In this document: in pieces, positions 1 through 64,000 of the stretch
Layout of the letters: the number at the start of each line of letters is the position of its first letter
How positions within the stretch are numbered: position 1 is the first letter of the stretch
Notes under the pieces: generated by a model
What the model saw: the letters and a program-made list of their open reading frames with translations, nothing else
The model's database searches: none
What the model was told of the DNA's origin: nothing
Virus record (IMG/VR): IMGVR_UViG_3300042544_001456
Location: 1-64,000 of that record
DNA length: 64,000 bases
Source of the DNA: a virus
Direction: 5' to 3' (one strand)
Position numbers and translations under genes: made by a program

Positions 1-1096
1 CGTTGCTAACCATTGACTTACCTTGCTCCGGCGCAGGTCCTACAACAGGATTTTCGACTTCGATTTGTAAATTTGGAATGTTTGGCGAGTTAACTTTACT
101 ACCGTCAATCTTAGCACCGTTACCGCCCAAGAAAGAAATCAAAGAACAGTTTTGTACATAAGGCGATGATGCAATTGTAGGTTTAGTATCTGGCAAATAA
201 GTATAGCCAGTTCTACTAACAGTAACGTCATCCGGGTCGTCAAAAGCTACAGCATAGTCAAATGTATATAATGGAACAAAATTTTCATCGATTGCATCTC
301 TAAAAGTAAATTCTGCAAAATAAGAACCATTTCTAACACGCAACATATCTTGATTTGCATTCTGAGGTCTTATAATGCATCCACGCAATCCGTCACCTTT
401 GATAACAACGTTATCAGGAACAATGATTGGGTTATTTTCACTATAATCGCCTGCGGCAACTTTAATAGTTACTCGTGTTCCATTAACTGTGCTATCTATA
501 TTATAAACCATTTCGGAAGCAAGTTGACATGCACGTTTCACAGATCTAACTGGAAGATTTATACCGTCGTTTGCATCGTCGCCATTTTCCGAACTAACAA
601 AGATATTTTTGCCGCCGTAAATGTCAGCACTACTAAAATATAATTCGCCGTTTTCATCTGTTCCAATAAGAGATCCAGCAGGACCTAGGTTAGTTGGCAA
701 AGTCAATGAATAACTTGATACTAAATTGTTAGGTGCTTTAATACTAACACCTTCAAGTCCGCCGCCGACGTTTTCTCTAAAAGTTAAAGTATTTTCATTT
801 TCAATAACAACGCTATCTTTTAAGTTTATAGAAGCATCGGTTATATTAACTTTTTCAGAACCGTCAACTACAATAGAAACAATACCTTGGGAGCTATCGT
901 TTTCGTCTGTTACTGTGACACTGGTATTATTTTGAAAAATCCCTTGAGTAACATCAGTAACGGTGTTGTCATCTTTCTTTAAAAAGATTTTTCCGTCTGC
1001 TGTGTTAATTGCTAATTCGCCTGGCTCTAATTGAGATGCTTGTGGTATTTTTCCTGGGATAGCCGAACGCTTGTGTCTAATAATAGTAGAAGACAT
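1..1096 (-). CDS. Fibre-like virion protein with beta-helix domain (C-terminus cut by window edge)
   Basis: Open from the ATG at 1096 to the window edge; the C-terminus lies outside. An AGGAG ribosome site precedes the start. The N-terminal 30 residues (RHKRSAIPGKIPQ, then ELAINTADGKIFLKKDD) are of the type that opens many marine T4-like phage fibre and fibre-associated proteins. From about residue 170 the protein reads SSENGDDANDG and then ENNPIIVPDNVVIKGDG, the pattern of a right-handed parallel beta-helix. The same domain occurs near the N-terminus of the next gene upstream (1199-6064), so the two are probably paralogous in this part. It is the last visible gene of the minus-strand late operon and has its own late promoter and a hairpin in front. 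A role as tail fibre or head/neck appendage is inferred from sequence style, not from a named family. Confidence 0.75.
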   Translation of the reverse strand, partial: MSSTIIRHKRSAIPGKIPQASQLEPGELAINTADGKIFLKKDDNTVTDVTQGIFQNNTSVTVTDENDSSQGIVSIVVDGSEKVNITDASINLKDSVVIENENTLTFRENVGGGLEGVSIKAPNNLVSSYSLTLPTNLGPAGSLIGTDENGELYFSSADIYGGKNIFVSSENGDDANDGINLPVRSVKRACQLASEMVYNIDSTVNGTRVTIKVAAGDYSENNPIIVPDNVVIKGDGLRGCIIRPQNANQDMLRVRNGSYFAEFTFRDAIDENFVPLYTFDYAVAFDDPDDVTVSRTGYTYLPDTKPTIASSPYVQNCSLISFLGGNGAKIDGSKVNSPNIPNLQIEVENPVVGPAPEQGKSMVSN

Positions 1097-1141
1097 AAAA
1101 ATAAACTCCTATATAGGTACGGGTCAGGACCGAAGTCGCCC

Positions 1142-1177
1142 AAATAATTACAGTGATAGCAATCACTGTAATTATTT
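1142..1177 (-). terminator. 16-bp perfect hairpin between two late genes
   Basis: AAATAATTACAGTGAT (1142-1157) and its exact complement (1162-1177) flank a 4-base loop. It lies 22 bases beyond the stop of the 1621-residue fibre gene. The minus-strand 3' side ends in ATTATTTGGG, not a clean U run, so it may be a weak terminator, an RNA-stabilising 3' end or a processing site. The upstream arm overlaps the late promoter of the following gene. Confidence 0.55.
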
Positions 1178-1180
1178 ATC
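1173..1180 (-). promoter_or_regulatory. Late promoter (GATAAATA)
   Basis: The minus strand reads GATAAATA, matching the T4-like late -10 element (TATAAATA in T4, NATAAATA in marine relatives). It is about 77 bases upstream of the ATG at 1096 and followed by an AGGAG ribosome site. Confidence 0.6.
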
Positions 1181-1198
1181 TAGGAGTTATAGTTTAAT

Positions 1199-4100
1199 TT
1201 AATAAGGGCCGCCGTCAGGGTCACCGAAGAACGGAATTCCGTTTACGTCAACTTTTAACACTTGTCCAGCAGTACCTGCTGCTGTAACTTGTATAGCATT
1301 TCCGTTGTTACCGTATAGTACACCGTTAAGTGTAAAAGTTGTATTTCCAGTACCACCACTCGGTACTGTTAACTCTTCTGTAAATGTTACAGCACCAGTA
1401 ACATCTAATGTTCCGCCGATATTTACATCATCAGCAATTCCAACTCCGCCGCCTACAACCAATGCACCAGTTGTAACATTAATAGAAACAGTGTCGTCGT
1501 TAATTTCAACAGGACCGTCGACTGTTCCACCTGTTAGTTTATTAAGATATCTGTTTTCTACATAACTAACAACGGCTGTTTGAGTTGGTACAGTGTTGCC
1601 ATCTGGGACACCAAGGCTTGATGTTAAGTCAGTGTTGTCATTAACTTCTTTTAATTCAACACCAACCGGAATTCCGTTTCTTCTAAACGGACCAATTGCA
1701 GCAATACCTGAAAGATTTATTTCGTTTGCTTGTAAATCAATGGCGCCTGTAAGTGCATTAACAGTAAAGAAGTTTCCAACTCTAAAGTTACCTATTTGGT
1801 CTGTACTTGTTGAGAATACTTTACCGCCGTTTGTTTCGATAAACTCATTGTCAGCATCCGGTGTACCACCAAAGAACGGCAATGCGTTATAAGTAATACC
1901 AGCACCTACATATTCAAATGAATGTCCAGAAGTACTTACGGTACTAACGTTAATCATTTCAGAATATGTATTTTCAAGAACAGATACTACTCCTGGGAAT
2001 AAAGTAATAGATGCAACGCCACCATACTCTGCATTTAACGTAAAAATTGCATCATCAACTACATTTCCTAAATCGCCGAGTATAGATGTTCTCTTGCTGT
2101 TAAGATCTGAATCACCTAAACTATAGTTGTGATTAATTTCATCTGGTAATGCTGCACCTTTAATAACTTGTGCTATTTTTTCTACTAAAATATATAAGTT
2201 ATCAGCACTTGTTGTTCCAGCACCCGATCCTATTGTCTGAGTTAATGTAACTCCTTCACTTGGTGTAATAGCAGTATTTTTTGCAATTTGCTGCATTATT
2301 GTTGCAAGATGTTTATAGGTTAGTTCTGTAAATACTTCTTGTCCAACTATTACTGCATTACTATAATATGCTTGAGCAGCACGTCTAGTTTGTTTATTTC
2401 CGCCATACATCATATCATACAATGCTGCTTCAATAATATATACAGTATCTCTTTCACACTTTTCTACATTATATGTAAATCCTAAAATAGTGTTAGTTAT
2501 ATAATCAATAACTCCTTGTTGAATTGTCGGACTAGCATCTACTAATAAATCAACACTATTGCTAACAGAACTTGTTTGCCATGTAAAGTTAGGACTTTCG
2601 TTTTCCGGTGTTGTTTCAAGTCCAGTTGAATCAGAAAGTGCTGTAATTAATATATCAAGCAAATCTGTTGCAGTAGTGCTTTCAGTTGAGGTTCCGAAGT
2701 TTGGTGTTAAAATTTGCGGCTCTGCACTACTATAAGGTACAATAATATTACCTTGAATTACATCCGGTATGACTGCTCGTAGTCTACTTAATGCATCAAG
2801 GTATTCAAGTTCTTCACCTTCAATAGTAGTTGCACCTTCGTCAAAATAAGCTCTTGTTGCAACTAATGTTGCTAAGTTTCCGCCATAAAGCAAGTCATGA
2901 GTTATTGCATCAATGATATACCCAGCATTGTTTCTCCATGTAGTTTCATTGTAAACGAATCCTCCATGATTATTGTCAGTATATGCAATAAATTCTTCAA
3001 TTAAAAATGGTCTGTTGTCTTGAAGCTGTCTTGCTGAGTCAATTTCAGCAAACGACGCAACTGGCGGCGATGTAAAAACTGTACCTTCGCTAGGTAACTG
3101 ATCTTCTTCAATTATATCTAAGATAACGTCGAATCTGTTATTTACTTCTGTTTGTACTGTTGTATTTGCTTCAACTGTATTACTTGCTAATCTTTTTGCT
3201 TCTCTTATTGCTGCAATTGTAGCAGGATATTGATCTGCTGTTACAACGTTAGCATAAGATCTTTTGTATGCTAAACCAGCAGTTATACTATTATGATTAG
3301 TTTCTAATCTAACATCTCTTGCAACTGCATCAATAATAAATCCAACATCTCTTTTACATTTTGCTACAGAATATGTAAAATCAGGATACGTTAACAATAT
3401 ATATTCTGTAACTTGTGTGGCTACTGTATCTCTATTAGCAAATATTTGTCTTTTTGCTGTTTCAATGCCAGCAGCGACCCATGACGTGTCTGGATATTCT
3501 ATCTCTGGCAAGTCATCCAAAGAGTTATCAGTAATAACATCAATGATGATTTGTGTTAGATCTGTTAATAAATCAACTTCGGTACCTGTTGCATTTCCGC
3601 TTGAGAAATCTTGAGACAATGCGTTTAACGGTGACTTTGTAATAGAATTACCTAATACAATTTGATTAATAATAAATTGTAGTCTTTCGTATGCAGCAAT
3701 AGTGGCTTCAGTTTCTCCAAGACCGAGTTGACTAACTCCGTCTACAAAGTATGAATTTGCAACAGTTAATGTTGCACTATTACCTTTATAAAGTATATCA
3801 TAACTTAGTGCATCAACTATATAGCCTACATCTCTTTCACATTTTATTACATCGTAGGTTAACTCAGGGTAATTGTCATCTATCCATGCAATAATCTCTG
3901 CACGTATAAATTCTCTATTTGCTCTTAAATGATTTTTTGAACCTAGTCTAGTTAAAGTAACATTTGTCGGTGAAGGATATTGTAAGTCTGCTGCACTTGA
4001 GCTGTCACCTGCATTTAACAAATCGATAATTTCGTCAAAGGCTGCGTTGCTTCTTGCTAAAGCTGTAGCATCCGAACTTACTGAACTTAATCCTGCTACT

Positions 4101-6064
4101 TGAGTTTTAGCATAGTCTATTGCAGAAATAGTTTGTATTTTTTGATTAGATTGCACATATGCAGCATTTCCTCTAATATATGCTAATCCTGAAACTACTG
4201 CATTATAATTTGTTCCTAGTGCAACATCATAAGATACTGCTGAAAGTATTAATTTAACATCTCTTTCGCATTTTTCTTGATTGTAAGAAAGATTTGTAAA
4301 TTGTTCTGCAATATATTTTGTAGTTTCTTCAACAATAAATTCTTTGTTTGCAAGAATGTTATTTTTTGAATTTACAGTTTCTGCAGATAAAGACAAGTTA
4401 TCATAAACTATATCAGGAGCAACCGAGCTGTCACCTTCCTCGATAATGTTAATTATAGCAGCAAATCTTTCGATAATTTCGTATCTTGCTACTTCATTTG
4501 CTGGATTAGAATCTGGTATTCTTTCTAGTACAGCATCTCTAGCTGCTTCAATACCGTATATTGTTGGTGCTAATTGTTCTCTTAATACCTTTGCAGCGGC
4601 TGATCTTAAATAACTGCGGCCAGCCGCAACTGATTGATAGTTAGTACCAAGAACCATGTCACCTAATACAGCATCAACGATGTATGCAACATCTCTTCTA
4701 CACACCTCTTCTTCGTAAATTAACGGTTGTGTTGTTATATTAGTATTTGTAATATAATACTTTGTAGGATCGCCATCGAACACAATTACCGATCCTACTT
4801 GAGGTCTATCTCTAAAGCTATTAATTGTTATAATTTGATTTGTTGTAATATTAGCTTCTGCTGTTGCAATTACCGCATAGCCGCCGCCAACTAATGCTAC
4901 ACCCGGAATTTCTGTGTAGCCAGATCCGTTTTCAGTTATACTAATCGAAGTTACTTTACCAGTAGAAAGGTCGATAGTTGCAACTGCGGTTGCTTGTACT
5001 CCTCCTGAACCTAATGGGGGATCAATAACAACTGACGGAGCACTAGTATATCCAGAACCTTGGTTGATTACCGAAATACTTCCAACTGATGATGTATAAT
5101 CTTGTACAGGTCTTGCTGATGTATAAGGAGTATCGAATACACCGTCGGCTATTAATCCGTATGTACCAAAGTCGCTAACAGAGTTAGAAATAGATAGATA
5201 ACCACCATTAGTAGTTAAGAAACCAGTACGGCAGAAAACTGTGAAACAACTAACAATCTGTGTATAACCAAAGTTAGTAATATGGAAACCAATGCCACCT
5301 TGAGCAATTTGAGTAAAGGCGTCAGCTACCATTGAAAATACTAGAGATCTTTGATCGTATTCGTTACCGTCAACTAGCATACCGTTGCCGCCACCGGTTT
5401 CGTTAACACGCTTTGCTAATGGAACTCTTTCGTCGTCGATGATTGGTCTTGCAGTAGGTTCTACTCCTTCAATTTGTACAGTTTGAAATGGTACAAACTC
5501 TGTTCCGTCGTTAAGCCACGGGCCATTCATGTTTGTACAGTTTTGAACATAAGGAGAAACTGTAACTAGAGCACCTGGTTTAATTTTTACGCACCAGCCT
5601 GGATCTCTAAGTCCGCGAAATGTAACTTGATAGATGTAACAAGCATTGTCTACATAAAAAATGTCAGTTTGGTTATTTAAAGGCCAAATTTGTGTATTAC
5701 GCAAGCTAGTGCCGCGAACTGTTTGTCTTTCCTTTAAAGTTATCGGATTATTTTCATAATAATTGCCCGGTGCAAGTTGTATTGTTGAACCTGCAGGTGC
5801 TGCGGCAACAGCCGCTTTAATGGTTCTTTTAGCTCTATCCGGAGTAGGTCCAAGACCGCTATTATTGTCGTCGCCTTCTAATGATACATAATACGTTAAT
5901 TGATTTTCTTCGGATCCTGCAATATTTCCGGTAACTCTCAAGTTTCCTGTTATATTTACAATACCACTTGCAGGTTTAATATCAACGTCGCCGTCACTTT
6001 TAATAACGAGCTGTTGATCTCCTATATTTCTTCTGTGTAATACTTGATCTTTAATGTATCTCAT
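1199..6064 (-). CDS. Very large fibre-like virion protein with beta-helix head and six internal repeats
   Basis: 1621 residues. Residues 1-55 resemble a fibre attachment region (DGDVDIKPASGIVNITG). Residues about 58-310 form a predicted beta-helix (GDDNNSGLGPTPDRAKRTI, APGNYYENNPITL), paralogous to the partial gene downstream. Around 325-400 are two glycine-rich modules of the form GSGYTSAPSVVI. Residues about 445-1240 hold six repeats built on an (E)KCxRDVxYIVDAVxYD motif. The C-terminal 250 residues look like a fibre tip or trimerisation region (GGGVGIADDVNIGGTLDVTG, SGGTGNTTF). It lies 4 bases downstream of 6069-6401 in one late operon. It is probably a long tail fibre or collar appendage used in host contact. 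No family name is certain. Confidence 0.75.
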   Translation of the reverse strand: MRYIKDQVLHRRNIGDQQLVIKSDGDVDIKPASGIVNITGNLRVTGNIAGSEENQLTYYVSLEGDDNNSGLGPTPDRAKRTIKAAVAAAPAGSTIQLAPGNYYENNPITLKERQTVRGTSLRNTQIWPLNNQTDIFYVDNACYIYQVTFRGLRDPGWCVKIKPGALVTVSPYVQNCTNMNGPWLNDGTEFVPFQTVQIEGVEPTARPIIDDERVPLAKRVNETGGGNGMLVDGNEYDQRSLVFSMVADAFTQIAQGGIGFHITNFGYTQIVSCFTVFCRTGFLTTNGGYLSISNSVSDFGTYGLIADGVFDTPYTSARPVQDYTSSVGSISVINQGSGYTSAPSVVIDPPLGSGGVQATAVATIDLSTGKVTSISITENGSGYTEIPGVALVGGGYAVIATAEANITTNQIITINSFRDRPQVGSVIVFDGDPTKYYITNTNITTQPLIYEEEVCRRDVAYIVDAVLGDMVLGTNYQSVAAGRSYLRSAAAKVLREQLAPTIYGIEAARDAVLERIPDSNPANEVARYEIIERFAAIINIIEEGDSSVAPDIVYDNLSLSAETVNSKNNILANKEFIVEETTKYIAEQFTNLSYNQEKCERDVKLILSAVSYDVALGTNYNAVVSGLAYIRGNAAYVQSNQKIQTISAIDYAKTQVAGLSSVSSDATALARSNAAFDEIIDLLNAGDSSSAADLQYPSPTNVTLTRLGSKNHLRANREFIRAEIIAWIDDNYPELTYDVIKCERDVGYIVDALSYDILYKGNSATLTVANSYFVDGVSQLGLGETEATIAAYERLQFIINQIVLGNSITKSPLNALSQDFSSGNATGTEVDLLTDLTQIIIDVITDNSLDDLPEIEYPDTSWVAAGIETAKRQIFANRDTVATQVTEYILLTYPDFTYSVAKCKRDVGFIIDAVARDVRLETNHNSITAGLAYKRSYANVVTADQYPATIAAIREAKRLASNTVEANTTVQTEVNNRFDVILDIIEEDQLPSEGTVFTSPPVASFAEIDSARQLQDNRPFLIEEFIAYTDNNHGGFVYNETTWRNNAGYIIDAITHDLLYGGNLATLVATRAYFDEGATTIEGEELEYLDALSRLRAVIPDVIQGNIIVPYSSAEPQILTPNFGTSTESTTATDLLDILITALSDSTGLETTPENESPNFTWQTSSVSNSVDLLVDASPTIQQGVIDYITNTILGFTYNVEKCERDTVYIIEAALYDMMYGGNKQTRRAAQAYYSNAVIVGQEVFTELTYKHLATIMQQIAKNTAITPSEGVTLTQTIGSGAGTTSADNLYILVEKIAQVIKGAALPDEINHNYSLGDSDLNSKRTSILGDLGNVVDDAIFTLNAEYGGVASITLFPGVVSVLENTYSEMINVSTVSTSGHSFEYVGAGITYNALPFFGGTPDADNEFIETNGGKVFSTSTDQIGNFRVGNFFTVNALTGAIDLQANEINLSGIAAIGPFRRNGIPVGVELKEVNDNTDLTSSLGVPDGNTVPTQTAVVSYVENRYLNKLTGGTVDGPVEINDDTVSINVTTGALVVGGGVGIADDVNIGGTLDVTGAVTFTEELTVPSGGTGNTTFTLNGVLYGNNGNAIQVTAAGTAGQVLKVDVNGIPFFGDPDGGPY
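2430..4725 (-). repeat. Six degenerate protein repeats (KCxRDVxYIVDAV) within the fibre gene
   Basis: Six copies begin near 4715, 4288, 3860, 3376, 2955 and 2472 on the minus strand, so the period is about 140-160 codons. Each starts with a short aromatic strand (LTYD, FTYS, FTYN), then KCERDVGYIVDA or a variant, then a Gly-Asn turn (GTN or GGN). Copies 1, 2 and 4 carry the GTNYNS-AG-AY form; copies 3, 5 and 6 carry the GNxAT-A-YF form. Copy 5 has lost the Cys-Glu-Arg-Asp core (TWRNNAGYIIDA). The DNA copies are diverged, so this is an old protein-level repeat. Confidence 0.7.
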
Positions 6065-6068
6065 AAGC

Positions 6069-6401
6069 TTATACTTCTAAATAACTAATAGTAGTTGATA
6101 ATTTGTCAGGGTCTGTACTAATCATAATAATCCTATCATTTTCTTCTAGGATTATTCTTTCTGTGCTTAGTGTAAAAGTTTCTTGTGCAGGAACAGATAC
6201 ATTGTTTAAAATTTTATTTGTGTTACTAGTTGACCCACCAACACCTTTTGTTATGTGCATGTCAAATGTACTATCATTTGCAGAATCGTTGCTAGAAGCA
6301 TAATTACAAACCAAGATAGTTGTTATAGCCCATCTTTTATCAGCTGGTACTTCTAAAACTGTTGTATTAATTTCTCCGATTAAACTGCTTGTAATTGCCA
6401 T
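6069..6401 (-). CDS. Small virion-associated protein, unknown function
   Basis: 110 residues, mostly predicted beta strand, with no signal peptide or membrane segment. It opens MAITSSLIGEINTTVLEVP and contains KRWAITTILVCNYAS, then ends with a strand-rich segment. The style matches small fibre-joining or decoration proteins next to fibre genes in marine T4-like phages, but I do not recognise a named family. It lies 4 bases upstream of the large fibre gene and 12 bases downstream of 6414-7457, inside the minus-strand late operon. A structural role is inferred from this position. Confidence 0.6.
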   Translation of the reverse strand: MAITSSLIGEINTTVLEVPADKRWAITTILVCNYASSNDSANDSTFDMHITKGVGGSTSNTNKILNNVSVPAQETFTLSTERIILEENDRIIMISTDPDKLSTTISYLEV

Positions 6402-6413
6402 CTGTTAATTCCT

Positions 6414-7457
6414 TTAAAATATTATACTATACAACAATGCTTTATTTCTGCTAACTAATTCATCTGAGATTCCGGTGTCATTTTTAAAATATATACCTGT
6501 GCCGCCGTCTCCTGCTGCATTAGCATAAAATGTTACACCGTCGGCTGGTGTAGTAGGTTCCACTTGATTAGTTATGTTAAGATAAGTATCAACTTGTAGA
6601 ATACCAGTGCCATTAGGATCAATAATTATATCTTGATTCGTACCAGTAGATGATATAGTATTACTACTAATGCTAATAGAATTTAATTCAATTCTATTAG
6701 AAAACATAGTAGCTTTAACAAGTCCATCAACTGTAAACGTAATTTTACTTATAGGATCACCGGCAGCAAGATCTGAAACTTCAACTTCGGTGTCACCTAA
6801 CGGTTTATCAAGTTTATATGGAAAATTGTAACTTGTGTACGCTTTAACATAATCTTTAACAGACTTAATATTTGGGATTATATCGTCGTCGTAAGGATTA
6901 GATAAACTATCAGGATTTGATAAGTTTGGTGTGATGTTTGATCCAGTATAAGGAAAGACTTGCTTTTCGTAATCTGTCGTTCCACTTACTGACACAACAG
7001 ATGTTATAGACCCCATTCCTGTAGGCCCGGAACCTAATAGAATCAAATCTTCGCTGTTATATGTCCCAATGAAGTTAGTGTATATACCAACTAATGCATT
7101 ATTGTCGTTTGCAAATGTATAGGCGCCAGTAGTTTGGCCCCCAGTCTGTGAGTCTTTGAAGACTTTTGTTTCATCAAATAAAAATAGTGCGTCTGGTCTA
7201 TTACCACGATTAATAATAAGTCCAGCATTTCGTAAAAAAACGCCGCCTGTTGGTTCAGGATATCCAGGATCTCCTGAATTTAGAGTTATTGTATTATCGC
7301 TAATTACAAGATCTGTACTTTCAATTGTAGTAGTTGTGCCTTCGACTAATAAGTCTCCAGACACTGTCACACTCGAATCTAATGTTATAAATCCTGACGG
7401 CTTAACTTTAATTACATACTCGTCAACACCAAACGCAGCTACTTTTTTTGATGACAT
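6414..7457 (-). CDS. Virion structural protein, fibre-like
   Basis: 347 residues. The N-terminus (VDEYVIKVKPSGFITLDS, then VTVSGDLLVEGTTTTIEST) is a beta-strand repeat region typical of fibre-type proteins that begin with predicted solenoid strands. The middle has GGVFLRNAGLIINRGNRPD. The C-terminal part has another strand-rich repeat (NRIELNSISISSNTISS). It sits between 7468-7860 and 6069-6401 with 10- and 12-base gaps, so the genes are co-transcribed from the late promoter at 7942-7949. Probably a fibre or whisker component. No enzymatic motif is seen and the exact role is unknown. Confidence 0.6.
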   Translation of the reverse strand: MSSKKVAAFGVDEYVIKVKPSGFITLDSSVTVSGDLLVEGTTTTIESTDLVISDNTITLNSGDPGYPEPTGGVFLRNAGLIINRGNRPDALFLFDETKVFKDSQTGGQTTGAYTFANDNNALVGIYTNFIGTYNSEDLILLGSGPTGMGSITSVVSVSGTTDYEKQVFPYTGSNITPNLSNPDSLSNPYDDDIIPNIKSVKDYVKAYTSYNFPYKLDKPLGDTEVEVSDLAAGDPISKITFTVDGLVKATMFSNRIELNSISISSNTISSTGTNQDIIIDPNGTGILQVDTYLNITNQVEPTTPADGVTFYANAAGDGGTGIYFKNDTGISDELVSRNKALLYSIIF

Positions 7458-7467
7458 TTTTTATCCC

Positions 7468-7860
7468 TTAGGCAATAGCAGTCAGTACAATGTAGTCGTT
7501 TGAGCTATCGTTTTCTAAGACCCAGGTATATCTATTTCCGGAAAAATCAGTAGCAACACGCTTTGTAATTTTTCTAATGTTAATTTGTGTTCCGGAGTTT
7601 GTATTTAAAAATCCAAACATTCTCATTTCATTTGCAGCATTAGGTGTACTGTTTTGTAATACGTAATAATCATATGTAGAACTAGTACCAATAGTTCCAA
7701 CGCGAGTGCATTGGAATGTTTTTGCACCACGTTGCTTGAGAATTACTCCGTCAGTTCTTAAAGAACCGTCATACAATTCTACTCTAATACCAGTGTTTGA
7801 ACTTGCATATGTACCAATAGCATCAATACCAAGTACATCTTTTCTTAGTGGACGTCCCAT
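7468..7860 (-). CDS. Small virion protein, first gene of the fibre operon
   Basis: 130 residues, beginning MGRPLRKDVLGIDAIGTY. This start, with ILKQRGAKTFQ in the middle, is familiar from small structural proteins of T4-like marine phages; I know no defined function. The protein is predicted beta-rich with Ser/Thr/Asn-rich loops. It is the first gene behind the late promoter at 7942-7949 and has a strong AAGGAG ribosome site. It starts the run of structural genes that continues past the left window edge. Confidence 0.6.
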   Translation of the reverse strand: MGRPLRKDVLGIDAIGTYASSNTGIRVELYDGSLRTDGVILKQRGAKTFQCTRVGTIGTSSTYDYYVLQNSTPNAANEMRMFGFLNTNSGTQINIRKITKRVATDFSGNRYTWVLENDSSNDYIVLTAIA

Positions 7861-7941
7861 TGTTTTCTCCTTAATTGACGTTCTAGGTCTACGCGGTGGG
7901 TTTCCGCATAAAGTACACCATACAGCATACTCTCGACATAG

Positions 7942-7949
7942 TATTTATC
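7942..7949 (-). promoter_or_regulatory. Late promoter (GATAAATA) of the fibre operon
   Basis: The minus strand reads TGATAAATAC. It lies 82 bases upstream of the ATG at 7860 and about 30 bases past the terminator of the preceding gene, where a fresh late promoter would be expected. Confidence 0.65.
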
Positions 7950-7980
7950 AAATAAGTAAAAATGGGTTATGTACCTATAA

Positions 7981-8005
7981 AATAATCCGCACAAGGCGGA
8001 TTATT
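7981..8005 (-). terminator. Intrinsic terminator after the small-gene pair
   Basis: AATAATCCGC (7981-7990) pairs perfectly with 7996-8005 around a 5-base loop. On the minus strand the stem is followed by TTATAGG after its own ATTATT end. It overlaps the stop codon of 8001-8273, so it ends that transcript just before the late promoter at 7942-7949. Confidence 0.65.
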
Positions 8006-8273
8006 TAGATAAGGTTGCTAAAAACTCTAATTTAGAGATTTTTTTAAATATCTGTTCTGCTTCTTCTTTTATTTTATTTGCTTTTTCTAAAGAACCGACA
8101 GAACGTTTTTGAAAGTGTTGCTGCATATTCTTTTGATATTGAATACGCATTTCTTCAAATGTTTTTTGTATTTTATAAATCTGGGGAGCATATCCGCGAT
8201 GCTCCTTACGCCATGTTTTTAAAGTATTCATAGAATCTTGCCAAAAGGTATCTTCTTCCACGGTAGCCCTCAA
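8001..8273 (-). CDS. Small basic/coiled-coil protein, unknown function
   Basis: 90 residues if read from the TTG at 8273, which overlaps the stop of the upstream gene as TTGA. The in-frame GTG five codons in is the alternative start. The middle is helical and charged (KIQKTFEEMRIQYQKNMQQ and EKANKIKEEAEQIFKKISK), so a coiled coil is likely. No family recognised. It is translationally coupled to 8270-8512 and ends inside an intrinsic terminator. Confidence 0.5.
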   Translation of the reverse strand: MRATVEEDTFWQDSMNTLKTWRKEHRGYAPQIYKIQKTFEEMRIQYQKNMQQHFQKRSVGSLEKANKIKEEAEQIFKKISKLEFLATLSK

Positions 8274-8512
8274 TCTACTGTTTGATGTAGATACTTTTTA
8301 TAATACTCTTTTGTATCCTTGTCAAGTTCTTCTTCGAATATTTTATTTGGATATTTAACAAGATAAAAAGTTTTTTGTTTATCTGTTAGCCATACAATTT
8401 TACCGCCTGCACGTGATGAGTTAGTTAGCTTGGTCCAAATTCTATAGCAACGTTTTCGATTTTTATTTTTAGGATTTTGAGGAATCTTTGATTCCCAAGG
8501 TTTTTGTTTCAT
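8270..8512 (-). CDS. Small basic protein, unknown function
   Basis: 80 residues from the ATG at 8512, chosen over longer upstream reading because an AAAGG site lies 7 bases before it and the region further upstream shows no coding character. The N-terminus is rich in Lys/Arg/Asn/Pro (MKQKPWESKIPQNPKNKNRK). A short strand-turn segment follows (GGKIVWLTDKQKTFYLVKYP), then an acidic helix. Possibly a nucleic-acid-binding or virion-associated small protein; this is only a guess from charge. It is coupled by overlap to 8001-8273. Confidence 0.5.
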   Translation of the reverse strand: MKQKPWESKIPQNPKNKNRKRCYRIWTKLTNSSRAGGKIVWLTDKQKTFYLVKYPNKIFEEELDKDTKEYYKKYLHQTVD

Positions 8513-8800
8513 ATTAAACCTTTGATTATAACAGTGTAGGAAAGTGAGTAATAAGTAAAGCAACTTGCAAAAAACAAAGTGCAACCCACAATGTGCAACG
8601 GAATGTTTATTTCTAGCGAGCAAAATGCAGACCAACAAGGGTATAATAAAACGCTAGAGCACACAATCAGGGTTAATAAAACCGGAGTCTTATTACGGAC
8701 ATATGTTTCTTTCAAGGAAACAGTAACCTATCCTCTTCTCTTTCCTACTACCGGGTAGTTTGCCTACTCACCTAAAGCAAGTAGGCTATACTACCAAAAC
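8513..8800 (-). other. Gene-poor 288-base interval with a two-part hairpin
   Basis: No convincing gene. It holds a direct repeat GTGCAAC at 8579-8585 and 8593-8599. It also holds a long hairpin: GGTAGT (8754-8759) with ACTACC (8790-8795) outside, and GCCTACT (8762-8768) with AGTAGGC (8780-8786) inside. There is no U run, so it does not look like a simple terminator although it directly follows the stop at 8801. A second ACTACC at 8747-8752 could compete for the GGTAGT arm. Confidence 0.5.
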
Positions 8801-9364
8801 TTAGATAATTCCTGCTTGTGCTAGCAAGTTTACAGAATCTATACTTAACTCAATTTCTGTTTTAATGTTAAGTTCAAGCAACTGATCTTGCAAACGAGTT
8901 TTTTCTTTTTTCAAAGAAGCAAGTCTAGATTTAAATTCTTTAATTTCAAATTCGTCAAAGATCGAAGTTTGAACTTGATCTTCTCTACCGTAAAACTGAT
9001 CTTCGCTACGATGTTTAATCTTTTCGAGTTTACCAGAAATAACTCCATCCTCGAGTGCCGGGCGTACTTTTGAAAGCTTAGAGTAAAGAGCAATTTCTTT
9101 TTCGATCATTGCTACTTCTGCAAGAAAATTGTTAATTCCTGATTGTGCATTAGCAATGCTAACAGCACGACGGATTTCGTATTGAACTCCCATTAGTGTA
9201 GAACGATTGTTTAAATTAAATTCAAATTTGTTTTTTGCTTCATTAATTTTTGTTGAAGCATTTTCAAACTCGTTAATAGAAATATCTGTTACTAATTCAA
9301 ATGTAGCAACCATATCAACAATTGCTGCTTGTAGTGCGTTTGCTTTTCTCAGTGAAACTTTCAT
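8801..9364 (-). CDS. Coiled-coil protein of unknown function downstream of gp23
   Basis: 187 residues from the ATG at 9364, which has an AAAGGAAT ribosome site; the longer reading to 9433 would run back into the gp23 terminator. The protein is almost entirely helical: an N-terminal Ala-rich helix (ANALQAAIVDMVATFELV), central amphipathic helices, and a C-terminal heptad region (KSRLASLKKEKTRLQDQLLE). No signal peptide or catalytic motif. It has its own sigma70-like promoter and is insulated from gp23 by a strong terminator, so it is probably not expressed with the capsid genes. It may be cytosolic. Unknown family. Confidence 0.6.
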   Translation of the reverse strand: MKVSLRKANALQAAIVDMVATFELVTDISINEFENASTKINEAKNKFEFNLNNRSTLMGVQYEIRRAVSIANAQSGINNFLAEVAMIEKEIALYSKLSKVRPALEDGVISGKLEKIKHRSEDQFYGREDQVQTSIFDEFEIKEFKSRLASLKKEKTRLQDQLLELNIKTEIELSIDSVNLLAQAGII

Positions 9365-9392
9365 TGTGCTATTCCTTTGTATTGTTTCTAAC

Positions 9393-9420
9393 AACATAAC
9401 ACAACACACACATAAGTCAA
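9393..9420 (-). promoter_or_regulatory. Sigma70-like promoter for 8801-9364
   Basis: On the minus strand a TTGACT -35 (9415-9420) is followed by a 16-base spacer and a TATGTT -10 (9393-9398). It sits between the gp23 terminator and the ATG at 9364, 29 bases from the start. Confidence 0.5.
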
Positions 9421-9431
9421 GAAAAAATTTC

Positions 9432-9458
9432 AAAAAAATAGGCCCCGTAGGGCCTATT
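9432..9458 (-). terminator. Strong intrinsic terminator after gp23
   Basis: AATAGGCCC and GGGCCTATT (9437-9445 and 9450-9458) form a perfect 9-bp stem. On the minus strand the loop is TACG closed by C-G, a UNCG tetraloop. A run of seven U follows (9432-9438). This is the clearest terminator in the window and ends the highly expressed capsid transcript. Confidence 0.9.
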
Positions 9459-9476
9459 CTTTATATGTTTCAGTTA

Positions 9477-10655
9477 TTAGCTGAAGCTTAGGTTTGCAGT
9501 TGTTACACCGACAACACCTAGGTAGTCCGCAGCGTTACCTAGCGACGAAGCAGCGTTAGTTAGTTCTACATAACCGTAACGAGTCATGAAGCTAACTACT
9601 GGTTCGAATGTTGACGGATCAAGAACAACACCACTGCTCATCAACGGAATGTATGGGCAATAGAAAGCGGCTGCGTCTGATTCTGATGAACCTTTGTAAC
9701 CGATTAGAACGTTGTCGCTTGAAGCATATGTGTTAACATAAACCTTCATTGCGTTGTTTAGAGTACCAACTAGCTTAGTGTTAGTTGGGGCTTCGAAAGT
9801 ACCTTCAGTTGTACGAGCGAAAGCACTAGTAGTTGCACTCTGTAGAAGAGTTAGAACAGTTGGGGAAACAACTGCCCAGTTACCAGCACCACGGCGTGTA
9901 CGCTGAGCGATCAAGTTTGAAACACGGTTGATTTGAACAGCTAGAGCAGCGTGTTCGTCACCAACGAATGTTGCAGTACCACTAACAGCAGCTTGGTCGT
10001 ATGTTTCAACGGCACTACCTGCAAGAGTAGTTAAGCTACGGATAACTTCTTGGTCGATTTCAGCAGTAATTTCTTGTGCAAGAGCTGCCATGATTTCTGC
10101 TTCGACGTCAATGCCGTGCATTGCTTGTGCGTCTTGAGCAGCTTCAAATGTCCAGCGAGCTGAGAGCTTACGTGACTTAGCTTCAACAGTTTGCTTCAAG
10201 ATTTGGATGCTTAGTCTGTTACCAGCAGTACCTTCGAGTACAGCAGTTCCAGCAGCAGTGTAAGAGTTTGTAACGTTACCTGAGTAACCTTCAGCAATCT
10301 TGAATGGTGATAGTGCTTCTTCACCAGCAGTAACACTTCCGCCAGTACTATCAGTGAACGAATCACTGTAACGTACTCTTAGAGTGTGAATTTGACCAAC
10401 TGGACCAGTCATTGGTTGAACACCAACCAATTCGTTAGCAATAACAGTTGGCATTACACGGCGTATAACCGGAAGAATAACTCTGTTAAGAGTTGCGATA
10501 TTACCAGCAGAAGTAGCACCAGCAGTTGCACTTTCTGAGAGATACTTGCGAGTATTCTCAAGAGTAGTGGCCATAACTGCTTTTTTGTTGCCTTGTAGGC
10601 CTTCAAGAAGGGCGTTTTTTGTCTCCTGCCAGCGACTTTCTAGTAGTTCTGACAT
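9477..10655 (-). CDS. 23: Major capsid protein gp23
   Basis: 392 residues. The diagnostic gp23 block is present near residues 58-95 (ILPVIRRVMPTVIANELVGV, then QPMTGPVGQIHTLRVRY), along with the gp23-type C-terminal region ending in FMTRYGYVEL and a short tail. T4 gp23 is 521 residues and marine T4-like versions are usually longer than this, so the present protein is compact. A prohead-protease site is visible: YLSE at residues 38-41 followed by SATAG, fitting the gp21 rule of cleavage after (L/I)xE. The propeptide would be about 41 residues, against 65 in T4. It follows gp22 by 10 bases and ends at a strong terminator. The mature protein forms the hexamers of the head shell. Confidence 0.95.
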   Translation of the reverse strand: MSELLESRWQETKNALLEGLQGNKKAVMATTLENTRKYLSESATAGATSAGNIATLNRVILPVIRRVMPTVIANELVGVQPMTGPVGQIHTLRVRYSDSFTDSTGGSVTAGEEALSPFKIAEGYSGNVTNSYTAAGTAVLEGTAGNRLSIQILKQTVEAKSRKLSARWTFEAAQDAQAMHGIDVEAEIMAALAQEITAEIDQEVIRSLTTLAGSAVETYDQAAVSGTATFVGDEHAALAVQINRVSNLIAQRTRRGAGNWAVVSPTVLTLLQSATTSAFARTTEGTFEAPTNTKLVGTLNNAMKVYVNTYASSDNVLIGYKGSSESDAAAFYCPYIPLMSSGVVLDPSTFEPVVSFMTRYGYVELTNAASSLGNAADYLGVVGVTTANLSFS

Positions 10656-10665
10656 ATTTTTCTCC

Positions 10666-11754
10666 TTATTTCAATCCAGCTAAACGCACAATGTCAATCA
10701 CATTGTTGTCGGTTGCTGACTTAATCGAACTATTTTCTCTATTGCCTGTAATTTCTTTGCCTTCTGATAGTATTGCCTTCTGCTTCGCTGGACTGTTACC
10801 GTCAATAACTGCCGGTAGATACTTTTCAAACGCAGAACGTAGTCTGTTAGTTTGAACGCTTTCCAGTAAATCTGTCATTATCGTTTTTTGATCTTTACTT
10901 AAAGGTGCAACAAGTTCGTTTAGAACTTTTTGACGCTCTTGTGATTCAACCAGACGTTTAACTTCTGATTTTTTTGATTCAACAAGATTCATAGCTTTTG
11001 CAGTAATTGCTTTTGCTTCAGCTAGTTGTTTGTCTTTTGCTGTAATTAATTTAAGTAACTTTTTAGTTTCTGAAGTTTCATTTAAGTGACTATTTAGATA
11101 TTCACCGGCGAATGCTTCAAAAATTTTGCGACCAAAATCGTTTTTACGTGCAACATCAATGTCTTCTTTAAGTTGACTAATTTCAGACTTAAGTCCTTTA
11201 GCAACTGTTTCTTGAACTGCTTTTGCACTTCTAGCAATAAAGTCTTTTTTGACTTTTGCTATATGGTCTTTAGCTTCACGTACTAAACGTACTTTTGTTT
11301 CAGCTAAGTCTTTTTTATCTTCTTGGAATTCTGCAAGTTCTTTTGCAAGTTGTTCTACAATGAATTCTTCAAGAACGGAAAATTTTGCTGCCATTTCTTT
11401 TTGATCTTCATGTAGTTCTGAAACTTCTTTAGCCAGAGATTCAGTTACAAACTTTTTAAATAGTTTTGTATTTTCTCTCATTGCTATAGCATATCGTGCT
11501 TTCGCTTCGGCTAGTTGTTTGCGATCATTGTGAAATTCTTCCATTTCTTCCGAAAGTTTTTCACCAATCATAGCGTCAATTGCTTCGATCATAACACCTT
11601 TATCGTGTTCATATTTCTTAGCAAATTCTTCACGAAGCTCTGTAGTTACCGCAAGACGGTTTTCTACAACTTTAGCATCCCACGCTTCTTGAATTTCAGA
11701 TTTTGTTTGCTCAGTAATTGCATCACTCTCTAAAAGGGCTCTTAATATATCCAT
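10666..11754 (-). CDS. 22: Prohead core scaffolding protein gp22
   Basis: 362 residues, almost all charged helix with long coiled-coil stretches (residues about 30-290). It has the expected position between protease gp21 and capsid gp23. The N-terminus MDILRALLESDAITEQTKSE and the C-terminal segment LVAPLSKDQKTIMTDLLESV fit gp22-type scaffolds. Three similar blocks follow one another (HNDRKQLAEAKARY, HEDQKEMAAKFSVL, QEDKKDLAETKVRL), so the scaffold rod contains an internal repeat of about 40 residues. It directs head-shell assembly and is degraded by gp21 in the prohead. It is longer than T4 gp22 (269 residues). Confidence 0.9.
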   Translation of the reverse strand: MDILRALLESDAITEQTKSEIQEAWDAKVVENRLAVTTELREEFAKKYEHDKGVMIEAIDAMIGEKLSEEMEEFHNDRKQLAEAKARYAIAMRENTKLFKKFVTESLAKEVSELHEDQKEMAAKFSVLEEFIVEQLAKELAEFQEDKKDLAETKVRLVREAKDHIAKVKKDFIARSAKAVQETVAKGLKSEISQLKEDIDVARKNDFGRKIFEAFAGEYLNSHLNETSETKKLLKLITAKDKQLAEAKAITAKAMNLVESKKSEVKRLVESQERQKVLNELVAPLSKDQKTIMTDLLESVQTNRLRSAFEKYLPAVIDGNSPAKQKAILSEGKEITGNRENSSIKSATDNNVIDIVRLAGLK

Positions 11755-11766
11755 GGTCTTTTCCTT

Positions 11767-12393
11767 TTATCGGAGTCCGCTTATTATTTTTAATAAGCTC
11801 TCTGCAATGTATTTTTGTGCCTTTTTATCGCCTTGAACTTCCTTACTAGTAAGGATTGCCTTATATCCACCTCTTGTATTCATTAGGTGTTCATATATTG
11901 GTGTAGGATAAGCACCTGGAGCACTTGGTTGTGCTACAACGTCTACAGTGATTATCTCAAATTCTGAAACATGTCCACTACCGTCTTCGGAAACGTTTCC
12001 GCTACCTCGCGATGAAACACCTAGCTTTACGCCGCTTTCAAGCATTGTTCTAACTAGTTGTCCCATCGGAGTTGGTAGTATTTTCAACTTTCCATAACCG
12101 TTAGGGCCATCCATCCACATTTCTGTAATCATATGGCTTACACGATCAAGGTTTATATTAAGACCTTCAGGATGATCTACTTCTCCGAGAACTGAATAAC
12201 CACCAGTAATCTGATCGTTAAGAGTGTTGACAGCCCTGCTTATTTCATTAACGGGATAGACACGCTGATTTGCGTTGCGTACTCCGCCTTGAATACAAAT
12301 ACCTTTCATGTAAAGATTTTTGCCTTCTTCAGCAGTCTCTACAATCATCCTGGCCTGATCGAAACTCAAACTCTCTCTTAAGTAGTTCATCAT
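11767..12393 (-). CDS. 21: Prohead core protein protease gp21
   Basis: 208 residues, close to the T4 protein in length. It belongs to the herpes-assemblin-like serine protease fold. The His-containing motif GEVDHPEG is at residues 70-77 (His74), and the Ser motif GVKLGVSSRGSG is at 121-132 (Ser127/128). It sits between the acidic core protein and gp22, as in T4. The enzyme is packaged in the prohead, matures itself and then cleaves the scaffold and gp23 after (L/I)xE. The double ATG at the start leaves the first residue ambiguous by one codon. Confidence 0.95.
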   Translation of the reverse strand: MMNYLRESLSFDQARMIVETAEEGKNLYMKGICIQGGVRNANQRVYPVNEISRAVNTLNDQITGGYSVLGEVDHPEGLNINLDRVSHMITEMWMDGPNGYGKLKILPTPMGQLVRTMLESGVKLGVSSRGSGNVSEDGSGHVSEFEIITVDVVAQPSAPGAYPTPIYEHLMNTRGGYKAILTSKEVQGDKKAQKYIAESLLKIISGLR

Positions 12394-12410
12394 TGGTCCT
12401 TTTTTCTGCC

Positions 12411-13418
12411 TTACTTGGCTCTCTTAGGAGCACCGTTTAACATGCTACCTGCGCCTTTGTCGGCAGTCTCACCGGCACCTTTTTTCTCAGCACCGTGGCC
12501 TTTTGGGTTGTTCTTCCATGACTTAGAAGCACTACCCCCTGGTACATTTACGTTACCAGTTTTCATGTCCTGTGGCTTTTGCTTGATCAAACTTGAACCT
12601 TTTAGTTGTCCTTTGTTTGCTTCTACACCAGCTTCTGTGTCACCACGAACAATATTTTGGGCACTACCGCCCATGTCGTTTTTGCCTGCTACAGTTGACT
12701 TTGAGTTTGCACCGTTGTCGCCGCCAATGTTTGCTCCAAATCCACCATTAACTTTTTCTACGTATTCACGCATTTGTTCACCAGCAGACTTGTTTTTCTT
12801 GTCATCTTTTTTGTGATCTTTTTTTGCTTCAAAAGCAAAAGATTCTTTTTCTTCGCTATCTTCTTCGTCGTCTTCTTCGCTATCGTCGTCGCCTTCGTCG
12901 TCGTTATCGAAGTCCATGTCTGAGTGCTCTGGCTCATCTTCTTCGCCGGCCATTAGTGCTTCGAAATCTGCTCTAAGTTCTTCTAAAGCATCTTCTAAAT
13001 CTGCAACACGGTCATCCATGTCATCGCCCATGTCGTCGCCTTCTTCGCCGTCGTCCATGCCGATGTCGCCCATCATGTCGTCGGTGCTGTCACCGCCTAT
13101 CATGCCCATAGCTGCGTCGCTGCCGTCGCCTGGAGCAAATTCGTCTAACCCAAACATTTCGTCGAGTTCTTCGTCGTCTTCCTCAGCAGCTTCGTCAACT
13201 TCTTCGTCGTCTTCTTCAGCAGCTTCGTCTAGCTCTTCTTCATCGTCTTCTTCAGCAGCTTCTTCGACTTCTTCGTCGTCTTCTTCTGATTCGATAATTG
13301 ATTGATAAATTTCACGTGACTTTTCCACTACGATTTCGTGGAATAGTTCTTCTGCTCCAGCACGGTCTTCATTTACAAGACGCTCAAGCATTTCTTCAAA
13401 CTTGTTGCGATCAGTCAT
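12411..13418 (-). CDS. Highly acidic prohead core protein (gp67/gp68 position)
   Basis: 335 residues at the place of T4 genes 67 and 68, between portal-side genes and gp21. Residues 1-45 are a helical segment (FEEMLERLVNEDRAGAEELF, then VEKSREIYQSIIESE) that resembles prohead-core proteins. Residues 46-205 are extremely rich in Asp/Glu, with three EAAEEDDEE repeats at 53-87. The remainder is Lys/Gly/Asn-rich with little structure. Small acidic internal head proteins are known in T4 to shape the core and be cleaved by gp21; that role is inferred here from charge and position. Which of gp67 or gp68 it represents, or whether it replaces both, cannot be told. The ribosome site is AGGAG. Confidence 0.7.
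   Translation of the reverse strand: MTDRNKFEEMLERLVNEDRAGAEELFHEIVVEKSREIYQSIIESEEDDEEVEEAAEEDDEEELDEAAEEDDEEVDEAAEEDDEELDEMFGLDEFAPGDGSDAAMGMIGGDSTDDMMGDIGMDDGEEGDDMGDDMDDRVADLEDALEELRADFEALMAGEEDEPEHSDMDFDNDDEGDDDSEEDDEEDSEEKESFAFEAKKDHKKDDKKNKSAGEQMREYVEKVNGGFGANIGGDNGANSKSTVAGKNDMGGSAQNIVRGDTEAGVEANKGQLKGSSLIKQKPQDMKTGNVNVPGGSASKSWKNNPKGHGAEKKGAGETADKGAGSMLNGAPKRAK
13158..13262 (-). repeat. Tandem acidic codon repeats in the prohead core gene
   Basis: Three imperfect units encode EAAEEDDEE plus two variable residues (about 33 bases each), built almost wholly from GAA, GAC and GAT codons. Such a tract can expand or contract by slippage. Confidence 0.7.
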
Positions 13419-13450
13419 TGTTTTCTCCTATATGTCAAGGCTGTCAGTTA

Positions 13451-13458
13451 TATTTACA
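13451..13458 (-). promoter_or_regulatory. Possible late promoter (TGTAAATA) before the head genes
   Basis: The minus strand reads TGTAAATA, one mismatch from NATAAATA, 33 bases upstream of the ATG at 13418. It could serve the acidic core-gp21-gp22-gp23 run. The mismatch makes it tentative. Confidence 0.35.
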
Positions 13459-13482
13459 TTTTTTTTAAAAAAGTGCGTAGAT

Positions 13483-13502
13483 ATAGGCTCAAACGAGCCT
13501 AT
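13483..13502 (-). terminator. 8-bp hairpin between 13511-14236 and the prohead core gene
   Basis: ATAGGCTC (13483-13490) pairs exactly with GAGCCTAT (13495-13502) around a 4-base loop, just past the stop at 13511. On the minus strand no U run follows, so termination would be partial at best. Confidence 0.45.
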
Positions 13503-13510
13503 TTTATACT

Positions 13511-14236
13511 TTAGTTATCTAAATTAAACCTTTTTATAAAACTTTCTACTGTTATGTGAGTTAAATTAGGTATTCCAACTAATACATCTGGCACAAAGCT
13601 GTTTGTATTTTCAATAACTCTAATGTATTTAATCTTTGTATACTTTTTTATGCATGTTGATGTTTGTCGAGTCCAGTTACCAAAATAAGTTGCACGGTCA
13701 TCAGTTTTTTTATAATTCAGCGTTCCGGCATATACGTTGTTGACTAGTTCTTTTTTCTTTCCTGTGCCTTCGTAGTCAAATCCTAAAATATAAATGGTAC
13801 TATATTCATGTTCACTTGCTAAATTTAATGCACTAGGACCGCTGCTCCATCCTAAGTTAGGATTAAAAAGATTTAAGCCATGTATTTCTCTTGTGAACCT
13901 ACTAGGATTAGTCCATACTTTATTTTTTAAATGATATCCAGTAGCAGTAATTTCTTTAATCATTTTTGCATCAACTGCAACTAAATGATCTGGAATAAAT
14001 TCTCTGTATAATGCATTACAACCATATACTTTACCATAAGGTTTTAAATCGTATGGCTTTATAGGTTTTCTGCTTACGCCGTTGCCTAAAACAAATGCCA
14101 CAGAACTATCTTGTGCAACTACAGGATGAATTATTTCATCCTGTGGCAATTTGCTTGATAATTTTTGTTGTTTTTGTAATAACTTTCTAAAACGACGTTC
14201 GTCTTTAGTTTCGTTAGGAATATATTCTTTAACCAT
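13511..14236 (-). CDS. Putative sialyltransferase/DUF115-like glycosyltransferase inserted in the head operon
   Basis: 241 residues. Residues 46-57 carry a nucleotide-binding-like motif (VAFVLGNGVSRK). YGCNALYREFIPDHLVAVD is at 71-89, and SSGPSALNLA plus IYILGFDYEG are at 131-157. This order (GNGxS, GCN-fY, SG--A--A, I-I-G-DY) recalls CstI/CstII-type GT42 sialyltransferases and the related DUF115 proteins. The match is from memory of motifs only and is not certain. T4 has no such gene between 20 and 21. It overlaps nothing and lies 11 bases after 14248-14499, so it is transcribed with the head genes. It may modify a host or virion glycan. Confidence is high that it is a gene and moderate for the function. 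Confidence 0.5.
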   Translation of the reverse strand: MVKEYIPNETKDERRFRKLLQKQQKLSSKLPQDEIIHPVVAQDSSVAFVLGNGVSRKPIKPYDLKPYGKVYGCNALYREFIPDHLVAVDAKMIKEITATGYHLKNKVWTNPSRFTREIHGLNLFNPNLGWSSGPSALNLASEHEYSTIYILGFDYEGTGKKKELVNNVYAGTLNYKKTDDRATYFGNWTRQTSTCIKKYTKIKYIRVIENTNSFVPDVLVGIPNLTHITVESFIKRFNLDN

Positions 14237-14247
14237 AAACTACCCGG

Positions 14248-14499
14248 TTACATAGGAGGTTGTGCTTGTGCTTGAGCAGCTATTCCATACATAGAACGAA
14301 TATGAGAAAGATCTTTGTTTGTTTCTTTTCTATGCATATCGTCTGCTCTTCTTGCACGATTTATATCTTTTAATGTTAGTCTAGTTTTTCTTGTATCATC
14401 AAGGTCGACTATAGATTGATCGTGCTTCGCATCGAAGCGATTGTCTTCAACAGGCTCCATTGTTTTTTTGTCAAAGTAATATAGTTCACGCAATATCAT
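14248..14499 (-). CDS. Small conserved protein downstream of the portal gene
   Basis: 83 residues from the ATG at 14499, preferred over the longer reading to 14616, whose extra residues overlap the portal gene. The start overlaps or abuts the portal stop region (14507). It reads MILRELYYFDKKTMEPVED and then RKTRLTLKDINRARRADD, with an Ala/Gln-rich tail. I recall similar small proteins right after gp20 in marine T4-like phages, but no function is established. Basic and helical; perhaps a head or scaffold-associated protein. Confidence 0.65.
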   Translation of the reverse strand: MILRELYYFDKKTMEPVEDNRFDAKHDQSIVDLDDTRKTRLTLKDINRARRADDMHRKETNKDLSHIRSMYGIAAQAQAQPPM

Positions 14500-14506
14500 A
14501 ATGTAT

Positions 14507-16246
14507 TTATGTTCCAAATGGTTGATTACTCTGAGATGCTGGAGCAGGTGCAGATGTTCCGCCGATCGGACTAGTATCACCGGATACGTCTGCTTCAACA
14601 TCAGGAGATATCTCACCTTCGGCTGCTCCTAAGTCGTTGCTTATATCTGCTCCTGTGATTCCAGCACTACGCATTTGTGCAGAAGCATCTTGCTCCATTC
14701 CTTCAAACATTTCGTCGTTTTCTTCTTTCCAGAGTCTTTCATTTTCTGCAATTTCTTCTTTTGAAAGACCTAAAAATCTCTGTAATGCAAAACGATTTGA
14801 TATAAATGGAATTTGTTGCATTGCTGTAAAAGTATTAATTCTATTACTGTCTAGTTCAGCTTGACGATAGCTTGCAAAGTTTTGCGGAGGCTGAAATTTT
14901 AAGTCAAACATCGAAACGTCAATGTTTATGCCTTTGTCTGTTAGATACAGTTTAAATTCATTATTAAAAACTTCTGATACTAAGCTTTGCAGACGTTCGC
15001 AGTAATTGTTGAAACGTAGTTCTTGAATGTATGCTGTTCCAACGCGGCCATCATTATATTGACTTGCACTGTCATCAGCACCAGTTGGAAGGTACGAACT
15101 TGGGATACGTAGTCCGCGTACCAACTTATTAGTGAAGTATCGTAAATCATCAATCTCTCCTAGATTTGTTCCGCCTGGCAAAGTTTCTACTTTTGATCCA
15201 CGACCTTCTGCTGTTTGAGGGAAGAAGTAATCTTCGTTAATCGAAAGAGGATTATATGTACTATCAATTACATTTGTGCCGCCACCGGTTTTACTAGGAA
15301 TACGTCGTTGGTGAATTTCTGTTTTTACTCTTTCCACAAACTGCATAGCAAGGTGACTAGGCATATTACCTACGTCAACATAGAATACTCTACGTTCCGG
15401 TGCTCTTTGTACACGATAGATAATAATAGCATCTTCTAATAATTCTTTTTGTTTATAAACTTTAAAAATACTTTCAAGCAAACTGTTACCAAATGGGAAG
15501 TTGTTGTCAAGTCCTTCGCTTAAAGAAATGTGAACAACGTGTTCTGCATTTATAGCAGTTTCATTTGACTCATTCATAAATCTGCTGGTTGAAGCATCCG
15601 GAGTTCTACCAGTCATAAACTTTTGATCTAATGTTTGGTACCCTGGTTGATTGCCGCCTGGGCCATACGCATTAGTTGTATTAATTTTTGTTGCACTTAA
15701 TGTTTCATATGCAATGTTTAAGTCTCTAATAATATACTGTTCCGGGCGTTTTCCTTCGCTTTCGTTAACAATAATTTTTGTAAGATTTGCTGGATCAACA
15801 TGAAACCATTTTTTAGTTTCAGGATCTCTGATAAAGAATTGATCTCCGTATTTAAAAATATTACGAATAATTTTAAACATGCGAGTTTCAAACTCGTTTA
15901 TCTTGCACCATTGTTTTAGATACTGTCCAAGAATTTGAATTTCACTATTAGTAGCTGCATTGTTAAACTGTATCTTAAAAGGTGTATTGTTTTCTTTATT
16001 TTTTTGAGTACAAAATTCAGCAAGAATATCTAGTGCGGCATTAACTTCACTATCGTTGTCCATAGTATTGTATTGACCGTATCGTTCAATACGATTAGGA
16101 TTTCCAACATAAACGTCTGGCAAATGGCTACTGTAATTTGCGGCAGCTGGTCCAAGTCCTGTTCCTCTTGCAAACGAAAAAGGACTATAACTTCCGTTTG
16201 AATTCATATTTGTTTGTACAGGAGTGAAGTACTTTTTCCAACTCAT
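14507..16246 (-). CDS. 20: Portal vertex protein gp20
   Basis: 579 residues (T4 gp20 is 524). Recognisable portal features include the N-terminal segment MSWKKYFTPVQ, the block YGQYNTMDNDSEVNAALDIL around residues 56-75, EDAIIIYRVQRAPERRVFYV around 273-292, and LVRGLRIPSSYLPTG around 373-387. It forms the dodecameric ring through which DNA enters and leaves and which starts head assembly. The last 70 residues are Ala/Gly/Ser/Pro-rich and variable. It begins at the last base of the upstream tape-measure-like gene, so the two are translationally coupled. Confidence 0.95.
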   Translation of the reverse strand: MSWKKYFTPVQTNMNSNGSYSPFSFARGTGLGPAAANYSSHLPDVYVGNPNRIERYGQYNTMDNDSEVNAALDILAEFCTQKNKENNTPFKIQFNNAATNSEIQILGQYLKQWCKINEFETRMFKIIRNIFKYGDQFFIRDPETKKWFHVDPANLTKIIVNESEGKRPEQYIIRDLNIAYETLSATKINTTNAYGPGGNQPGYQTLDQKFMTGRTPDASTSRFMNESNETAINAEHVVHISLSEGLDNNFPFGNSLLESIFKVYKQKELLEDAIIIYRVQRAPERRVFYVDVGNMPSHLAMQFVERVKTEIHQRRIPSKTGGGTNVIDSTYNPLSINEDYFFPQTAEGRGSKVETLPGGTNLGEIDDLRYFTNKLVRGLRIPSSYLPTGADDSASQYNDGRVGTAYIQELRFNNYCERLQSLVSEVFNNEFKLYLTDKGINIDVSMFDLKFQPPQNFASYRQAELDSNRINTFTAMQQIPFISNRFALQRFLGLSKEEIAENERLWKEENDEMFEGMEQDASAQMRSAGITGADISNDLGAAEGEISPDVEADVSGDTSPIGGTSAPAPASQSNQPFGT

Positions 16247-18933
16247 TATCTACCAATTCCTCTATAATAATCGGAGCCTAGGCCTTTAACTCCTTTAACA
16301 GTTTTTTCCTGCAATCCAACACTATTTTGTAATAATTCTGCAACTCGCATCATAGTAGTATTTAATTCTTCTACCTTTTTAATTAGAGAACTTTGACTTG
16401 TATCTGTTGATGTTGGTGTTGAAACAACGGCTGAACCAGTTTTCTTATTTTGAAAATCATAAAATGATTGTAATAAGTCACCAGCAGAAGACTTTCGTGG
16501 AACAACTGCTTCGGAGTTATGAAGCATTGCTAAAGATCCTTTTCCAAAATCTTGGAAACCGTTTGTTCCATTTGCAAATTCTTGAAGGTGTTGACTGCGG
16601 AAGCCTTCTTGTGCTGCATCACTGTCGCCAATCCCCATAGACGACATTCCTTCTTTACTTCTTGACCAATCATAAAATCTTTTATTTAATTCTGATCCAA
16701 ACAGAAGATCAACAGCCGAAAGTCCGAGACCGGTTATACCTAAAGCAGCTTCATCGACTAAGCTTGCACGATCTTCGTATTGCTGTTCTTTTACTGTCGA
16801 TTGTTGTTCTGGAGTTAGTATCTTACCAGCTGCTTGTTGTTCAGATAATATATTTGCAGCAGCTTCTCCAAAAAACATTCCTCCTGTATTTTGATTTACA
16901 CTTAAAATAATATTATCAACTAACTTTTCAAAAAAGTTAGAAATAGTATTTGCTAAACTAGTTCCAGTTGGGCCTTCCCAGAAGTTAGTAAAAGCATCTG
17001 CCATAGTTTCAAGTAATCCACCTTGACGTTCTAGCTGTCTGTCGTCTCCTCTGCCAACCATAATTTCCTTGCCAAGGAATGCATCGAGAATTTTATTATA
17101 AACTTGAGACAACAACGATTCGTCGTATCTACTGTTTAATCCAACCCAGTCTACAAAACGACTGTACAAAGAATCACCCGGTCTGGATAATTCGTCACCG
17201 AATATAAATTCTTGTAGTTTTTCTAACAATCCCTCTTTACGTACTTCTTGTGGACCAGCCGGCGTCATTTCTGTAACTGTTGATCCCATGAAAAGTTCTT
17301 TGATCCAATTACCTAAGTCAAGTAATCTTTCTTTAAATGTATTCCAGAATCCATTATCTTTAATATCGGTGGCTAGTTCAGACATCCATGTCGAAACGGC
17401 TGTAAATGATTCTTTTAGATCATTTACATATACTTTAAAGTTGTCGCTTTTTATCCAATCTGTAAATGTTTTAATTCCTTGTGTAACGTATCCATTTTTT
17501 CCAAATAATCCACGCATTAAGTCTTTTATCCAGCCTGTAATTGATATTCCTGCTCCTTTTAGACTTTTTGTACCAGAGCCAAATAATTCGCCAACAGCGT
17601 CGCCTAAACCAGAGAATGCGTCAAATAGACCCCCCTCTTCCATGGAAAAATCATAGAAAAAATCTACAAACATTCGTCTTAGATCAATAACTGCTTGTTC
17701 AAATTTTCCAAAGGCAGAAGTTACTGCGTTTCTTCTTTTTTGTTCTTCTTCCATTTCTTCAGCACTTAATTGAGAAACTTGATTAAACTGATACAAAGAG
17801 TCCATTAACTCAGCTAACGCACCTGTTACGCCGCCTTGCGTTCTCATTGCATCTATCTGTGCTTTTCCAAATCCGCTAGAAAAATTAGTTAATGCAGGAC
17901 CAAATCTATTTTGTAATGCTGAAAGTACTTCATTAATATCTTCTTCACCTGTAAATACTTGTTGCATGTACTGGCCAATTCCTGGAATTGCTGTTTCTAA
18001 TGCTTTGCCTAGATCAGTTTGTGCAACACCGTCCATTAAGTCTTTGAATCCATCGGACACACCAGGAAGCTGACTATCAAAGAATGCTATAGCACTTTGT
18101 AGATTTTCTTGTTGGGCTCCTTGTAAACTATTAATTCTTGCAGCAATACCAGCATCTGTTTGTTGTTGAGAGATACGATCTGCTAGCTGTTTTCTTTCTT
18201 CGCCAGTTAACTTTGCTAGTTTATCAAGTTGTAAAATGTAATTTTCCGCAGAAGCTTGAGTTTTTCTATCGTCTCTTAATCCGTTAGCAGATCTTCTACT
18301 TTCCAAAGACATAAAACCAATCAAACTCTCGTTTATATCTTCGATAGTAAAACCCATTTCAAAAAATCTTGAACCAAGGTCTCTTCTAAAAGTTTTTGAA
18401 AACTCTCCAACAAACTTAGCACCATTTGTAACTGTTCCACCAAATCTTGCTAACTGTTCAGAATTTCGCATAATCATTTTTGAATAATCATCAAGTTCCA
18501 TTCCACTGTTTGCAGCAGAACTTATCATATCAAAAATAGAATTATTAAAACTTGCACCAACACTGGACAACTCTCTCCAAGTGGTTATATTACTATCAAT
18601 GTAGCTGGCTAATTTAGTTAGAGAACTTTCAGCACCAAATACTGCATTAGAAAAATCACTTAGTGTAGTTGCACCCTTAGCAAATGACGTAATAAGTCTT
18701 CCGGTTTTTGTATCTAATGCAGCGTTTGCTTTACTAGCAAGCCAGTTGCTTTTAGTAGATTCTTTAACGGATCTATTATATAAATCTTGAATTCTAGCAG
18801 ATGTATTAGAGCTTCTATTAGAAGATCCACTTCTATTAAGTTCTCTCATAGCGTCGCGAAGCTCAAGCATAGTAGCTTCTGAAGCTACTCCTCTAAGACC
18901 TCCTACATTTTGAATTTCTACCGGATCGGCCAC
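16246..18933 (-). CDS. Probable tail tape-measure protein
   Basis: 895 residues from a GTG start at 18933 (GGAAAA site upstream). It is helical for most of its length, with amphipathic and Phe/Trp-containing helices around residues 415-560 (DFFYDFSMEEGGLFDAFSGL, then ITGWIKDLMRGLFG). Near residue 785-815 it has FANGTNGFQDFGKGS followed by MLHNSEAVVP, a C-terminal signature common in tape-measure proteins. T4 gp29 is 590 residues, so the tail may be longer or the protein may carry extra domains. It is divergent from gp26 and the frameshift product, which look like its assembly chaperones. It has its own late promoter at 18988-18995. An alternative is another long virion protein of the tail lumen. 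Confidence 0.6.
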   Translation of the reverse strand: MADPVEIQNVGGLRGVASEATMLELRDAMRELNRSGSSNRSSNTSARIQDLYNRSVKESTKSNWLASKANAALDTKTGRLITSFAKGATTLSDFSNAVFGAESSLTKLASYIDSNITTWRELSSVGASFNNSIFDMISSAANSGMELDDYSKMIMRNSEQLARFGGTVTNGAKFVGEFSKTFRRDLGSRFFEMGFTIEDINESLIGFMSLESRRSANGLRDDRKTQASAENYILQLDKLAKLTGEERKQLADRISQQQTDAGIAARINSLQGAQQENLQSAIAFFDSQLPGVSDGFKDLMDGVAQTDLGKALETAIPGIGQYMQQVFTGEEDINEVLSALQNRFGPALTNFSSGFGKAQIDAMRTQGGVTGALAELMDSLYQFNQVSQLSAEEMEEEQKRRNAVTSAFGKFEQAVIDLRRMFVDFFYDFSMEEGGLFDAFSGLGDAVGELFGSGTKSLKGAGISITGWIKDLMRGLFGKNGYVTQGIKTFTDWIKSDNFKVYVNDLKESFTAVSTWMSELATDIKDNGFWNTFKERLLDLGNWIKELFMGSTVTEMTPAGPQEVRKEGLLEKLQEFIFGDELSRPGDSLYSRFVDWVGLNSRYDESLLSQVYNKILDAFLGKEIMVGRGDDRQLERQGGLLETMADAFTNFWEGPTGTSLANTISNFFEKLVDNIILSVNQNTGGMFFGEAAANILSEQQAAGKILTPEQQSTVKEQQYEDRASLVDEAALGITGLGLSAVDLLFGSELNKRFYDWSRSKEGMSSMGIGDSDAAQEGFRSQHLQEFANGTNGFQDFGKGSLAMLHNSEAVVPRKSSAGDLLQSFYDFQNKKTGSAVVSTPTSTDTSQSSLIKKVEELNTTMMRVAELLQNSVGLQEKTVKGVKGLGSDYYRGIGR

Positions 18934-18963
18934 TGTTATTTTTCCAAATTAAATGCGTATAAA

Positions 18964-18979
18964 ATATATCTAGATATAT
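18964..18979. promoter_or_regulatory. 16-bp perfect palindrome in the divergent spacer
   Basis: ATATATCTAGATATAT is a perfect palindrome centred on CTAG, lying midway between the divergent starts at 18933 and 19011. It could be an operator-like site or a cruciform, or simply AT-rich chance. Confidence 0.3.
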
Positions 18980-18987
18980 AGTTATAG

Positions 18988-18995
18988 TATTTATC
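18988..18995 (-). promoter_or_regulatory. Late promoter (GATAAATA) of the tape-measure gene
   Basis: The minus strand reads CAGATAAATACT, 55 bases upstream of the GTG at 18933. It overlaps the ribosome-site region of the divergent gp26 gene. Confidence 0.55.
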
Positions 18996-19010
18996 TGGAG
19001 AAAAATATAC

Positions 19011-19889
19011 ATGAACACTCCCTCAATGAACCCGTTAGCAAAACACTTTAGACAGCCCAAACTTTACATCAAATTGCCAAGCAACGGAAATTTTTATCCT
19101 AAAGGATCTATAGAAATATCTGACACAGGCGAGTATCCCGTTCTTGCAATGACTGCAAAGGACGAATTAATGTTTAAAACTCCAGATGCACTGTTAAACG
19201 GACAATCAACAACCAGCGTTATTCAAAGTTGTTTTCCTAATATTAAAAATGCTTGGAATATTCCTAGCATCGACGTCGATGCTATATTAGTAGCTATTAG
19301 AATTGCTACTTACGGTGAGAAGATGGACATTAACATCAATGTTCCGTTTAAAAAAGAAGATGGCAAAACTTTTTACGAAGAAAGAACATACGAAGTTGAT
19401 TTACGAACAGTATTAGATTATCTAACAGCAAACATATACGAAAATGTTTTTGATACAGGCGATTTTAAATTTGAAATCGCACCAATGAATTATAAACAAT
19501 TTACTGAAGTTGCAATGAAAACATTTGAAGAGCAGAGATTGTTCAAAGTAATAAATGATGATGAGCTATCAGAAGAACAAAAGCTACAAAAGTTCAACGA
19601 AAGCTTTAATAGAATAACAGATATGAATATCAGCACCATTGTTAACAGTGTAGTTGCTGTTCAATTCAACAATGAAGATCCTGTAACAAATAAAAACTAT
19701 ATTATTGAATTCTTTTCAAACGCAGACAAAACTGTTTACAAAAATGTTGTTAATCATATCGACACACAACGTAAAAAGTTTTCTATTAAACCTTTAAAGG
19801 TAAAGTTTTCAGAAGAAGATATAGCAAACGGGTCACCAGAAGAACTAGACGTTCCAATTTCGTTTGATCAATCAAATTTTTTCGCATAA
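19011..19889 (+). CDS. 26: Baseplate hub / tail assembly protein gp26
   Basis: 292 residues in the zero frame. Residues 17-60 (LYIKLPSNGNFYPKG, then EYPVLAMTAKDELMFKTPD) followed by LLNGQSTTSVIQSCFPNIKN match the T4 baseplate protein family that includes gp26 (208 residues in T4). The start has a GGAG site upstream. It is the only plus-strand gene in this part of the map. The last codons contain a slippery A-AAT-TTT heptamer, giving a second, longer product (see 19874-19939 and 19880-20113). In other long-tailed phages the gene with this architecture is the tail-assembly chaperone that binds the tape-measure protein. gp26 is formally a hub assembly protein in T4, and both ideas are compatible. 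Confidence 0.8.
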   Translation: MNTPSMNPLAKHFRQPKLYIKLPSNGNFYPKGSIEISDTGEYPVLAMTAKDELMFKTPDALLNGQSTTSVIQSCFPNIKNAWNIPSIDVDAILVAIRIATYGEKMDININVPFKKEDGKTFYEERTYEVDLRTVLDYLTANIYENVFDTGDFKFEIAPMNYKQFTEVAMKTFEEQRLFKVINDDELSEEQKLQKFNESFNRITDMNISTIVNSVVAVQFNNEDPVTNKNYIIEFFSNADKTVYKNVVNHIDTQRKKFSIKPLKVKFSEEDIANGSPEELDVPISFDQSNFFA

Positions 19890-19939
19890 GGATCTCAACT
19901 TGGCCTCTTGAAAAAATACTTGAAGAAGTTGAGGTCCTT
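19874..19939 (+). promoter_or_regulatory. Programmed -1 ribosomal frameshift signal in gp26
   Basis: The slippery heptamer A-AAT-TTT (19874-19880) is in the zero frame as TCA AAT TTT. A 7-base spacer follows. Then comes a 14-bp stem (19888-19901 with 19926-19939, one T-G wobble) and a 24-base loop. The stop of the zero frame (19887-19889) lies just before the stem. The -1 frame is open only from 19868, so the shift must happen within 22 bases. Confidence 0.85.
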
Positions 19940-20113
19940 GAAAACGAAACTAAGCAAATCAAGTTTGACTTAACAAGATTATGTTGGTATATGAGAGGTG
20001 GGCTAAGTCTCTCAGAAGCTTACGAACTAAGTCCTGACGAAAGAGAAATTATAGCCCACCTAATTAAAGAGAATCTTGATACTGCTAAGAAAACCGGACA
20101 GCCGTTCTGGTAA
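19880..20113 (+). CDS. -1 frame extension of gp26 (gpGT-like / gp51-position domain)
   Basis: A 77-codon reading frame that joins gp26 by a -1 shift to give a 367-residue fusion. It has no ATG, GTG or TTG start near its beginning; the first ATG is about 38 codons in, after the conserved-looking part has begun. The product reads ISTWPLEKILEEVEVLENET, then LCWYMRGGLSLSEAYELSPD, and ends KKTGQPFW. The short helical segments ending just before the next gene resemble the T domain of tail-assembly chaperones. In T4 the gene after 26 is 51, an essential hub assembly factor. The present domain occupies that place but I cannot show homology. It ends directly against the convergent gene at 20114. Confidence 0.8.
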   Translation, partial: FRIRISTWPLEKILEEVEVLENETKQIKFDLTRLCWYMRGGLSLSEAYELSPDEREIIAHLIKENLDTAKKTGQPFW

Positions 20114-20929
20114 TTAGAGCATTGCCTTTAGTGCAGCTTTTTGAGCAGGTGTTAATCCACTAACAGCATTTGTTATTGAATCAGGTAAGCCTGCACCGCC
20201 AGCGGAACCACCACTTGGTCCAGCAGCACTGGCTTGTCCAGGTTCTGCAAATCTACTTTGACTAAATCCTGCTGCACCACCGTATGCTTTTTGTACAACC
20301 TGTTGAATAATTTTTCTAACTTCGCCCTTGGTTAAAGCATTTGGATCAGCAGCTTCGTACATGCTGTTAGTTTGCATACCAGCAGCTTGATTAAGTTCTT
20401 GCTTTTGTGCTTTACTAGCCACACGACCAGTTTGATTGCTCTTCCATTGAGCACCTTGCCAAGTGAATTCTTCTCCAGATGCTAATTTAGCTTTTGTTCC
20501 ACGCGGAAGTGCTGTTGGAGGAGCAGGTGGAGGATTACCAGTTGGAGGTGTTGGTCCACTACTTGCTGGTGGATTAGCTGGCGGATTACCACCTAGACCA
20601 GCAGCACCAGCACCAGCAGCATCACTAGGAGGTGCTGCTGGTCTCTTAGATGCTACAAATGCATCTACTACGGATGTTCCTACGTTCCCAAGACCTTTTT
20701 GTTTAAAGTAATTTTTTAATACGTCAGGTGTTGCTCTTTTTTGACCCGAGTATTCCATATAAGTTAATAATTCAACTTCCATTTGTCGAATTTCATCTTT
20801 AGTAGCACCAGCGGCAGCTTTACCAGCTGCCTTTCTTAGTTTTTGTGTTTTAGTAAATGCAGGCATTATATTTCTTAGTGGGCCTTCATTTGTTTTTTCT
20901 TGTTCTGCGATAATAGAAGATATTTTCAT
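20114..20929 (-). CDS. Pro/Ala-rich protein, unknown function
   Basis: 271 residues. Residues 1-90 look like a folded helical part (MKISSIIAEQEKTNEG, then ATKDEIRQMEVELLTYMEYS). Residues 95-145 are a low-complexity Pro/Ala/Gly linker. After it come GTKAKLASGEEFTWQGAQW, then a helical segment (LTKGEVRKIIQQVVQKAYGG) and a Gly/Ala/Ser tail ending GLTPAQKAALKAML. The linker suggests a virion-associated or packaged protein. It has an exact TATAAATA late promoter 29 bases upstream, so it is a late gene. AAAGGA precedes the ATG. Convergent with the gp26 fusion. No family recognised. Confidence 0.65.
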   Translation of the reverse strand: MKISSIIAEQEKTNEGPLRNIMPAFTKTQKLRKAAGKAAAGATKDEIRQMEVELLTYMEYSGQKRATPDVLKNYFKQKGLGNVGTSVVDAFVASKRPAAPPSDAAGAGAAGLGGNPPANPPASSGPTPPTGNPPPAPPTALPRGTKAKLASGEEFTWQGAQWKSNQTGRVASKAQKQELNQAAGMQTNSMYEAADPNALTKGEVRKIIQQVVQKAYGGAAGFSQSRFAEPGQASAAGPSGGSAGGAGLPDSITNAVSGLTPAQKAALKAML

Positions 20930-20957
20930 AAGAGAAATCCTTTAGAGTTGTTAATAT

Positions 20958-20965
20958 TATTTATA
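20958..20965 (-). promoter_or_regulatory. Late promoter, exact T4 consensus (TATAAATA)
   Basis: The minus strand reads TGTATAAATAATA, 29 bases upstream of the ATG at 20929. All eight bases match the T4 late promoter. It marks the downstream end of the structured interval. Confidence 0.75.
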
Positions 20966-20968
20966 CAA

Positions 20969-21330
20969 GATGAACTACGTTCATCTGTGTTTCGCTATCG
21001 CTCAACACATTTCTTTTCTAAATAATATTAAGCACGAAGTGAAATACTTCATGTAGATTAATCTGGTCAGACGGAACCTGTTTTAAGGTTCCGTCGTCGT
21101 TGACTTCATGTGAGTTGCACTAGCCGAGACACGGGAAGCAGGTTTTTTGTTTATACACCAACTCCAGGGACTCTAACCTTTTCCCTACCTGCGTCGACCC
21201 AGGCAATGCGTCATAAACAATACACTTTTCAATGTACTGTTTACGCTGCACTGCCTGTCTTAAGCTCGTTCCTCAATCCTTAAGTGTTTAGGAGTATGCG
21301 GTGTTTTTGAATGACAGCAATCATTCAATG
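20969..21330 (-). ncRNA. Candidate structured RNA in a 524-base gene-free block
   Basis: The whole interval 20930-21453 has no supported gene. Within it, in minus-strand order, lie helices at 21307-21328 (7 bp), 21259-21284 (6 bp), 21200-21257 (10 + 7 + 5 bp with small internal loops), 21138-21192 (6 bp enclosing AGGGA/TCCCT), 21070-21095 (9 bp), 21033-21053 (8 bp) and 20969-20985 (7 bp). At several positions the pairs are G-U if the minus strand is transcribed but A-C mismatches on the plus strand, which points to minus-strand RNA. GC is raised: 28 and 27 of 60 bases in 21121-21180 and 21181-21240. No tRNA, tmRNA or RNase P signature was convincing. 21331-21453 shows similar composition but no clear helix. 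Confidence 0.5.
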
Positions 21331-21453
21331 TCAATACTTAGAGCCTACTACCGGCAATGTCTCAACATGTCACGTGTTCGGGTATCAAGCCGACTTTTCC
21401 ACAGCGGTATTATAAACTGGCCCGCCAACCTTATGTGCTGTTTGATGTTAGCC

Positions 21454-22008
21454 TTAAATGCCTGTGCAGTTTTTTTGAAATAAATCTTTGTTTAAGGAAA
21501 AGAAATCGTCAAAGCTTGTAAATCGCCAGTAGTTGCCTGATTTATCTTGATAGTCGACGTGCCTGTAAGTTTGAAAGTCGTTTTCTTTTTGAAATAAAAC
21601 ATATCTGCCTTTACGATTAAACTTCATAAAGATAATATTAATGTCGCCTTGGTCTGCTGCTTCTAGTGTTTGTGAAATCCAACCTTCGAGTAAAGGTATG
21701 TGGCCTAAAGAAATTAATTGGTGAAACGGGAATTCCGCATAGTTTTTACACTCTGCGTTAAATTTTTTCCAGTCGTCGGGTGGAATGATGTCGCCTTTAT
21801 GGGATCTAATTTGACCTTCAGTGAGCTTATCTCGTCTATGAGCGTTTTTGCCTCCGGTAAATGCACCCGAATCAGGTACTCTAGTAAAAGAATCTTCGTA
21901 GAGTTCTGATAAGAAGTTTGCAATTTCTCTTTCAAACCCCTTCCCCTTTGTCTTGCTTTTGCTTGCCACCGCGTTTGTATCTTTCTTGCTTGTTAAGATG
22001 AGACTCAA
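21454..22008 (-). CDS. PD-(D/E)XK nuclease, Holliday-junction-resolvase-like
   Basis: 184 residues from a TTG at 22008 (GAGG just upstream); a GTG at 21969 is an alternative and would still keep the domain. The catalytic pattern is clear: GFEREIANFL with Glu26, GDIIPP with Asp73, then FNAECKNY with Glu86-x-Lys88. Between them PDSGAFTGGKN resembles the substrate loop of RecU/Hjc-type resolvases. Metal-dependent cleavage of branched DNA is the likely role. It overlaps 21932-22198 and follows gp47-gp46, so it is in a recombination operon. T4 uses the unrelated gp49 for this step; I infer that this enzyme may replace it. Alternative: a nuclease for host DNA or repair. Confidence 0.65.
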   Translation of the reverse strand: MSLILTSKKDTNAVASKSKTKGKGFEREIANFLSELYEDSFTRVPDSGAFTGGKNAHRRDKLTEGQIRSHKGDIIPPDDWKKFNAECKNYAEFPFHQLISLGHIPLLEGWISQTLEAADQGDINIIFMKFNRKGRYVLFQKENDFQTYRHVDYQDKSGNYWRFTSFDDFFSLNKDLFQKNCTGI

Positions 22009-22198
22009 TTACCTCTACTCTACGTAATTTAGCATAATGTCTTATCTCCTGAAGCCATTTTCGAACTATACGGCGTTTTGGTTCAGATGGACGTTGCTCG
22101 AATATTTCGTTTGCTTTGAAATATTCGAGATACGCCTTTGCTAGTTTGTCGTGTGTATCATCAATGTGTACTTTTAAAGGATAAGTTTTTCTAGTCAT
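21932..22198 (-). CDS. Small basic protein of the recombination operon
   Basis: 88 residues, basic and helical. It begins MTRKTYPLKVHIDDTHDKLA and contains RRIVRKWLQEIRHYAKLRRV, followed by a Lys/Gln/Gly tail. The tail overlaps the start of the nuclease gene. It begins 2 bases after the gp46 stop. Charge and context suggest a DNA-binding helper of the recombination proteins, but no family is recognised. Confidence 0.6.
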   Translation of the reverse strand: MTRKTYPLKVHIDDTHDKLAKAYLEYFKANEIFEQRPSEPKRRIVRKWLQEIRHYAKLRRVEVIESHLNKQERYKRGGKQKQDKGEGV

Positions 22199-22200
22199 TT

Positions 22201-23988
22201 TTAAATTATACTTGTAACTTCTAAGTCAGGTTGATAGGATGTGAACCCATTTTCTTTAATAACTTTAAGAACATTATTAACTCTTCCTATCAATTCATCC
22301 TTGTGAGATATTAAAAATATATTTTTATCTCTTTCACGACCCATCTTTTTAAGTACACCTAAGGAATTTTCTACACCTGCGGTGTCCATTCCACTATCAA
22401 TTAACTCGTCTATAAACAATAAGTTGATTGATTGATACAAAGATTCCCAAACATCGCGGAATGCAAAACTTAATCCAAGTATAAGTCTGTTTCTTTCGCC
22501 TCTTGACAAGTTGTCAAAGTCTAAATCTTGACCTAACTGTGTAATTTGAACAGTTAGATCGTTTAAAAACTCTACTTGATGAGGCAATCCTAGTTTATCT
22601 AAGTAATAAGTCAGTCTATTGTTTAGATAATTTAAGTTTTGATCTATAATTTTTTTTCTAATAAAAGAATCTTTATTAGTTAACAGCTTTAAAAGAAACT
22701 CTTGATGTTCTTTTAGTGAAGTTAGCTTGTTAATTGTAGACCAGTCGACTGTTTGTAACGCAGTTGTCTTTAAATCGTTTATTTGATCTTGGTATGTGTC
22801 TTCTTCTAGTTCTTTATTCTTTAATAATACTTTTAAATTATCGACATTGCTACGATGTTCGTATGCTTCTTTAGCTGTTTCATAAAATGTAACAGGTTTT
22901 CCGTTAATATCACCGATAGAACTCAACGACTTAAGAACAATCTGAAGTTTTGAATCAACTTCGTCTTTGTATGCGTTAGCATCTGCTAGTTCTTTTTCTT
23001 TTTCAGCTAATATTTTTTCTTTTTTATCTTTGTGTAACGCTTGACCGCATGTAAAACAAACAGCATCATCTAAATTGTTAATATCGTCTTCGATCTTTTT
23101 TACAGAATTGCTTGCACGTAGCATTGCAGTTTCTAAAGTTGACTTTTCTTTGTTTAAACCAGAGATCTCGTTGTTTAATTGTGTCCAATTAACTAATTTT
23201 TCATGAAGTTCTAGTTCTAAATCAATGTCTAAGTGCTCAAGTTCGGTAATAGCTTTTTGCAAATGCTCAGCATCTTGCTTTTTCTTACTTTCCCATGCAC
23301 GTTGACGACTAACAAGCTGATCTATGCTGGCTTTTATCTTCTCATTGCTTGCTTGAATGGCATTAATCTTTAAAGTTTCTTCTGTAATAATATCTTTTGT
23401 TACTTTTATTTGTTCTTTAAGAGATTCTGCTTTTTCCGAAAGTAGTGTAATGCCTAACAGTTGCTCGATAATTTCTCTTTGTTCATTGGTCTTTAAACTA
23501 AGAAATGGTTCGGTGTATGTATTGAGAGCAACAATGTGTTTAAACATATTGTGACTAAGTCCTAGTAACTCGTTGATATCTTTTTGAGTTTCTCTACTAT
23601 CACCTTGACTTTCGTCAGTGATCTCACTAGACTTTTCAACACCGTTAACAAAGAATTTTAGAATATTAGGTGATCTTCCACGTTCAACTCTATATTCAAC
23701 CCCATTTTTCTCAAAATTTAACGTAACTAACATACCTTTGCTGTTAGTTTTGTTAATTAGGTTGTTTCTTTTAATATTAGTAAGTGCTTGGCCGTACAGG
23801 GCATATGATAAACCGTTAATAATAGTGGTTTTGCCTGTACCGTTACGGGAACCAGAATCGTCACCTCCTTGATCTAAGTTTTCGCCAAGCACTAGAGTGA
23901 GTTGCTCTCGATTAAAGTCGACAGCCTGAGTAACATTACCCACACTCATAAAGTTTTTAACAGATAAGTCTTTAATTTTTATTGTCAT
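22201..23988 (-). CDS. 46: Recombination endonuclease subunit gp46 (Rad50-like ATPase)
   Basis: 595 residues. Walker A SRNGTGKTT is at 48-56, with an unusually long glycine/aspartate-rich approach (GENLDQGGDDSG). Long coiled-coil arms run to residue about 480, with a zinc-hook CFTCGQ near 312. The ABC signature NLSRGERNRLILG is near 495, Walker B LLFIDELIDSGMD near 525, and an H-loop ISHKDE follows. This is a complete SMC-type ATPase. With gp47 it forms the complex that resects DNA ends for recombination-dependent replication. It overlaps the gp47 stop by 4 bases. Length and order match T4 (560 residues). Confidence 0.95.
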   Translation of the reverse strand: MTIKIKDLSVKNFMSVGNVTQAVDFNREQLTLVLGENLDQGGDDSGSRNGTGKTTIINGLSYALYGQALTNIKRNNLINKTNSKGMLVTLNFEKNGVEYRVERGRSPNILKFFVNGVEKSSEITDESQGDSRETQKDINELLGLSHNMFKHIVALNTYTEPFLSLKTNEQREIIEQLLGITLLSEKAESLKEQIKVTKDIITEETLKINAIQASNEKIKASIDQLVSRQRAWESKKKQDAEHLQKAITELEHLDIDLELELHEKLVNWTQLNNEISGLNKEKSTLETAMLRASNSVKKIEDDINNLDDAVCFTCGQALHKDKKEKILAEKEKELADANAYKDEVDSKLQIVLKSLSSIGDINGKPVTFYETAKEAYEHRSNVDNLKVLLKNKELEEDTYQDQINDLKTTALQTVDWSTINKLTSLKEHQEFLLKLLTNKDSFIRKKIIDQNLNYLNNRLTYYLDKLGLPHQVEFLNDLTVQITQLGQDLDFDNLSRGERNRLILGLSFAFRDVWESLYQSINLLFIDELIDSGMDTAGVENSLGVLKKMGRERDKNIFLISHKDELIGRVNNVLKVIKENGFTSYQPDLEVTSII

Positions 23989-24995
23989 AATTCACTATAA
24001 ATTTTTAATAGAAGAGATTTATCAAAATTTTCACTGTCGATAGCTAAAATTTCATTGCTAACAATCTGATCAACACTCTCAAACTGTCCTATATCAAGGT
24101 CAGTGCTAATTTCTTCAATCTGCTTTTGTGGAATTAGAGTAATCTCTCTACATTCGTACTGTTCCATGAACGTTTCTTTAATAAAATTTGCTTCTTCGTA
24201 GGAAATAGGAATATCTAATGTTACTCGAAGATACATTTTTGATTTTATTAAAGTATCTTTGTTGTCTATCAACTGAGAAAGCATAACATTTCGATATTTA
24301 GGAGCATCTGCCCAATTAATGTACTCTGGTTCTTTATTGTTTTCTCGATCGAGGATCATCATTCCTCTATCATCGTCCCATGTATCGGCGTAGTTGTGCG
24401 GAAATGCATTGCCTATGTAGTGAATTTTGCCTTGCTTCTGTCTTTTGTGGAAGTGTCCACTAAAAACATAGTCTTGATTTACAAAATGCTCACTTTTAAG
24501 TTCTCCGTGATCGGGCATTTGCACCATTGCGTTCATATAAAAGCTTGGTAATTCAAAATGTCCAAACATATACTTGGATTTTATCTTAGGAATGCGTTTC
24601 CATTCTTCGCCAACTAACCAAGGTATAAGAGCAACGTCGTCTTTAACGTAAATATCGTTAATAGTTGTAATTCCAGGTATATGTTTTGCAAATGCTGTAG
24701 AATTTACATCTCTTTTGTCTTTATAATAAAGATCGTGATTGCCGTCAAACATAAAAAACTGGTCAAAAGCTTTTCCAAGTTTTTCTAAACATCTAATACT
24801 GGTATCCATAGTTGTTAAATTTAAACTATTTCTGTTGTGATGCCAATCACCGCAAAAGATTCCAGTATCGCATCCATTTTTTTGGGCAGTTTCGATATAC
24901 CAATCAACAAAATCTTCACAATCCTGATTATGAATTTTTGAATTACCCTTCATACCACAATGAAGGTCCGTAAACACTGCTGCTTTCTTAAACAC
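23985..24995 (-). CDS. 47: Recombination endonuclease subunit gp47 (Mre11-like)
   Basis: 336 residues from a GTG at 24995 (GGAG site). The calcineurin-type phosphoesterase motifs are all present: FTDLHCG (8-14), GIFCGDWHHNRN (45-56), FDGNHD (83-88), GHFE (145-148) and SGHFHKRQ (179-186). The two-metal nuclease acts with gp46 on DNA ends. It is the first gene of the operon gp47-gp46-small protein-nuclease and has a near-consensus sigma70-like promoter. T4 gp47 is 339 residues. Confidence 0.95.
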   Translation of the reverse strand: MFKKAAVFTDLHCGMKGNSKIHNQDCEDFVDWYIETAQKNGCDTGIFCGDWHHNRNSLNLTTMDTSIRCLEKLGKAFDQFFMFDGNHDLYYKDKRDVNSTAFAKHIPGITTINDIYVKDDVALIPWLVGEEWKRIPKIKSKYMFGHFELPSFYMNAMVQMPDHGELKSEHFVNQDYVFSGHFHKRQKQGKIHYIGNAFPHNYADTWDDDRGMMILDRENNKEPEYINWADAPKYRNVMLSQLIDNKDTLIKSKMYLRVTLDIPISYEEANFIKETFMEQYECREITLIPQKQIEEISTDLDIGQFESVDQIVSNEILAIDSENFDKSLLLKIYSEL

Positions 24996-25019
24996 TAAGA
25001 TAACTCCGTAACTCTATAT

Positions 25020-25048
25020 AATATAAATGATAAGATAACAAATGTCAA
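25020..25048 (-). promoter_or_regulatory. Sigma70-like promoter of the gp47-gp46 operon
   Basis: On the minus strand TTGACA (25043-25048), a 17-base spacer and TATATT (25020-25025), 25 bases upstream of the GTG at 24995. The -35 is perfect and the -10 differs from TATAAT at one base. Confidence 0.75.
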
Positions 25049-25055
25049 CTATAAA

Positions 25056-25880
25056 TTAATCATGGCTATCATTGAATCTTTTTAAGCCAGCTTCGAATTC
25101 ACCAGCACTTTGACGAGTAAAGCTAGGATTCAAGTTGTTCATTTCGAGAATGTCATCTCTAATATTTTGATTACGTTTTTCTAAATTAATAACTCTTACA
25201 AAACTGTTAGTAACTGCGGCTGTGTAATAGGCAAATGGATTTTGACTTTTTGACTCATCAAACTGCAACCCTATTTGTGCTAGCTGTAGTATTGCTTGTC
25301 CCTTCATTTCGTCGTTGTAGGTATAACCACGAACATTACCACGAGTAGCATAACGATCACATAATTTCATCCACATAAGTGCAAGCTTGTTTGTTGCTTT
25401 TCCGTGATCTTTAGAAAAATGCCCGTTTTCCATGCCACCTTGCCAATGACTTTTTCCAACACATATAAGATTGTCATTTTCATCAAATTTCCAATGTTGA
25501 AATGGTGGAAAATTTAATTTTACTTTAGTGTCTGCAACATTTTTTGGATTTTTTTTACGACCTGCTTCTTCTGGTATGTGATCGTATGTCATAATTCTAA
25601 AAATTAAGTCAGTTTTTTCTATTTTTTTATAGTCTATCTCTATTTCAGATAACTTTGTTTTATTATTTAGAAGTTTTTCTTCTTCGTACTTTTTTAAAGT
25701 AAGTTTTTTTGCTCTATTTTTCTTTGCTTCTGCAATAGTTCTTATATTAATCTTGTCTAGATCAGGCAAAATTAGATCATAATCAACATAATCGGGGTCA
25801 ACAAAGCTTGAAAACGTGTTCTTTGACTTGTGTATTTCTAATAACATGTCTTTGTTATTAAGATAGTTTACTTTTTTCAT
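25056..25880 (-). CDS. 55: Late-transcription sigma factor gp55
   Basis: 274 residues. The gp55 core, at residues about 192-250, contains MKGQAILQLAQIGLQFDESK, then NPFAYYTAAVTNSFVRVINL and EKRNQNIRDDIL, the sigma-region-2-like part that reads the late -10 element. T4 gp55 is 185 residues; this one has about 90 extra residues, mainly a Lys/Asp/Glu-rich N-terminal stretch. The product directs host RNA polymerase to NATAAATA promoters, many of which occur in this window. It has a perfect TTGACA-containing promoter and an AGGAG site. It is directly upstream of the gp47 operon. Confidence 0.9.
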   Translation of the reverse strand: MKKVNYLNNKDMLLEIHKSKNTFSSFVDPDYVDYDLILPDLDKINIRTIAEAKKNRAKKLTLKKYEEEKLLNNKTKLSEIEIDYKKIEKTDLIFRIMTYDHIPEEAGRKKNPKNVADTKVKLNFPPFQHWKFDENDNLICVGKSHWQGGMENGHFSKDHGKATNKLALMWMKLCDRYATRGNVRGYTYNDEMKGQAILQLAQIGLQFDESKSQNPFAYYTAAVTNSFVRVINLEKRNQNIRDDILEMNNLNPSFTRQSAGEFEAGLKRFNDSHD

Positions 25881-25903
25881 TTTTTCTCCTAGGAAATTAC
25901 TTT

Positions 25904-25932
25904 ATTTTAATATACGTATATAATTTTGTCAA
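25904..25932 (-). promoter_or_regulatory. Sigma70-like promoter of gp55
   Basis: On the minus strand TTGACA (25927-25932), a 17-base spacer and TAAAAT (25904-25909), 24 bases upstream of the ATG at 25880. The class differs from the late promoters, as expected for the gene that makes late transcription possible. Confidence 0.8.
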
Positions 25933-25939
25933 CTAAATA
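25932..25939 (+). promoter_or_regulatory. Possible late promoter (ACTAAATA) of the baseplate operon
   Basis: One mismatch from NATAAATA, 19 bases upstream of the chosen gp48 start. It shares the spacer with the divergent gp55 promoter. Tentative because of the mismatch. Confidence 0.35.
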
Positions 25940-25957
25940 TATATGGAGAATGGTGTC

Positions 25958-26890
25958 ATGGGATTTTTAACAAAGTTAACACAAATTACACAAAGTATTA
26001 GTTCTACAGCAAATAGAATAAGTTCTTTTGCTAACACCGTTGGCGGAGTAGTTGATAGTTTTCAAAATTTACAAAATAATTTTCAAAATACATTTAGTAA
26101 CGTAAGACAAGGAAATTTTACATCTAATATACAAAATATTTCTAATCCTGTAACATATATATCTCAAATCAGACTTGGAAATTTGCCCGCCGGTGCAGAA
26201 TATACAGAACAAACTAGAGCGTATGGATCATACAGTGCAGCATCACAAACATCAGGTGCTGATTGGCGTGTTAGATTAAGTTTACCTAATACTCCTGAAT
26301 TTTTAAATTCTTCTATGTTTGCACCATTGAAATTTTCGGGTAATGCAATGGTATGGCCAACTACTCCTCAAATTACTGTTGCACACTCGGCAAATTATAA
26401 TACATTATCGCCGACACATACAAATTATCCATTCTTACAATACCAAAACTCGGCAGTTGAAGATATCACTATAACTGGCGAGTTTCCAGTTGAGAACGAA
26501 TCGGATGGACGCTACTGGATTGCATCGGTTCATTTTTTAAGATCTATAACAAAAATGTTTTATGGAAGCTCAACAAACCTAGGAGCACCGCCACCTATTG
26601 TTTATTTGAGTGGATACGGAGATTTTATTTTTAACAAAGTACCGTGTGTCGTAAAATTATTTACATTAGATTTAAGAAACGACGTTGACTATATTAAAGT
26701 TCCTATAAATGGCGGTTTTTCAACAGACAACAACTCGTCGTCCTATTCTTATGTTCCGGTTTTAAGTAATCTAAACGTAACACTCCAACCAATATACAGC
26801 AGAGACGATGTTAGCAAATTTAACCTTGATGAATTTGCACAAGGTGGTTATATAGGTCAACAAAGTACAACAAATAAAGGATTTATTTAA
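25958..26890 (+). CDS. 48: Baseplate tail-tube cap protein gp48
   Basis: 310 residues from the ATG at 25958, which has a GGAG site; an in-frame ATG 15 bases upstream coincides with that site. Residues about 1-60 are a helical N-terminus with many Ser/Asn/Gln (ITQSISSTANRISSFANT). The core has THTNYPFLQYQNSAVEDITI and HFLRSITKMFYGSS, then YSRDDVSKFNLDEFAQGGYI near the end; these are the gp48/gp54-type features known from marine T4-like phages. It caps the tail tube at the baseplate. It is the first gene of the plus-strand baseplate module and abuts gp53. gp54, its T4 paralogue, is not seen nearby, so assignment to 48 rather than 54 is by resemblance. Confidence 0.75.
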   Translation: MGFLTKLTQITQSISSTANRISSFANTVGGVVDSFQNLQNNFQNTFSNVRQGNFTSNIQNISNPVTYISQIRLGNLPAGAEYTEQTRAYGSYSAASQTSGADWRVRLSLPNTPEFLNSSMFAPLKFSGNAMVWPTTPQITVAHSANYNTLSPTHTNYPFLQYQNSAVEDITITGEFPVENESDGRYWIASVHFLRSITKMFYGSSTNLGAPPPIVYLSGYGDFIFNKVPCVVKLFTLDLRNDVDYIKVPINGGFSTDNNSSSYSYVPVLSNLNVTLQPIYSRDDVSKFNLDEFAQGGYIGQQSTTNKGFI

Positions 26891-27192
26891 TGTCGGTGTA
26901 TTCAAAATCAAGTCCTTGGGCAAATACAAAAGTAAATATTGGTAACTATTTAGATTTTTATGTTAAAAGATCAATACCGCCACAAGCAGATGACATTGTG
27001 TATTCTATACAACCACAATACACATATAGACCTGACTTGTTAGCATTTGACTTATACGGAAGTTCTAAACTTTGGTGGGTATTTTCAGTAAGAAACATCG
27101 AAGTAATTAAAGATCCTATATTTGACTTTGTTGCAGGAACTCAAATATACTTGCCTAAAAAATCAACACTTACTACTGTTATAGGGATTTAA
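26890..27192 (+). CDS. 53: Baseplate wedge protein gp53-like
   Basis: 100 residues, shorter than T4 gp53 (196). The conserved C-terminal segment reads YRPDLLAFDLYGSSKLWWVF followed by KDPIFDFVAGTQIYLPK, the LysM-like part of gp53-type wedge proteins. Start and stop abut the neighbours (overlap of one base with gp48; 1-base gap before the hub protein). It probably joins wedge units in the baseplate. The N-terminal extension of the T4 protein is missing. Confidence 0.65.
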   Translation: MSVYSKSSPWANTKVNIGNYLDFYVKRSIPPQADDIVYSIQPQYTYRPDLLAFDLYGSSKLWWVFSVRNIEVIKDPIFDFVAGTQIYLPKKSTLTTVIGI

Positions 27193-27193
27193 T

Positions 27194-29578
27194 ATGGCTG
27201 TACAAAAAAACGAGTTAAGTAAGTTTAGATCTTACAACTATCGGTGGACTTTTGGACCGCTTAGACCAGACGAACTTAACAATCCTGATTTGTATAGATC
27301 TACTGGAGGAAATTTGCCTATAATAAGGTCAGGGGGTCTTCCAGATAAACCAACCAAGACAGCAATAGAATCTAGCTTAGGAATAAATGTAGAGTATTTT
27401 ATTGACGATGTTATGATTTCGTCATTGGTTTCTCCTAACCCAGGTACTGGGGTTACTACAGTTACGACAATGGAATTTACAGTTACTGAGCCATACAGCG
27501 TTGGATTGTTTTTTCAGTCTTTGTTTGTTGCAGCAGATGCAGCTGGTTATAAAAATTATATCGAAGCACCATTTTTGTTATCTTTAGATTTTATAGGATG
27601 GGATTCAGAAAATAATATTGAAAAATTTGTTTCAAGACGCTGCTTTGTTATAAAGTTAACAAATGTTACTTTTAAAGTTGACGCCGGCGGCACAATTTAT
27701 AACGTAAGTGCTATTTCTTACAATCATCTTGCGTATACGGATGAAATATCAAGATTAAAGAAGACTACATCTATTAAAGGAACAACAGTTGGTGAAATGT
27801 TAAGTTCTGCTGAGAATAGTTTGGCAAACGAACTTAACAGAAGAGAAATAATTCCAGTAGGATACGGCGAAGGCACTGTTGACCCAGGTCTAGCTGCTGC
27901 CGCACAAAAAAATCAAAAAACTGGAGATCGATATATTATAAGTTTTCCTAATAACGGTAATTCTACAAGAATAATATCGACACCTACAGGTGCGTCATTT
28001 AATACAGATGTAAACGAACTTGGTAATTCTTATATCATTGAAAATTTAAATGATTTTGCAAAAGACAACGTTGCAAATGATGAAGATGTAGTAGTTGATA
28101 ATATAGCACAACGAGGACCGATTACTATTGACCCTAGTGAAAAAGTTTATACTTTTAATGAAGGAACAAAAATAGAAGAAGTAATAAAAGAAGTTATTTT
28201 AAGTAGTGCATGGGGAAAAAACTTAACACAGAGTTTGTCACAACCAGATGGCAGAGGAATGGTAAACTGGTTTAGAATTGATTCTAAGGTTAGAATTTTA
28301 ACTTTAGGAGACGAATCGATATCAAGTCGACCAGCATATGAAATTGAATATATTGTAATTCCTTACAAAGTTCATTTTTCTAAATTTAGTACATCTACTA
28401 CACCATTTAACTACGCTTCAAACATTGCAGATTGTGTTAAAGCTTATTATTATTCGTATACAGGCAAAAATACCGAAGTACTTGATTTTGAATTTTCAAT
28501 TGATAACGGGTTTTATAATCCTTCGTTTAATACAGAAGCAGGACAAGATGCTTATATGAAAAACATTATCGGAGAAAACACATTACCTCCGGAAATAGTT
28601 CCGTTAGAATCGTCTGTATCCTGGATAGCTTTTAATATCTACAAAAGAGTTGAAAAAACAGCTAAAGAAATAATGTTAGCAGGTGGTCTAGGGTCGTTTG
28701 ACAGAAAAAATATAATTGCTAGAGCATTTAATGATATGATATTAAACAGCAGTGTTGATAACGTGTCTTTAAATTTAAAAATACTAGGCGACCCTTATTA
28801 TCTAAATGACAGCGATGCTGGAAATTATAGATCAGGCCCAGATTCTATATACTTAAACGAAGATGGCACAGTGGATTATATATCGTCAGAGGTTGATGTT
28901 TTATTACAAATTAAAAGTGGAATAGATTATAATAAAAATACAGGTTTAATGACATTAGATCCTGCAAACGGTTTTAATGGAATATACAGAGTAGTTACTC
29001 TAACATCAACTTTTTCAAAAGGTCAATTTACACAAGAGTTGTCTTTACTTAGAAGACCGAATCAAACATCGGAATCAATTGATACTTCAAACATGGTAAC
29101 GAGTGCGTTTGTATCGGCAATTAATCTTGAAGCAGCAGAATTTGCATTAAATCAATCTATACAATCTGTAAGTCAGATAATACAACCATTTTTACAAATC
29201 TTGCCCGAACAATATCAAAGTTTTAATTTAGACTTAATGAAAGTAGAATTATTCCAGTCGTTAGGAGAAACTTCTATATTTCAAGCAATAGAATCGGCGA
29301 ACAATTTTATTAATAGTTTTCAATTAATACAAAACAATTTTATAAGTACCATTAACGGTATTGCTGCACCGTTTAACCAAATACAGTCAGATTTTCGAAA
29401 TTTACAAAATAGTATAAATCAAATAAAAACGGGCGGCTTTCCTGGAGTTATTTCAGGACTTTCATCCTTTTCGGAAAATATAGGTGCAATTTCCACCTCA
29501 ATAAATCAAATATCAGGTACTGTAAAGTCTTTGCCGAACACTATTCAAAGTTCGCTCGGCAAATTTAAATTATTTTAA
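27194..29578 (+). CDS. Large baseplate hub protein, gp27-like position
   Basis: 794 residues. Residues 1-210 hold a predicted beta domain (FRSYNYRWTFGPLRPDE, VEYFIDDVMISSLV). The middle (about 330-600) includes LKILGDPYYLNDSDAGNY and MVNWFRIDSKVRILTLG, of the style of tail hub proteins with the gp27/gpD fold. Residues 650-794 are helical, Gln/Asn/Ser-rich, with a repeated FNQIQSDFRNLQNSINQI-type segment. Position between gp53 and gp5 is where a hub protein belongs, since gp5 sits on gp27 in T4. T4 gp27 is 391 residues, so this is double the size. Homology is inferred, not proven. Confidence 0.5.
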   Translation: MAVQKNELSKFRSYNYRWTFGPLRPDELNNPDLYRSTGGNLPIIRSGGLPDKPTKTAIESSLGINVEYFIDDVMISSLVSPNPGTGVTTVTTMEFTVTEPYSVGLFFQSLFVAADAAGYKNYIEAPFLLSLDFIGWDSENNIEKFVSRRCFVIKLTNVTFKVDAGGTIYNVSAISYNHLAYTDEISRLKKTTSIKGTTVGEMLSSAENSLANELNRREIIPVGYGEGTVDPGLAAAAQKNQKTGDRYIISFPNNGNSTRIISTPTGASFNTDVNELGNSYIIENLNDFAKDNVANDEDVVVDNIAQRGPITIDPSEKVYTFNEGTKIEEVIKEVILSSAWGKNLTQSLSQPDGRGMVNWFRIDSKVRILTLGDESISSRPAYEIEYIVIPYKVHFSKFSTSTTPFNYASNIADCVKAYYYSYTGKNTEVLDFEFSIDNGFYNPSFNTEAGQDAYMKNIIGENTLPPEIVPLESSVSWIAFNIYKRVEKTAKEIMLAGGLGSFDRKNIIARAFNDMILNSSVDNVSLNLKILGDPYYLNDSDAGNYRSGPDSIYLNEDGTVDYISSEVDVLLQIKSGIDYNKNTGLMTLDPANGFNGIYRVVTLTSTFSKGQFTQELSLLRRPNQTSESIDTSNMVTSAFVSAINLEAAEFALNQSIQSVSQIIQPFLQILPEQYQSFNLDLMKVELFQSLGETSIFQAIESANNFINSFQLIQNNFISTINGIAAPFNQIQSDFRNLQNSINQIKTGGFPGVISGLSSFSENIGAISTSINQISGTVKSLPNTIQSSLGKFKLF

Positions 29579-29587
29579 AGGATAACA

Positions 29588-32086
29588 ATGAGCGTAAATA
29601 ATAGAGTAACAAACAAGACTTCGCGTTCTCCGAATGATGCAGTAATGTCTGGAAATCCTGGCCCATTTATTGCCGAAGTTGTTGGACATTTAGATAGAAA
29701 TTATATGGGAGCCTTAAAAGTAAGGCTCTTAAAAACAAGTATGTTTGGTGATGCTGACTTCCGCAGTGAAAAAGCAGAAAACGAAACAGTAGTTGTAAGT
29801 TATGCAACACCGTTTTACGGAGTAACCCCATATACTGATACAGAAGGTGTAGACGCATATCGTCATACTCAGCAAAGTTACGGTTTTTGGGCAGTTCCTC
29901 CAGATGTAGGATCGAAAGTACTAGTTATGTTTGTGGAAGGTCGACGAGACTTAGGATATTGGTTTGCCTGTGTTCCTGAGCCGTACATGAATTTTATGGT
30001 TCCGGACGGTCGAGCAGCAACTGAGTTAACATCTCCAGCAACACCTCAAAACTTAAAAGGAAAAAAGCTACCAGTTGGCGAATATAACAAGGCTTTAGAA
30101 ACCAAAGTCAACAACGATCCTACACAATATACTAAACCTTATAATAAAGATTTTACTGAAATACTAGAAGTTCAGGGATTACTGTATGACGAAGTTAGAG
30201 GTTTAACTACTAGTTCGGCAAGACGTGAAGTTCCGAGTGCAGTGTTTGGTATAAACACTCCGGGACCTTTAGATAAAAGATTAAAATCACCTACTAAAAA
30301 ATCTGGTACAACAAACAACGAAGTTTCTTTACCAAAGAGTAGATTAGGTGGAAGTTCTATTGTTATGGACGACGGCGATGATAAGTTTATTAGAGCTACA
30401 CATGCTGCTGATGGTCCTCCTTTTTATATAAACAAAGAAGCAGGAGAACCCGGAGGCGACGAAACAATTCCTCAAAACGAGTGTATTAGAATTAGAACTA
30501 GAACTGGACATCAAATATTATTGCACAATTCAGAAGATTTGATTTATATTGCAAACAGCAGAGGCACTGCATGGATAGAATTAACTTCAGACGGTAAAAT
30601 AGATATTCATGCTGATGACAGTATTAGTATAATGACCAACCAGGATCTAAATATAACAGCAGAAAGAGACATAAATCTCGAAGCTGGTAGAAATATCAAT
30701 ATGAAAGCCGCAGCACGTTGGAGTGACGGTGCTCCTATCATGGATGGAAAAGAAAGTGGCCGCGTACACATCGAATCTTTATACGATCTAAGTTTGTATG
30801 CAGGAAGAAATACATCTGTTAGATCTGTTGAAAGCATAGATATAAATTCCTCTAGAGAACTTAAGGTAACAGCTAGTGGTGATATAAGCATGAATACTAA
30901 TCAAAACATGTATTCAAGAGCAGAAGGATCTGTACATCAAACTGCGGTCGGAAGTTGGTTTAGAAAATCTTTTGCTGACATGGTTGACGACATTGCAGGT
31001 TCGTATTTTACACAAGCGTCGGGCGAAGTACACGTTACATCTCAAGCAAGCATTTATTCACAGGCAAAAGATAAAGTACACCAAATTGGCAACACAGTTC
31101 TCAATGAAGCGAAAGATGCGTTTAGTGTTCTTTCCAGTAAGTTCGATGTTGACGGCAGCGGATCTATTAATTTAAACAGCGGTACCTCAACAGCGCCTGC
31201 TCCGGCTATTAAACCAATCGGCGGCAACACTCCTACAGCACCAACAAGTGCATATGCAGGAAAACCTTTGCCTACAGTAATTTTGCCTTATAACTTTCCT
31301 GGTGCAACAGTTCCAGTTCCATATGATAGTATTGTAACTAGAGCACCACAAAGAGAACCGTGGACTCAACACGAAAACATGAACCCATATGCATTTAAAC
31401 CCGAACAAACAGATAGAGAATTACCTGGAGAATTGCCGACGAATGATCGAGTGTTAACACCTGATACTTTCCAAAAGAGTGTAACTGGAAGAAAATCCAG
31501 TGTGACGGTTCCTGGTAGTGGAGGTGTCGGCCTTGGCAATTCCGGAGATCTTGAATATCCTAGAACCGCTGGCGGTTCAGTAGCTATACCAGCAGAAGGG
31601 CAAGGTCCTCTTGCAACTATTAGGTCAAAAAGAGGATTAACTGCACAAGTTGCAGAGGTGTTTAAAGATACTTTCCAAGGATTTATTGATGACCTAGAAG
31701 CAACTGGTTATGTAATAAAACGACTAGACGGATATGCTTACAGAAGTGTAACAGGCGGAACAGGGTTCTCGTATCATGCATCGGGTGCAGCTCTTGATAT
31801 TAACAAACCGACACCTATAATAAATGGATATCCTAACGGGTATTTTTCACCACGCCCGCCAGATGCGCCAAGAACAGATATGCCAGTTGCTATAGTTAGA
31901 CAATTAATTGCAAAATGGGGTCTTGGTTGGGGAGGCAATTGGCCAAACATCGATGATGCAATGCATTTTAGTGTTGCTAGAGCCGAAGGCGGGACTATAG
32001 ATATTCCTGCAAACGGTATAATTCCTATGGCTCCTAAAAACTCTGATTATATATCTAAAGAACAACCATCTAGTGGACCACAGTAA
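29588..32086 (+). CDS. 5: Baseplate central spike gp5 with C-terminal M15-type peptidase
   Basis: 832 residues. Residues about 15-150 form an OB-fold module (FIAEVVGHLDRNYMGALKVR, GFWAVPPDVGSKVLVMFVEG). Residues about 280-510 are the beta-helix spike with repeats such as NLEAGRNINMKAA and KVTASGDISMNT. A Pro-rich linker leads to a domain at about 680-800 with SYHASGAALDIN (His729, Asp736 or near) and DDAMHFSV (His near 793), the zinc-ligand motifs of M15/VanY D-Ala-D-Ala or L-Ala-D-Glu endopeptidases. T4 gp5 instead carries a lysozyme domain between OB fold and spike. The spike punctures the outer membrane and the peptidase would open the wall. The adjacent gene encodes a lysozyme-like protein. 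Confidence 0.85.
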   Translation: MSVNNRVTNKTSRSPNDAVMSGNPGPFIAEVVGHLDRNYMGALKVRLLKTSMFGDADFRSEKAENETVVVSYATPFYGVTPYTDTEGVDAYRHTQQSYGFWAVPPDVGSKVLVMFVEGRRDLGYWFACVPEPYMNFMVPDGRAATELTSPATPQNLKGKKLPVGEYNKALETKVNNDPTQYTKPYNKDFTEILEVQGLLYDEVRGLTTSSARREVPSAVFGINTPGPLDKRLKSPTKKSGTTNNEVSLPKSRLGGSSIVMDDGDDKFIRATHAADGPPFYINKEAGEPGGDETIPQNECIRIRTRTGHQILLHNSEDLIYIANSRGTAWIELTSDGKIDIHADDSISIMTNQDLNITAERDINLEAGRNINMKAAARWSDGAPIMDGKESGRVHIESLYDLSLYAGRNTSVRSVESIDINSSRELKVTASGDISMNTNQNMYSRAEGSVHQTAVGSWFRKSFADMVDDIAGSYFTQASGEVHVTSQASIYSQAKDKVHQIGNTVLNEAKDAFSVLSSKFDVDGSGSINLNSGTSTAPAPAIKPIGGNTPTAPTSAYAGKPLPTVILPYNFPGATVPVPYDSIVTRAPQREPWTQHENMNPYAFKPEQTDRELPGELPTNDRVLTPDTFQKSVTGRKSSVTVPGSGGVGLGNSGDLEYPRTAGGSVAIPAEGQGPLATIRSKRGLTAQVAEVFKDTFQGFIDDLEATGYVIKRLDGYAYRSVTGGTGFSYHASGAALDINKPTPIINGYPNGYFSPRPPDAPRTDMPVAIVRQLIAKWGLGWGGNWPNIDDAMHFSVARAEGGTIDIPANGIIPMAPKNSDYISKEQPSSGPQ

Positions 32087-32095
32087 GGATTTAAC

Positions 32096-33241
32096 ATGGC
32101 AATACAGATTTCCGATCAAGAAAGAAAATTATTAGACCTTGTTGCTAAAGGAGAAGCAGTTCGGGGAGCAGATCCTTATTCGTCACTTTGGCCAAGCACT
32201 GCTGATCCAATGATTCCTGAATATACACTTGCACAAATCGATCAATATCAAACGGATAGAATTAGAGCAGGATTTAAATCATCGGCAATAGGAAGATATC
32301 AATTTATTAGAGGCACACTAAGAGAAGTTGTTACTCTTTCTGGACTACCGGGCACAATAAGATTTAGTCCCGACGTTCAAGATTATCTAATTATTTTAAG
32401 ATTAAAAGATCTAAGAAAGCTCGATCAATGGAAGTCTGGATCTTTATCAGATTTAGATTTTCAGTTAGAATTAGCTAGAGAATTTGCATCTGTTCCGGTA
32501 CCTTATGATACGCAAGGACCAAATGGGTTTGTTAGAAAAGGACAAAGCTATTATTCAGGAGACGGACTTAATTCGTCGGGACATAATGCCGATGTTTTTT
32601 CATACAATCTTGCAGATATTAGAAATGGAGGCCCAGGAAATCTTTCAACGGTTGATATTGAAAATGGAAGTGCACCTTATCAACCAACTGGTACATCTCT
32701 AAAAACTCAAGCAGAAATTGCAGCAGGCGGCGGCCAGCGTGTTTTTGGCGGATCAGCAGGATTTCAGCCATTACCTAATTCGTCATTGCCGCCAGTTGGC
32801 GATCCCTATGCTTACAAACTTATAAATGCACTGGATAACAGATATGATTTTAGAACAGGTGAAAAAGTAAGAGACTTATTAATTAATGGAGTAAATCCAG
32901 TTGCAAATAGTGGAACGTTATCAAACAACGGAAGACCCCCGGTTGCCGACATTGGCGGACAACCCTTAACTGAAGAACAGCTCAATGATGCAGTAGCAAA
33001 TAGAGTTGCTCAAGTTGGCGACATAGTAACAGGTGTAAAAACAATCGACACACCTAAAGGTCTGGTAACAGTTACTCAACAATATAAAGTCGTAGAAACT
33101 CCAGGTGGCCCGAGGTTGTCTAATTATACAGCACCGGCTCAAACAACCGCATCGGCATCCTCTGTTACAGCACCTAAGGTGCAAACAGTCACAACAACGT
33201 CAAGGAGGTTTATTTCACCGTCGGATGCTGTTCGCAAATAA
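32096..33241 (+). CDS. Lysozyme / lytic transglycosylase-like baseplate protein
   Basis: 381 residues. Residues 10-130 match the lambda-lysozyme style: LLDLVAKGEAVRG with a candidate catalytic Glu20, SSAIGRYQFIRGTLREVV (63-80) and RFSPDVQDYLIILRLKD (about 89-105). It would cut the glycan strand of peptidoglycan. After about 200 the sequence becomes Gly/Pro/Asn-rich and strand-like (VRDLLINGVNP, VTVTQQYKVVET). The gene lies 9 bases after gp5 and just before gp25, so the enzyme is probably carried by the baseplate hub instead of acting as an endolysin. No holin is seen next to it. Confidence 0.65.
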   Translation: MAIQISDQERKLLDLVAKGEAVRGADPYSSLWPSTADPMIPEYTLAQIDQYQTDRIRAGFKSSAIGRYQFIRGTLREVVTLSGLPGTIRFSPDVQDYLIILRLKDLRKLDQWKSGSLSDLDFQLELAREFASVPVPYDTQGPNGFVRKGQSYYSGDGLNSSGHNADVFSYNLADIRNGGPGNLSTVDIENGSAPYQPTGTSLKTQAEIAAGGGQRVFGGSAGFQPLPNSSLPPVGDPYAYKLINALDNRYDFRTGEKVRDLLINGVNPVANSGTLSNNGRPPVADIGGQPLTEEQLNDAVANRVAQVGDIVTGVKTIDTPKGLVTVTQQYKVVETPGGPRLSNYTAPAQTTASASSVTAPKVQTVTTTSRRFISPSDAVRK

Positions 33242-33247
33242 TGTTAA

Positions 33248-33255
33248 GGTAAATA
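33248..33255 (+). promoter_or_regulatory. Possible late promoter variant (GGTAAATA) before gp25
   Basis: One mismatch from NATAAATA, 7 bases upstream of the gp25 ATG. Very close to the start, so weak evidence. Confidence 0.2.
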
Positions 33256-33262
33256 TAGTACT

Positions 33263-33706
33263 ATGAGTTCTTTAGAAAAAAATTTATATAAAAATTTAAA
33301 AATACAACCACAAAATGTGGTTGTAAGTCCTGTTGAAAATAGAACTTATAGAGGAATAAGCACTACTGATCCTGACACAAAAGAATATAAACTTTTTGAT
33401 ATTGCACTAATAAAACAGGACATTGTAAATCATTTTCATATAAGATTAGGTGAAAAATTAGAAAATCCTAGCTTTGGAACTATTATATGGGATGTGTTGT
33501 ATGAGCCTTTTACTGATTCCTTAAAAGAAGTTATTGTAAAAAACGTAACTGAAATTATTAACTATGATCCTAGGGTAACTGTAGATAAAATTGTAGTAGA
33601 TAGTTACGAATACGGTATACAAATACAGTGTGAATTAACCTATTTAGATTATAGTATTTCGGAATATTTACAATTTAGATTTGATAGAAATAATAGTATT
33701 ATTTAA
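33263..33706 (+). CDS. 25: Baseplate wedge protein gp25
   Basis: 147 residues (T4 132). It contains DIALIKQDIVNHFHIRLGEK and then ENPSFGTIIWDVLYEPFTD, and the closing block around DPRVTVDKIVVDS, diagnostic for the gp25/gpW-like wedge family. This protein joins the wedges to the hub and tail sheath start. Plus-strand order lysozyme-like, gp25, gp6 keeps the wedge genes together. Confidence 0.95.
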   Translation: MSSLEKNLYKNLKIQPQNVVVSPVENRTYRGISTTDPDTKEYKLFDIALIKQDIVNHFHIRLGEKLENPSFGTIIWDVLYEPFTDSLKEVIVKNVTEIINYDPRVTVDKIVVDSYEYGIQIQCELTYLDYSISEYLQFRFDRNNSII

Positions 33707-33726
33707 ACTACGCACTTATTAATTCT

Positions 33727-33734
33727 CATAAATA
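33727..33734 (+). promoter_or_regulatory. Late promoter (CATAAATA) of gp6 and the giant gene
   Basis: CATAAATA, 24 bases upstream of the gp6 ATG, followed by a GAGGAAG ribosome site. It matches NATAAATA. Confidence 0.65.
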
Positions 33735-33757
33735 TAACATAAACTGAGGAAGTGCTA

Positions 33758-36700
33758 ATGTCTTATACTGACAGACAAAACAGACTGTTACTTGCTGAAG
33801 ATTGGAAAAAAATCTATCAAAGTTTTAAGTTTGCAGATTTTAAAAGTTATGATTTCGACACCCTGCGTCGAACAATGATTTCGTATTTACGAACTAACTA
33901 TCCTGAAGATTTTAACGACTATATCGAATCTTCGGAATACTTAGCATTAGTTGATATGATTGCATTTTTAGGACAAAACATTGCATTTAGAGTTGACTTA
34001 AATGCAAGAGAAAACTTTTTAGAATTAGCTGAAAGAAAAGAAAGTGTATTAAGATTAGCACAATTACTTTCATATAATCCAACAAGAAATCAATCAGCAA
34101 ATGGTTTGTTAAAAATTGTTAGTGTAAGCACTACAGAAAATGTTAGCGATTCAAACGGGTTCAATTTAAGTAATAGAACTATAAATTGGAATGATACTGT
34201 AAATCCAGATTGGTTCGAACAATATGTTAAAGTTATTAATGCAGCATTGCCAGTACAAAATACATTTGGTCGTCCTGTAAAATACGAAGTAGTTGGCGGA
34301 ATACCAACAGAACAATATAGATTTTCGTCTTTGACAACTGGAATCCCTGTATATGCGTTTTCAAAACCGATTAACAATCAAAACTTTGAATTTGAAGTAG
34401 TTAGTTCGACTATTTCAAATGGAGAAATATCAGAAGAACCACCGTTGCCCGGAAATCAGCTTTCCTTTTTATACAGAGACAACGGACAAGGTGCAGGAAG
34501 TAATTCCACTGGATTCTTTATGCATTTTAGACAAGGATCTTTAAAAAGAAATGATCTATTAATAGATTTTCCAACTCCTAATCAAAAAGTCGATGTTGAT
34601 GTACAAAACATAAATGACACAGATGTTTGGCTTTATAGCCTTGACAGTTCAAATAACGAATCAGAGCTATGGACAAAAGTTTCTGCTGTTGAAGGAAATA
34701 ACATTGTTTATAACAGTTTAAATAAACAAATAAAAAATATTTACAGTGTGTTAACTCGTGTTGATGACAGAATAAGTCTCGTTTTTTCTGATGGAATATT
34801 TGGAAATCTTCCTAAGGGAAAATTTAGAGTATATTATAGAACAAGTGCAAATAAAGATTACACAATACTTCCTGCAAGTATAAAGAATGTTGCAATTAGA
34901 ATTCCTTACATAAGCAAAATTGGAAGAAGTGAAACTATTACTTGCACACTTGAACTTAAAACAGCCGTTGATAATGCAAGTAGTACTGAAACAATCGAAA
35001 GTATTAAAACAAATGCTCCGTCAACTTATTATACTCAAAATCGTTTAATAACAGCTGAAGATTATAATGTTGGACCATTGGGTGTAAGTCAAGATATTAT
35101 TAAAGTTAAAGCAGTTAACAGAACATCAAGTGGTATAAGTAGATATTATGATCTGTTAGATGCAACAGGAAAATATAGTAAGACAACACTGTTTGGCACC
35201 GACGGCATATTGTATACAGAATACAAAGATAAAAAAGATAACTTTAATTTTGTAACTAGAACAGATATCGAAAGCATTGTTGAAAATAAAATTACAGATA
35301 TACTCAGTGACAACAATGTAAGAAGTTTTTATTTAAAAGAATTCCCTGATCAAAACTATGTAGAATTAGATTTAAAATGGAATCTTGTAACATTGGATAC
35401 AAATAGATCAACAGGTTATTTTACTGATACAAACTTGATAAAGTATCAAGTAGGTAGTTTCACAGAAGGTCCTTTGAGATTCATAGAAGCAGGAGCAATG
35501 ATTAAGTTTGTTCCAGCAGCTGGATATTATTTCTTACCAGACGGAACTGTAACTAACAATGCTAATGCAAAAAATGCCACTTCTTATAAGTGGATTAAAG
35601 TAATAAGTGTAACAGGTGATGGCACAACAGTTACTTCAACAGGGCTAGGTCCTATAATTTTTAATGATATTGTTCCTAATAATTCTGTTCTAACTTTAGT
35701 TAAACCAAAGTTTGTAAGAGAAATATCAGAAGATGTAAAAGTATCTATGGTTGATCAAATATTCGCTTATAGAACTTTTGGATTACGATACGATAGAGAA
35801 ACAAGAAGCTGGGAAATAATTACTCAAGACAACCTAAATGTGCTTGACGATTTCAACTTAGGATTGTCTGGCGACGAAACAGGTCAGTCTCTTGATAGCA
35901 GTTGGATAATTCTTTTTGAAACAAATGGATCATCTTACGAATTAACATATAGAACACTAAGATATGTTTTTGAAAGTAACAACGAAATAAGATTTTACTT
36001 TGACAATAACAAAAAAATATTTGATAGTAAGTCTGGAAAAATAATTAAAGATAAAATTACTGTTCTTAATATTAACAATGATATAAACACAGGCACTGGA
36101 ACATCGCCATTTACTAGAGATTTTGATTGGGAAATTTCAGGAGTTTATAGAGACGGTGACGGATACATTGATAGTAAAAAAGTAGAAGTAAACTTCTTTG
36201 ACAGTGACGACGATGGTGTAATCGACGATCCACAAATTTTTACTGAAATTGTAAATCAAAGCAATTATATTTTTAATAAAAAAGTTATTATAAACAACAA
36301 CGAATTTATAATTTATGTTGATGCGTCGAGCGAAAATATAATAACAGTGACTAGAAAATCCGACATAAATATGTTAGTTGAAAATGATCCTATATATTAT
36401 GTTATCGACGAAGACCGTTTTTATCAGTTAACAACAGCTTCGAGAACATTAACTGTAGTTTATGATTATTATGCTTATATCGGAAGACCGGAGTTGAAAT
36501 TTCAGTATATACACGCAAGTGATGAAAACAATAGAATAGATCCTAGTTCTTCAAATATAATTGATACATACATTTTAACAAAACAATATGATACTAATTT
36601 TAGACAGTGGCTCGCAGGAACTACTACTCAGATGCCGTATCCACCTAGCACAGATCAACTTTTCAGATCATACGGATCTGAAATAAATGCTATAAAATCT

Positions 36701-37195
36701 ATTAGTGATGAAATAATTTACCATTCGGTTAGATATAAAGTCTTGTTTGGTAGTAAAAGTGATACAAATATGCAAGCAGTTTTTAAAATAGTAAAAAATC
36801 CTGAAAGAGTTGTAAATGATAATGATTTAAAGTCTCGAGTTATAACAGCTATAAATCAATACTTTACATTAGACAACTGGGATTTTGGCGAAACATTTTA
36901 TTGGAGCGAATTGTCGGCTTATATTATAAAAGAATTATCGCCAGATTTAAGTAGCATTGTTATTGTTCCAAGATCTTCAGAAAGTTCATTTGGTAGTTTG
37001 CATGAAATAAAAGCAGAATCGGATGAAATTTTTATAAGCAGTGCAACAGTTGATGATGTTGAAGTAATATCAGCAATTACAGCAGAGCGTTTAAGATCTA
37101 CAGGAAATATAGTTACAAGCTATACAACTACAACAGCAGGACTTCAAAGTTCTACAGAAACAAATTCTACTAATACCGGAGGCTTTATTTACTAA
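33758..37195 (+). CDS. 6: Baseplate wedge protein gp6 (oversized)
   Basis: 1145 residues from the ATG at 33758; the GTG two codons earlier overlaps the ribosome site. The N-terminus (LRRTMISYLRTNYPEDFNDY and ALVDMIAFLGQNIAFRVDLN, residues about 40-85) is the gp6 signature. The gpJ-like core near 395-470 includes TYYTQNRLITAEDYNVGPLG. T4 gp6 is 660 residues, so about 480 extra residues are present, in the region around 500-980, which is beta-rich (DNNKKIFDSKSGKIIKDKIT). gp6 makes the ring that ties the baseplate wedges and undergoes the hexagon-to-star switch. It overlaps the start of the giant gene. Confidence 0.9.
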   Translation: MSYTDRQNRLLLAEDWKKIYQSFKFADFKSYDFDTLRRTMISYLRTNYPEDFNDYIESSEYLALVDMIAFLGQNIAFRVDLNARENFLELAERKESVLRLAQLLSYNPTRNQSANGLLKIVSVSTTENVSDSNGFNLSNRTINWNDTVNPDWFEQYVKVINAALPVQNTFGRPVKYEVVGGIPTEQYRFSSLTTGIPVYAFSKPINNQNFEFEVVSSTISNGEISEEPPLPGNQLSFLYRDNGQGAGSNSTGFFMHFRQGSLKRNDLLIDFPTPNQKVDVDVQNINDTDVWLYSLDSSNNESELWTKVSAVEGNNIVYNSLNKQIKNIYSVLTRVDDRISLVFSDGIFGNLPKGKFRVYYRTSANKDYTILPASIKNVAIRIPYISKIGRSETITCTLELKTAVDNASSTETIESIKTNAPSTYYTQNRLITAEDYNVGPLGVSQDIIKVKAVNRTSSGISRYYDLLDATGKYSKTTLFGTDGILYTEYKDKKDNFNFVTRTDIESIVENKITDILSDNNVRSFYLKEFPDQNYVELDLKWNLVTLDTNRSTGYFTDTNLIKYQVGSFTEGPLRFIEAGAMIKFVPAAGYYFLPDGTVTNNANAKNATSYKWIKVISVTGDGTTVTSTGLGPIIFNDIVPNNSVLTLVKPKFVREISEDVKVSMVDQIFAYRTFGLRYDRETRSWEIITQDNLNVLDDFNLGLSGDETGQSLDSSWIILFETNGSSYELTYRTLRYVFESNNEIRFYFDNNKKIFDSKSGKIIKDKITVLNINNDINTGTGTSPFTRDFDWEISGVYRDGDGYIDSKKVEVNFFDSDDDGVIDDPQIFTEIVNQSNYIFNKKVIINNNEFIIYVDASSENIITVTRKSDINMLVENDPIYYVIDEDRFYQLTTASRTLTVVYDYYAYIGRPELKFQYIHASDENNRIDPSSSNIIDTYILTKQYDTNFRQWLAGTTTQMPYPPSTDQLFRSYGSEINAIKSISDEIIYHSVRYKVLFGSKSDTNMQAVFKIVKNPERVVNDNDLKSRVITAINQYFTLDNWDFGETFYWSELSAYIIKELSPDLSSIVIVPRSSESSFGSLHEIKAESDEIFISSATVDDVEVISAITAERLRSTGNIVTSYTTTTAGLQSSTETNSTNTGGFIY

Positions 37196-40100
37196 TGGCA
37201 CATAATGATCAATCAGATTTTCCTCTTCCAACTGGAGGATCAAATAATGCAACTTCTTCAGACTTTTTGCCAAAGTATTTTAGAACTTCTGTAAACAAGA
37301 AGTTTTTAAGCAGCACCATGGATCAAATGATTAAGCCGGGTGTTGTTGAGAAGGTGAATGCATTTGCAGGAAGAAGACATGCAAAAGCAGCAACATCGTC
37401 AGATGTTTATCTTTCTGATGTTTTGCCATCTAGAGAAAATTATCAATTAGAACCATCTCTTTTGTATAAAGACGATTTAAACAATATTGAATTTTTTAAA
37501 AATTATAACGACTATATTGGACAAATTAGTAGCTTTAAAGGTACAGTCGATAACCACAGTTTATTAAATAGTCAAGAATTTTATGCATGGGATCCTCATA
37601 TTTGTTGGGATAAGTTTGTAAACTTTAGAGAATATTATTGGTTGCCTATGGGTCCTCAACCTATTGGTATTGCAGGACAATCAAGAGATGTTGTAAGTAC
37701 ATATACAGTAGTCACTTCTGATGAAGGTGACAACACTGCATACATTTTTACACCTAATGGTTTAACTAGAAATCCGTCAATTAAGTTGTTCAAAGGACAG
37801 ACTTATAGATTTGAAGTTAATACTCCTGGTCATCCTATTGCTTTTGTTACATCTAGAAATTTCTTAGATACTGATCCTACATCTAACACTGATTACCTAA
37901 ATCAAAGCACTCTTTACAAAAAAGGTATAACATCGGATTCTGATTATGTTGAAAATGGTGTTATTGAATTTACAGTGCCTGATGATGCTCCAGCAGTTTT
38001 ATATTATGTTAGTCAGAATGATATCAACACAAGTGGTATAGTAACAATATTTGAAATATCTGAAAACACACAAATTAATGTTACTAATGAAATAATAGGT
38101 AAAAAAACTTATAAAACATCTAGTGGTGTAGAACTTTCTAACGGGATGAAGGTTTATTTCCAAGGATCGGTTATTCCTGAAGAATACGAAACTGGATATT
38201 GGTACATTAGTGGTGTAGGATCTGAGATATATCTAGTATCAGAAAGAAACCTAGAAGTACCTGCAATTTTTACTCAAGAGTACGAAGTTCCGTTTGACAA
38301 CGACGGATTTGACAACTTACCTTTTGAAGATGCAACTAGTTTTCCAGGAACAAAAGACTATATTGTAATAAATCGTGCTAGTGCTGACAAAAATCCTTGG
38401 TCAAGATATAATCGTTGGTTTCACAGATCAGTAATTGAAACTTCATTTACTGCAAATAACTTGCCTGTTGAATTAGATGAAAACAATCGTGCTAAAAGAC
38501 CTATTATCGAATTTGAGGGAGGATTAAAGCTTTGGAAACATGGAACTAAAGCAAAAAATAACGTTACCTTAATCGATACTTATACCCAAGATGCATTTAG
38601 TAAAATAGAAGGTGCATTAGGATATAACATAGATGGTATCGATTTAGTCGAAGGCATGCGTGTAATATTTTCTGCTGACACTGACATACTAGTTAACGGA
38701 AGAGTTTATGAAGTAAAGTTTATTACACACAACGGTCGTAGACAGATATCATTAATAGAAGCTGCTGATTCTGTACCTCAATTTGAGGATGTAGTTTTAA
38801 TCACTGATGGTCTAACATATAAAGGAAAAATGTTTTATTATGACGGATCTACATGGAAACAGTCTCAAGAAAAATTATCAGTAAACCAATTTCCAAGATT
38901 TGATCTGTTTGACGAAAATGGATATAGCTACGGCGATACATCGGTTTATACTTCTAGTAACTTTAGTGGAAATAAAGTATTTTCATATAAAGAAGGAACT
39001 GGTACTGTTGATCCAGAATTAGGATTTCCTTTAAGTTACAGAAATATCAATAATGTTGGCGATATTATTTTTGAATTTAATTTATTAAACGATTCTATAA
39101 TATATCAAACAGATTCACAAGTTGAAACAGATCTGCCAACTGATACTGCGTTTTTAAAAAAATTTAAACCTAATGAAAATACATTTTCATATGTTAACGG
39201 ATGGACAAAAGCTAAAAATAATAGTAAACAATACGTAATTAGACAATTTACAGTATCGTCTATTAACGAATCATTCAAAGTAGATGTTTTCAATAACAGT
39301 GGTGATTTGTCTGATTTAGAAGTAAAAGTTTACGTTAACAGCGTTAAACAAAAAAATAATATTGACTACGTAATTTCTGTTAAAAATGGATATGCTTTTG
39401 TTGAATTTTTAAATAATCTAACAATAGGCGACATTGTACTTTTAAAGTGTTATAGTAGTGCTTCGAAAAATCAAAACGGATTTTACGAGATACCGTCAAA
39501 CTTAGAAAGAAATCCATTAAATGATAATGTAACATATTTTACACTAGGCGAAGTTAACGACCACGTAAATTCTATAGTTGAAAATGTTCCAGGGTTTACA
39601 GGAAGCTATCCTGGAGTAAGTAACTTAAGAGACTTGTCTCCTGCATCTGTGTATGGTACTAGATTTGTTCAACACAGTGGTCCATTAAATATTGCACTAT
39701 ATCACATAACTGACAAGAATGCAAATATAATTAAATCTTTAAAATATGCAAGAAAAGAGTATGCAAAATTTAAGCGTAAATTCTTACTTGAATCTGAACA
39801 AACAGGCTATGTTGGTCCAACAAAATCTCATTTTGACTTAGTTATAGATAAAATTGTTAAAGAAAACATTGGCAATAAATCTTTCTATTTTAGTGATATG
39901 TTAGGATTTGGTGCTGCAAAGAAAACAATACATACTGTAGAATATGTAGGACCTGCATATTTTTCAATGTCAAAAGTATTTAATTTAGATTCTTTATCTA
40001 TTAATGCGGTTGGAGTTTATTTAAACGGCAATCAACTTCTTTATAGTAAGGATTACACATTTACTGAAAACTATGTGTACATTAATAGAGATTTACAATA

Positions 40101-43100
40101 CGGCGATATTGTTGAAATTTATGAATATGAGTCAACAGCAGGATCTAACATCCCTCCAACACCAACTAAACTCGGACTTTATCCGAAGTTTGAACCGTCT
40201 ATATTTGTTGACAATACTTACAGTGAACCTAAAATTGTAATACAGGGACACGACGGAAGTTTAACAATTGGGTTTGGCGATTACAGAGACGACCTGTTAC
40301 TAGAACTTGAAACCCGAATTTATAATAATATTAAAATACTTTACGATACAGACAAACTTAACTTGGATGATTTTGTAGGTTCTATAAACAGAAATACCGG
40401 ATTTTCAAAAACCGATATTGATAATGTATTATTGTCAGATTTTGCACAATGGCTAGAATTAGCTGGATCGCCGAACTATGCAGATCATAGCTGGTGGGAT
40501 AAAGATGTAAGCTTTACTTACAATTATTCGTCGATGTCGGATAGAAACGGCAACCCTCTAAAAGGTTACTGGAGAAATGTTTACAAAGAATATTTTGATA
40601 CAGACCGCCCACATTCGCATCCTTGGGAAATGCTCGGATTTAACATAAAGCCAACTTGGTGGGAATCTCTGTACGGTCCTGCTCCGTATACAAAAGATAA
40701 TCTTATTTTATGGAATGATTTAGCCGAAGGTATAATTAGAGAACCAGGAAAACCTGTATCAAGAAACAAAAAATATGCTCGCCCAGGATTGCTCGATTAC
40801 ATTCCTGTAAACGAATACGGACAACTTTTAAGTCCTCTAGATTCAAGTTTAGCACAAGACTTTGTTTTACTTGAATCTAAAAATAATTTTGTTTTTGGAG
40901 ATATTTCGCCTGTAGAAACAGCGTGGAGAAGAAGCAGTGAATATCCATTTTCGTTAATTACAGCATGGGTATTATTGCAGCCGACTAAGTTGCTTGGCGT
41001 TGGTTTTGATTTAAGCAGAATGTTGAGAGACAATGCTGGAAACTTGGTTTACAAGGACACTAAGAAAAGAATTAATCTTAAAGATTTAAAATTCCCAACA
41101 ATTACAACAACAGAAAACTTAGTTCTAACATCTGGATTAGTTAACTATATTAGTAGTTATATTTCGAGTAAGGTTACATCGAAATACGAAACTTATAAAA
41201 CTCAATTAGCTAATTTAGACAATCAATTAGCATTAAAACTCAGTGGGTATGCTGATAAGTCTAAGTTAAAATTAGTATTAGATAGCAGAAATCCGTTGAA
41301 TAAAACCTCTGTATTTATTCCGGACGAAAATTATCAAATTACACTAGCTAAGAGCAGTGTTTTAGAGACAGTTGTGTTTAGTGGAATTATTATAGAAAAG
41401 ATAGAGTCAGGATATTTAATTTCGGGCTACGATAAAGAAGATCCTATTTTTTATTATAATAAACCGATTACAAGATCAACAGATTCTGCTATAGCAGTTG
41501 GTGGAATAAGTGAGCAATTTGTTGAGTGGGATTCTAATAAAAATTATACTATTGGTATAGTTGTTAGATATAACAGTGAATACTATAGAACAAAAGTTAC
41601 ACATTTAAGTGATGAATCTTTCGATCCATTAAAGTTTGTAAAGTTATCAGGATTGCCAGTTGTGGGTGGGGTTACTGCGTTACTTAGAAAAGAATTTGAA
41701 ACTCAAGTAACAGCAATGCCATACGGATCTATATTAACAACTGTACAAGATGTTGTAGATTTTATGCAAGGTTATGAAGCATACCTTGTTAGTAAAGGAT
41801 TTGTGTTTAATTTTTATAATAAAAACACAGAAGCCCTAGAAGATATGTTACTTTGCATTAAAGAATATATGTTTTGGGTTACACAAAACTGGGATAACGG
41901 AACTGTATTAACAGTAAGTCCAGTTGCGAACAAGGTTGAATTTTCAAGAGATTATTTTGTAGTAGATGATATCTTTGACTCGTTTTACGATTATTCATTG
42001 ATAAGCGGTAACGGCAGTAGAATATCTAAAGAATTTTCTAATATTTTTAGAACTTCGTCGAATACATTTGGAGTAACTCCGGTAAATTCCGATGAAGGAA
42101 TTTTCTTAGTAAAATTACCTCTAATACAAAAAGAACATGTTATAATAATTGATAATCAAACAGTGTTTAATGATACAATTTATGACAAAGTTCCAGGGTA
42201 TAGACAAGAGAGAATCAAAGTTGTTGGATACAGAACAGATAATTGGGACGGAAGTCTAAATATTCCTGGATTTATTTTTGATGAAGCGAAGATTACAAAT
42301 TGGAGTATCTGGACAGATTATGCAATAGGTGATTTAGTAAAGTATAAAGAATTTTATTACAGTGCTAACATTAAACATACAAGTAATGAATTCTTTGATG
42401 CTAATAATTGGAATAGATTAACTGAAAAGCCGGAATCAAGGTTGTATGCAAACTGGGATTATAAAGCTAATCAATTTGCTGATTTCTATGATTTGGATAC
42501 AGATAACTTTGACACTGAACAACAACGTCTTGGACAACATTTAATCGGATATCAAAAGAGAGAATATCTTTCAAACATTATTACAGACAGTGTAAGCCAA
42601 TATAAGTTTTATCAAGGATACATAGCCGAAAAAGGTACTAAAAACGCTTTAACAAAACTGTTTGATGCATTAAGCACTGCGGGAGAAGAAAGTCTAGAAT
42701 TCTACGAAGAATGGGCAGTTCGTCTTGGACAATACGGTTCTACCGATAACATTTATGAGATAGAGTATCTCATCGACGAATTAAAATATAAACTTGAGCC
42801 TCAAATTATCGAACTGGTAGATTCTAAATCTAGCACTAGAACAGATCTAGTACAAGAAATTGCACCTTACGAAGTCTATCTGAGACCAGACGACTATAAT
42901 CATGCTCCGTTTGAATCTAATACAACAAACACAATATACACTAAAGACAACGGTTATATTAGAGAACAAGATGTAGCCGCAGTTGTTAATGGCTACGATT
43001 CAATCCTCGAACTGTCGGCATTTAATATTAGAGTAGGTGATTTTATTTGGGTAACAAATTACAATCAAACTTGGGATGTATTAAGATTAGTTAAAACTGG

Positions 43101-46100
43101 TGACAAGATTTTAAGTTTTGACAGTGCTTTTATCAGCGATGAAGTTATTGACGAAAACGGAAACGTAATCGAAGGATTCACTGTTGTATTTGAAAATTAC
43201 ATTGAAACTCAATATCAAAAAGGTGAAATCATAGGCTTACTGTCTACCAATGATAGTATTACTAAATTTTATAAAATTTGGGCAGTTTCATTAAACAAAG
43301 TTCAAGTAATAAATGCAGGAAACTTAAACAGTATAACAACAGAGGGTAACAACTCTTCAGTCGGCTTACCTGACAGCAATGAAGTAGGAGTAGCTAAATT
43401 TGTTACTAGAAGATTTGCTGATTCGACTACATTGAATTCGAGCATAAAATCTCTTAAGCAAGAATTTAATGATACTGTTTGGATAGATAACAAAGGTGAT
43501 AATGCCTGGGGTGTTTATACAAACGAAAACATTTTTTCTCTTCAAGAAGAAATTATTAATCCTACACTAGACGGCGACGGATTTGCTACTAGCTTTGATT
43601 CAAATATAGCTAACACTATACTAGCAATCGGTTCTGTATCTGACGACTTCGAAAGAGGTATAGTAAGAATTTATGCAAGATCTACAGAGTCAATTGATAA
43701 ACGAGAAATACAGTCTCTTGTACAAGATGACACTGTTAGTGGATATTCTGCATTTGGATACGATGTTGCATTAAGCAGTAATGGTAAGTATCTTGCAATA
43801 GGTGCACCATATGCAAGCAATATTAAAACTAAATTTAAAGGTGATTTAACACCTGGAACAGTTTATCAAATGGGAGATATTGTAAACGATAACGGAATGC
43901 TATGGAGAGCTATTTCTTCCTTTGCACCTTGGGATGAAAGCAGTACTATAAGCACAACCGATCAAGACTGGGAACCAGTCTATATAATAGAAACCACTGA
44001 CGACGGTACAGAATCAGGACTTACAAATCAAGGTGTTGTATATCTTTATGAAAGACAAACTACTGGATATTATAATTTAGTACATTGTATAGCAAGTCCA
44101 GATCCGAAAAACAACGAAAGATTTGGATATAAAGTTGAGCTTAGAACAACAGCAACTGGAGATGTAAAGTTATTTGTTGGAGCACCTGGTACAGAATCAT
44201 TATCACGTGGAAGAATTTATTTTATTGATAACTCGGATAATACATGGGAATACAGCAAAGATAAAATGTATAGAGGAGTATACAGCGACTTTGCTAGTTA
44301 TAACTTAAATGAAATAGTATTCTACAATGGACAGGTATACCGTGCTGATACAAATATAACTCCAGGCTCTGCAATTCCAGAAGCGTCATCATTGTGGATC
44401 TTACTTGATGACGAAACTGTAGAATATACAGGATACATACCAAGAATAAACAACATCATTGACAACGAAGGCGATAGCTCGTTGTATAACGATGCAATCA
44501 ACATAGGAAAGAACTTTGATGTTAATACACTTGGCGACATCATTATTCTTTCCAGCTCAGTAAATCTTGGATCGGGGATAAGATCAGAAAGAGTATCGAT
44601 ATATAGAAATAATTTAAGTAGATGGAAGTTTTCTCAACATATCGATACGTCTGACATGTCAGAAAGTTTTGGATTTAAAGTTTCTATAAATGACACAGGA
44701 GACAGAATTGGTATCGGTGCACCGAGAAACGATGATATTGAAATAGACGGCGGATGCGTATACATTTATAAACAAGTAACAACAGACAATGTATCAACTT
44801 ATGAATTATTACAAACATTAAGAAGCCCGTTTGAAGAAAAGAACGAGTCGTTTGGTACTGGTTTAGATTTTTATGGAAATAAATTAGCTATTTCTGGAAA
44901 AAATACAGACAAAAGAGTTGTTACAACATTTGACAGATACACTGAAAATCTTTATGGTATTATGGTTGGAAAAACAGAAACCGGAAGCATTAAGTATTCG
45001 AAGTATGTAAACGACCCGACTTCTGATGAAAGAAAAGAATACACAACATTTGATAACGGTTACACAAACTTTGTCAATGTGTTGAAAGATACTGGCAGAA
45101 TTGCGTTATTCCAAAAACTTGGAGATTCTTATATATATGGCGAGGATGTTGCATACAATCGAAATACAAAGTATAACGACATTAGTAACTTCAAATTAAT
45201 AGATAATCATCTATATATAGGTTTTCCTAAACTAAATCCTGCTAACACTGAAGATTCTGCTTTAATTTATAACTATGAGTCTTCTGAAGACTCATCTCTA
45301 GGATTATTTGCAGACTTGCGTTCTACAAAGAATTCAAATAGCTGGACGGAAGTAACAATACAAGAAGGCAAACCGAATAATGAAAAAATACAAAGATGCT
45401 TCTTGTATTCGATTAATACCAATGATTTATTAGTAAATCTTGATGTAATTGATCCTCGTCAAGGAAAAATACCAGGTCCTGCTGAACAAGAAATTACATG
45501 GAAGACCTTCTACGATCCTGCTATCTATTCATTTAATGTAAATCAACAAGACGGTGTTGTTGTTGATACAGTTAACAGTTGGACAGAAAGCCAAGTTGGA
45601 AAACTTTGGTGGAAATTAGAAACTGCTAGTTGGTTTAATCCTTATCAAGGAGACGATCAATACAGAATTTCGAATTGGAATAAGCTGTTACCAGGTGCAT
45701 CAATCGATGTTTATGAATGGGTAGAATCAACAGTAATTCCATCAAGATGGGCTGCATTAGCAGATACTCCTTCTGGATTTGCCGAAGGCATAAGTGGTCA
45801 GCCTTTATACGACGATACTATTTACAGTTCTAAAAAAGTTTATGATCCTGTGTCAGGATCGTTTGTAGATAGATTCTATTTCTGGGTTAAGAGTAAAAAG
45901 AATGTTCCAGAAAATAGTAAACGTCAACTATCTGCATCTGCAATAGAAAATCTAATAGCAGATCCGGCTGGGCAAGGATATCGTTTTGCAGTGTTGTTAA
46001 GCGATAATAGTTTTGCATTGTATAATGTAAAAACTTTTATAGAAGACAAAAATACTGCGATCCACTTTACTATAGCCAAAGATGAAACATTAAATTCAAA

Positions 46101-49100
46101 TATACATTCAGAATATCAGCTTATAACTGAAGGATATAACAATGTTATATTAAATTCTGAAATTGAAAACAAATGGGTTGACAGTTTAGTTGGTTATGAT
46201 CAAAATTCAAAAAATGTTCCAGATTCGTCATTAACTGTTAGACAGAAATATGGAATTTTAAATGCTCCACGTCAAGGAATGTTTGTAAATAGATTAGAAG
46301 CAGTCAAACAACTTGTTGAAAGAACAAACAGTGTTTTAATTACTAGACAAATAGTTGACAACTATGATATTTCTACATTATTCTTAAAAGATGAGGAACC
46401 AGCAATAACTACAGGTCGATATGACAGCATAGTTGACACAGTAGACGATCTTCGTTTTGTAGGAGTATCAAAAACAGAACAAGCTCAATTAACACCGGTG
46501 ATTGAAAATGGAAAAATTATTTCTATAAACATTGACAATCCAGGTAGAGGTTATCGTGTTGCACCGAATGTTGAAATAGTTGACAGCAATGGCACTAATG
46601 CAATTGTTAAAACAACAATAAACAATCTTGGACAAATTACTAGTACATATATTAGATCTTCTGGTAAAAACTATACTGACAATGTAAAATTGAATGTTAG
46701 AAAGTACAGTGTTTTAGTTAAGGCTGATGCCGAAATAGGCGGCCGTTGGGCAATTTATGAATGGAACAAAGCAACACAAACTTGGAATAGAAAAGACAAT
46801 CAGAACTACGACACTACTAGATATTGGGACTATGCTGACTGGTATCTATCGGACTATACAAGCCTAACACAAATCGATCATGTTGTAGATCAAAGTTATG
46901 AATTATTTGGACTCGACGACGAAATCGGAGAAGTTATAAAAATTAATAACATCGGTTCTGGCGGTTGGCTATTGTTAGAAAAAATTGCAGATTCGACAAC
47001 TGAAGATTATACAGTAAATTATAAAACTGTGGGTAGACAAAATGGTACTATACAGCTTTCTACAAGGCTATACGATTATGCATCTATCAACAGCGGATAT
47101 GATGCAAACGTATTTGACTTAACATTCTATGATAAAGAACCTGTAAACGAATTGAGAAATATTTTATCAGCGTTAAAAAATGAAATATTTATAGGCGATT
47201 TAGCAGTTGAATACATAAATCTATTCTTTGCAAGTTTAAGATATGCAATACACGAGCAGCATGGACTTGACTGGGCCTTTAAAACTAGCTTTGTAAGAGT
47301 AAAACACAATGTTGGCAACTTGCATCAACCTGTTAACTTCCAAAACGATAATCTCGAAAATTATCAAGATTATGTTAACGAAGTAAAGCCATACAGTACA
47401 AAAGTAAGAGAATATATAAGTGCGTATTCTTCTATCGAACCTACTGAATCACTGGTTACAGATTTTGACTTACCTCCTAGCTATAACGAAATAACAAAAG
47501 AAATAGAAACTAGTTATGCTAAGTATGAAAACAATCAAATTCAAGATGTTATTGACAAATACTTACAATACCCTTACAGAAGTTGGACAGAAAACAACGG
47601 TTACGATATTGTATCTATAGAAGTAGCTAACGGTGGATCAAAATACAAAGAAACACCGGTTGTTGTAGTTGAAGGCGAGAACGGAACTACAGCAAAAGCT
47701 TACTTAAGTAGAGGCCGTGTGTCAAAAATTGAAATAGTAAATAAAGGTGGAAAATATTATAAAGCACCATTGATATCTATTAACGGAACACAAGATGAAG
47801 GCGGAGAACCAGCGGTTGCTGTTGCTATTTTAGGAAACGGAGTTGTTAGATCAGCACACGTTGTTTTAAGATTTGACAGAATTAGCAGTTCTTATCTGTT
47901 TACTGAATTAGAAGAAACAGAATCATTTGTAGGAACAGCAGCAAAAGAAAAATTTGTACTAAAATGGCCAATGAATGTTAGAACAGATAGCTACGTTGTT
48001 ACAATAAATGGAATTCAGCAATTAAGTAGCAAATTTGTAATCGGAAATGACATTGACAAATCAAAAGGATTTGACCGTCATCTTGGATACATAAAATTTG
48101 TTGATGCACCAGCATTGGGATCACAAATATCGATTACTTATAAAAAAGACATATCTTTATTACATGCTGCTGATAGAATAAACTTTTTCTATAATCCAAC
48201 CACAGGCATGGCTGGCAAAGATTTGTCTCAACTAATGGATGGCGTTACATTCGAAGGTGTAAATGTTAACAGTGTCGATTTTGGTACTGAGCAAGGATTT
48301 GGTGTCGGTGGATACGGATCCATGCCCTGGGATACTTTTGACAATACATACGAAGATGAAATTTTTATATTAGATGGAAGTACTTCAATACTTACATTAA
48401 GTAAGCCACTAGAATTAAATGTTGAATACAACTTTTATCTAAATAATATTAGACTTGATGACGAGAATTACGGCACTAGTACACCGTTAAGTAATCTAAA
48501 TGCAAAAATGGCTACTATTATTGGAGATGGTGTAACAGATACTGTTACTATCGATGAAGAGCTAATCGAAACAGTTGCTAATGACATAGTTATAATAAGA
48601 AAAAGCACAAGTGACGGAAGCTTTGCACCAACAGATACAAGCTACGATACTTCTATCTCAGGAGGTAACTTTGCATATACTACAGCAACAGGTTTGTCAA
48701 GTGCTGATATAACTATAGACGGTGACGGCTTCGTTACTGCATCATCGAGAGGACCAGAAGAGTTAGTACCTGGACAAGTTCTAGACACACTTGACTTAAA
48801 AGTATATCATAGATCTGCAGATGGTGTTGGAATTGTTACTGTTGCAAACTATAAAATAGATGGTACAAGATCTGTGTTTGATCTTCCTAATATTCCTCAA
48901 ACAGCTGACGGAATAATTGTTAAAGTTGATAACCAAATCTTAAAACCAGATATGTTTACAGTTGATTACGAAGATCAAACAATTTCGTTTTCTGATAGTA
49001 CTATACCAACCGGATCATTATTGTCAATCTTAACTATTGGCGTTAACGGTGCTAATCTAATAGACACTGAATATACTATATCAGACGGAAGTACAACTAG

Positions 49101-51006
49101 TTATGTAACTTCGGCAGTTTGGAGTGAAACACTGTCAACATTTGTAACTGTTAACGGAATAGTTAAAGAAAAAGGCAGAGATTACAATCAAATTAGAACA
49201 CAAGATACTGAGCAATATCCAAACAGACTTAAGATTGTTTTCGAGTCGTCGGCAATTGCAAATGGAGATCTAATTCAATATTCGATATACGATACACCAT
49301 TAAAAACTTATAGTCAAATAATTATTGACAGAACTTTCGAAGCAGATGGCAGCACAGATTATCATGACTTTGATGGTACAGATAATCCTGTTCCGTTTAA
49401 CAAGCAACCGTTAGCATACAATCTTATTGTTAAATCTAACAACCAGATTTTAAGTCCTGGTTACAGTAAGTCGTTTATTACAACAGATGAGAGAGAATAT
49501 GCAATCGATTCTTGGCAATACAGCGACACAACAACTATAGATGAAGCAAACGTATTAGTTTTTGTTAACGGCATACAATTAACAAAAGAAGAATTTACAT
49601 TTGATTCAACAGTCGGCATTGTAAGATTGTTGCAAGAAGATATTGGAATTTCAGGAAGTACACTTGAAGTTTATATTATAACTGATGCAGATTACTATTT
49701 TATAGATTCAAGAATAAAGTTTTCAAGTGCAGTGGACAGCATGATTGTTGCAGACTCTGAAATTACTTTGGTATCTACTAACGACAGTTCATCTTATACT
49801 GCGTATGTTAAAACAGTCTCTGAGGACGAAATTGTTGTAAGATCTTTTAGAAATGATATTAGAAATTCATTTACAATTTCTCCAGAGTTTGAATTAAGCG
49901 AAACTTTGTTAACAATTTTAGATGTAACTTACGAATTAAGTGACAGTTTAACTTTTGCTACTCCTCCGAGCTCTGGTACAGATATTGAAATATATCAATT
50001 TAGTAACCACGACATTAACAACTTTAAGAGAACTTTATATAAAGTACTTAGAGATACATATGTTGACGAAACCACAGAAAATTGGATAACAAGAAATCTT
50101 ACATCGAGTGGATATATTAAATTAAACGGCACTACATCGAGTGCAAACTACGTTTGGGTAGCACTTAATGGCGAGTTGTTAACACCAAACATAGATTATG
50201 TTTTAGTTCCTACAATGGATGCAATACAATTATCGTCGTTACCATTTAATAATGACAAAATAGATGTTATTGAATTTGGAAATTCACCTGTTTCACCAAA
50301 GTACGGTTTTAGAATTTTTAAAGATATGCTAAACAGAACACATTATAAGAGGCTAAATCAAAGTAATTCTTATGTACTAGCAGAACCTTTAAATTATTAT
50401 GACTTAAGAATTGTACTTGAAAGCACAAGTGGTATATTCCAGCCAAACAAATCAAAAAATATACCGGGAGTAGTTTTTATTGACGGTGAAAGAATTGAAT
50501 ATTTTGAAGTAGTTGGAAATAAGTTACAACAATTAAGAAGAGGTACACTTGGTACAGGTGTAAAAAATCTTTATAATGTTGGCACAGTTGCTTATGGACA
50601 AGGCCCTGAAGAAACTATTAACTATTCAGATGTTGTTCTTACACAAACTGAAATAGCAGATGGTAGTTCTACAGCTACAACATTTGCTTTCAGAGATTAT
50701 ATGATTCCTGAAAGCGTTGACGAAATTGAAGTTTTTGTTGCTGGCCGACGCCTAAGAAAAAATTCAATACAGTTGTTTGATCAAACAATAGCACAGGATA
50801 GTCCCGAAGGTGATGTTACAATTCCGCCAGAATTTTCTATAGAAGATAATAACCTGGTGTTGGCAATAGCACCGCCAGCAGGAGTTAAGGTAGTAATTGC
50901 AAGATCAACTGGTAAAGTATGGAATGAAAGTGGCAAATCATTAACAACTTCTAATAATAATATAAGCAGATTCTTGCGTGAAGCAACAATACTCTTACCT
51001 AAATAA
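37195..51006 (+). CDS. 4603-residue giant baseplate/host-contact protein (gp7 position)
   Basis: The largest gene in the window (13.8 kb). It follows gp6 where T4 has gene 7 (1032 residues), so it may be the wedge-initiator homologue at its N-terminus; this is inference from order. Visible parts: a plastocyanin-like beta domain at about 190-285 (KGQTYRFEVNTPGHPIAF, DDAPAVLYYVSQNDI) lacking a copper-ligand Cys; CBM5/12-like modules near 1442, 1700, 2216 and 2361 (WSIWTDYAIGDLVKYKEFYY); FG-GAP-type propeller strands between about 2130 and 2570 (FGYDVALSSNGKYLAIGAP); GSGYxxxP-type modules near 3110 and 3475; and a C-terminal array of NGxxL-DY strand repeats. A single undisturbed frame. Probably the scaffold of the baseplate periphery with glycan-binding modules. 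Not all domain calls are certain. Confidence 0.75.
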   Translation: MAHNDQSDFPLPTGGSNNATSSDFLPKYFRTSVNKKFLSSTMDQMIKPGVVEKVNAFAGRRHAKAATSSDVYLSDVLPSRENYQLEPSLLYKDDLNNIEFFKNYNDYIGQISSFKGTVDNHSLLNSQEFYAWDPHICWDKFVNFREYYWLPMGPQPIGIAGQSRDVVSTYTVVTSDEGDNTAYIFTPNGLTRNPSIKLFKGQTYRFEVNTPGHPIAFVTSRNFLDTDPTSNTDYLNQSTLYKKGITSDSDYVENGVIEFTVPDDAPAVLYYVSQNDINTSGIVTIFEISENTQINVTNEIIGKKTYKTSSGVELSNGMKVYFQGSVIPEEYETGYWYISGVGSEIYLVSERNLEVPAIFTQEYEVPFDNDGFDNLPFEDATSFPGTKDYIVINRASADKNPWSRYNRWFHRSVIETSFTANNLPVELDENNRAKRPIIEFEGGLKLWKHGTKAKNNVTLIDTYTQDAFSKIEGALGYNIDGIDLVEGMRVIFSADTDILVNGRVYEVKFITHNGRRQISLIEAADSVPQFEDVVLITDGLTYKGKMFYYDGSTWKQSQEKLSVNQFPRFDLFDENGYSYGDTSVYTSSNFSGNKVFSYKEGTGTVDPELGFPLSYRNINNVGDIIFEFNLLNDSIIYQTDSQVETDLPTDTAFLKKFKPNENTFSYVNGWTKAKNNSKQYVIRQFTVSSINESFKVDVFNNSGDLSDLEVKVYVNSVKQKNNIDYVISVKNGYAFVEFLNNLTIGDIVLLKCYSSASKNQNGFYEIPSNLERNPLNDNVTYFTLGEVNDHVNSIVENVPGFTGSYPGVSNLRDLSPASVYGTRFVQHSGPLNIALYHITDKNANIIKSLKYARKEYAKFKRKFLLESEQTGYVGPTKSHFDLVIDKIVKENIGNKSFYFSDMLGFGAAKKTIHTVEYVGPAYFSMSKVFNLDSLSINAVGVYLNGNQLLYSKDYTFTENYVYINRDLQYGDIVEIYEYESTAGSNIPPTPTKLGLYPKFEPSIFVDNTYSEPKIVIQGHDGSLTIGFGDYRDDLLLELETRIYNNIKILYDTDKLNLDDFVGSINRNTGFSKTDIDNVLLSDFAQWLELAGSPNYADHSWWDKDVSFTYNYSSMSDRNGNPLKGYWRNVYKEYFDTDRPHSHPWEMLGFNIKPTWWESLYGPAPYTKDNLILWNDLAEGIIREPGKPVSRNKKYARPGLLDYIPVNEYGQLLSPLDSSLAQDFVLLESKNNFVFGDISPVETAWRRSSEYPFSLITAWVLLQPTKLLGVGFDLSRMLRDNAGNLVYKDTKKRINLKDLKFPTITTTENLVLTSGLVNYISSYISSKVTSKYETYKTQLANLDNQLALKLSGYADKSKLKLVLDSRNPLNKTSVFIPDENYQITLAKSSVLETVVFSGIIIEKIESGYLISGYDKEDPIFYYNKPITRSTDSAIAVGGISEQFVEWDSNKNYTIGIVVRYNSEYYRTKVTHLSDESFDPLKFVKLSGLPVVGGVTALLRKEFETQVTAMPYGSILTTVQDVVDFMQGYEAYLVSKGFVFNFYNKNTEALEDMLLCIKEYMFWVTQNWDNGTVLTVSPVANKVEFSRDYFVVDDIFDSFYDYSLISGNGSRISKEFSNIFRTSSNTFGVTPVNSDEGIFLVKLPLIQKEHVIIIDNQTVFNDTIYDKVPGYRQERIKVVGYRTDNWDGSLNIPGFIFDEAKITNWSIWTDYAIGDLVKYKEFYYSANIKHTSNEFFDANNWNRLTEKPESRLYANWDYKANQFADFYDLDTDNFDTEQQRLGQHLIGYQKREYLSNIITDSVSQYKFYQGYIAEKGTKNALTKLFDALSTAGEESLEFYEEWAVRLGQYGSTDNIYEIEYLIDELKYKLEPQIIELVDSKSSTRTDLVQEIAPYEVYLRPDDYNHAPFESNTTNTIYTKDNGYIREQDVAAVVNGYDSILELSAFNIRVGDFIWVTNYNQTWDVLRLVKTGDKILSFDSAFISDEVIDENGNVIEGFTVVFENYIETQYQKGEIIGLLSTNDSITKFYKIWAVSLNKVQVINAGNLNSITTEGNNSSVGLPDSNEVGVAKFVTRRFADSTTLNSSIKSLKQEFNDTVWIDNKGDNAWGVYTNENIFSLQEEIINPTLDGDGFATSFDSNIANTILAIGSVSDDFERGIVRIYARSTESIDKREIQSLVQDDTVSGYSAFGYDVALSSNGKYLAIGAPYASNIKTKFKGDLTPGTVYQMGDIVNDNGMLWRAISSFAPWDESSTISTTDQDWEPVYIIETTDDGTESGLTNQGVVYLYERQTTGYYNLVHCIASPDPKNNERFGYKVELRTTATGDVKLFVGAPGTESLSRGRIYFIDNSDNTWEYSKDKMYRGVYSDFASYNLNEIVFYNGQVYRADTNITPGSAIPEASSLWILLDDETVEYTGYIPRINNIIDNEGDSSLYNDAINIGKNFDVNTLGDIIILSSSVNLGSGIRSERVSIYRNNLSRWKFSQHIDTSDMSESFGFKVSINDTGDRIGIGAPRNDDIEIDGGCVYIYKQVTTDNVSTYELLQTLRSPFEEKNESFGTGLDFYGNKLAISGKNTDKRVVTTFDRYTENLYGIMVGKTETGSIKYSKYVNDPTSDERKEYTTFDNGYTNFVNVLKDTGRIALFQKLGDSYIYGEDVAYNRNTKYNDISNFKLIDNHLYIGFPKLNPANTEDSALIYNYESSEDSSLGLFADLRSTKNSNSWTEVTIQEGKPNNEKIQRCFLYSINTNDLLVNLDVIDPRQGKIPGPAEQEITWKTFYDPAIYSFNVNQQDGVVVDTVNSWTESQVGKLWWKLETASWFNPYQGDDQYRISNWNKLLPGASIDVYEWVESTVIPSRWAALADTPSGFAEGISGQPLYDDTIYSSKKVYDPVSGSFVDRFYFWVKSKKNVPENSKRQLSASAIENLIADPAGQGYRFAVLLSDNSFALYNVKTFIEDKNTAIHFTIAKDETLNSNIHSEYQLITEGYNNVILNSEIENKWVDSLVGYDQNSKNVPDSSLTVRQKYGILNAPRQGMFVNRLEAVKQLVERTNSVLITRQIVDNYDISTLFLKDEEPAITTGRYDSIVDTVDDLRFVGVSKTEQAQLTPVIENGKIISINIDNPGRGYRVAPNVEIVDSNGTNAIVKTTINNLGQITSTYIRSSGKNYTDNVKLNVRKYSVLVKADAEIGGRWAIYEWNKATQTWNRKDNQNYDTTRYWDYADWYLSDYTSLTQIDHVVDQSYELFGLDDEIGEVIKINNIGSGGWLLLEKIADSTTEDYTVNYKTVGRQNGTIQLSTRLYDYASINSGYDANVFDLTFYDKEPVNELRNILSALKNEIFIGDLAVEYINLFFASLRYAIHEQHGLDWAFKTSFVRVKHNVGNLHQPVNFQNDNLENYQDYVNEVKPYSTKVREYISAYSSIEPTESLVTDFDLPPSYNEITKEIETSYAKYENNQIQDVIDKYLQYPYRSWTENNGYDIVSIEVANGGSKYKETPVVVVEGENGTTAKAYLSRGRVSKIEIVNKGGKYYKAPLISINGTQDEGGEPAVAVAILGNGVVRSAHVVLRFDRISSSYLFTELEETESFVGTAAKEKFVLKWPMNVRTDSYVVTINGIQQLSSKFVIGNDIDKSKGFDRHLGYIKFVDAPALGSQISITYKKDISLLHAADRINFFYNPTTGMAGKDLSQLMDGVTFEGVNVNSVDFGTEQGFGVGGYGSMPWDTFDNTYEDEIFILDGSTSILTLSKPLELNVEYNFYLNNIRLDDENYGTSTPLSNLNAKMATIIGDGVTDTVTIDEELIETVANDIVIIRKSTSDGSFAPTDTSYDTSISGGNFAYTTATGLSSADITIDGDGFVTASSRGPEELVPGQVLDTLDLKVYHRSADGVGIVTVANYKIDGTRSVFDLPNIPQTADGIIVKVDNQILKPDMFTVDYEDQTISFSDSTIPTGSLLSILTIGVNGANLIDTEYTISDGSTTSYVTSAVWSETLSTFVTVNGIVKEKGRDYNQIRTQDTEQYPNRLKIVFESSAIANGDLIQYSIYDTPLKTYSQIIIDRTFEADGSTDYHDFDGTDNPVPFNKQPLAYNLIVKSNNQILSPGYSKSFITTDEREYAIDSWQYSDTTTIDEANVLVFVNGIQLTKEEFTFDSTVGIVRLLQEDIGISGSTLEVYIITDADYYFIDSRIKFSSAVDSMIVADSEITLVSTNDSSSYTAYVKTVSEDEIVVRSFRNDIRNSFTISPEFELSETLLTILDVTYELSDSLTFATPPSSGTDIEIYQFSNHDINNFKRTLYKVLRDTYVDETTENWITRNLTSSGYIKLNGTTSSANYVWVALNGELLTPNIDYVLVPTMDAIQLSSLPFNNDKIDVIEFGNSPVSPKYGFRIFKDMLNRTHYKRLNQSNSYVLAEPLNYYDLRIVLESTSGIFQPNKSKNIPGVVFIDGERIEYFEVVGNKLQQLRRGTLGTGVKNLYNVGTVAYGQGPEETINYSDVVLTQTEIADGSSTATTFAFRDYMIPESVDEIEVFVAGRRLRKNSIQLFDQTIAQDSPEGDVTIPPEFSIEDNNLVLAIAPPAGVKVVIARSTGKVWNESGKSLTTSNNNISRFLREATILLPK
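43590..44910 (+). repeat. FG-GAP-like beta-propeller repeats in the giant gene
   Basis: Repeated FGxxVxxxxxGxxLxIGAP strands: FGYDVALSSNGKYLAIGAP, FGYKVELRTT then LFVGAP, FGFKVSINDTGDRIGIGAP and FGTGLDFYGNKLAISG, plus a degenerate first copy TILAIGSVSDDFERGIVRIY. Two CBM-like modules are inserted between blades. The pattern is that of integrin-alpha type propellers. Confidence 0.6.
47990..50910 (+). repeat. C-terminal array of NGxxL-DY beta repeats in the giant gene
   Basis: At least seven strand-turn units carry a VNG/VDN/LNG turn, a DY or similar, and a GDxVxI-like end: VTINGIQQLSSKF, VKVDNQILKPDMF, VTVNGIVKEKGRDY, VFVNGIQLTKEEF, VALNGELLTPNIDY and VFVAGRRLRKNSI. Two more copies lie near 39330 and 40013. 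Such repeats form beta-sandwich strings in phage fibres. Confidence 0.55.
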
Positions 51007-51009
51007 ATA
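51002..51009 (+). promoter_or_regulatory. Late promoter (AATAAATA) before gp8
   Basis: AATAAATA overlapping the giant gene's stop, 18 bases upstream of the ATG at 51027. It matches NATAAATA. Confidence 0.5.
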
Positions 51010-51026
51010 TAGTATAGGTGAAACAT

Positions 51027-51638
51027 ATGACAAATTTAAACGATCTTAATGGAATACACGTCGAAGGACACATCAAAATATTTGATCCAAAAACAGGAGA
51101 AATATTTATTAACAAGCGTAATGCTATACATTACGAAAACATGAGTTTAGCATTGGCCGAAAGTTTGTCAAATGCTGGACAGGGATTTATATACGAAATG
51201 GCGTTCGGAAACGGCGGCACAAGTGTAGATCCAACTGGTATAATCACATACTTGACTCCTAATACAACTGGTACAAATGCTAGTTTGTATAACCAAACAT
51301 ATAACAAAGTAGTTGATGATAGAAGTGTAAACAATACAGATCCTACTAGAAACAAGACCGAAATAAGACACGTATCGGGCACAAACTATACCGATATACT
51401 AGTTAGTTGTTTGTTAGATTACGGCGAACCAGACGGTCAGGATGCATTTGATACAGCAGCAAATACTGACCAATTATTTGTTTTTGATGAACTAGGACTT
51501 AAGAGCTACAGTTCATCGGGTACAGGAAGATTAATTACTCACGTAATTTTTCACCCTGTCCAAAAGAGTTTAAACAGACTAATCCAGATTGATTATACTG
51601 TAAGAGTACAAAGCCTAAGCGGGTTTAACGAGGTTTAA
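51027..51638 (+). CDS. 8: Baseplate wedge protein gp8-like
   Basis: 203 residues from the ATG at 51027 (AGGTG site); the GTG nine bases upstream overlaps it. It contains GIHVEGHIKIFDPKTGEIFI and then NKRNAIHYENMSLALAESLS, followed by EMAFGNGGTSVDPTGIITYL. I associate this opening with gp8-type wedge proteins of marine T4-like phages (T4 gp8 is 334 residues, so this one is shorter). It sits between the giant gene and the fibre genes, where T4 has gene 8. The C-terminus is a strand-rich jelly-roll-like part. Confidence 0.6.
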   Translation: MTNLNDLNGIHVEGHIKIFDPKTGEIFINKRNAIHYENMSLALAESLSNAGQGFIYEMAFGNGGTSVDPTGIITYLTPNTTGTNASLYNQTYNKVVDDRSVNNTDPTRNKTEIRHVSGTNYTDILVSCLLDYGEPDGQDAFDTAANTDQLFVFDELGLKSYSSSGTGRLITHVIFHPVQKSLNRLIQIDYTVRVQSLSGFNEV

Positions 51639-51640
51639 TA

Positions 51641-53668
51641 ATGGCATATGAAGTAAACTTTACTGACAGTGTTAACAAAGGTTCTATAACAGTTGAAGAT
51701 AATACTGTTAACACAGACACTTCTCTTCAACTACCTGGAAGAAATCTTTCAGATTTTGGAAATATTGTTTTAGAAAACTTTTTACATTTGTTAGAAAATT
51801 TTGCTAATACTACATCGCCTGAAAATCCGGTCGAAGGACAACTTTGGTACGATACAACTGACGGTATTGACCAACTCAAAGTTTACGATGGTACACAATG
51901 GGTTAGTGCCGGCGGCTTAAAAAAAGCTACTACAGAACCCGAAGCTTCAACAAGTACAATAGGTGACCTGTGGGTAGATACAGCAAATCAGCAAGTATAC
52001 TTGTATAGCGGTTCTGGTTGGATTTTAGTAGGCCCGGATTATAGCGAAGGTGCTAGCACTGGATCAAAATTTGTTACCGTTACTTCGACTACAAATCAAG
52101 AAATACCGGTTATTATAAATTATGTTAGCGACATTCCGGTGTCGATAATAAGTTCAGTAGAATTTATTCCTAAAGCTGTAATTCAAGGATATAGCACAAT
52201 ATATCCAGGAATTAACATAAGTGGCAACATCGGCGGCCAAGCTGCAAAGTATTATGGTCTTGCTGAAAAAGCAGAAAATTTAGTTATTTCTAATACAAAT
52301 GTTCCAGGAACAGACTTTGTTAGAAAAAGTACAGAAAATATTTTATCTAGAACACTGAGAATAAGAAATAACGGCGGCCTTGACATCGGTGAAACACAAA
52401 CTCTTGTGTTTTCTGTTAGTGGTAGCGTAGGTGAAATTTCACATAAAGCAAGTGACGGAAGTATTGACTTTAAAGTTAATAATGCAGGTGTTTCGACAAC
52501 TGCAATTAGAGTATATAATGATACTAAAGTTGCAATAGGTAGTCCAACTAAAATTCCAACAGAAGCACTTGATGTTGTTGGAAATATAGTTGCATCTGGT
52601 ACACTAACATTAGGAGGTACTACAGAAAGCACAACGATTTCAAATGGTGCTTTAATTGTACCTGGTGGTGCAGGCATAGCTAAAAATTTAAATGTTGGTG
52701 GTAACATAGATTTAGAAGGTTCTTTAACTGTTAATGGTAATATATTGCCAGAAACAACAGGCAAGAACATAGGCTCATCGTTGTCAAGATTTAACAATGT
52801 TTATGCTACAAACTTTTATGGAACATTTGTCGGAAGTTTAACTGGAAACGTTACAGGATCCTCAACAACTACAGGAAGATTAAATAGTCCTACTACGTTT
52901 GTAATGACAGGAGACATAACGGCTCCGAGCTTTGTTTTTGACGGCCAGACTGGCGGCACAACAAAAACTTTTACAACTACACTTAGCGATAGCTATTTTA
53001 CTTCAAAAACACTTATATCAACAATTGATTCAACAGATCAAATTGTTATTAGAAGATTAGCCGGTGCTGATATAGGTTTAAAAAGAGTAAGTCAAGAAAC
53101 ATTGACTAGTAAAATTCCTAATACTGCTGTAGGTCCGGTTATACCTGTTGGCTCAATTATGTCATATGCAGGTACCACTGCACCTCCGGGTTGGTTTATT
53201 TGTGACGGAACAGAAAAATCAAAAGTTTCTTATGCCGCATTATTTACAGCAATAGGAACAAACTTTGGAGCAGGTTCCTCAACTGCATTTTTTAAAATAC
53301 CGGATCTTAGAGGAAGATTCCTACTAGGTCATAAAGCTGATGCAGTAAGCGGAAACAGAGTATTACAAGATATAGCGTCTGAATCGGTAGGACAATATGG
53401 TGGATCAGAAAGTGATTTTATCATTGAAAATCAATTACCGGAACACAAACATAGCTTAATGGGCGATGATGGTACACAATTCTATGCAACTACCAACGTA
53501 ACTGGAGTTGCTGACGGTGGATCATCAAGTGTATCGATAGTTGGCGGCGACCCAGGATCTGGACTTACAAGGACTGAAGGTATCTATAATTATACATCGC
53601 AAATCGAATTCACCACAGTTCCACCGTTTGCTACTGTAACATACATCATTTATCACGGAGTCTTTTAA
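51641..53668 (+). CDS. Tail fibre with phage tail-collar domain (gp12-like)
   Basis: 675 residues. The N-terminal 95 residues are the attachment module shared with the next two genes (GRNLSDFGNIVLENFLHLLE, then GQLWYDTTDGIDQLKVYDG). A beta-strand shaft follows with GGTTESTTISNGALIVPGG-type repeats. Residues about 515-610 form a tail-collar domain (PVGSIMSYAGTTAPPGWFIC, then IPDLRGRFLLGHK), and near 605 is EHKHS, the His-rich strand of short tail fibre tips like T4 gp12. It probably binds a host surface receptor. The module paralogy marks it as one of three tandem fibres. Confidence 0.8.
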   Translation: MAYEVNFTDSVNKGSITVEDNTVNTDTSLQLPGRNLSDFGNIVLENFLHLLENFANTTSPENPVEGQLWYDTTDGIDQLKVYDGTQWVSAGGLKKATTEPEASTSTIGDLWVDTANQQVYLYSGSGWILVGPDYSEGASTGSKFVTVTSTTNQEIPVIINYVSDIPVSIISSVEFIPKAVIQGYSTIYPGINISGNIGGQAAKYYGLAEKAENLVISNTNVPGTDFVRKSTENILSRTLRIRNNGGLDIGETQTLVFSVSGSVGEISHKASDGSIDFKVNNAGVSTTAIRVYNDTKVAIGSPTKIPTEALDVVGNIVASGTLTLGGTTESTTISNGALIVPGGAGIAKNLNVGGNIDLEGSLTVNGNILPETTGKNIGSSLSRFNNVYATNFYGTFVGSLTGNVTGSSTTTGRLNSPTTFVMTGDITAPSFVFDGQTGGTTKTFTTTLSDSYFTSKTLISTIDSTDQIVIRRLAGADIGLKRVSQETLTSKIPNTAVGPVIPVGSIMSYAGTTAPPGWFICDGTEKSKVSYAALFTAIGTNFGAGSSTAFFKIPDLRGRFLLGHKADAVSGNRVLQDIASESVGQYGGSESDFIIENQLPEHKHSLMGDDGTQFYATTNVTGVADGGSSSVSIVGGDPGSGLTRTEGIYNYTSQIEFTTVPPFATVTYIIYHGVF

Positions 53669-55479
53669 TGAGTTATAAAATTAATACAGCCGACGGTACA
53701 CTCTTAGTTGACTTGGTCGATGGACGAATAGATACCGATACAACTGACTTGGTACTAGTAGGTCGCAATTATACAGGATACGGCGAATATTTTAATGAAA
53801 ACTTTATAAAGTTATTGGAAAACTTTTCTAATTCCTCTCCACCTGCTAATCCTATTAGAGGTCAGCTATGGTATGATACATCTGAAAACAGATTAAAAAT
53901 ATTTGATGGATCTATTTTTAGATCAACTGATGCAACAATTGTTTCTGCAACTCAACCAACAATGTTAGCAGGAGACATATGGGTAGACACTAATAATAAA
54001 CAGATTTACTTTAGTGATGGAAGCAATTTAATACTAGCCGGTCCTATATACACTGATTCGCAAGGAGAATCGGGATTTAGTATAACAACTATTACAGATA
54101 ATACAGGACAACCTAGAGTTGTAGCAAGATTTTTAATCGGAAATACTACTGTCGCTATTGTTAGTAGCGAAAGTTTTACAGCAGCAACATCTATTACTAA
54201 CTTTGGAACAAGCATTCTAGCTGGTTGGAATATGAGTTCTGAGCACACAGACTTTAAATTTAACGGTCCTGCTAGCTCAACAACACAATTAATAGACAGC
54301 TTAGGAAACTTATATACTCCAAACAGTTTTTTAAAAATTGCATCTAACAATACTACTACTGGCTGGCTACATGTAAAAAATGATACAGGACTAGTTGTTG
54401 GAGACGATTCGGATTTTACTGTTAAAGTAGAAAGCAACACTGTTGTACAGAGATCTCAAATCTCTGGATCTGATTTTAAAATACAAGTGCGCCAAGGCTC
54501 GTCAAATGTTGATGCAATTAAGATAGACAACTTAAACTCAAGAATAGGTATATGGCAATCAACTCCGCAATACTCTTTAGATTTAACAGGCAGTATGAGA
54601 ATTACCGGAGACTTAATTGTAGGCGGCTCAGCATCATATTTTGATGTTACTAACATACGAGTTGAAGATAAAACAATAGAACTTGGTATAACTTCGGGTG
54701 GCACAACTTTTTCAGAAATAGAACTCGATGGTGCTGGTATAGTTGTAAAATCTGGAGTTAGCGATAAATCGTTAACATGGGACAATGCAAATAATAATTG
54801 GAATGCAACTAGTCACTTTAACATACCTACTGGATATCAATACAAAATTAATAATTCTTTAGTGTTGTCTGCTACTGCACTAGGTTCTTCGGTTACTTCG
54901 GCCCCAGGTCTAACATCTATAGGAGTTTTAACTAATTTAAATGTTGATTATATAAACTTAAACGGTGCAACAATCACTACTACAGGGTATCCATTATACA
55001 TTGTTAGCGATGGCACAGTAGTTTTTAGTGATCCGTTGTTAGCAGACGTTAAAATAACAGGGGTAGCAACACCAGATGTAAGCGATCCAGGAAGTTCTAT
55101 AGCAAATAAAACATACGTAGATGAAAAATTCCAAGATCAAAATGTATACTTAACATTTGACATTACAGGAGTAAACAATACTCAATTAGCATCATTTATA
55201 GAAGATTTAGTACCAGGTATTACTAAAAATGTTGGAGTTTATGCATACGTTCATTGCACTGCATATTCTGGAACAATCTCATACAATGGGGCCGATGGAA
55301 TTAATAAAACATTTGTTGCAGTTGATAAAAACGGTGTTGAAAATCAATCTGTTTTACAAGATGTCGGTTTTTCGGACACAGTTGAATCTGTGTCATTGAC
55401 TGTAGCTAGATCATTAAAAGTATTTCAAGTTGACGGGGCCTATCAATGGACTTATGTGTCAACTTCAGTTTATCCATAA
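53668..55479 (+). CDS. Tail fibre paralogue 2
   Basis: 603 residues. The N-terminus (GRNYTGYGEYFNENFIKLLE, then GQLWYDTSENRLKIFDG) is homologous to the neighbouring fibres. The shaft contains LDLTGSMRITGDLIVGG-type beta repeats. The C-terminal 100 residues (NVYLTFDITGVNNTQLASFI, then VGVYAYVHCTAYSGTISYNG) differ from both neighbours, so receptor specificity may differ. It overlaps the first fibre by one base (TAATG) and is probably co-translated. Host recognition is the inferred role. Confidence 0.75.
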   Translation: MSYKINTADGTLLVDLVDGRIDTDTTDLVLVGRNYTGYGEYFNENFIKLLENFSNSSPPANPIRGQLWYDTSENRLKIFDGSIFRSTDATIVSATQPTMLAGDIWVDTNNKQIYFSDGSNLILAGPIYTDSQGESGFSITTITDNTGQPRVVARFLIGNTTVAIVSSESFTAATSITNFGTSILAGWNMSSEHTDFKFNGPASSTTQLIDSLGNLYTPNSFLKIASNNTTTGWLHVKNDTGLVVGDDSDFTVKVESNTVVQRSQISGSDFKIQVRQGSSNVDAIKIDNLNSRIGIWQSTPQYSLDLTGSMRITGDLIVGGSASYFDVTNIRVEDKTIELGITSGGTTFSEIELDGAGIVVKSGVSDKSLTWDNANNNWNATSHFNIPTGYQYKINNSLVLSATALGSSVTSAPGLTSIGVLTNLNVDYINLNGATITTTGYPLYIVSDGTVVFSDPLLADVKITGVATPDVSDPGSSIANKTYVDEKFQDQNVYLTFDITGVNNTQLASFIEDLVPGITKNVGVYAYVHCTAYSGTISYNGADGINKTFVAVDKNGVENQSVLQDVGFSDTVESVSLTVARSLKVFQVDGAYQWTYVSTSVYP

Positions 55480-55482
55480 TGC

Positions 55483-55490
55483 GATAAATA
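55483..55490 (+). promoter_or_regulatory. Late promoter (GATAAATA) of the third fibre
   Basis: GATAAATA just after the stop of the second fibre and 27 bases upstream of the ATG at 55518, followed by AGGGG. Confidence 0.6.
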
Positions 55491-55517
55491 ACATAAAGCA
55501 CTAGGGGTTCTTCCATA

Positions 55518-57008
55518 ATGGCATACATTATTAACAAATATAACGGTACAGTACAAACAACAGTTGACGATGGTACAGTAAATACATCAACTGAATTAAA
55601 ATTCATCGGCAAAAACTATGCTGGGTACGGTGAAGCTCAAAATGAAAACTTTATGTTTTTATTAGAAAATTTTGCAGGATCATCTGCTCCACCAAAACCA
55701 GTTTCTGGAATGATCTGGTTTGACACCTCCGTAAGTAAATTAAAAGTCTACGATGGAACAAAATGGAAAACTACAGGTGGTACAGAAATAAGTGCGACAC
55801 AACCATCTGGATTTGTTGAGGGCGAGTTTTGGTGGAATAATTCAACAGAACAACTATATGTAAAAAATTCATTAAATGAATGGATATTAGTTGGACCACA
55901 AACAGCACCGGGTGTTGGCGAAACACAAATGAAAAGTATAACGCTAACAGACACTGGAGCCGCATCACACAACGTAATTACGGGCACCATTAACGATACA
56001 GTTGTTTTTGTTATTAGTAAAGATGCCGACTTTACCAACTCAACTGGCACTGCTATAACAGGCTTTGATGTAATTAAGCAAGGTGTTACATTAATAGACA
56101 CAAGAGCAAGCACCGCAGGGGTCACATCATCAAATTATAGATTTTGGGGAACAGCATCAAATGCTGTAAAACTAAACGGAAGAGCAGCATCGGATTACCT
56201 AACTACTGACAACACATCGTTTGCTAGCGTAGTAAGTTTTGATGACAGCGGTATCACACTCGGAAGTGATAACGATTTAATTATTAATATAGATACTGAC
56301 TTACAAACTCCGGTTATAAAGTTAGTTAGAAATTTATTAAGAATTAAAAATGCAAGCAATAGCTTAATATCCTATATTGACAGTACAGGTATACATCCAG
56401 GTGCAACAAATACTTTTGACTTAGGAAAGTCTTCCGAAAAGTGGCAAACTGTATATGCAACTACTTTTAATGGAATTGCAACACAAGCTGATACATTAAA
56501 GGTAGGTTCATCTTACAAAACTGCATCTGTATCTGCAACAGCAGATACTGTTGCATCTAGAACAGCAGCAAATGAAACAATTGGCGGCCAAACTATCACA
56601 GCTGGTGCATTAAAGGCAACTTTCTTTGTAGGAACAGCCACAGTTGCACAATATGCCGACTTAGCTGAAAAGTATACAGTTGAATTTTCACATCCAGTTG
56701 GAACTGCAATGGCAGTTTCTTATAACGGTGAGCATGAAACATGCCCTGCAAACTCAAGTAATGTTTGTATAGGTGTCATATCAGAAAAACCGGCGTATTT
56801 AATGAATTCTCATATCGACGGGCAAGCTATTGCTCTTAAAGGAAGAGTTCCGGTTAGAATAACTGGTCCTGTAAAAAAAGGACAAGCAGTATATGCATGG
56901 CAAGACGGAGTTTGCTCAACATTAGCAACTAACGGATTAGTTGGTGTTGCACTAGAGACTAATGAATCGAATGAAGAAAAGCTAGTTGAATGCGTTTTAA
57001 AGGTATAA
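55518..57008 (+). CDS. Tail fibre paralogue 3
   Basis: 496 residues. Attachment module as in the two previous genes (GKNYAGYGEAQNENFMFLLE, then GMIWFDTSVSKLKVYDG). The C-terminal 130 residues contain QYADLAEKYTVEFSHPVGTA, then VCIGVISEKPAYLMNSHIDG, GRVPVRITGPVKKGQAVYAW. I recognise this closing domain from other marine phage fibres, where it is a shared tip or chaperone-like domain, without a sure name. Shaft residues are Thr/Ala-rich. It has a dedicated late promoter, so it may be made in a different amount from its paralogues. Confidence 0.75.
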   Translation: MAYIINKYNGTVQTTVDDGTVNTSTELKFIGKNYAGYGEAQNENFMFLLENFAGSSAPPKPVSGMIWFDTSVSKLKVYDGTKWKTTGGTEISATQPSGFVEGEFWWNNSTEQLYVKNSLNEWILVGPQTAPGVGETQMKSITLTDTGAASHNVITGTINDTVVFVISKDADFTNSTGTAITGFDVIKQGVTLIDTRASTAGVTSSNYRFWGTASNAVKLNGRAASDYLTTDNTSFASVVSFDDSGITLGSDNDLIINIDTDLQTPVIKLVRNLLRIKNASNSLISYIDSTGIHPGATNTFDLGKSSEKWQTVYATTFNGIATQADTLKVGSSYKTASVSATADTVASRTAANETIGGQTITAGALKATFFVGTATVAQYADLAEKYTVEFSHPVGTAMAVSYNGEHETCPANSSNVCIGVISEKPAYLMNSHIDGQAIALKGRVPVRITGPVKKGQAVYAWQDGVCSTLATNGLVGVALETNESNEEKLVECVLKV

Positions 57009-57011
57009 ATA
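57004..57011 (+). promoter_or_regulatory. Late promoter, exact T4 consensus (TATAAATA)
   Basis: TATAAATA overlapping the stop of the third fibre, 25 bases upstream of the ATG at 57037, followed by AGAGG. Confidence 0.7.
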
Positions 57012-57036
57012 AAACTATAAGTTTAAGAGGTATTTA

Positions 57037-57954
57037 ATGGCACGTAACATTGAGGCAAGTCGCTATAACAGTATGCAAGCAAAAATACGAACCATTTTAG
57101 GTAATGGTTCGGGGGAGTTTGGTTACGGACAAGCCTTGTCGAGTCGACAAGTAAGAAACACGCCGCCTGTTGACATAGTTGAAGCTCAACATATTAATAA
57201 TTTAAAATCCGACATCAATATAGCAAAAGTTCATCAAACAAACATATCTACCACAGTGCCAACAGTTGCAGCAACAGATCAAATAACTGAAGCAGTGTAT
57301 GCCGCATACGAATCAGAAGTTGATACTGTATATGCTGCAAAAAATTCAGTACATCCTAGTAGAGTAACAGCAGAATCGAAAGCAAGCAGTGTAAGATCGT
57401 CTCCTTGGGGAACCTCGGGCCCAATCATGCATGAGTTTACAGTTACATTTCCAGGCGGTTATCAAACAACTAACACTTCTGGAAACAATGTGTTATCTAC
57501 TGGAGTTGATCATAGAAGACACTTTTTTAATGGTGGCGGCGAAATAAGATTTGCAGCTTCGGCAACCGGAGGGTCGGGTGTTAAGTTTAATGACTGGGTT
57601 ACTATGCTATCAAACATGGGCACAGTAAAATTTAACTACACCACTGCAATAGCAACAGGATCTGGTACATCTTTCAATTTAGGAAACTTTGACTTAACGT
57701 CAACATATCAAACAGTATTTGAAAAATATGGTTCTGGTTTATATTCTCAAAACTATATAAGAATTCGAGCCAAAGGTGCTCAAAACGCAAATGTTATAAC
57801 ATTTTTAGTTATTTTTGACGATGCAAATGTAGGCGGTCTTGACGAACAAGTAGTAGGAACAATTACTAGTACAATTACTCAATTACGACCTACAGGTAAT
57901 TATGTTAGTGTTCCAACACCTACATATCAAACAACTATCAATTTGTCAAGCTAA
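57037..57954 (+). CDS. Virion protein, tandem paralogue A
   Basis: 305 residues. It shares with the next gene the block HFFNGGGEIRFAASATGGSG, then NDWVTMLSNMGTVKF, and a C-terminal region around DDANVGGLDEQVVGTITSTI. The N-terminus (ASRYNSMQAKIRTILGNGSG) is helical and probably packs against a partner. The rest is strand-rich. Late promoter and position after the fibre genes suggest a tail fibre tip, chaperone or decoration protein. No family name is known to me. The paralogue pair shows about the same length and order. Confidence 0.65.
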   Translation: MARNIEASRYNSMQAKIRTILGNGSGEFGYGQALSSRQVRNTPPVDIVEAQHINNLKSDINIAKVHQTNISTTVPTVAATDQITEAVYAAYESEVDTVYAAKNSVHPSRVTAESKASSVRSSPWGTSGPIMHEFTVTFPGGYQTTNTSGNNVLSTGVDHRRHFFNGGGEIRFAASATGGSGVKFNDWVTMLSNMGTVKFNYTTAIATGSGTSFNLGNFDLTSTYQTVFEKYGSGLYSQNYIRIRAKGAQNANVITFLVIFDDANVGGLDEQVVGTITSTITQLRPTGNYVSVPTPTYQTTINLSS

Positions 57955-57958
57955 TTTA

Positions 57959-57990
57959 AATAGCAATTTATTTTAATAAATAATGCTATT
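57959..57990 (+). promoter_or_regulatory. Hairpin with embedded late promoter (AATAAATA)
   Basis: AATAGCA (57959-57965) pairs with TGCTATT (57984-57990), and TTTATT (57967-57972) pairs with AATAAA (57975-57980). The late promoter AATAAATA (57975-57982) is the inner right arm of this hairpin. An AGGAG site follows, then the ATG at 58002. Confidence 0.5.
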
Positions 57991-58001
57991 AGGAGAGTTT
58001 A

Positions 58002-59006
58002 ATGCCGTTAGTAGGTGATTCTATTACTGCCGCACAATATAACAATGTGAGAACATCTCTAGCATCTGTTTATTCTACATTGTATGGACAAACTATGCGA
58101 TCATCGGCAGTTACCGCATCGGTTAATTCTGTTACATCACAACAAATGCTTAACTTATTTTTAGATGCACAAGGTGCATATGTGCATCAACAAGGAGCAA
58201 TTAGTACAGCTATAGCTGTACCTCCTTCTGGACAAACTATTGGAGCAGACACATCGCAAACGTTTAACCAATCAACTGGGGCAAAAGCAACTCCGGCAGA
58301 TGGAACAAAACAAGGTGTAAATGATTATTCGACGTTAATTACTAATATTTCAAATTTTAATCCGAGCACAACAGCATTTCCGATAGGAAATTTTACACTT
58401 GGAACTGCTACAAGTAGTGCAAGAAGCACTTCGTGGGGTGGGTCAGCAGATGTTGCTAAGTCAATCTATCATGTAATTACTGTAACTTTTTCAAGTTCAA
58501 CCGTAATGAACTGTTTTTTTAATGCTGGCGGAGAAATAAGATTTTCTAGTACACTTACCGGAGGTTCGGGTTCGAAGTCTACTGATTGGGCATCTTTGTT
58601 GTCAGCTATGGGAACAGTAAGATTTGGAAAATATGCATTAACAGCAAGTTCGGGTACACCAACTCCGTCTGGCTCGGGCGGAAGTGGATACGATAGCTTA
58701 ACATCTTCATACCGTCAACTATTTATTAAAGCCGGTTCTGGGTTATATGCAAGTAACGATTATATTATAGAAGGCAGAACAGTTAGTAGCACAGTGTTAC
58801 GCTTTAGAATCTCGTTAAACGACGACAACACTGGAGTATCGGTAGACGAATCAGTCAACGGTACGGTTACTAGTAGCGTTAATACATTTCAACCCGATAG
58901 TTCTTTTGTATACAATACTGTCACATATACAGCAGTTAGCATAGCTGCACCGACAATTGCAACAGCAGTTGCTATGACAGCGGATAATGCTAGCCCACCA
59001 GCATAA
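58002..59006 (+). CDS. Virion protein, tandem paralogue B
   Basis: 334 residues. It is paralogous to 57037-57954: FFNAGGEIRFSSTLTGGSGS, then TDWASLLSAMGTVRF, and DDNTGVSVDESVNGTVTSSV near the end. It starts MPLVGDSITAAQYNNVRTSL. The Ser/Gly/Thr-rich loop TPTPSGSGGSGYDSL lies before the shared C-terminal block. Function unknown; a virion surface role is inferred from late expression and company. Confidence 0.65.
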   Translation: MPLVGDSITAAQYNNVRTSLASVYSTLYGQTMRSSAVTASVNSVTSQQMLNLFLDAQGAYVHQQGAISTAIAVPPSGQTIGADTSQTFNQSTGAKATPADGTKQGVNDYSTLITNISNFNPSTTAFPIGNFTLGTATSSARSTSWGGSADVAKSIYHVITVTFSSSTVMNCFFNAGGEIRFSSTLTGGSGSKSTDWASLLSAMGTVRFGKYALTASSGTPTPSGSGGSGYDSLTSSYRQLFIKAGSGLYASNDYIIEGRTVSSTVLRFRISLNDDNTGVSVDESVNGTVTSSVNTFQPDSSFVYNTVTYTAVSIAAPTIATAVAMTADNASPPA

Positions 59007-59013
59007 ATTTACA

Positions 59014-59042
59014 TTGACTTTTTTAAAAAAATATTGTATCAT
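59014..59042 (+). promoter_or_regulatory. Sigma70-like promoter of the accessory operon
   Basis: TTGACT (59014-59019), a 17-base spacer of A/T and TATCAT (59037-59042), 24 bases upstream of the ATG at 59067. It belongs to the non-late promoter class. Confidence 0.65.
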
Positions 59043-59056
59043 TAAAAGATACAATA
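59032..59056 (+). promoter_or_regulatory. Inverted repeat overlapping the -10 box
   Basis: TATTGTATC (59032-59040) and GATACAATA (59048-59056) are exact complements with a 7-base gap. The left arm covers most of the -10 and the right arm lies just before AGGAG. It could be an operator, a leader hairpin or the terminator of the upstream gene. Confidence 0.5.
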
Positions 59057-59066
59057 GGAGTTTTCT

Positions 59067-59414
59067 ATGGATGAACGTTTAGAAAAAGCACTTGATTTTA
59101 GTAATTACATGATTACTCTTGAAAATCAAAAAAGAATTTTAAAAGAACAGTATCAAGACAATATTATATTTTATTTTAGTGGCGGTAGGTTTACAGTAAC
59201 TCAACAATTGTTAAGCTTTTGTCAAAGTTTGAAACAATTGAATCAAAACAACACTATTTTGATAGATGACAACGACATTCCTATCGAGGTCGAAGATCTT
59301 GAAAAGTTTACAAGCGATATTGTTAATGTTTACTGGAAAGCTGCCAATACTTATCTAGTTGCATACAATAAGTTACGAAGCAATAGAAGTATTGAAGGTA
59401 TTATTGATTTATGA
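59067..59414 (+). CDS. Small conserved helical protein, first gene of the accessory operon
   Basis: 115 residues, helical, no signal peptide. It starts MDERLEKALDFSNYMITLEN and contains VTQQLLSFCQSLKQLNQNNT and DDNDIPIEVEDLEKF. I recall similar short proteins as conserved hypotheticals in marine T4-like phages, with no known role. It overlaps the next gene by 4 bases (ATGA). An AGGAG site follows a sigma70-like promoter, so it is probably made before the virion proteins. Confidence 0.65.
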   Translation: MDERLEKALDFSNYMITLENQKRILKEQYQDNIIFYFSGGRFTVTQQLLSFCQSLKQLNQNNTILIDDNDIPIEVEDLEKFTSDIVNVYWKAANTYLVAYNKLRSNRSIEGIIDL

Positions 59415-60259
59415 CTAGCGGAGCATTATTAATAGCAAGAAATAATAGCGAAGTAGATTATACAAAACAAGCGGTTTATGCTGCAAATCGTATTAAAAAA
59501 TATTTAAATTTACCTGTTAGCATTATTACAGACAATGCAGCGTATTTAAAAAAATCGTTTAGCAATTACAAAACAATCTTTGATCAAGTTATCGAAATAA
59601 AAAACGAAAAAACGATTCAATATAAAAAATACAATGACGGGATTTATGTAAGAAAAAATTTAGAGTATAAAAATGATTCTAGAAGTCGTGCATATGATCT
59701 GTCTCCGTACGACGAAACTATTTTACTTGATACAGATTTTATAATTTCTAACGCAGACTTACTAAACTGTTTCAATCAACCTCACGATTTAATGATGTAC
59801 AAAGACGCAGTTGAATTGTCAGGATGGAGAGATGTTAGTGAATTTTCTAAAATTAGTGAAACAGGCCCTAACTTTTATTGGGCAACTGTAGTTTTTTTTA
59901 GAAAAACAGAAAAAAATAAAATATTTTTTAATTTAATTCAGCACATACAAGAAAATTGGTATCATTACAAAAACATTTATCAGTTGCCTTATGCTACGTT
60001 TAGGAATGACTATGCATTTAGTATAGCTGTACATGTTATGAATGGATATAAATCAGGAAACTTTGTAAAAAGTTTACCAGGCACTATGTATTATACACTT
60101 GACAGAGATTTGATTCTTGAAATTAAAGACGAGGAGTTTTTATTTTTAGTCGAAAACAATAAAAGTTCGACTAATTATTTTCCTGTTAAGATTAAACAAA
60201 GTAATGTACACATAATGAATAAGATAAACTTAAATAGGATTATCGACAATGAGTCTTAA
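59411..60259 (+). CDS. Glycosyltransferase-like protein (GT8-like), copy 1
   Basis: 282 residues. The DxD-type metal site is DETILLDTDFIIS (Asp107-Thr-Asp109), preceded by PVSIITDNAAYLKKSF. The pattern SRAYDLSPYDETILLDTDF is that of GT8-like GT-A enzymes, which use nucleotide sugars. FYWATVVFFRKTEKNKIFFN and later His-containing segments fit too. It is a distant paralogue of the next gene. No signal or membrane segment, so it acts in the cytosol. Acceptor unknown: host lipopolysaccharide, virion protein or DNA base are all possible. Confidence 0.6.
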   Translation: MTSGALLIARNNSEVDYTKQAVYAANRIKKYLNLPVSIITDNAAYLKKSFSNYKTIFDQVIEIKNEKTIQYKKYNDGIYVRKNLEYKNDSRSRAYDLSPYDETILLDTDFIISNADLLNCFNQPHDLMMYKDAVELSGWRDVSEFSKISETGPNFYWATVVFFRKTEKNKIFFNLIQHIQENWYHYKNIYQLPYATFRNDYAFSIAVHVMNGYKSGNFVKSLPGTMYYTLDRDLILEIKDEEFLFLVENNKSSTNYFPVKIKQSNVHIMNKINLNRIIDNES

Positions 60260-61091
60260 TTTTACTATTTTAGCACAAAACAGTGAGCATAATTATGTTA
60301 AACAGGCATACTTAGCAGCATTAAGCATACGATCAACAAATCCAGATAGCAAAATCTGCTTAATTACTAACGATAGCATTGATACTAAAACAAAGTCTGT
60401 TTTTGATGACATAGTTAATATTCCTTGGGAAGATACTGCACAATCATCAAGCTGGAAAATAGAAAATAGATGGAAAATATATCATGCTACTCCATATTCT
60501 CGCACAATAGTTCTTGATTCTGATGTATTAGTATTAGAAAACATAAGTCATTGGTGGGACTTTTTAAAAGGATACAATGTATTTTTTACAAAAAAAGTTA
60601 TCACTTATCGCGGCGACGAAATTACCAGTCCTTATTATCGTAAAGCCTTTATAAATCATAATTTGCCAAACTTGTATAGTGCATTTAACTATTTTGAAAA
60701 AAGTGACGAAGCACATAACTTTTACAAGTGGTTAGAATTAGTGATGAACAATTGGGAATTATTTTATGGACAATACGCCGGCGGAAAATATTTTCAAAAA
60801 TTTCCTAGTGTTGATTTAAGTGCAGCAATTGTAACAAAGATTTTGAATTGCGAAAATAAAATAGCTAGTCCGAATACTAGTTATCCGTACTTCGTTCACA
60901 TGAAAGCTAGGTGTCAAGATTGGAAATTAATTCAGACTGACCGATGGCAAGACAAAGTTGGCGTGTATTTAGATAAAAATTTAAACTTAAAAATTGGTAA
61001 TTACAAGCAATCGGGTATATTTCATTATACAGAAAAAGATTTTGCTTCGGACGAAATAATATCTATATACGAAAAGTTTTTAGGAATATAG
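60249..61091 (+). CDS. Glycosyltransferase-like protein (GT8-like), copy 2
   Basis: 280 residues. It opens with LAQNSEHNYVKQAYLAALSI and KICLITND, then has the metal site SRTIVLDSDVLVLENI (Asp90-Ser-Asp92). Later it contains YSAFNYFEKSDEAHNFYKWL and a C-terminal His-rich segment (PYFVHMKAR, GIFHYTEKD). These are hallmarks of GT8-like enzymes. It overlaps the first copy by 11 bases. The pair probably arose by duplication, as order of motifs is the same. The acceptor is unknown. Confidence 0.6.
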   Translation: MSLNFTILAQNSEHNYVKQAYLAALSIRSTNPDSKICLITNDSIDTKTKSVFDDIVNIPWEDTAQSSSWKIENRWKIYHATPYSRTIVLDSDVLVLENISHWWDFLKGYNVFFTKKVITYRGDEITSPYYRKAFINHNLPNLYSAFNYFEKSDEAHNFYKWLELVMNNWELFYGQYAGGKYFQKFPSVDLSAAIVTKILNCENKIASPNTSYPYFVHMKARCQDWKLIQTDRWQDKVGVYLDKNLNLKIGNYKQSGIFHYTEKDFASDEIISIYEKFLGI

Positions 61092-61092
61092 C

Positions 61093-61686
61093 GTGAACAC
61101 AGATAATCTATATGTTTCAAACAAAAAATTTGTTTATTTTGACGATTTGGGAAATTTACTCTCAGTAGGAAATTCTAACGACAGCGAAGGATTGTATATT
61201 GAGGTAGACGTTGACGAAGTTTATAATTTAATCACAGGTCAGGAACAGTTTCACACTTATCAAGTAATCTTTGATACAATAAAAAAGAACTATATATTAA
61301 AGCATAGATTTAACAACGAAGAAGTTGTCTTTGATATTAATACACAGGTACATAAAATACCAGAATATAAGAGTAGTTCTAGGCCAGACTTAACTATAGT
61401 ACAAGACATTGAAAATAAAAAATGGGTTTTTAAACTAGATGAGTCTATAAAAGAAAACTTAAAAACAAAAAAAGTATCTTTAGACAGACCCTTAATGTTT
61501 AGCATTACTAGATTTAATGATCCGCATCAATTGGAAAGATGCATTATTGTTAATTTAACAGATTTAATTTACAATGACTATGAAATTTTATTTGAAAATC
61601 AAATAGAACACACTGTTGGATTATTAAGTGTATATACTATTAAACGACTTGAAACATATTATCACGAGGTTATTAATGGGAAATAA
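61093..61686 (+). CDS. Unknown protein between glycosyltransferase genes
   Basis: 197 residues from a GTG start, one base after the preceding stop. The sequence is strand-rich in the first half (KKFVYFDDLGNLLSVGNSND) and has TIVQDIENKKWVFKLDESIK and SLDRPLMFSITRFNDPHQLE. No motif recognised. Its place within the operon suggests a helper of the glycosyltransferases or the radical SAM enzyme. Overlaps the start of the next gene by 11 bases. Confidence 0.5.
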   Translation: MNTDNLYVSNKKFVYFDDLGNLLSVGNSNDSEGLYIEVDVDEVYNLITGQEQFHTYQVIFDTIKKNYILKHRFNNEEVVFDINTQVHKIPEYKSSSRPDLTIVQDIENKKWVFKLDESIKENLKTKKVSLDRPLMFSITRFNDPHQLERCIIVNLTDLIYNDYEILFENQIEHTVGLLSVYTIKRLETYYHEVINGK

Positions 61687-62608
61687 ATTTAGAGTTCTTG
61701 ATTACGACATTATATACTTAAGTTATGATGAACCTAATGCAGAAAAAAATTATGCAGACTTGTGCAAAAAAATTCCATGGGCAAAACGTGTTCACGGAGT
61801 CAAAGGCTCAGATGCAGCACATAAGGCATGTGCTAAACTCTCTGAAACGGATAGATTTATCACCGTTGACGGCGACAACACTATTAAATCGGAGTTTTTA
61901 ACAAAGGAGTTTGACTTTGATGAAAATAAAGATTTAGAAAAGTGCGTTATTAGTTGGACTGCTCGAAATACTATTAATGGTCTTATGTACGGAAACGGCG
62001 GCCTTAAATGCTGGCCAAAAGAATACGTTCTTAACATGAAAACTCATGAAAATGCAGACCCAAACAACCCTCACGCACAAGTAGATTTTTGTTGGGATGT
62101 AGAATACATTCAAATGAATAGCTGTTACAGTGAAATTTTTAATAACGCAACTCCACAACAAGCATGGCGTGCAGGTTTTCGCGAAGGCGTTAAAATGTCG
62201 CTCGACCGCGGCATTAAGCCATCGATAGAAGATTTTAAAAAGAACCATTGGAAAAATTTACACAGACTTTATATTTGGTTAATGATAGGTGCTGATGTAG
62301 AAAACGGTATGTGGGCTATTTACGGTGCTCGAGAAGGATTACATAAGACAATGTTATCCGATTGGGATTATGTAAATGTTAGAGACTTTGACTGGCTTAA
62401 TGATTACTGGAACAATACTGTTACTAAAAATGTCAATGAAGAAAACATTATCCGTAAATGCGAGGACTTAGCTGATGCACTTATTCCGGTGTTGGATTTA
62501 CCTATTGCGGCTTATCCACTAGAAGCAGAACAAAGTAAGTTTTTTAAAACAGTATATCAAAATCCTGCAAGGACATTCGATCAACAATTTATAGATAGAG
62601 AACAATGA
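61676..62608 (+). CDS. Glycosyltransferase-like protein (GT-A fold)
   Basis: 310 residues from the ATG at 61676 (GAGG site); the upstream reading to 61628 lies in the previous gene. Motifs: VLDYDIIYLSYDEPNAEKNY, SDAAHKACAKL and RFITVDGDNTI, with the Asp-Gly-Asp metal site at 65-67. GMWAIYGAREGLH occurs near 220. A GT2-like GT-A enzyme is likely. It overlaps the radical SAM gene by 4 bases (ATGA). Third glycosyltransferase of the cassette; its substrate is unknown. Confidence 0.55.
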   Translation: MGNKFRVLDYDIIYLSYDEPNAEKNYADLCKKIPWAKRVHGVKGSDAAHKACAKLSETDRFITVDGDNTIKSEFLTKEFDFDENKDLEKCVISWTARNTINGLMYGNGGLKCWPKEYVLNMKTHENADPNNPHAQVDFCWDVEYIQMNSCYSEIFNNATPQQAWRAGFREGVKMSLDRGIKPSIEDFKKNHWKNLHRLYIWLMIGADVENGMWAIYGAREGLHKTMLSDWDYVNVRDFDWLNDYWNNTVTKNVNEENIIRKCEDLADALIPVLDLPIAAYPLEAEQSKFFKTVYQNPARTFDQQFIDREQ

Positions 62609-63981
62609 CTTCAGAAACAGACTTAATCAAGCAACAAAATACAGAAATGGACAAAATAAGTCCAACGTTTTGTTTAGCTAAATGGCATCATACAACAATA
62701 TACTTGCACACAGGTGATACCCACAGTTGTTATCATCCTGCTCCTCACGCTATTTCTTTGTCGGAAATAAAAAATAATCCTAGTGCTTTGCACAACACTC
62801 TAACAAAGAAAAAAGAACGTGCAAAGATGCTTATTGGTGAAAAACCTGAAGGCTGTAAATACTGTTGGAATGTAGAATCTCTTGGTAACGATCACATCTC
62901 AGATAGAATGATTAGAAACCAATCAATTTATAAGCCTGAGAGAGTTGAAGAAATTCTAACAAAGCCGTGGGATTTTAACGTTAATCCTGAATATGTTGAA
63001 GTTGCATTTTCAAATGAATGCAATTTTAAATGTGGATATTGCCACCCAATGGCAAGTAGTTCTTATCATGCTGAAATTAAAAAGTTTGGAAAAGTCGAAG
63101 GTGTTAACAACCATGCACTAGACATTGACTGGTTTAAGCCAATGGAAGAAGATAACAATCCTTACATTAAAGCATGGTGGGAATGGTGGCCTGAGCTTTC
63201 AAAAACTCTAAATATTTTAAGAATTACAGGTGGCGAACCGTTGATGCATAAAAGCACATGGAATTTATTTGAGAGATTGAAAAAAGATCCCCGTCCTCAC
63301 CTTGAACTTAATTTAAATAGTAACTTGGGTATAAGTCCGAGATTAGTAACAAAGTTATCAACCAGTGTTAACGAGCTATTAGAAACAAACTCCATAAAAA
63401 AGTTTAAACTTTATTCAAGTATAGATTCTTTTGGAAAACGTGCTGAGTATATGAGAACCGGATTAGATGTCGATTTGTGGGAATCAAATATGAAAAACTA
63501 CTTAGACGTTACTGGTGCAGATATTACTTTCATGTGTACCTTTAATATTTTAAGTGTTACTAGTTTTACTTTGTTTTTAGAAAAAATACTAGAATGGCGT
63601 AAACAATATCATCATCCGTCGAGAAGAAGAATTAGGTTTGATACTCCGTATTTAAAAGAACCGTTGCAATATGATATGCATATTCTTCCTAAGGAAGAAT
63701 TTCTTCCTTATTTTGATAAAATATTAAAATTTATAGAAGACAATACAGACGAAAAAGATACTACTAAATTCTCTGATTTAGAATATGAAAGATTTCGTCG
63801 TGTTAGAAACTATTTTGCATCGGTAGCATACGAAGAAAATAAAATTGTCGAAGGTAGAAAAGACTTTTATAACTGGTTTAAAGAGTACGATAGAAGAAGA
63901 AATGTAAACTTTTTAGAAACATTTCCTGAAATGGAAAATTTTTATAATCTATGTAAGGATACTACTACCAATGCAGGGTAA
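62605..63981 (+). CDS. Radical SAM enzyme with N-terminal Cys cluster (twitch-type)
   Basis: 458 residues. The 4Fe-4S motif is SNECNFKCGYCHP, with Cys139, Cys143 and Cys146 (CxxxCxxC). The SAM-binding GGEP strand is LNILRITGGEPLM near 205. Four further cysteines in the N-terminal part (Cys23, Cys42, Cys84, Cys87, the last two as CKYCW) could hold an auxiliary cluster, as in the N-twitch radical SAM proteins common in marine bacteria and phages. Such enzymes catalyse radical chemistry on peptides or small molecules. Substrate unknown; linkage to three glycosyltransferases suggests a modified glycan or peptide. The C-terminal 150 residues are charged and helical. The gene ends 19 bases before the window edge. 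Confidence 0.75.
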   Translation: MTSETDLIKQQNTEMDKISPTFCLAKWHHTTIYLHTGDTHSCYHPAPHAISLSEIKNNPSALHNTLTKKKERAKMLIGEKPEGCKYCWNVESLGNDHISDRMIRNQSIYKPERVEEILTKPWDFNVNPEYVEVAFSNECNFKCGYCHPMASSSYHAEIKKFGKVEGVNNHALDIDWFKPMEEDNNPYIKAWWEWWPELSKTLNILRITGGEPLMHKSTWNLFERLKKDPRPHLELNLNSNLGISPRLVTKLSTSVNELLETNSIKKFKLYSSIDSFGKRAEYMRTGLDVDLWESNMKNYLDVTGADITFMCTFNILSVTSFTLFLEKILEWRKQYHHPSRRRIRFDTPYLKEPLQYDMHILPKEEFLPYFDKILKFIEDNTDEKDTTKFSDLEYERFRRVRNYFASVAYEENKIVEGRKDFYNWFKEYDRRRNVNFLETFPEMENFYNLCKDTTTNAG

Positions 63982-64000
63982 CCTATATACGTTTGGATGC

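Follow-up and report, generated by a model that had tools for sequence, protein, structure and literature searches.

The gp26-like gene analysed here ends inside a second, overlapping reading frame that has no start codon near its beginning, which raises the question of how that frame is expressed. The window, a stretch of 64,000 nucleotides, is part of a 121,779-base virus record (IMGVR_UViG_3300042544_001456). Within it, the gp26-like gene (19011-19889, + strand) encodes a zero-frame product of 292 aa, the putative short tail-assembly chaperone (TAC-N), which belongs to the gp26 family body by its match to PF12322 (25.8 bits; cut-off 24.5), its match to PHROG_150 (E 8e-11) and the fold matches of its AlphaFold model. 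The final codons are TCA AAT TTT TTC GCA TAA, with the stop TAA at 19887-19889. No stop interrupts the -1 frame between 19868 and its end at 20113, and its first ATG, GTG or TTG lies at 19991, within a conserved WYMRGG motif. These findings bear out the layout described in the original prediction, in which a -1 programmed frameshift was proposed to join gp26 to a downstream domain without an early start. A convergent gene ends at 20114, immediately after the -1 frame stop, and gp26 is divergent from an 895-aa gene and from the T4-type portal gp20. The T4-type late promoter TATAAATA, searched for upstream of gp26, was absent. A 330,024-base IMG/VR contig encodes a gp26 that is 100% identical to that of the window, which suggests that the 121,779-base record may be a piece of a jumbo-phage genome.

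Relatives of gp26 were gathered by tblastn and pattern scans from cultured jumbo phages and IMG/VR contigs. Loci with a gp26 profile match and a complete junction were kept and identical junctions removed, giving 145 loci, of which 133 are from the window's lineage and 12 from known phages; KVP40 and phiM9, which have no match to the gp26 profile used, were both read by hand. The T-run heptamer is missing from none of the 145 loci: it is T TTT TTC in 142 and T TTT TTT in 3, always in the gp26 frame. In the window it lies at 19877-19883 (+ strand, zero frame) and follows the X XXY YYZ pattern of a programmed -1 frameshift site, such that the P-site TTT and the A-site TTC could each re-pair one base back. 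All 145 loci have a -1 frame that is open for 59-79 codons (the median for the +1 frame is 8), and from the first base of the first slip codon to the gp26 stop the distance is 6-36 nt, being 9 nt in 117 loci and 18 nt in 23. Elsewhere in gp26, just one further in-frame T TTT TTY was counted across all 145 genes. The same layout is found in 121Q, RaK2, PA5oct, Atu_ph07, cyanophages, HTVC008M and phiM12, as well as in KVP40 and phiM9, where the heptamers are T TTT TTC and T TTT TTG, respectively.

The conserved heptamer is not the one first proposed. Slippage had been assigned to A AAT TTT (19874-19880, + strand), which overlaps it; this candidate is not conserved, as the codon before TTT TTC is AAT in 44 of the 145 loci and otherwise ACT, GAT, AGT, GCT, CAT or others. 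Yet the base before TTT is T in every locus while the preceding amino acid varies, and thus the requirement appears to be for a T before TTT TTC, not for AAA. The A-site codon is nearly invariant, and because TTC makes up only 165 of the 944 Phe codons elsewhere in gp26 (17%), this points to selection at the nucleotide level. In the window itself A AAT TTT may contribute to slippage, since both overlapping heptamers yield one fusion sequence, ...SNFFRIRIS.... A count of TTTTTTTC in the record was uninformative, as the window's run is six T. An upstream Shine-Dalgarno-like stimulator was found in only 5 of the 145 loci.

Downstream of the slip site, the -1 frame (19883-20113, + strand) comprises 76 codons and a stop, and would form the C-terminal domain (TAC-C) of a 367-aa fusion. 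Beyond the stem described below, substitutions in 22 independent pairs number 92, 22 and 244 at the first, second and third positions of the -1-frame codons. Because third positions take most of the substitutions, this pattern indicates that the frame is under coding selection and evolves as a protein. Two adjacent frames might also be expected if a sequencing error, or decay into a pseudogene, had split one gene, but the same split recurs in 145 distinct loci with protein-like substitutions; the comparison refutes this explanation, and its probability is negligible.

Could the downstream frame instead be a separate gene, with its own initiation or with coupled (ATGA-type) initiation? Public annotations list it as a separate small gene in KVP40, P-SSM2, S-PM2, 121Q and Phosso, and some start codon (ATG, GTG or TTG) falls within the first 12 -1-frame codons in 102 of the 145 loci, mostly a TTG inside the stem arm (90 loci). 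The original prediction had named an ordinary start codon in relatives, or loss of the heptamer, as evidence against frameshifting; no locus has lost the heptamer, whereas ATG does occur within the first 12 codons in 37 of the 145 loci, 18 of them with it at the second -1-frame codon, where it is able to overlap the stop. Against separate initiation, however, 43 of the 145 loci have no ATG, GTG or TTG in those 12 codons, PA5oct has none in its entire -1 frame, and the heptamer and stem spacing are kept where start codons are not. For the window, separate initiation is unlikely because the first start codon comes only at 19991, and we consider a separate gene improbable as an explanation of the locus as a whole. 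The -1 frame is open and conserved as a protein, and it lacks a consistent start codon.

The original prediction also placed a stem at 19888-19901/19926-19939 as the likely stimulator, and this stem is real: RNAfold on the window predicts a 14-bp helix (19887-19900/19927-19940) at -20.7 kcal/mol, with a z of -4.07 and no equally good result in 200 shuffles, and the pairing is supported by covariation. Its 5' arm spans 19887-19901 on the + strand and, from RNAfold and the comparison of representatives, contains a conserved G-C core beginning at 19890, 6 nt past the heptamer. Stem statistics were obtained from 104 representatives, after redundancy had been removed at 85% identity. Mean folding energy among them is -13.8 kcal/mol for segments starting after the heptamer, against about -6 kcal/mol in much of the surroundings, with a median z of -4.31 and 86% of the representatives below -2. 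The stem core stands 6 nt past the heptamer in 94 of the 104, within the distance of about 5-9 nt that is typical of a 3' stimulatory structure.

The 3' arm is found at more than one place. The first stem base pairs 67 nt downstream in 78 representatives and 47 nt downstream in 16, including the window, whose 3' arm (19926-19940, + strand) belongs to this second position class (class B, that of its own clade); 10 representatives lie outside both classes, and 3 of these pair one base off the register of the second. Members of each class were picked for pairing at its register, which inflates the percentage paired and leaves the variety of two-sided changes as the stronger evidence: in the ungapped alignment of the first class (A3), 7 of 12 pairs have two-sided changes, with 83 such cells compared to 28.9 in shuffles and pairing of 94.0% compared to at most 52.3% when slid, and in that of the second class (A4), 6 of 10 pairs have them, with 15 cells compared to 3.2 in shuffles and pairing in 98.8% of cells compared to at most 55.6% in slid controls. 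Because the layout is conserved in 145 loci and the stem covaries, a chance origin of the layout is excluded.

The stem also bears on the idea that RNA polymerase, rather than the ribosome, slips on the T run and so produces mRNAs in which the frames are already joined. There is a six-T run at the junction, but six T is short for RNA polymerase slippage, and C follows the run in 142 of the 145 loci. This explanation is very unlikely because the conserved stem is 3' of the run, and would be untranscribed when the polymerase passes.

The original prediction suggested checking whether the heptamer, spacing and stem are conserved among relatives while third codon positions vary. The T-run heptamer (145 of 145), the stem spacing (94 of 104) and the variable third positions agree with such conservation, but a clear downstream stem was not seen in the distant relatives RaK2, HTVC008M or phiM9, and the stem is therefore not universal. 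A weaker proposal, that the loop segment ACTTGA pairs with TCAAGT further downstream in a pseudoknot, is not backed by conservation: among the 12 loci of the window's stem class, both segments occur only in the window. Folding energy drops again 90-110 nt downstream, where no covarying helix is present, and Rfam gave no match near threshold. We lean slightly towards the view that in the jumbo T4-like lineage the stimulator is a defined stem with covarying pairs, in which the 5' arm keeps a constant distance of 6 nt from the slip site while the 3' arm occupies one of two or more locations within the coding sequence, separated by about 20 nt. The structure would thus have been preserved as the partner of the 5' arm shifted from clade to clade, and a stimulator of this sort may be undescribed for T4-like chaperone genes. 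Of the whole finding, this covarying stem and its two alternative 3'-arm positions are the least familiar part.

We favor programmed -1 ribosomal frameshifting as the explanation for this locus, with a tail-assembly chaperone made mainly as 292 aa and, in a minor share, as 367 aa. Slippage, its efficiency and the chaperone role are what we infer, and we place the probability of this reading at about 0.93. Most ribosomes would stop at the TAA at 19887-19889 and release the 292-aa short form. A minority would be held up by the stem, 6 nt beyond T TTT TTC, while tRNA-Phe occupies both the P site and the A site; after slipping one base back they would read the -1 frame to 20110, so that 291 gp26 residues are joined to a helical domain of 76 aa. 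Tail assembly on the tape-measure protein would then depend on how much of each form is made, as for gpG and gpGT of lambda, and in T4 the two forms are the products of genes 26 and 51, which are paralogous. The -1 frameshift and the pairing of gp26 with a gp26 fusion, as proposed in the original prediction, are thus well supported by the 145-locus conservation and the covarying stem.

In T4, gp26 (short) and gp51 (a gp26-like body plus a C-terminal piece) come from two divergently transcribed genes without a frameshift, and the gp26 body is what the window locus and T4 share. The two T4 proteins are paralogs (BLASTP E 2e-6; both match PHROG_150), with PHROG_150 covering residues 10-236 of gp26 and, in one frame, residues 3-281 of gp51. 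In P-SSM2, S-PM2, HTVC008M, phiM12 and phiM9 the match to this profile is split, one part falling in gp26 and the other in the -1 frame. KVP40 has the frameshift layout and no second full-length PHROG_150 match, and its annotators remarked on a likeness between the small frame and the gp51 end. Because of the PHROG_150 split, the paralogy of gp26 and gp51 and the KVP40 layout, the predicted equivalence to T4 genes 26 and 51 is well supported, and a single recoded gene in the frameshift-layout phages appears to correspond to two genes in T4. PHROG_150 does not match the C-terminal domain of the window itself; the position of this domain, a short shared pattern around EREI and a profile match (hhalign E 9e-5, probability 59%) are suggestive of homology to gp51. 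A single-sequence comparison of this domain with T4 gp51 was uninformative.

In public annotations of T4-like phages, the long form of the chaperone is usually divided or overlooked. For example, the gene annotated in Atu_ph07 covers no more than the final portion of the -1 frame, and the -1 frame carries no annotation in PA5oct and RaK2. The comparison shows what to annotate, and it provides a slip site and a stem suited to testing with a reporter. It also illustrates how the same two proteins may be made via recoding in many T4-like phages and via two paralogous genes in T4.

The -1 frameshift of lambda gpG/gpGT uses the heptamer G GGA AAG; the window differs in its T TTT TTC heptamer, its downstream stem and the divergent orientation of the gene relative to the putative tape measure. 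Among T4-like phages, Vladimirov, Gautam and Davidson reportedly identified the chaperone genes in 2022 and found frameshifting to be conserved in several groups, with T4 using genes 26 and 51. The frameshifted tail chaperone has thus already been described for T4-like phages, and since that frameshifting is published (Vladimirov et al., 2022), the window locus is a well-supported further case of the described type. In a passage of PMC10885494 that cites Vladimirov, Gautam and Davidson 2022 (Virology 566:9-15), some T4-like phages are said to have, in place of a frameshift, two genes of which one is short and the other a longer fusion, and a passage of PMC12846349 that cites the same work describes poly-T slip sequences in T4-like TAC-N genes. 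Like these published chaperones, the window locus has a gp26-family body, a poly-T slip site and a C-terminal domain in the -1 frame; it differs in coming from an uncultivated jumbo-type lineage, in having a 76-aa C-terminal domain that PHROGs do not name, and in its strongly covarying stem. The tail-assembly chaperone frameshift of Vandenendeviridae and Andersonviridae has the same layout, with a -1 shift at a T-rich GTTTTT site, though these are other phage families than the window's and the passages of PMC12846349 on that frameshift mention no stem.

AlphaFold, given sequence rows from the window and from viral contigs, models gp26 with a pLDDT of 90.3 and the C-terminal domain as helical with a pLDDT of 90.7. 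The gp26 model matches 'Baseplate hub assembly protein, T4-like' in BFVD (E 5e-21) and, weakly, proteins annotated as tail assembly chaperones; fold matches of the C-terminal domain are weak and mostly unnamed. Searches of the PDB by sequence and by fold found no relative, and the gp26 model matches no solved structure there. The gp26 model (19011-19886) also matches uncharacterised giant-phage proteins of 507-686 aa (Ralstonia RSF1 and RP12; Erwinia Special G and phiEaH2; E 2e-7 to 3e-3), which, from these model-based matches, may be unrecognised tail chaperones.

A chaperone of this kind would have a tape-measure protein as its partner. The divergent 895-aa neighbour (16246-18933, - strand), between portal gp20 and gp26, is a candidate tape-measure or virion protein, and no PHROG or Pfam family names it. 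At the equivalent place, 121Q, RaK2, CBB, GAP32, PA5oct and Phosso carry a gene of 720-832 aa, and the RaK2 counterpart is annotated as tape-measure-like; it is plausible that the neighbour is the tape-measure protein. A competitor for this role is a 794-aa structural protein at 27194-29578, which has a weak local match to the tape-measure family PHROG_305 (E 4e-4). Further along the window, an open frame of 4603 aa lies on the + strand at 37195-51006, among baseplate and tail-fibre genes.

Follow-up and report, generated by a model that had tools for sequence, protein, structure and literature searches.

A predicted large pseudoknotted phage RNA class with a duplicated seven-nucleotide word

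What does a tightly packed phage genome keep in a gap that holds no gene? The question is raised by positions 20930-21453 of the stretch analysed here, the first 64,000 nucleotides of IMG/VR virus record IMGVR_UViG_3300042544_001456 (the window). By ORF tally 96% of the window is coding, and this block, lying between a nuclease gene and a gene for a 271-aa protein, is its largest internal gap and has no supported gene. No Pfam hit was obtained among the ORFs of the block, the longest ORFs on the RNA strand of the core described below are not above the length found in shuffled sequences, and the core length falls into all three classes modulo 3 among 54 relatives. A first-pass annotation had described the block as gene-free within an otherwise packed genome, raised in GC and placed between the nuclease gene and a late promoter. 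All of this holds: the block has a GC of 0.416 and the core one of 0.451, compared with 0.351 in the window, the nuclease is of the PDDEXK_15/RusA-like kind, and the T4-type late promoter motif TATAAATA is found on the minus strand. The annotation had also named a conserved small protein as the finding that would speak against an RNA, and none was detected in the interval.

Using the nuclease as query, 34 loci were retrieved from IMG/VR, most of which keep a gene-free gap of 450-850 nt directly after the nuclease. The RNA of the window, called type A here, occurs with 100% identity in three contigs; identity is about 89-90% in L004 and, over the best stretch, about 84% in L005. One scan with DNA patterns returned at least 120 type-A matches, nearly all of them genuine, and with two pattern scans of at least 120 matches each the relatives of the RNA occupy well over 100 IMG/VR contigs. 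By BLAST, no nucleotide relatives of the type A, B, C or hybrid RNAs came up in 50,697 phage records. Two exact 31-base matches came from a MAG labelled Neomarinimicrobiota, in whose contigs the type-A RNAs L298 and L299 lie; these are probably misbinned phage contigs.

A mutual-information scan of 102 members revealed many Watson-Crick covarying pairs, and the 54-member alignment A3 (reference row window:21047-21444) yielded a model of 12 helices and 63 pairs with three pseudoknots (Table 1). Here 97.5% of 3347 cells are paired, compared with 31-43% in slid controls; two-sided changes are seen in 37 pairs, where the slid controls show 10-18, and in 534 cells, where they show 48-94. The covariation score of 0.453 stands against a slid maximum of 0.074. 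As the helices were picked on the same alignment on which they were counted, these figures favour the helices, but they lie very far above those of the slid controls. Among the cells that are not Watson-Crick, 342 are G-U and 20 are A-C (63 pairs, 54 members; 7 vs 1 in the window alone), and because G-U cells so far outnumber A-C cells the minus strand is taken as the functional one. The fold z-score is -5.95 for the minus strand (-163.9 kcal/mol) and -3.42 for the plus strand. The first-pass annotation had proposed a minus-strand RNA under selection, to be judged by compensatory changes in relatives and given up if covariation was lacking; covariation is present and, with the excess of G-U, it supports the proposal.

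Judged from the alignment, it is very probable that positions 21048-21444 encode a large structured, pseudoknotted phage RNA of a class not described before. Phage biology would thereby gain an RNA class that is common in IMG/VR and occurs in no isolated phage among those searched. RNA position 1 corresponds to 21444 and position p to 21445-p; the covariance model R1 matches the window at 21048-21199 (-) with 145 bits. The structured RNA thus occupies the core and not the whole block for which it had been proposed. Of two helices singled out in the first reading, the one at 21200-21257 corresponds to P8, which covaries and varies in length, whereas the one at 21033-21053 lies mostly outside the core and is variable. 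The suggested alternative fold pairing TTGTTTAT with ATAAACAA is not conserved, both words occurring together in 2/54 members, and the direct repeats, the pseudoknots and the probable true 3' end had been missed. Many relatives were fetched via sequence patterns, so the invariance of GGUUCCGU, UGAC and UCUA stems partly from this selection, and the right arm of P12 likewise belonged to the search pattern. Hairpins including UUGAGCGAUAGCGAAA, located after the RNA and before the late promoter, are found again behind many RNAs of types A and B; the hairpins at 20965-21047 vary among relatives and are not part of the conserved RNA.

Table 1. Features of the RNA locus in the window (RNA sequences are written 5' to 3' on the minus strand).
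Feature	Positions	Strand	Evidence
Nuclease gene (PDDEXK_15 / RusA-like), upstream of the RNA	21454-22008	-	family assignment
Structured RNA core, about 397 nt (predicted)	21048-21444	-	54-member alignment A3, pair counts, model R1 match
P1 5' strand ACAGCA, pseudoknot with 21314-21319	21436-21441	-	two-sided changes in 4/6 pairs; 99.1% paired
P2 hairpin UGGCGG/CCGCUG	21402-21427	-	100% paired; 2 pairs with two-sided changes
P3 hairpin UCGG/CCGA	21378-21393	-	two-sided changes in 4/4 pairs
P4 helix AUGUUGA/UUGACAU, variable insert inside	21328-21368	-	two-sided changes in 3 pairs; 96.8% paired
P5 hairpin GAAUG/CAUUC, whose loop takes part in P1	21309-21326	-	two-sided changes in 5/5 pairs
P1 3' strand UGCUGU, within the P5 hairpin loop	21314-21319	-	alignment, pair counts
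P6 5' strand CUCC, pseudoknot with GGAG at 21162-21165	21291-21294	-	two-sided changes in 4/4; 100% paired
P7 hairpin with conserved GGAACGAG segment	21258-21284	-	two-sided changes in 5/5; GGAACGA invariant
P8 long variable hairpin	21202-21254	-	two-sided changes in 4/4 pairs; widely varying length
P9 pseudoknot, GAC (21193-21195) with GUU (21175-21177)	21175-21195	-	two-sided changes in 3/3; 100% paired
P10 GCAGGU/ACCUGC around P11 GGGA/UCCC	21138-21192	-	98-99% paired
P6 3' strand GGAG	21162-21165	-	alignment, pair counts
Repeat copy 1 ACAUGAA, ACUC before	21105-21111	-	same as copy 2 in all members
P12 3' hairpin GACGGAACC..GGUUCCGUC, between the repeats	21070-21095	-	97.7% paired; G-U on RNA strand
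Repeat copy 2 ACAUGAA, AUCU before; putative RNA 3' end	21048-21054	-	conservation stops here
Hairpins downstream of the RNA core, among them UUGAGCGAUAGCGAAA	20969-21035	-	blastn matches in type-B loci
T4-type late promoter motif TATAAATA of the next (271-aa) gene	20958-20965	-	motif

The 3' domain is built as ACUC-N7, a hairpin and AUCU-N7, where N7 is the same word in both copies. Ten alleles occur, and the copies are identical in 116/116 unique members in which both are present. In alignment A3 they agree in 54/54 members, while 20,000 shuffles reach at most 36, and on a tree built from the rest of the RNA 18-19 word changes are placed, each of them in both copies, with mismatches at 0/7 positions. 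After the seventh base of copy 2 the information drops from 1.26 to 0.49 bits. The nucleotides that adjoin each copy on its 5' side have kept their difference (CUC vs UCU), which makes gene conversion an unlikely cause, and as the copies nevertheless always agree we infer that one partner reads both of them. Two words that never change except together are seldom seen in evolution; they point to such a shared reader and make the partner findable. The distance from repeat to repeat is 49-67 nt with all reading frames represented, which excludes both coding and ribosome hopping across the repeats. Within the RNA no third strand was found that covaries strongly with the N7 repeats, and no complement of N7 was found in the RNA or nearby. 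Flanking phage sequence shows no consistent enrichment of the N7 reverse complement, and TTCATGT sites are scattered, so the partner, if it is a nucleic acid, may reside in the host. Pairing to tRNA anticodon loops was dropped on sequence grounds, since type-B words would need a pyrimidine at tRNA position 37.

The same 3' design is shared by type B (GGUACCG..AACCGCC), a second RNA with a different body at the same locus of other phages. ACTC precedes copy 1 in 55/76 type-B members and ATCT precedes copy 2 in 55/76, and neither flank was used in the search that found type B. With the covariance model of the type-A 3' domain, weak hits were obtained in type-B loci at the expected position (L061, E 0.005; L079, E 0.007; L012, E 0.09), and in the hybrids L219 and L312 a B-like 5' domain is joined to a type-A 3' half. 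One phage, G021 (302 kb), carries both types (L310, L311) with the words GCAUGAA and AGAUGAA, which have AUGAA in common; all other type-A virus contigs contain one RNA copy each. In the leader before type-B RNAs (L311:230-400 and the 5' ends of L011 and L014) TAGGCA/CTAACA-like tandem repeats are present in varying number, and similar words precede the type-A members L039 and L042.

Does the RNA belong to a class that is already described? The first reading could name none, and Rfam agrees: covariance models of Rfam 15 gave nothing credible at the locus at any threshold used, permissive cut-offs included, the best chance hit being mir-503 (E 0.08, far below the gathering score), and group I and group II introns, tmRNA and the other families are without a match there. 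A description of the RNA class was not found in the literature, searched mostly outside subscription papers, and the class is rated new. GOLLD is a large ornate phage RNA of unknown function with a conserved 3' and a variable 5' region (PMC12286853). The new RNA shares these traits but differs from it in sequence and structure; the GOLLD 3' end has no repeat-hairpin-repeat, and the GOLLD model (RF02032) has no match at the locus. The new RNA is not GOLLD because some carrier phages hold GOLLD at a separate locus: G001, G003 and G017, each with the new RNA or with its relative of type B, have GOLLD elsewhere. These phages thus have two ornate RNAs of unknown function within one genome. GOLLD is often reported from tRNA islands; the 64-kb window contains no tRNA, so a GOLLD-like tRNA-island setting is absent. 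GOLLD copies with a tRNA inside were seen at L318:414-876 (-), L319:412-873 (-) and L320:564-899, and one GOLLD-bearing contig carries an RNA copy identical to that of the window.

Likeness to ROOL (RF03087) lies in being a large pseudoknotted phage RNA of unknown function; ROOL was matched neither in the window by cmscan nor in 15 contigs, in which latter test the control genomes gave no match either. The vrRNA of VIPR is likewise phage-encoded, recognises nucleic acid and has an alternating GGY/NN tandem motif (PMC13142463), which is absent from the block.

How could such an RNA act? It would be transcribed with the nuclease gene and/or from a promoter of its own, and its 3' end would be the end of repeat copy 2. 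The pseudoknotted body may form a scaffold, perhaps bound by protein, from which the RNA would act in trans by offering a 7-nt word in duplicate to a single partner. This partner would most likely be a nucleic acid that base-pairs with N7, a choice favoured because many words are tolerated provided that both copies agree. We put this mechanism forward tentatively. The broader reading is slightly less likely: a new phage RNA superfamily in which 5' domains can be exchanged, and in which a re-programmable 7-nt guide word, present in two copies, serves to read one partner nucleic acid twice.

The main rival, which we regard as somewhat unlikely, takes the two N7 words and the hairpin as half-sites of a dimeric phage or host RNA-binding protein that co-evolves with the word. 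The hairpin between the sites and the constant 5' flanks ACUC and AUCU would suit a dimer, as would the limited variety of the words: position 6 is always A in type A and most words fit RSAURAW, and words that are not random suit protein recognition about as well as nucleic-acid pairing. However, words as unlike as ACAUGAA, AACUCAA and GGGAAAU would demand that the protein be retuned repeatedly, and the neighbouring nuclease switches class between GIY-YIG and PDDEXK while the design remains unchanged.

The neighbourhood of the RNA varies across the relatives. Upstream of type A a GIY-YIG gene is present at 80 loci and a PDDEXK nuclease at 5, and upstream of type B the figures are 44/66 and 11/66, respectively; the nuclease is not an obligate partner because some members follow unrelated genes. 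Downstream either late genes like the 271-aa gene of the window or a baseplate hub gene in opposite direction is found. The position in operon direction between nuclease and late gene would fit a cis element, a 3' UTR or a leader through which the adjacent late gene would be regulated at termination or translation. This is improbable, as the late gene of the window has its own promoter after the RNA, the downstream genes vary and are often antisense, and a leader would not usually be so large and pseudoknotted. Moreover, in some variants promoter motifs directly precede the RNA, namely TATAAATA in L041 and L042 and a sigma-70-like TTGACA/TATAAT pair in L039.

The arrangement of the repeats could also be read as an A-B-A' template. 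A polymerase would run from copy 2 as far as copy 1, after which its product would pair with copy 2 again, as happens in DRT10 and telomerase, or copying would go by a rolling circle as in DRT2. Direct repeats of this kind are shared with the DRT10 and DRT2 ncRNAs and with telomerase RNA, which is also pseudoknotted, and A-B-A' is the hallmark of DRT10 (PMC12632851). Strand realignment needs identity of the copies with free sequence, and copy 2 would lie at the 3' end of the RNA. A template is quite improbable, however, since the copies are about 50 nt apart with a stable hairpin between them, whereas DRT10 failed with a 20-nt spacer (PMC12632851). That no reverse transcriptase was found also counts against it: RVT_1 (PF00078) was not matched in the phage of the window, in 15 further virus contigs or in one RNA-carrying MAG, although a divergent or host enzyme may be present.

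An element of the ribozyme or splicing kind, by which the hairpin would be cut out or swapped at the two repeats, would make sense of the highly conserved unpaired segments, of repeats that bracket one hairpin and of the many homing-type GIY-YIG nucleases encoded upstream. It is quite improbable, for neither a group I or II intron nor an Rfam ribozyme is matched and the genomic position is fixed rather than mobile. A DNA element (origin, packaging or recombination site) with an incidental RNA fold is very improbable, since direct repeats around an inverted repeat do recall iteron or hairpin origins but the ratio of G-U to A-C cells and the covarying pseudoknots are signatures of RNA.

In the nearest isolated relatives a gene-poor 1.5 kb lies beside the RusA-like gene, as at L314:3667-5181 in Pseudomonas phage PA5oct; a sigma-70 promoter of consensus sequence, TTGACA-N17-TATAAT, is present in this interval, its fold z-score is -5.0 on the plus strand, and membership in the class is not claimed for it. 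At the corresponding place of Sinorhizobium phage Phosso (L316:3259-4274) 1 kb is without an annotated gene and contains a GAAGCCG repeat pair around a hairpin, which is not significant by itself. Elsewhere in the window a freshwater-2 RNA (RF02980) is matched with 55.6 bits at 7858-7930 (-), between the minus-strand ORFs 7468-7860 and 8001-8273.
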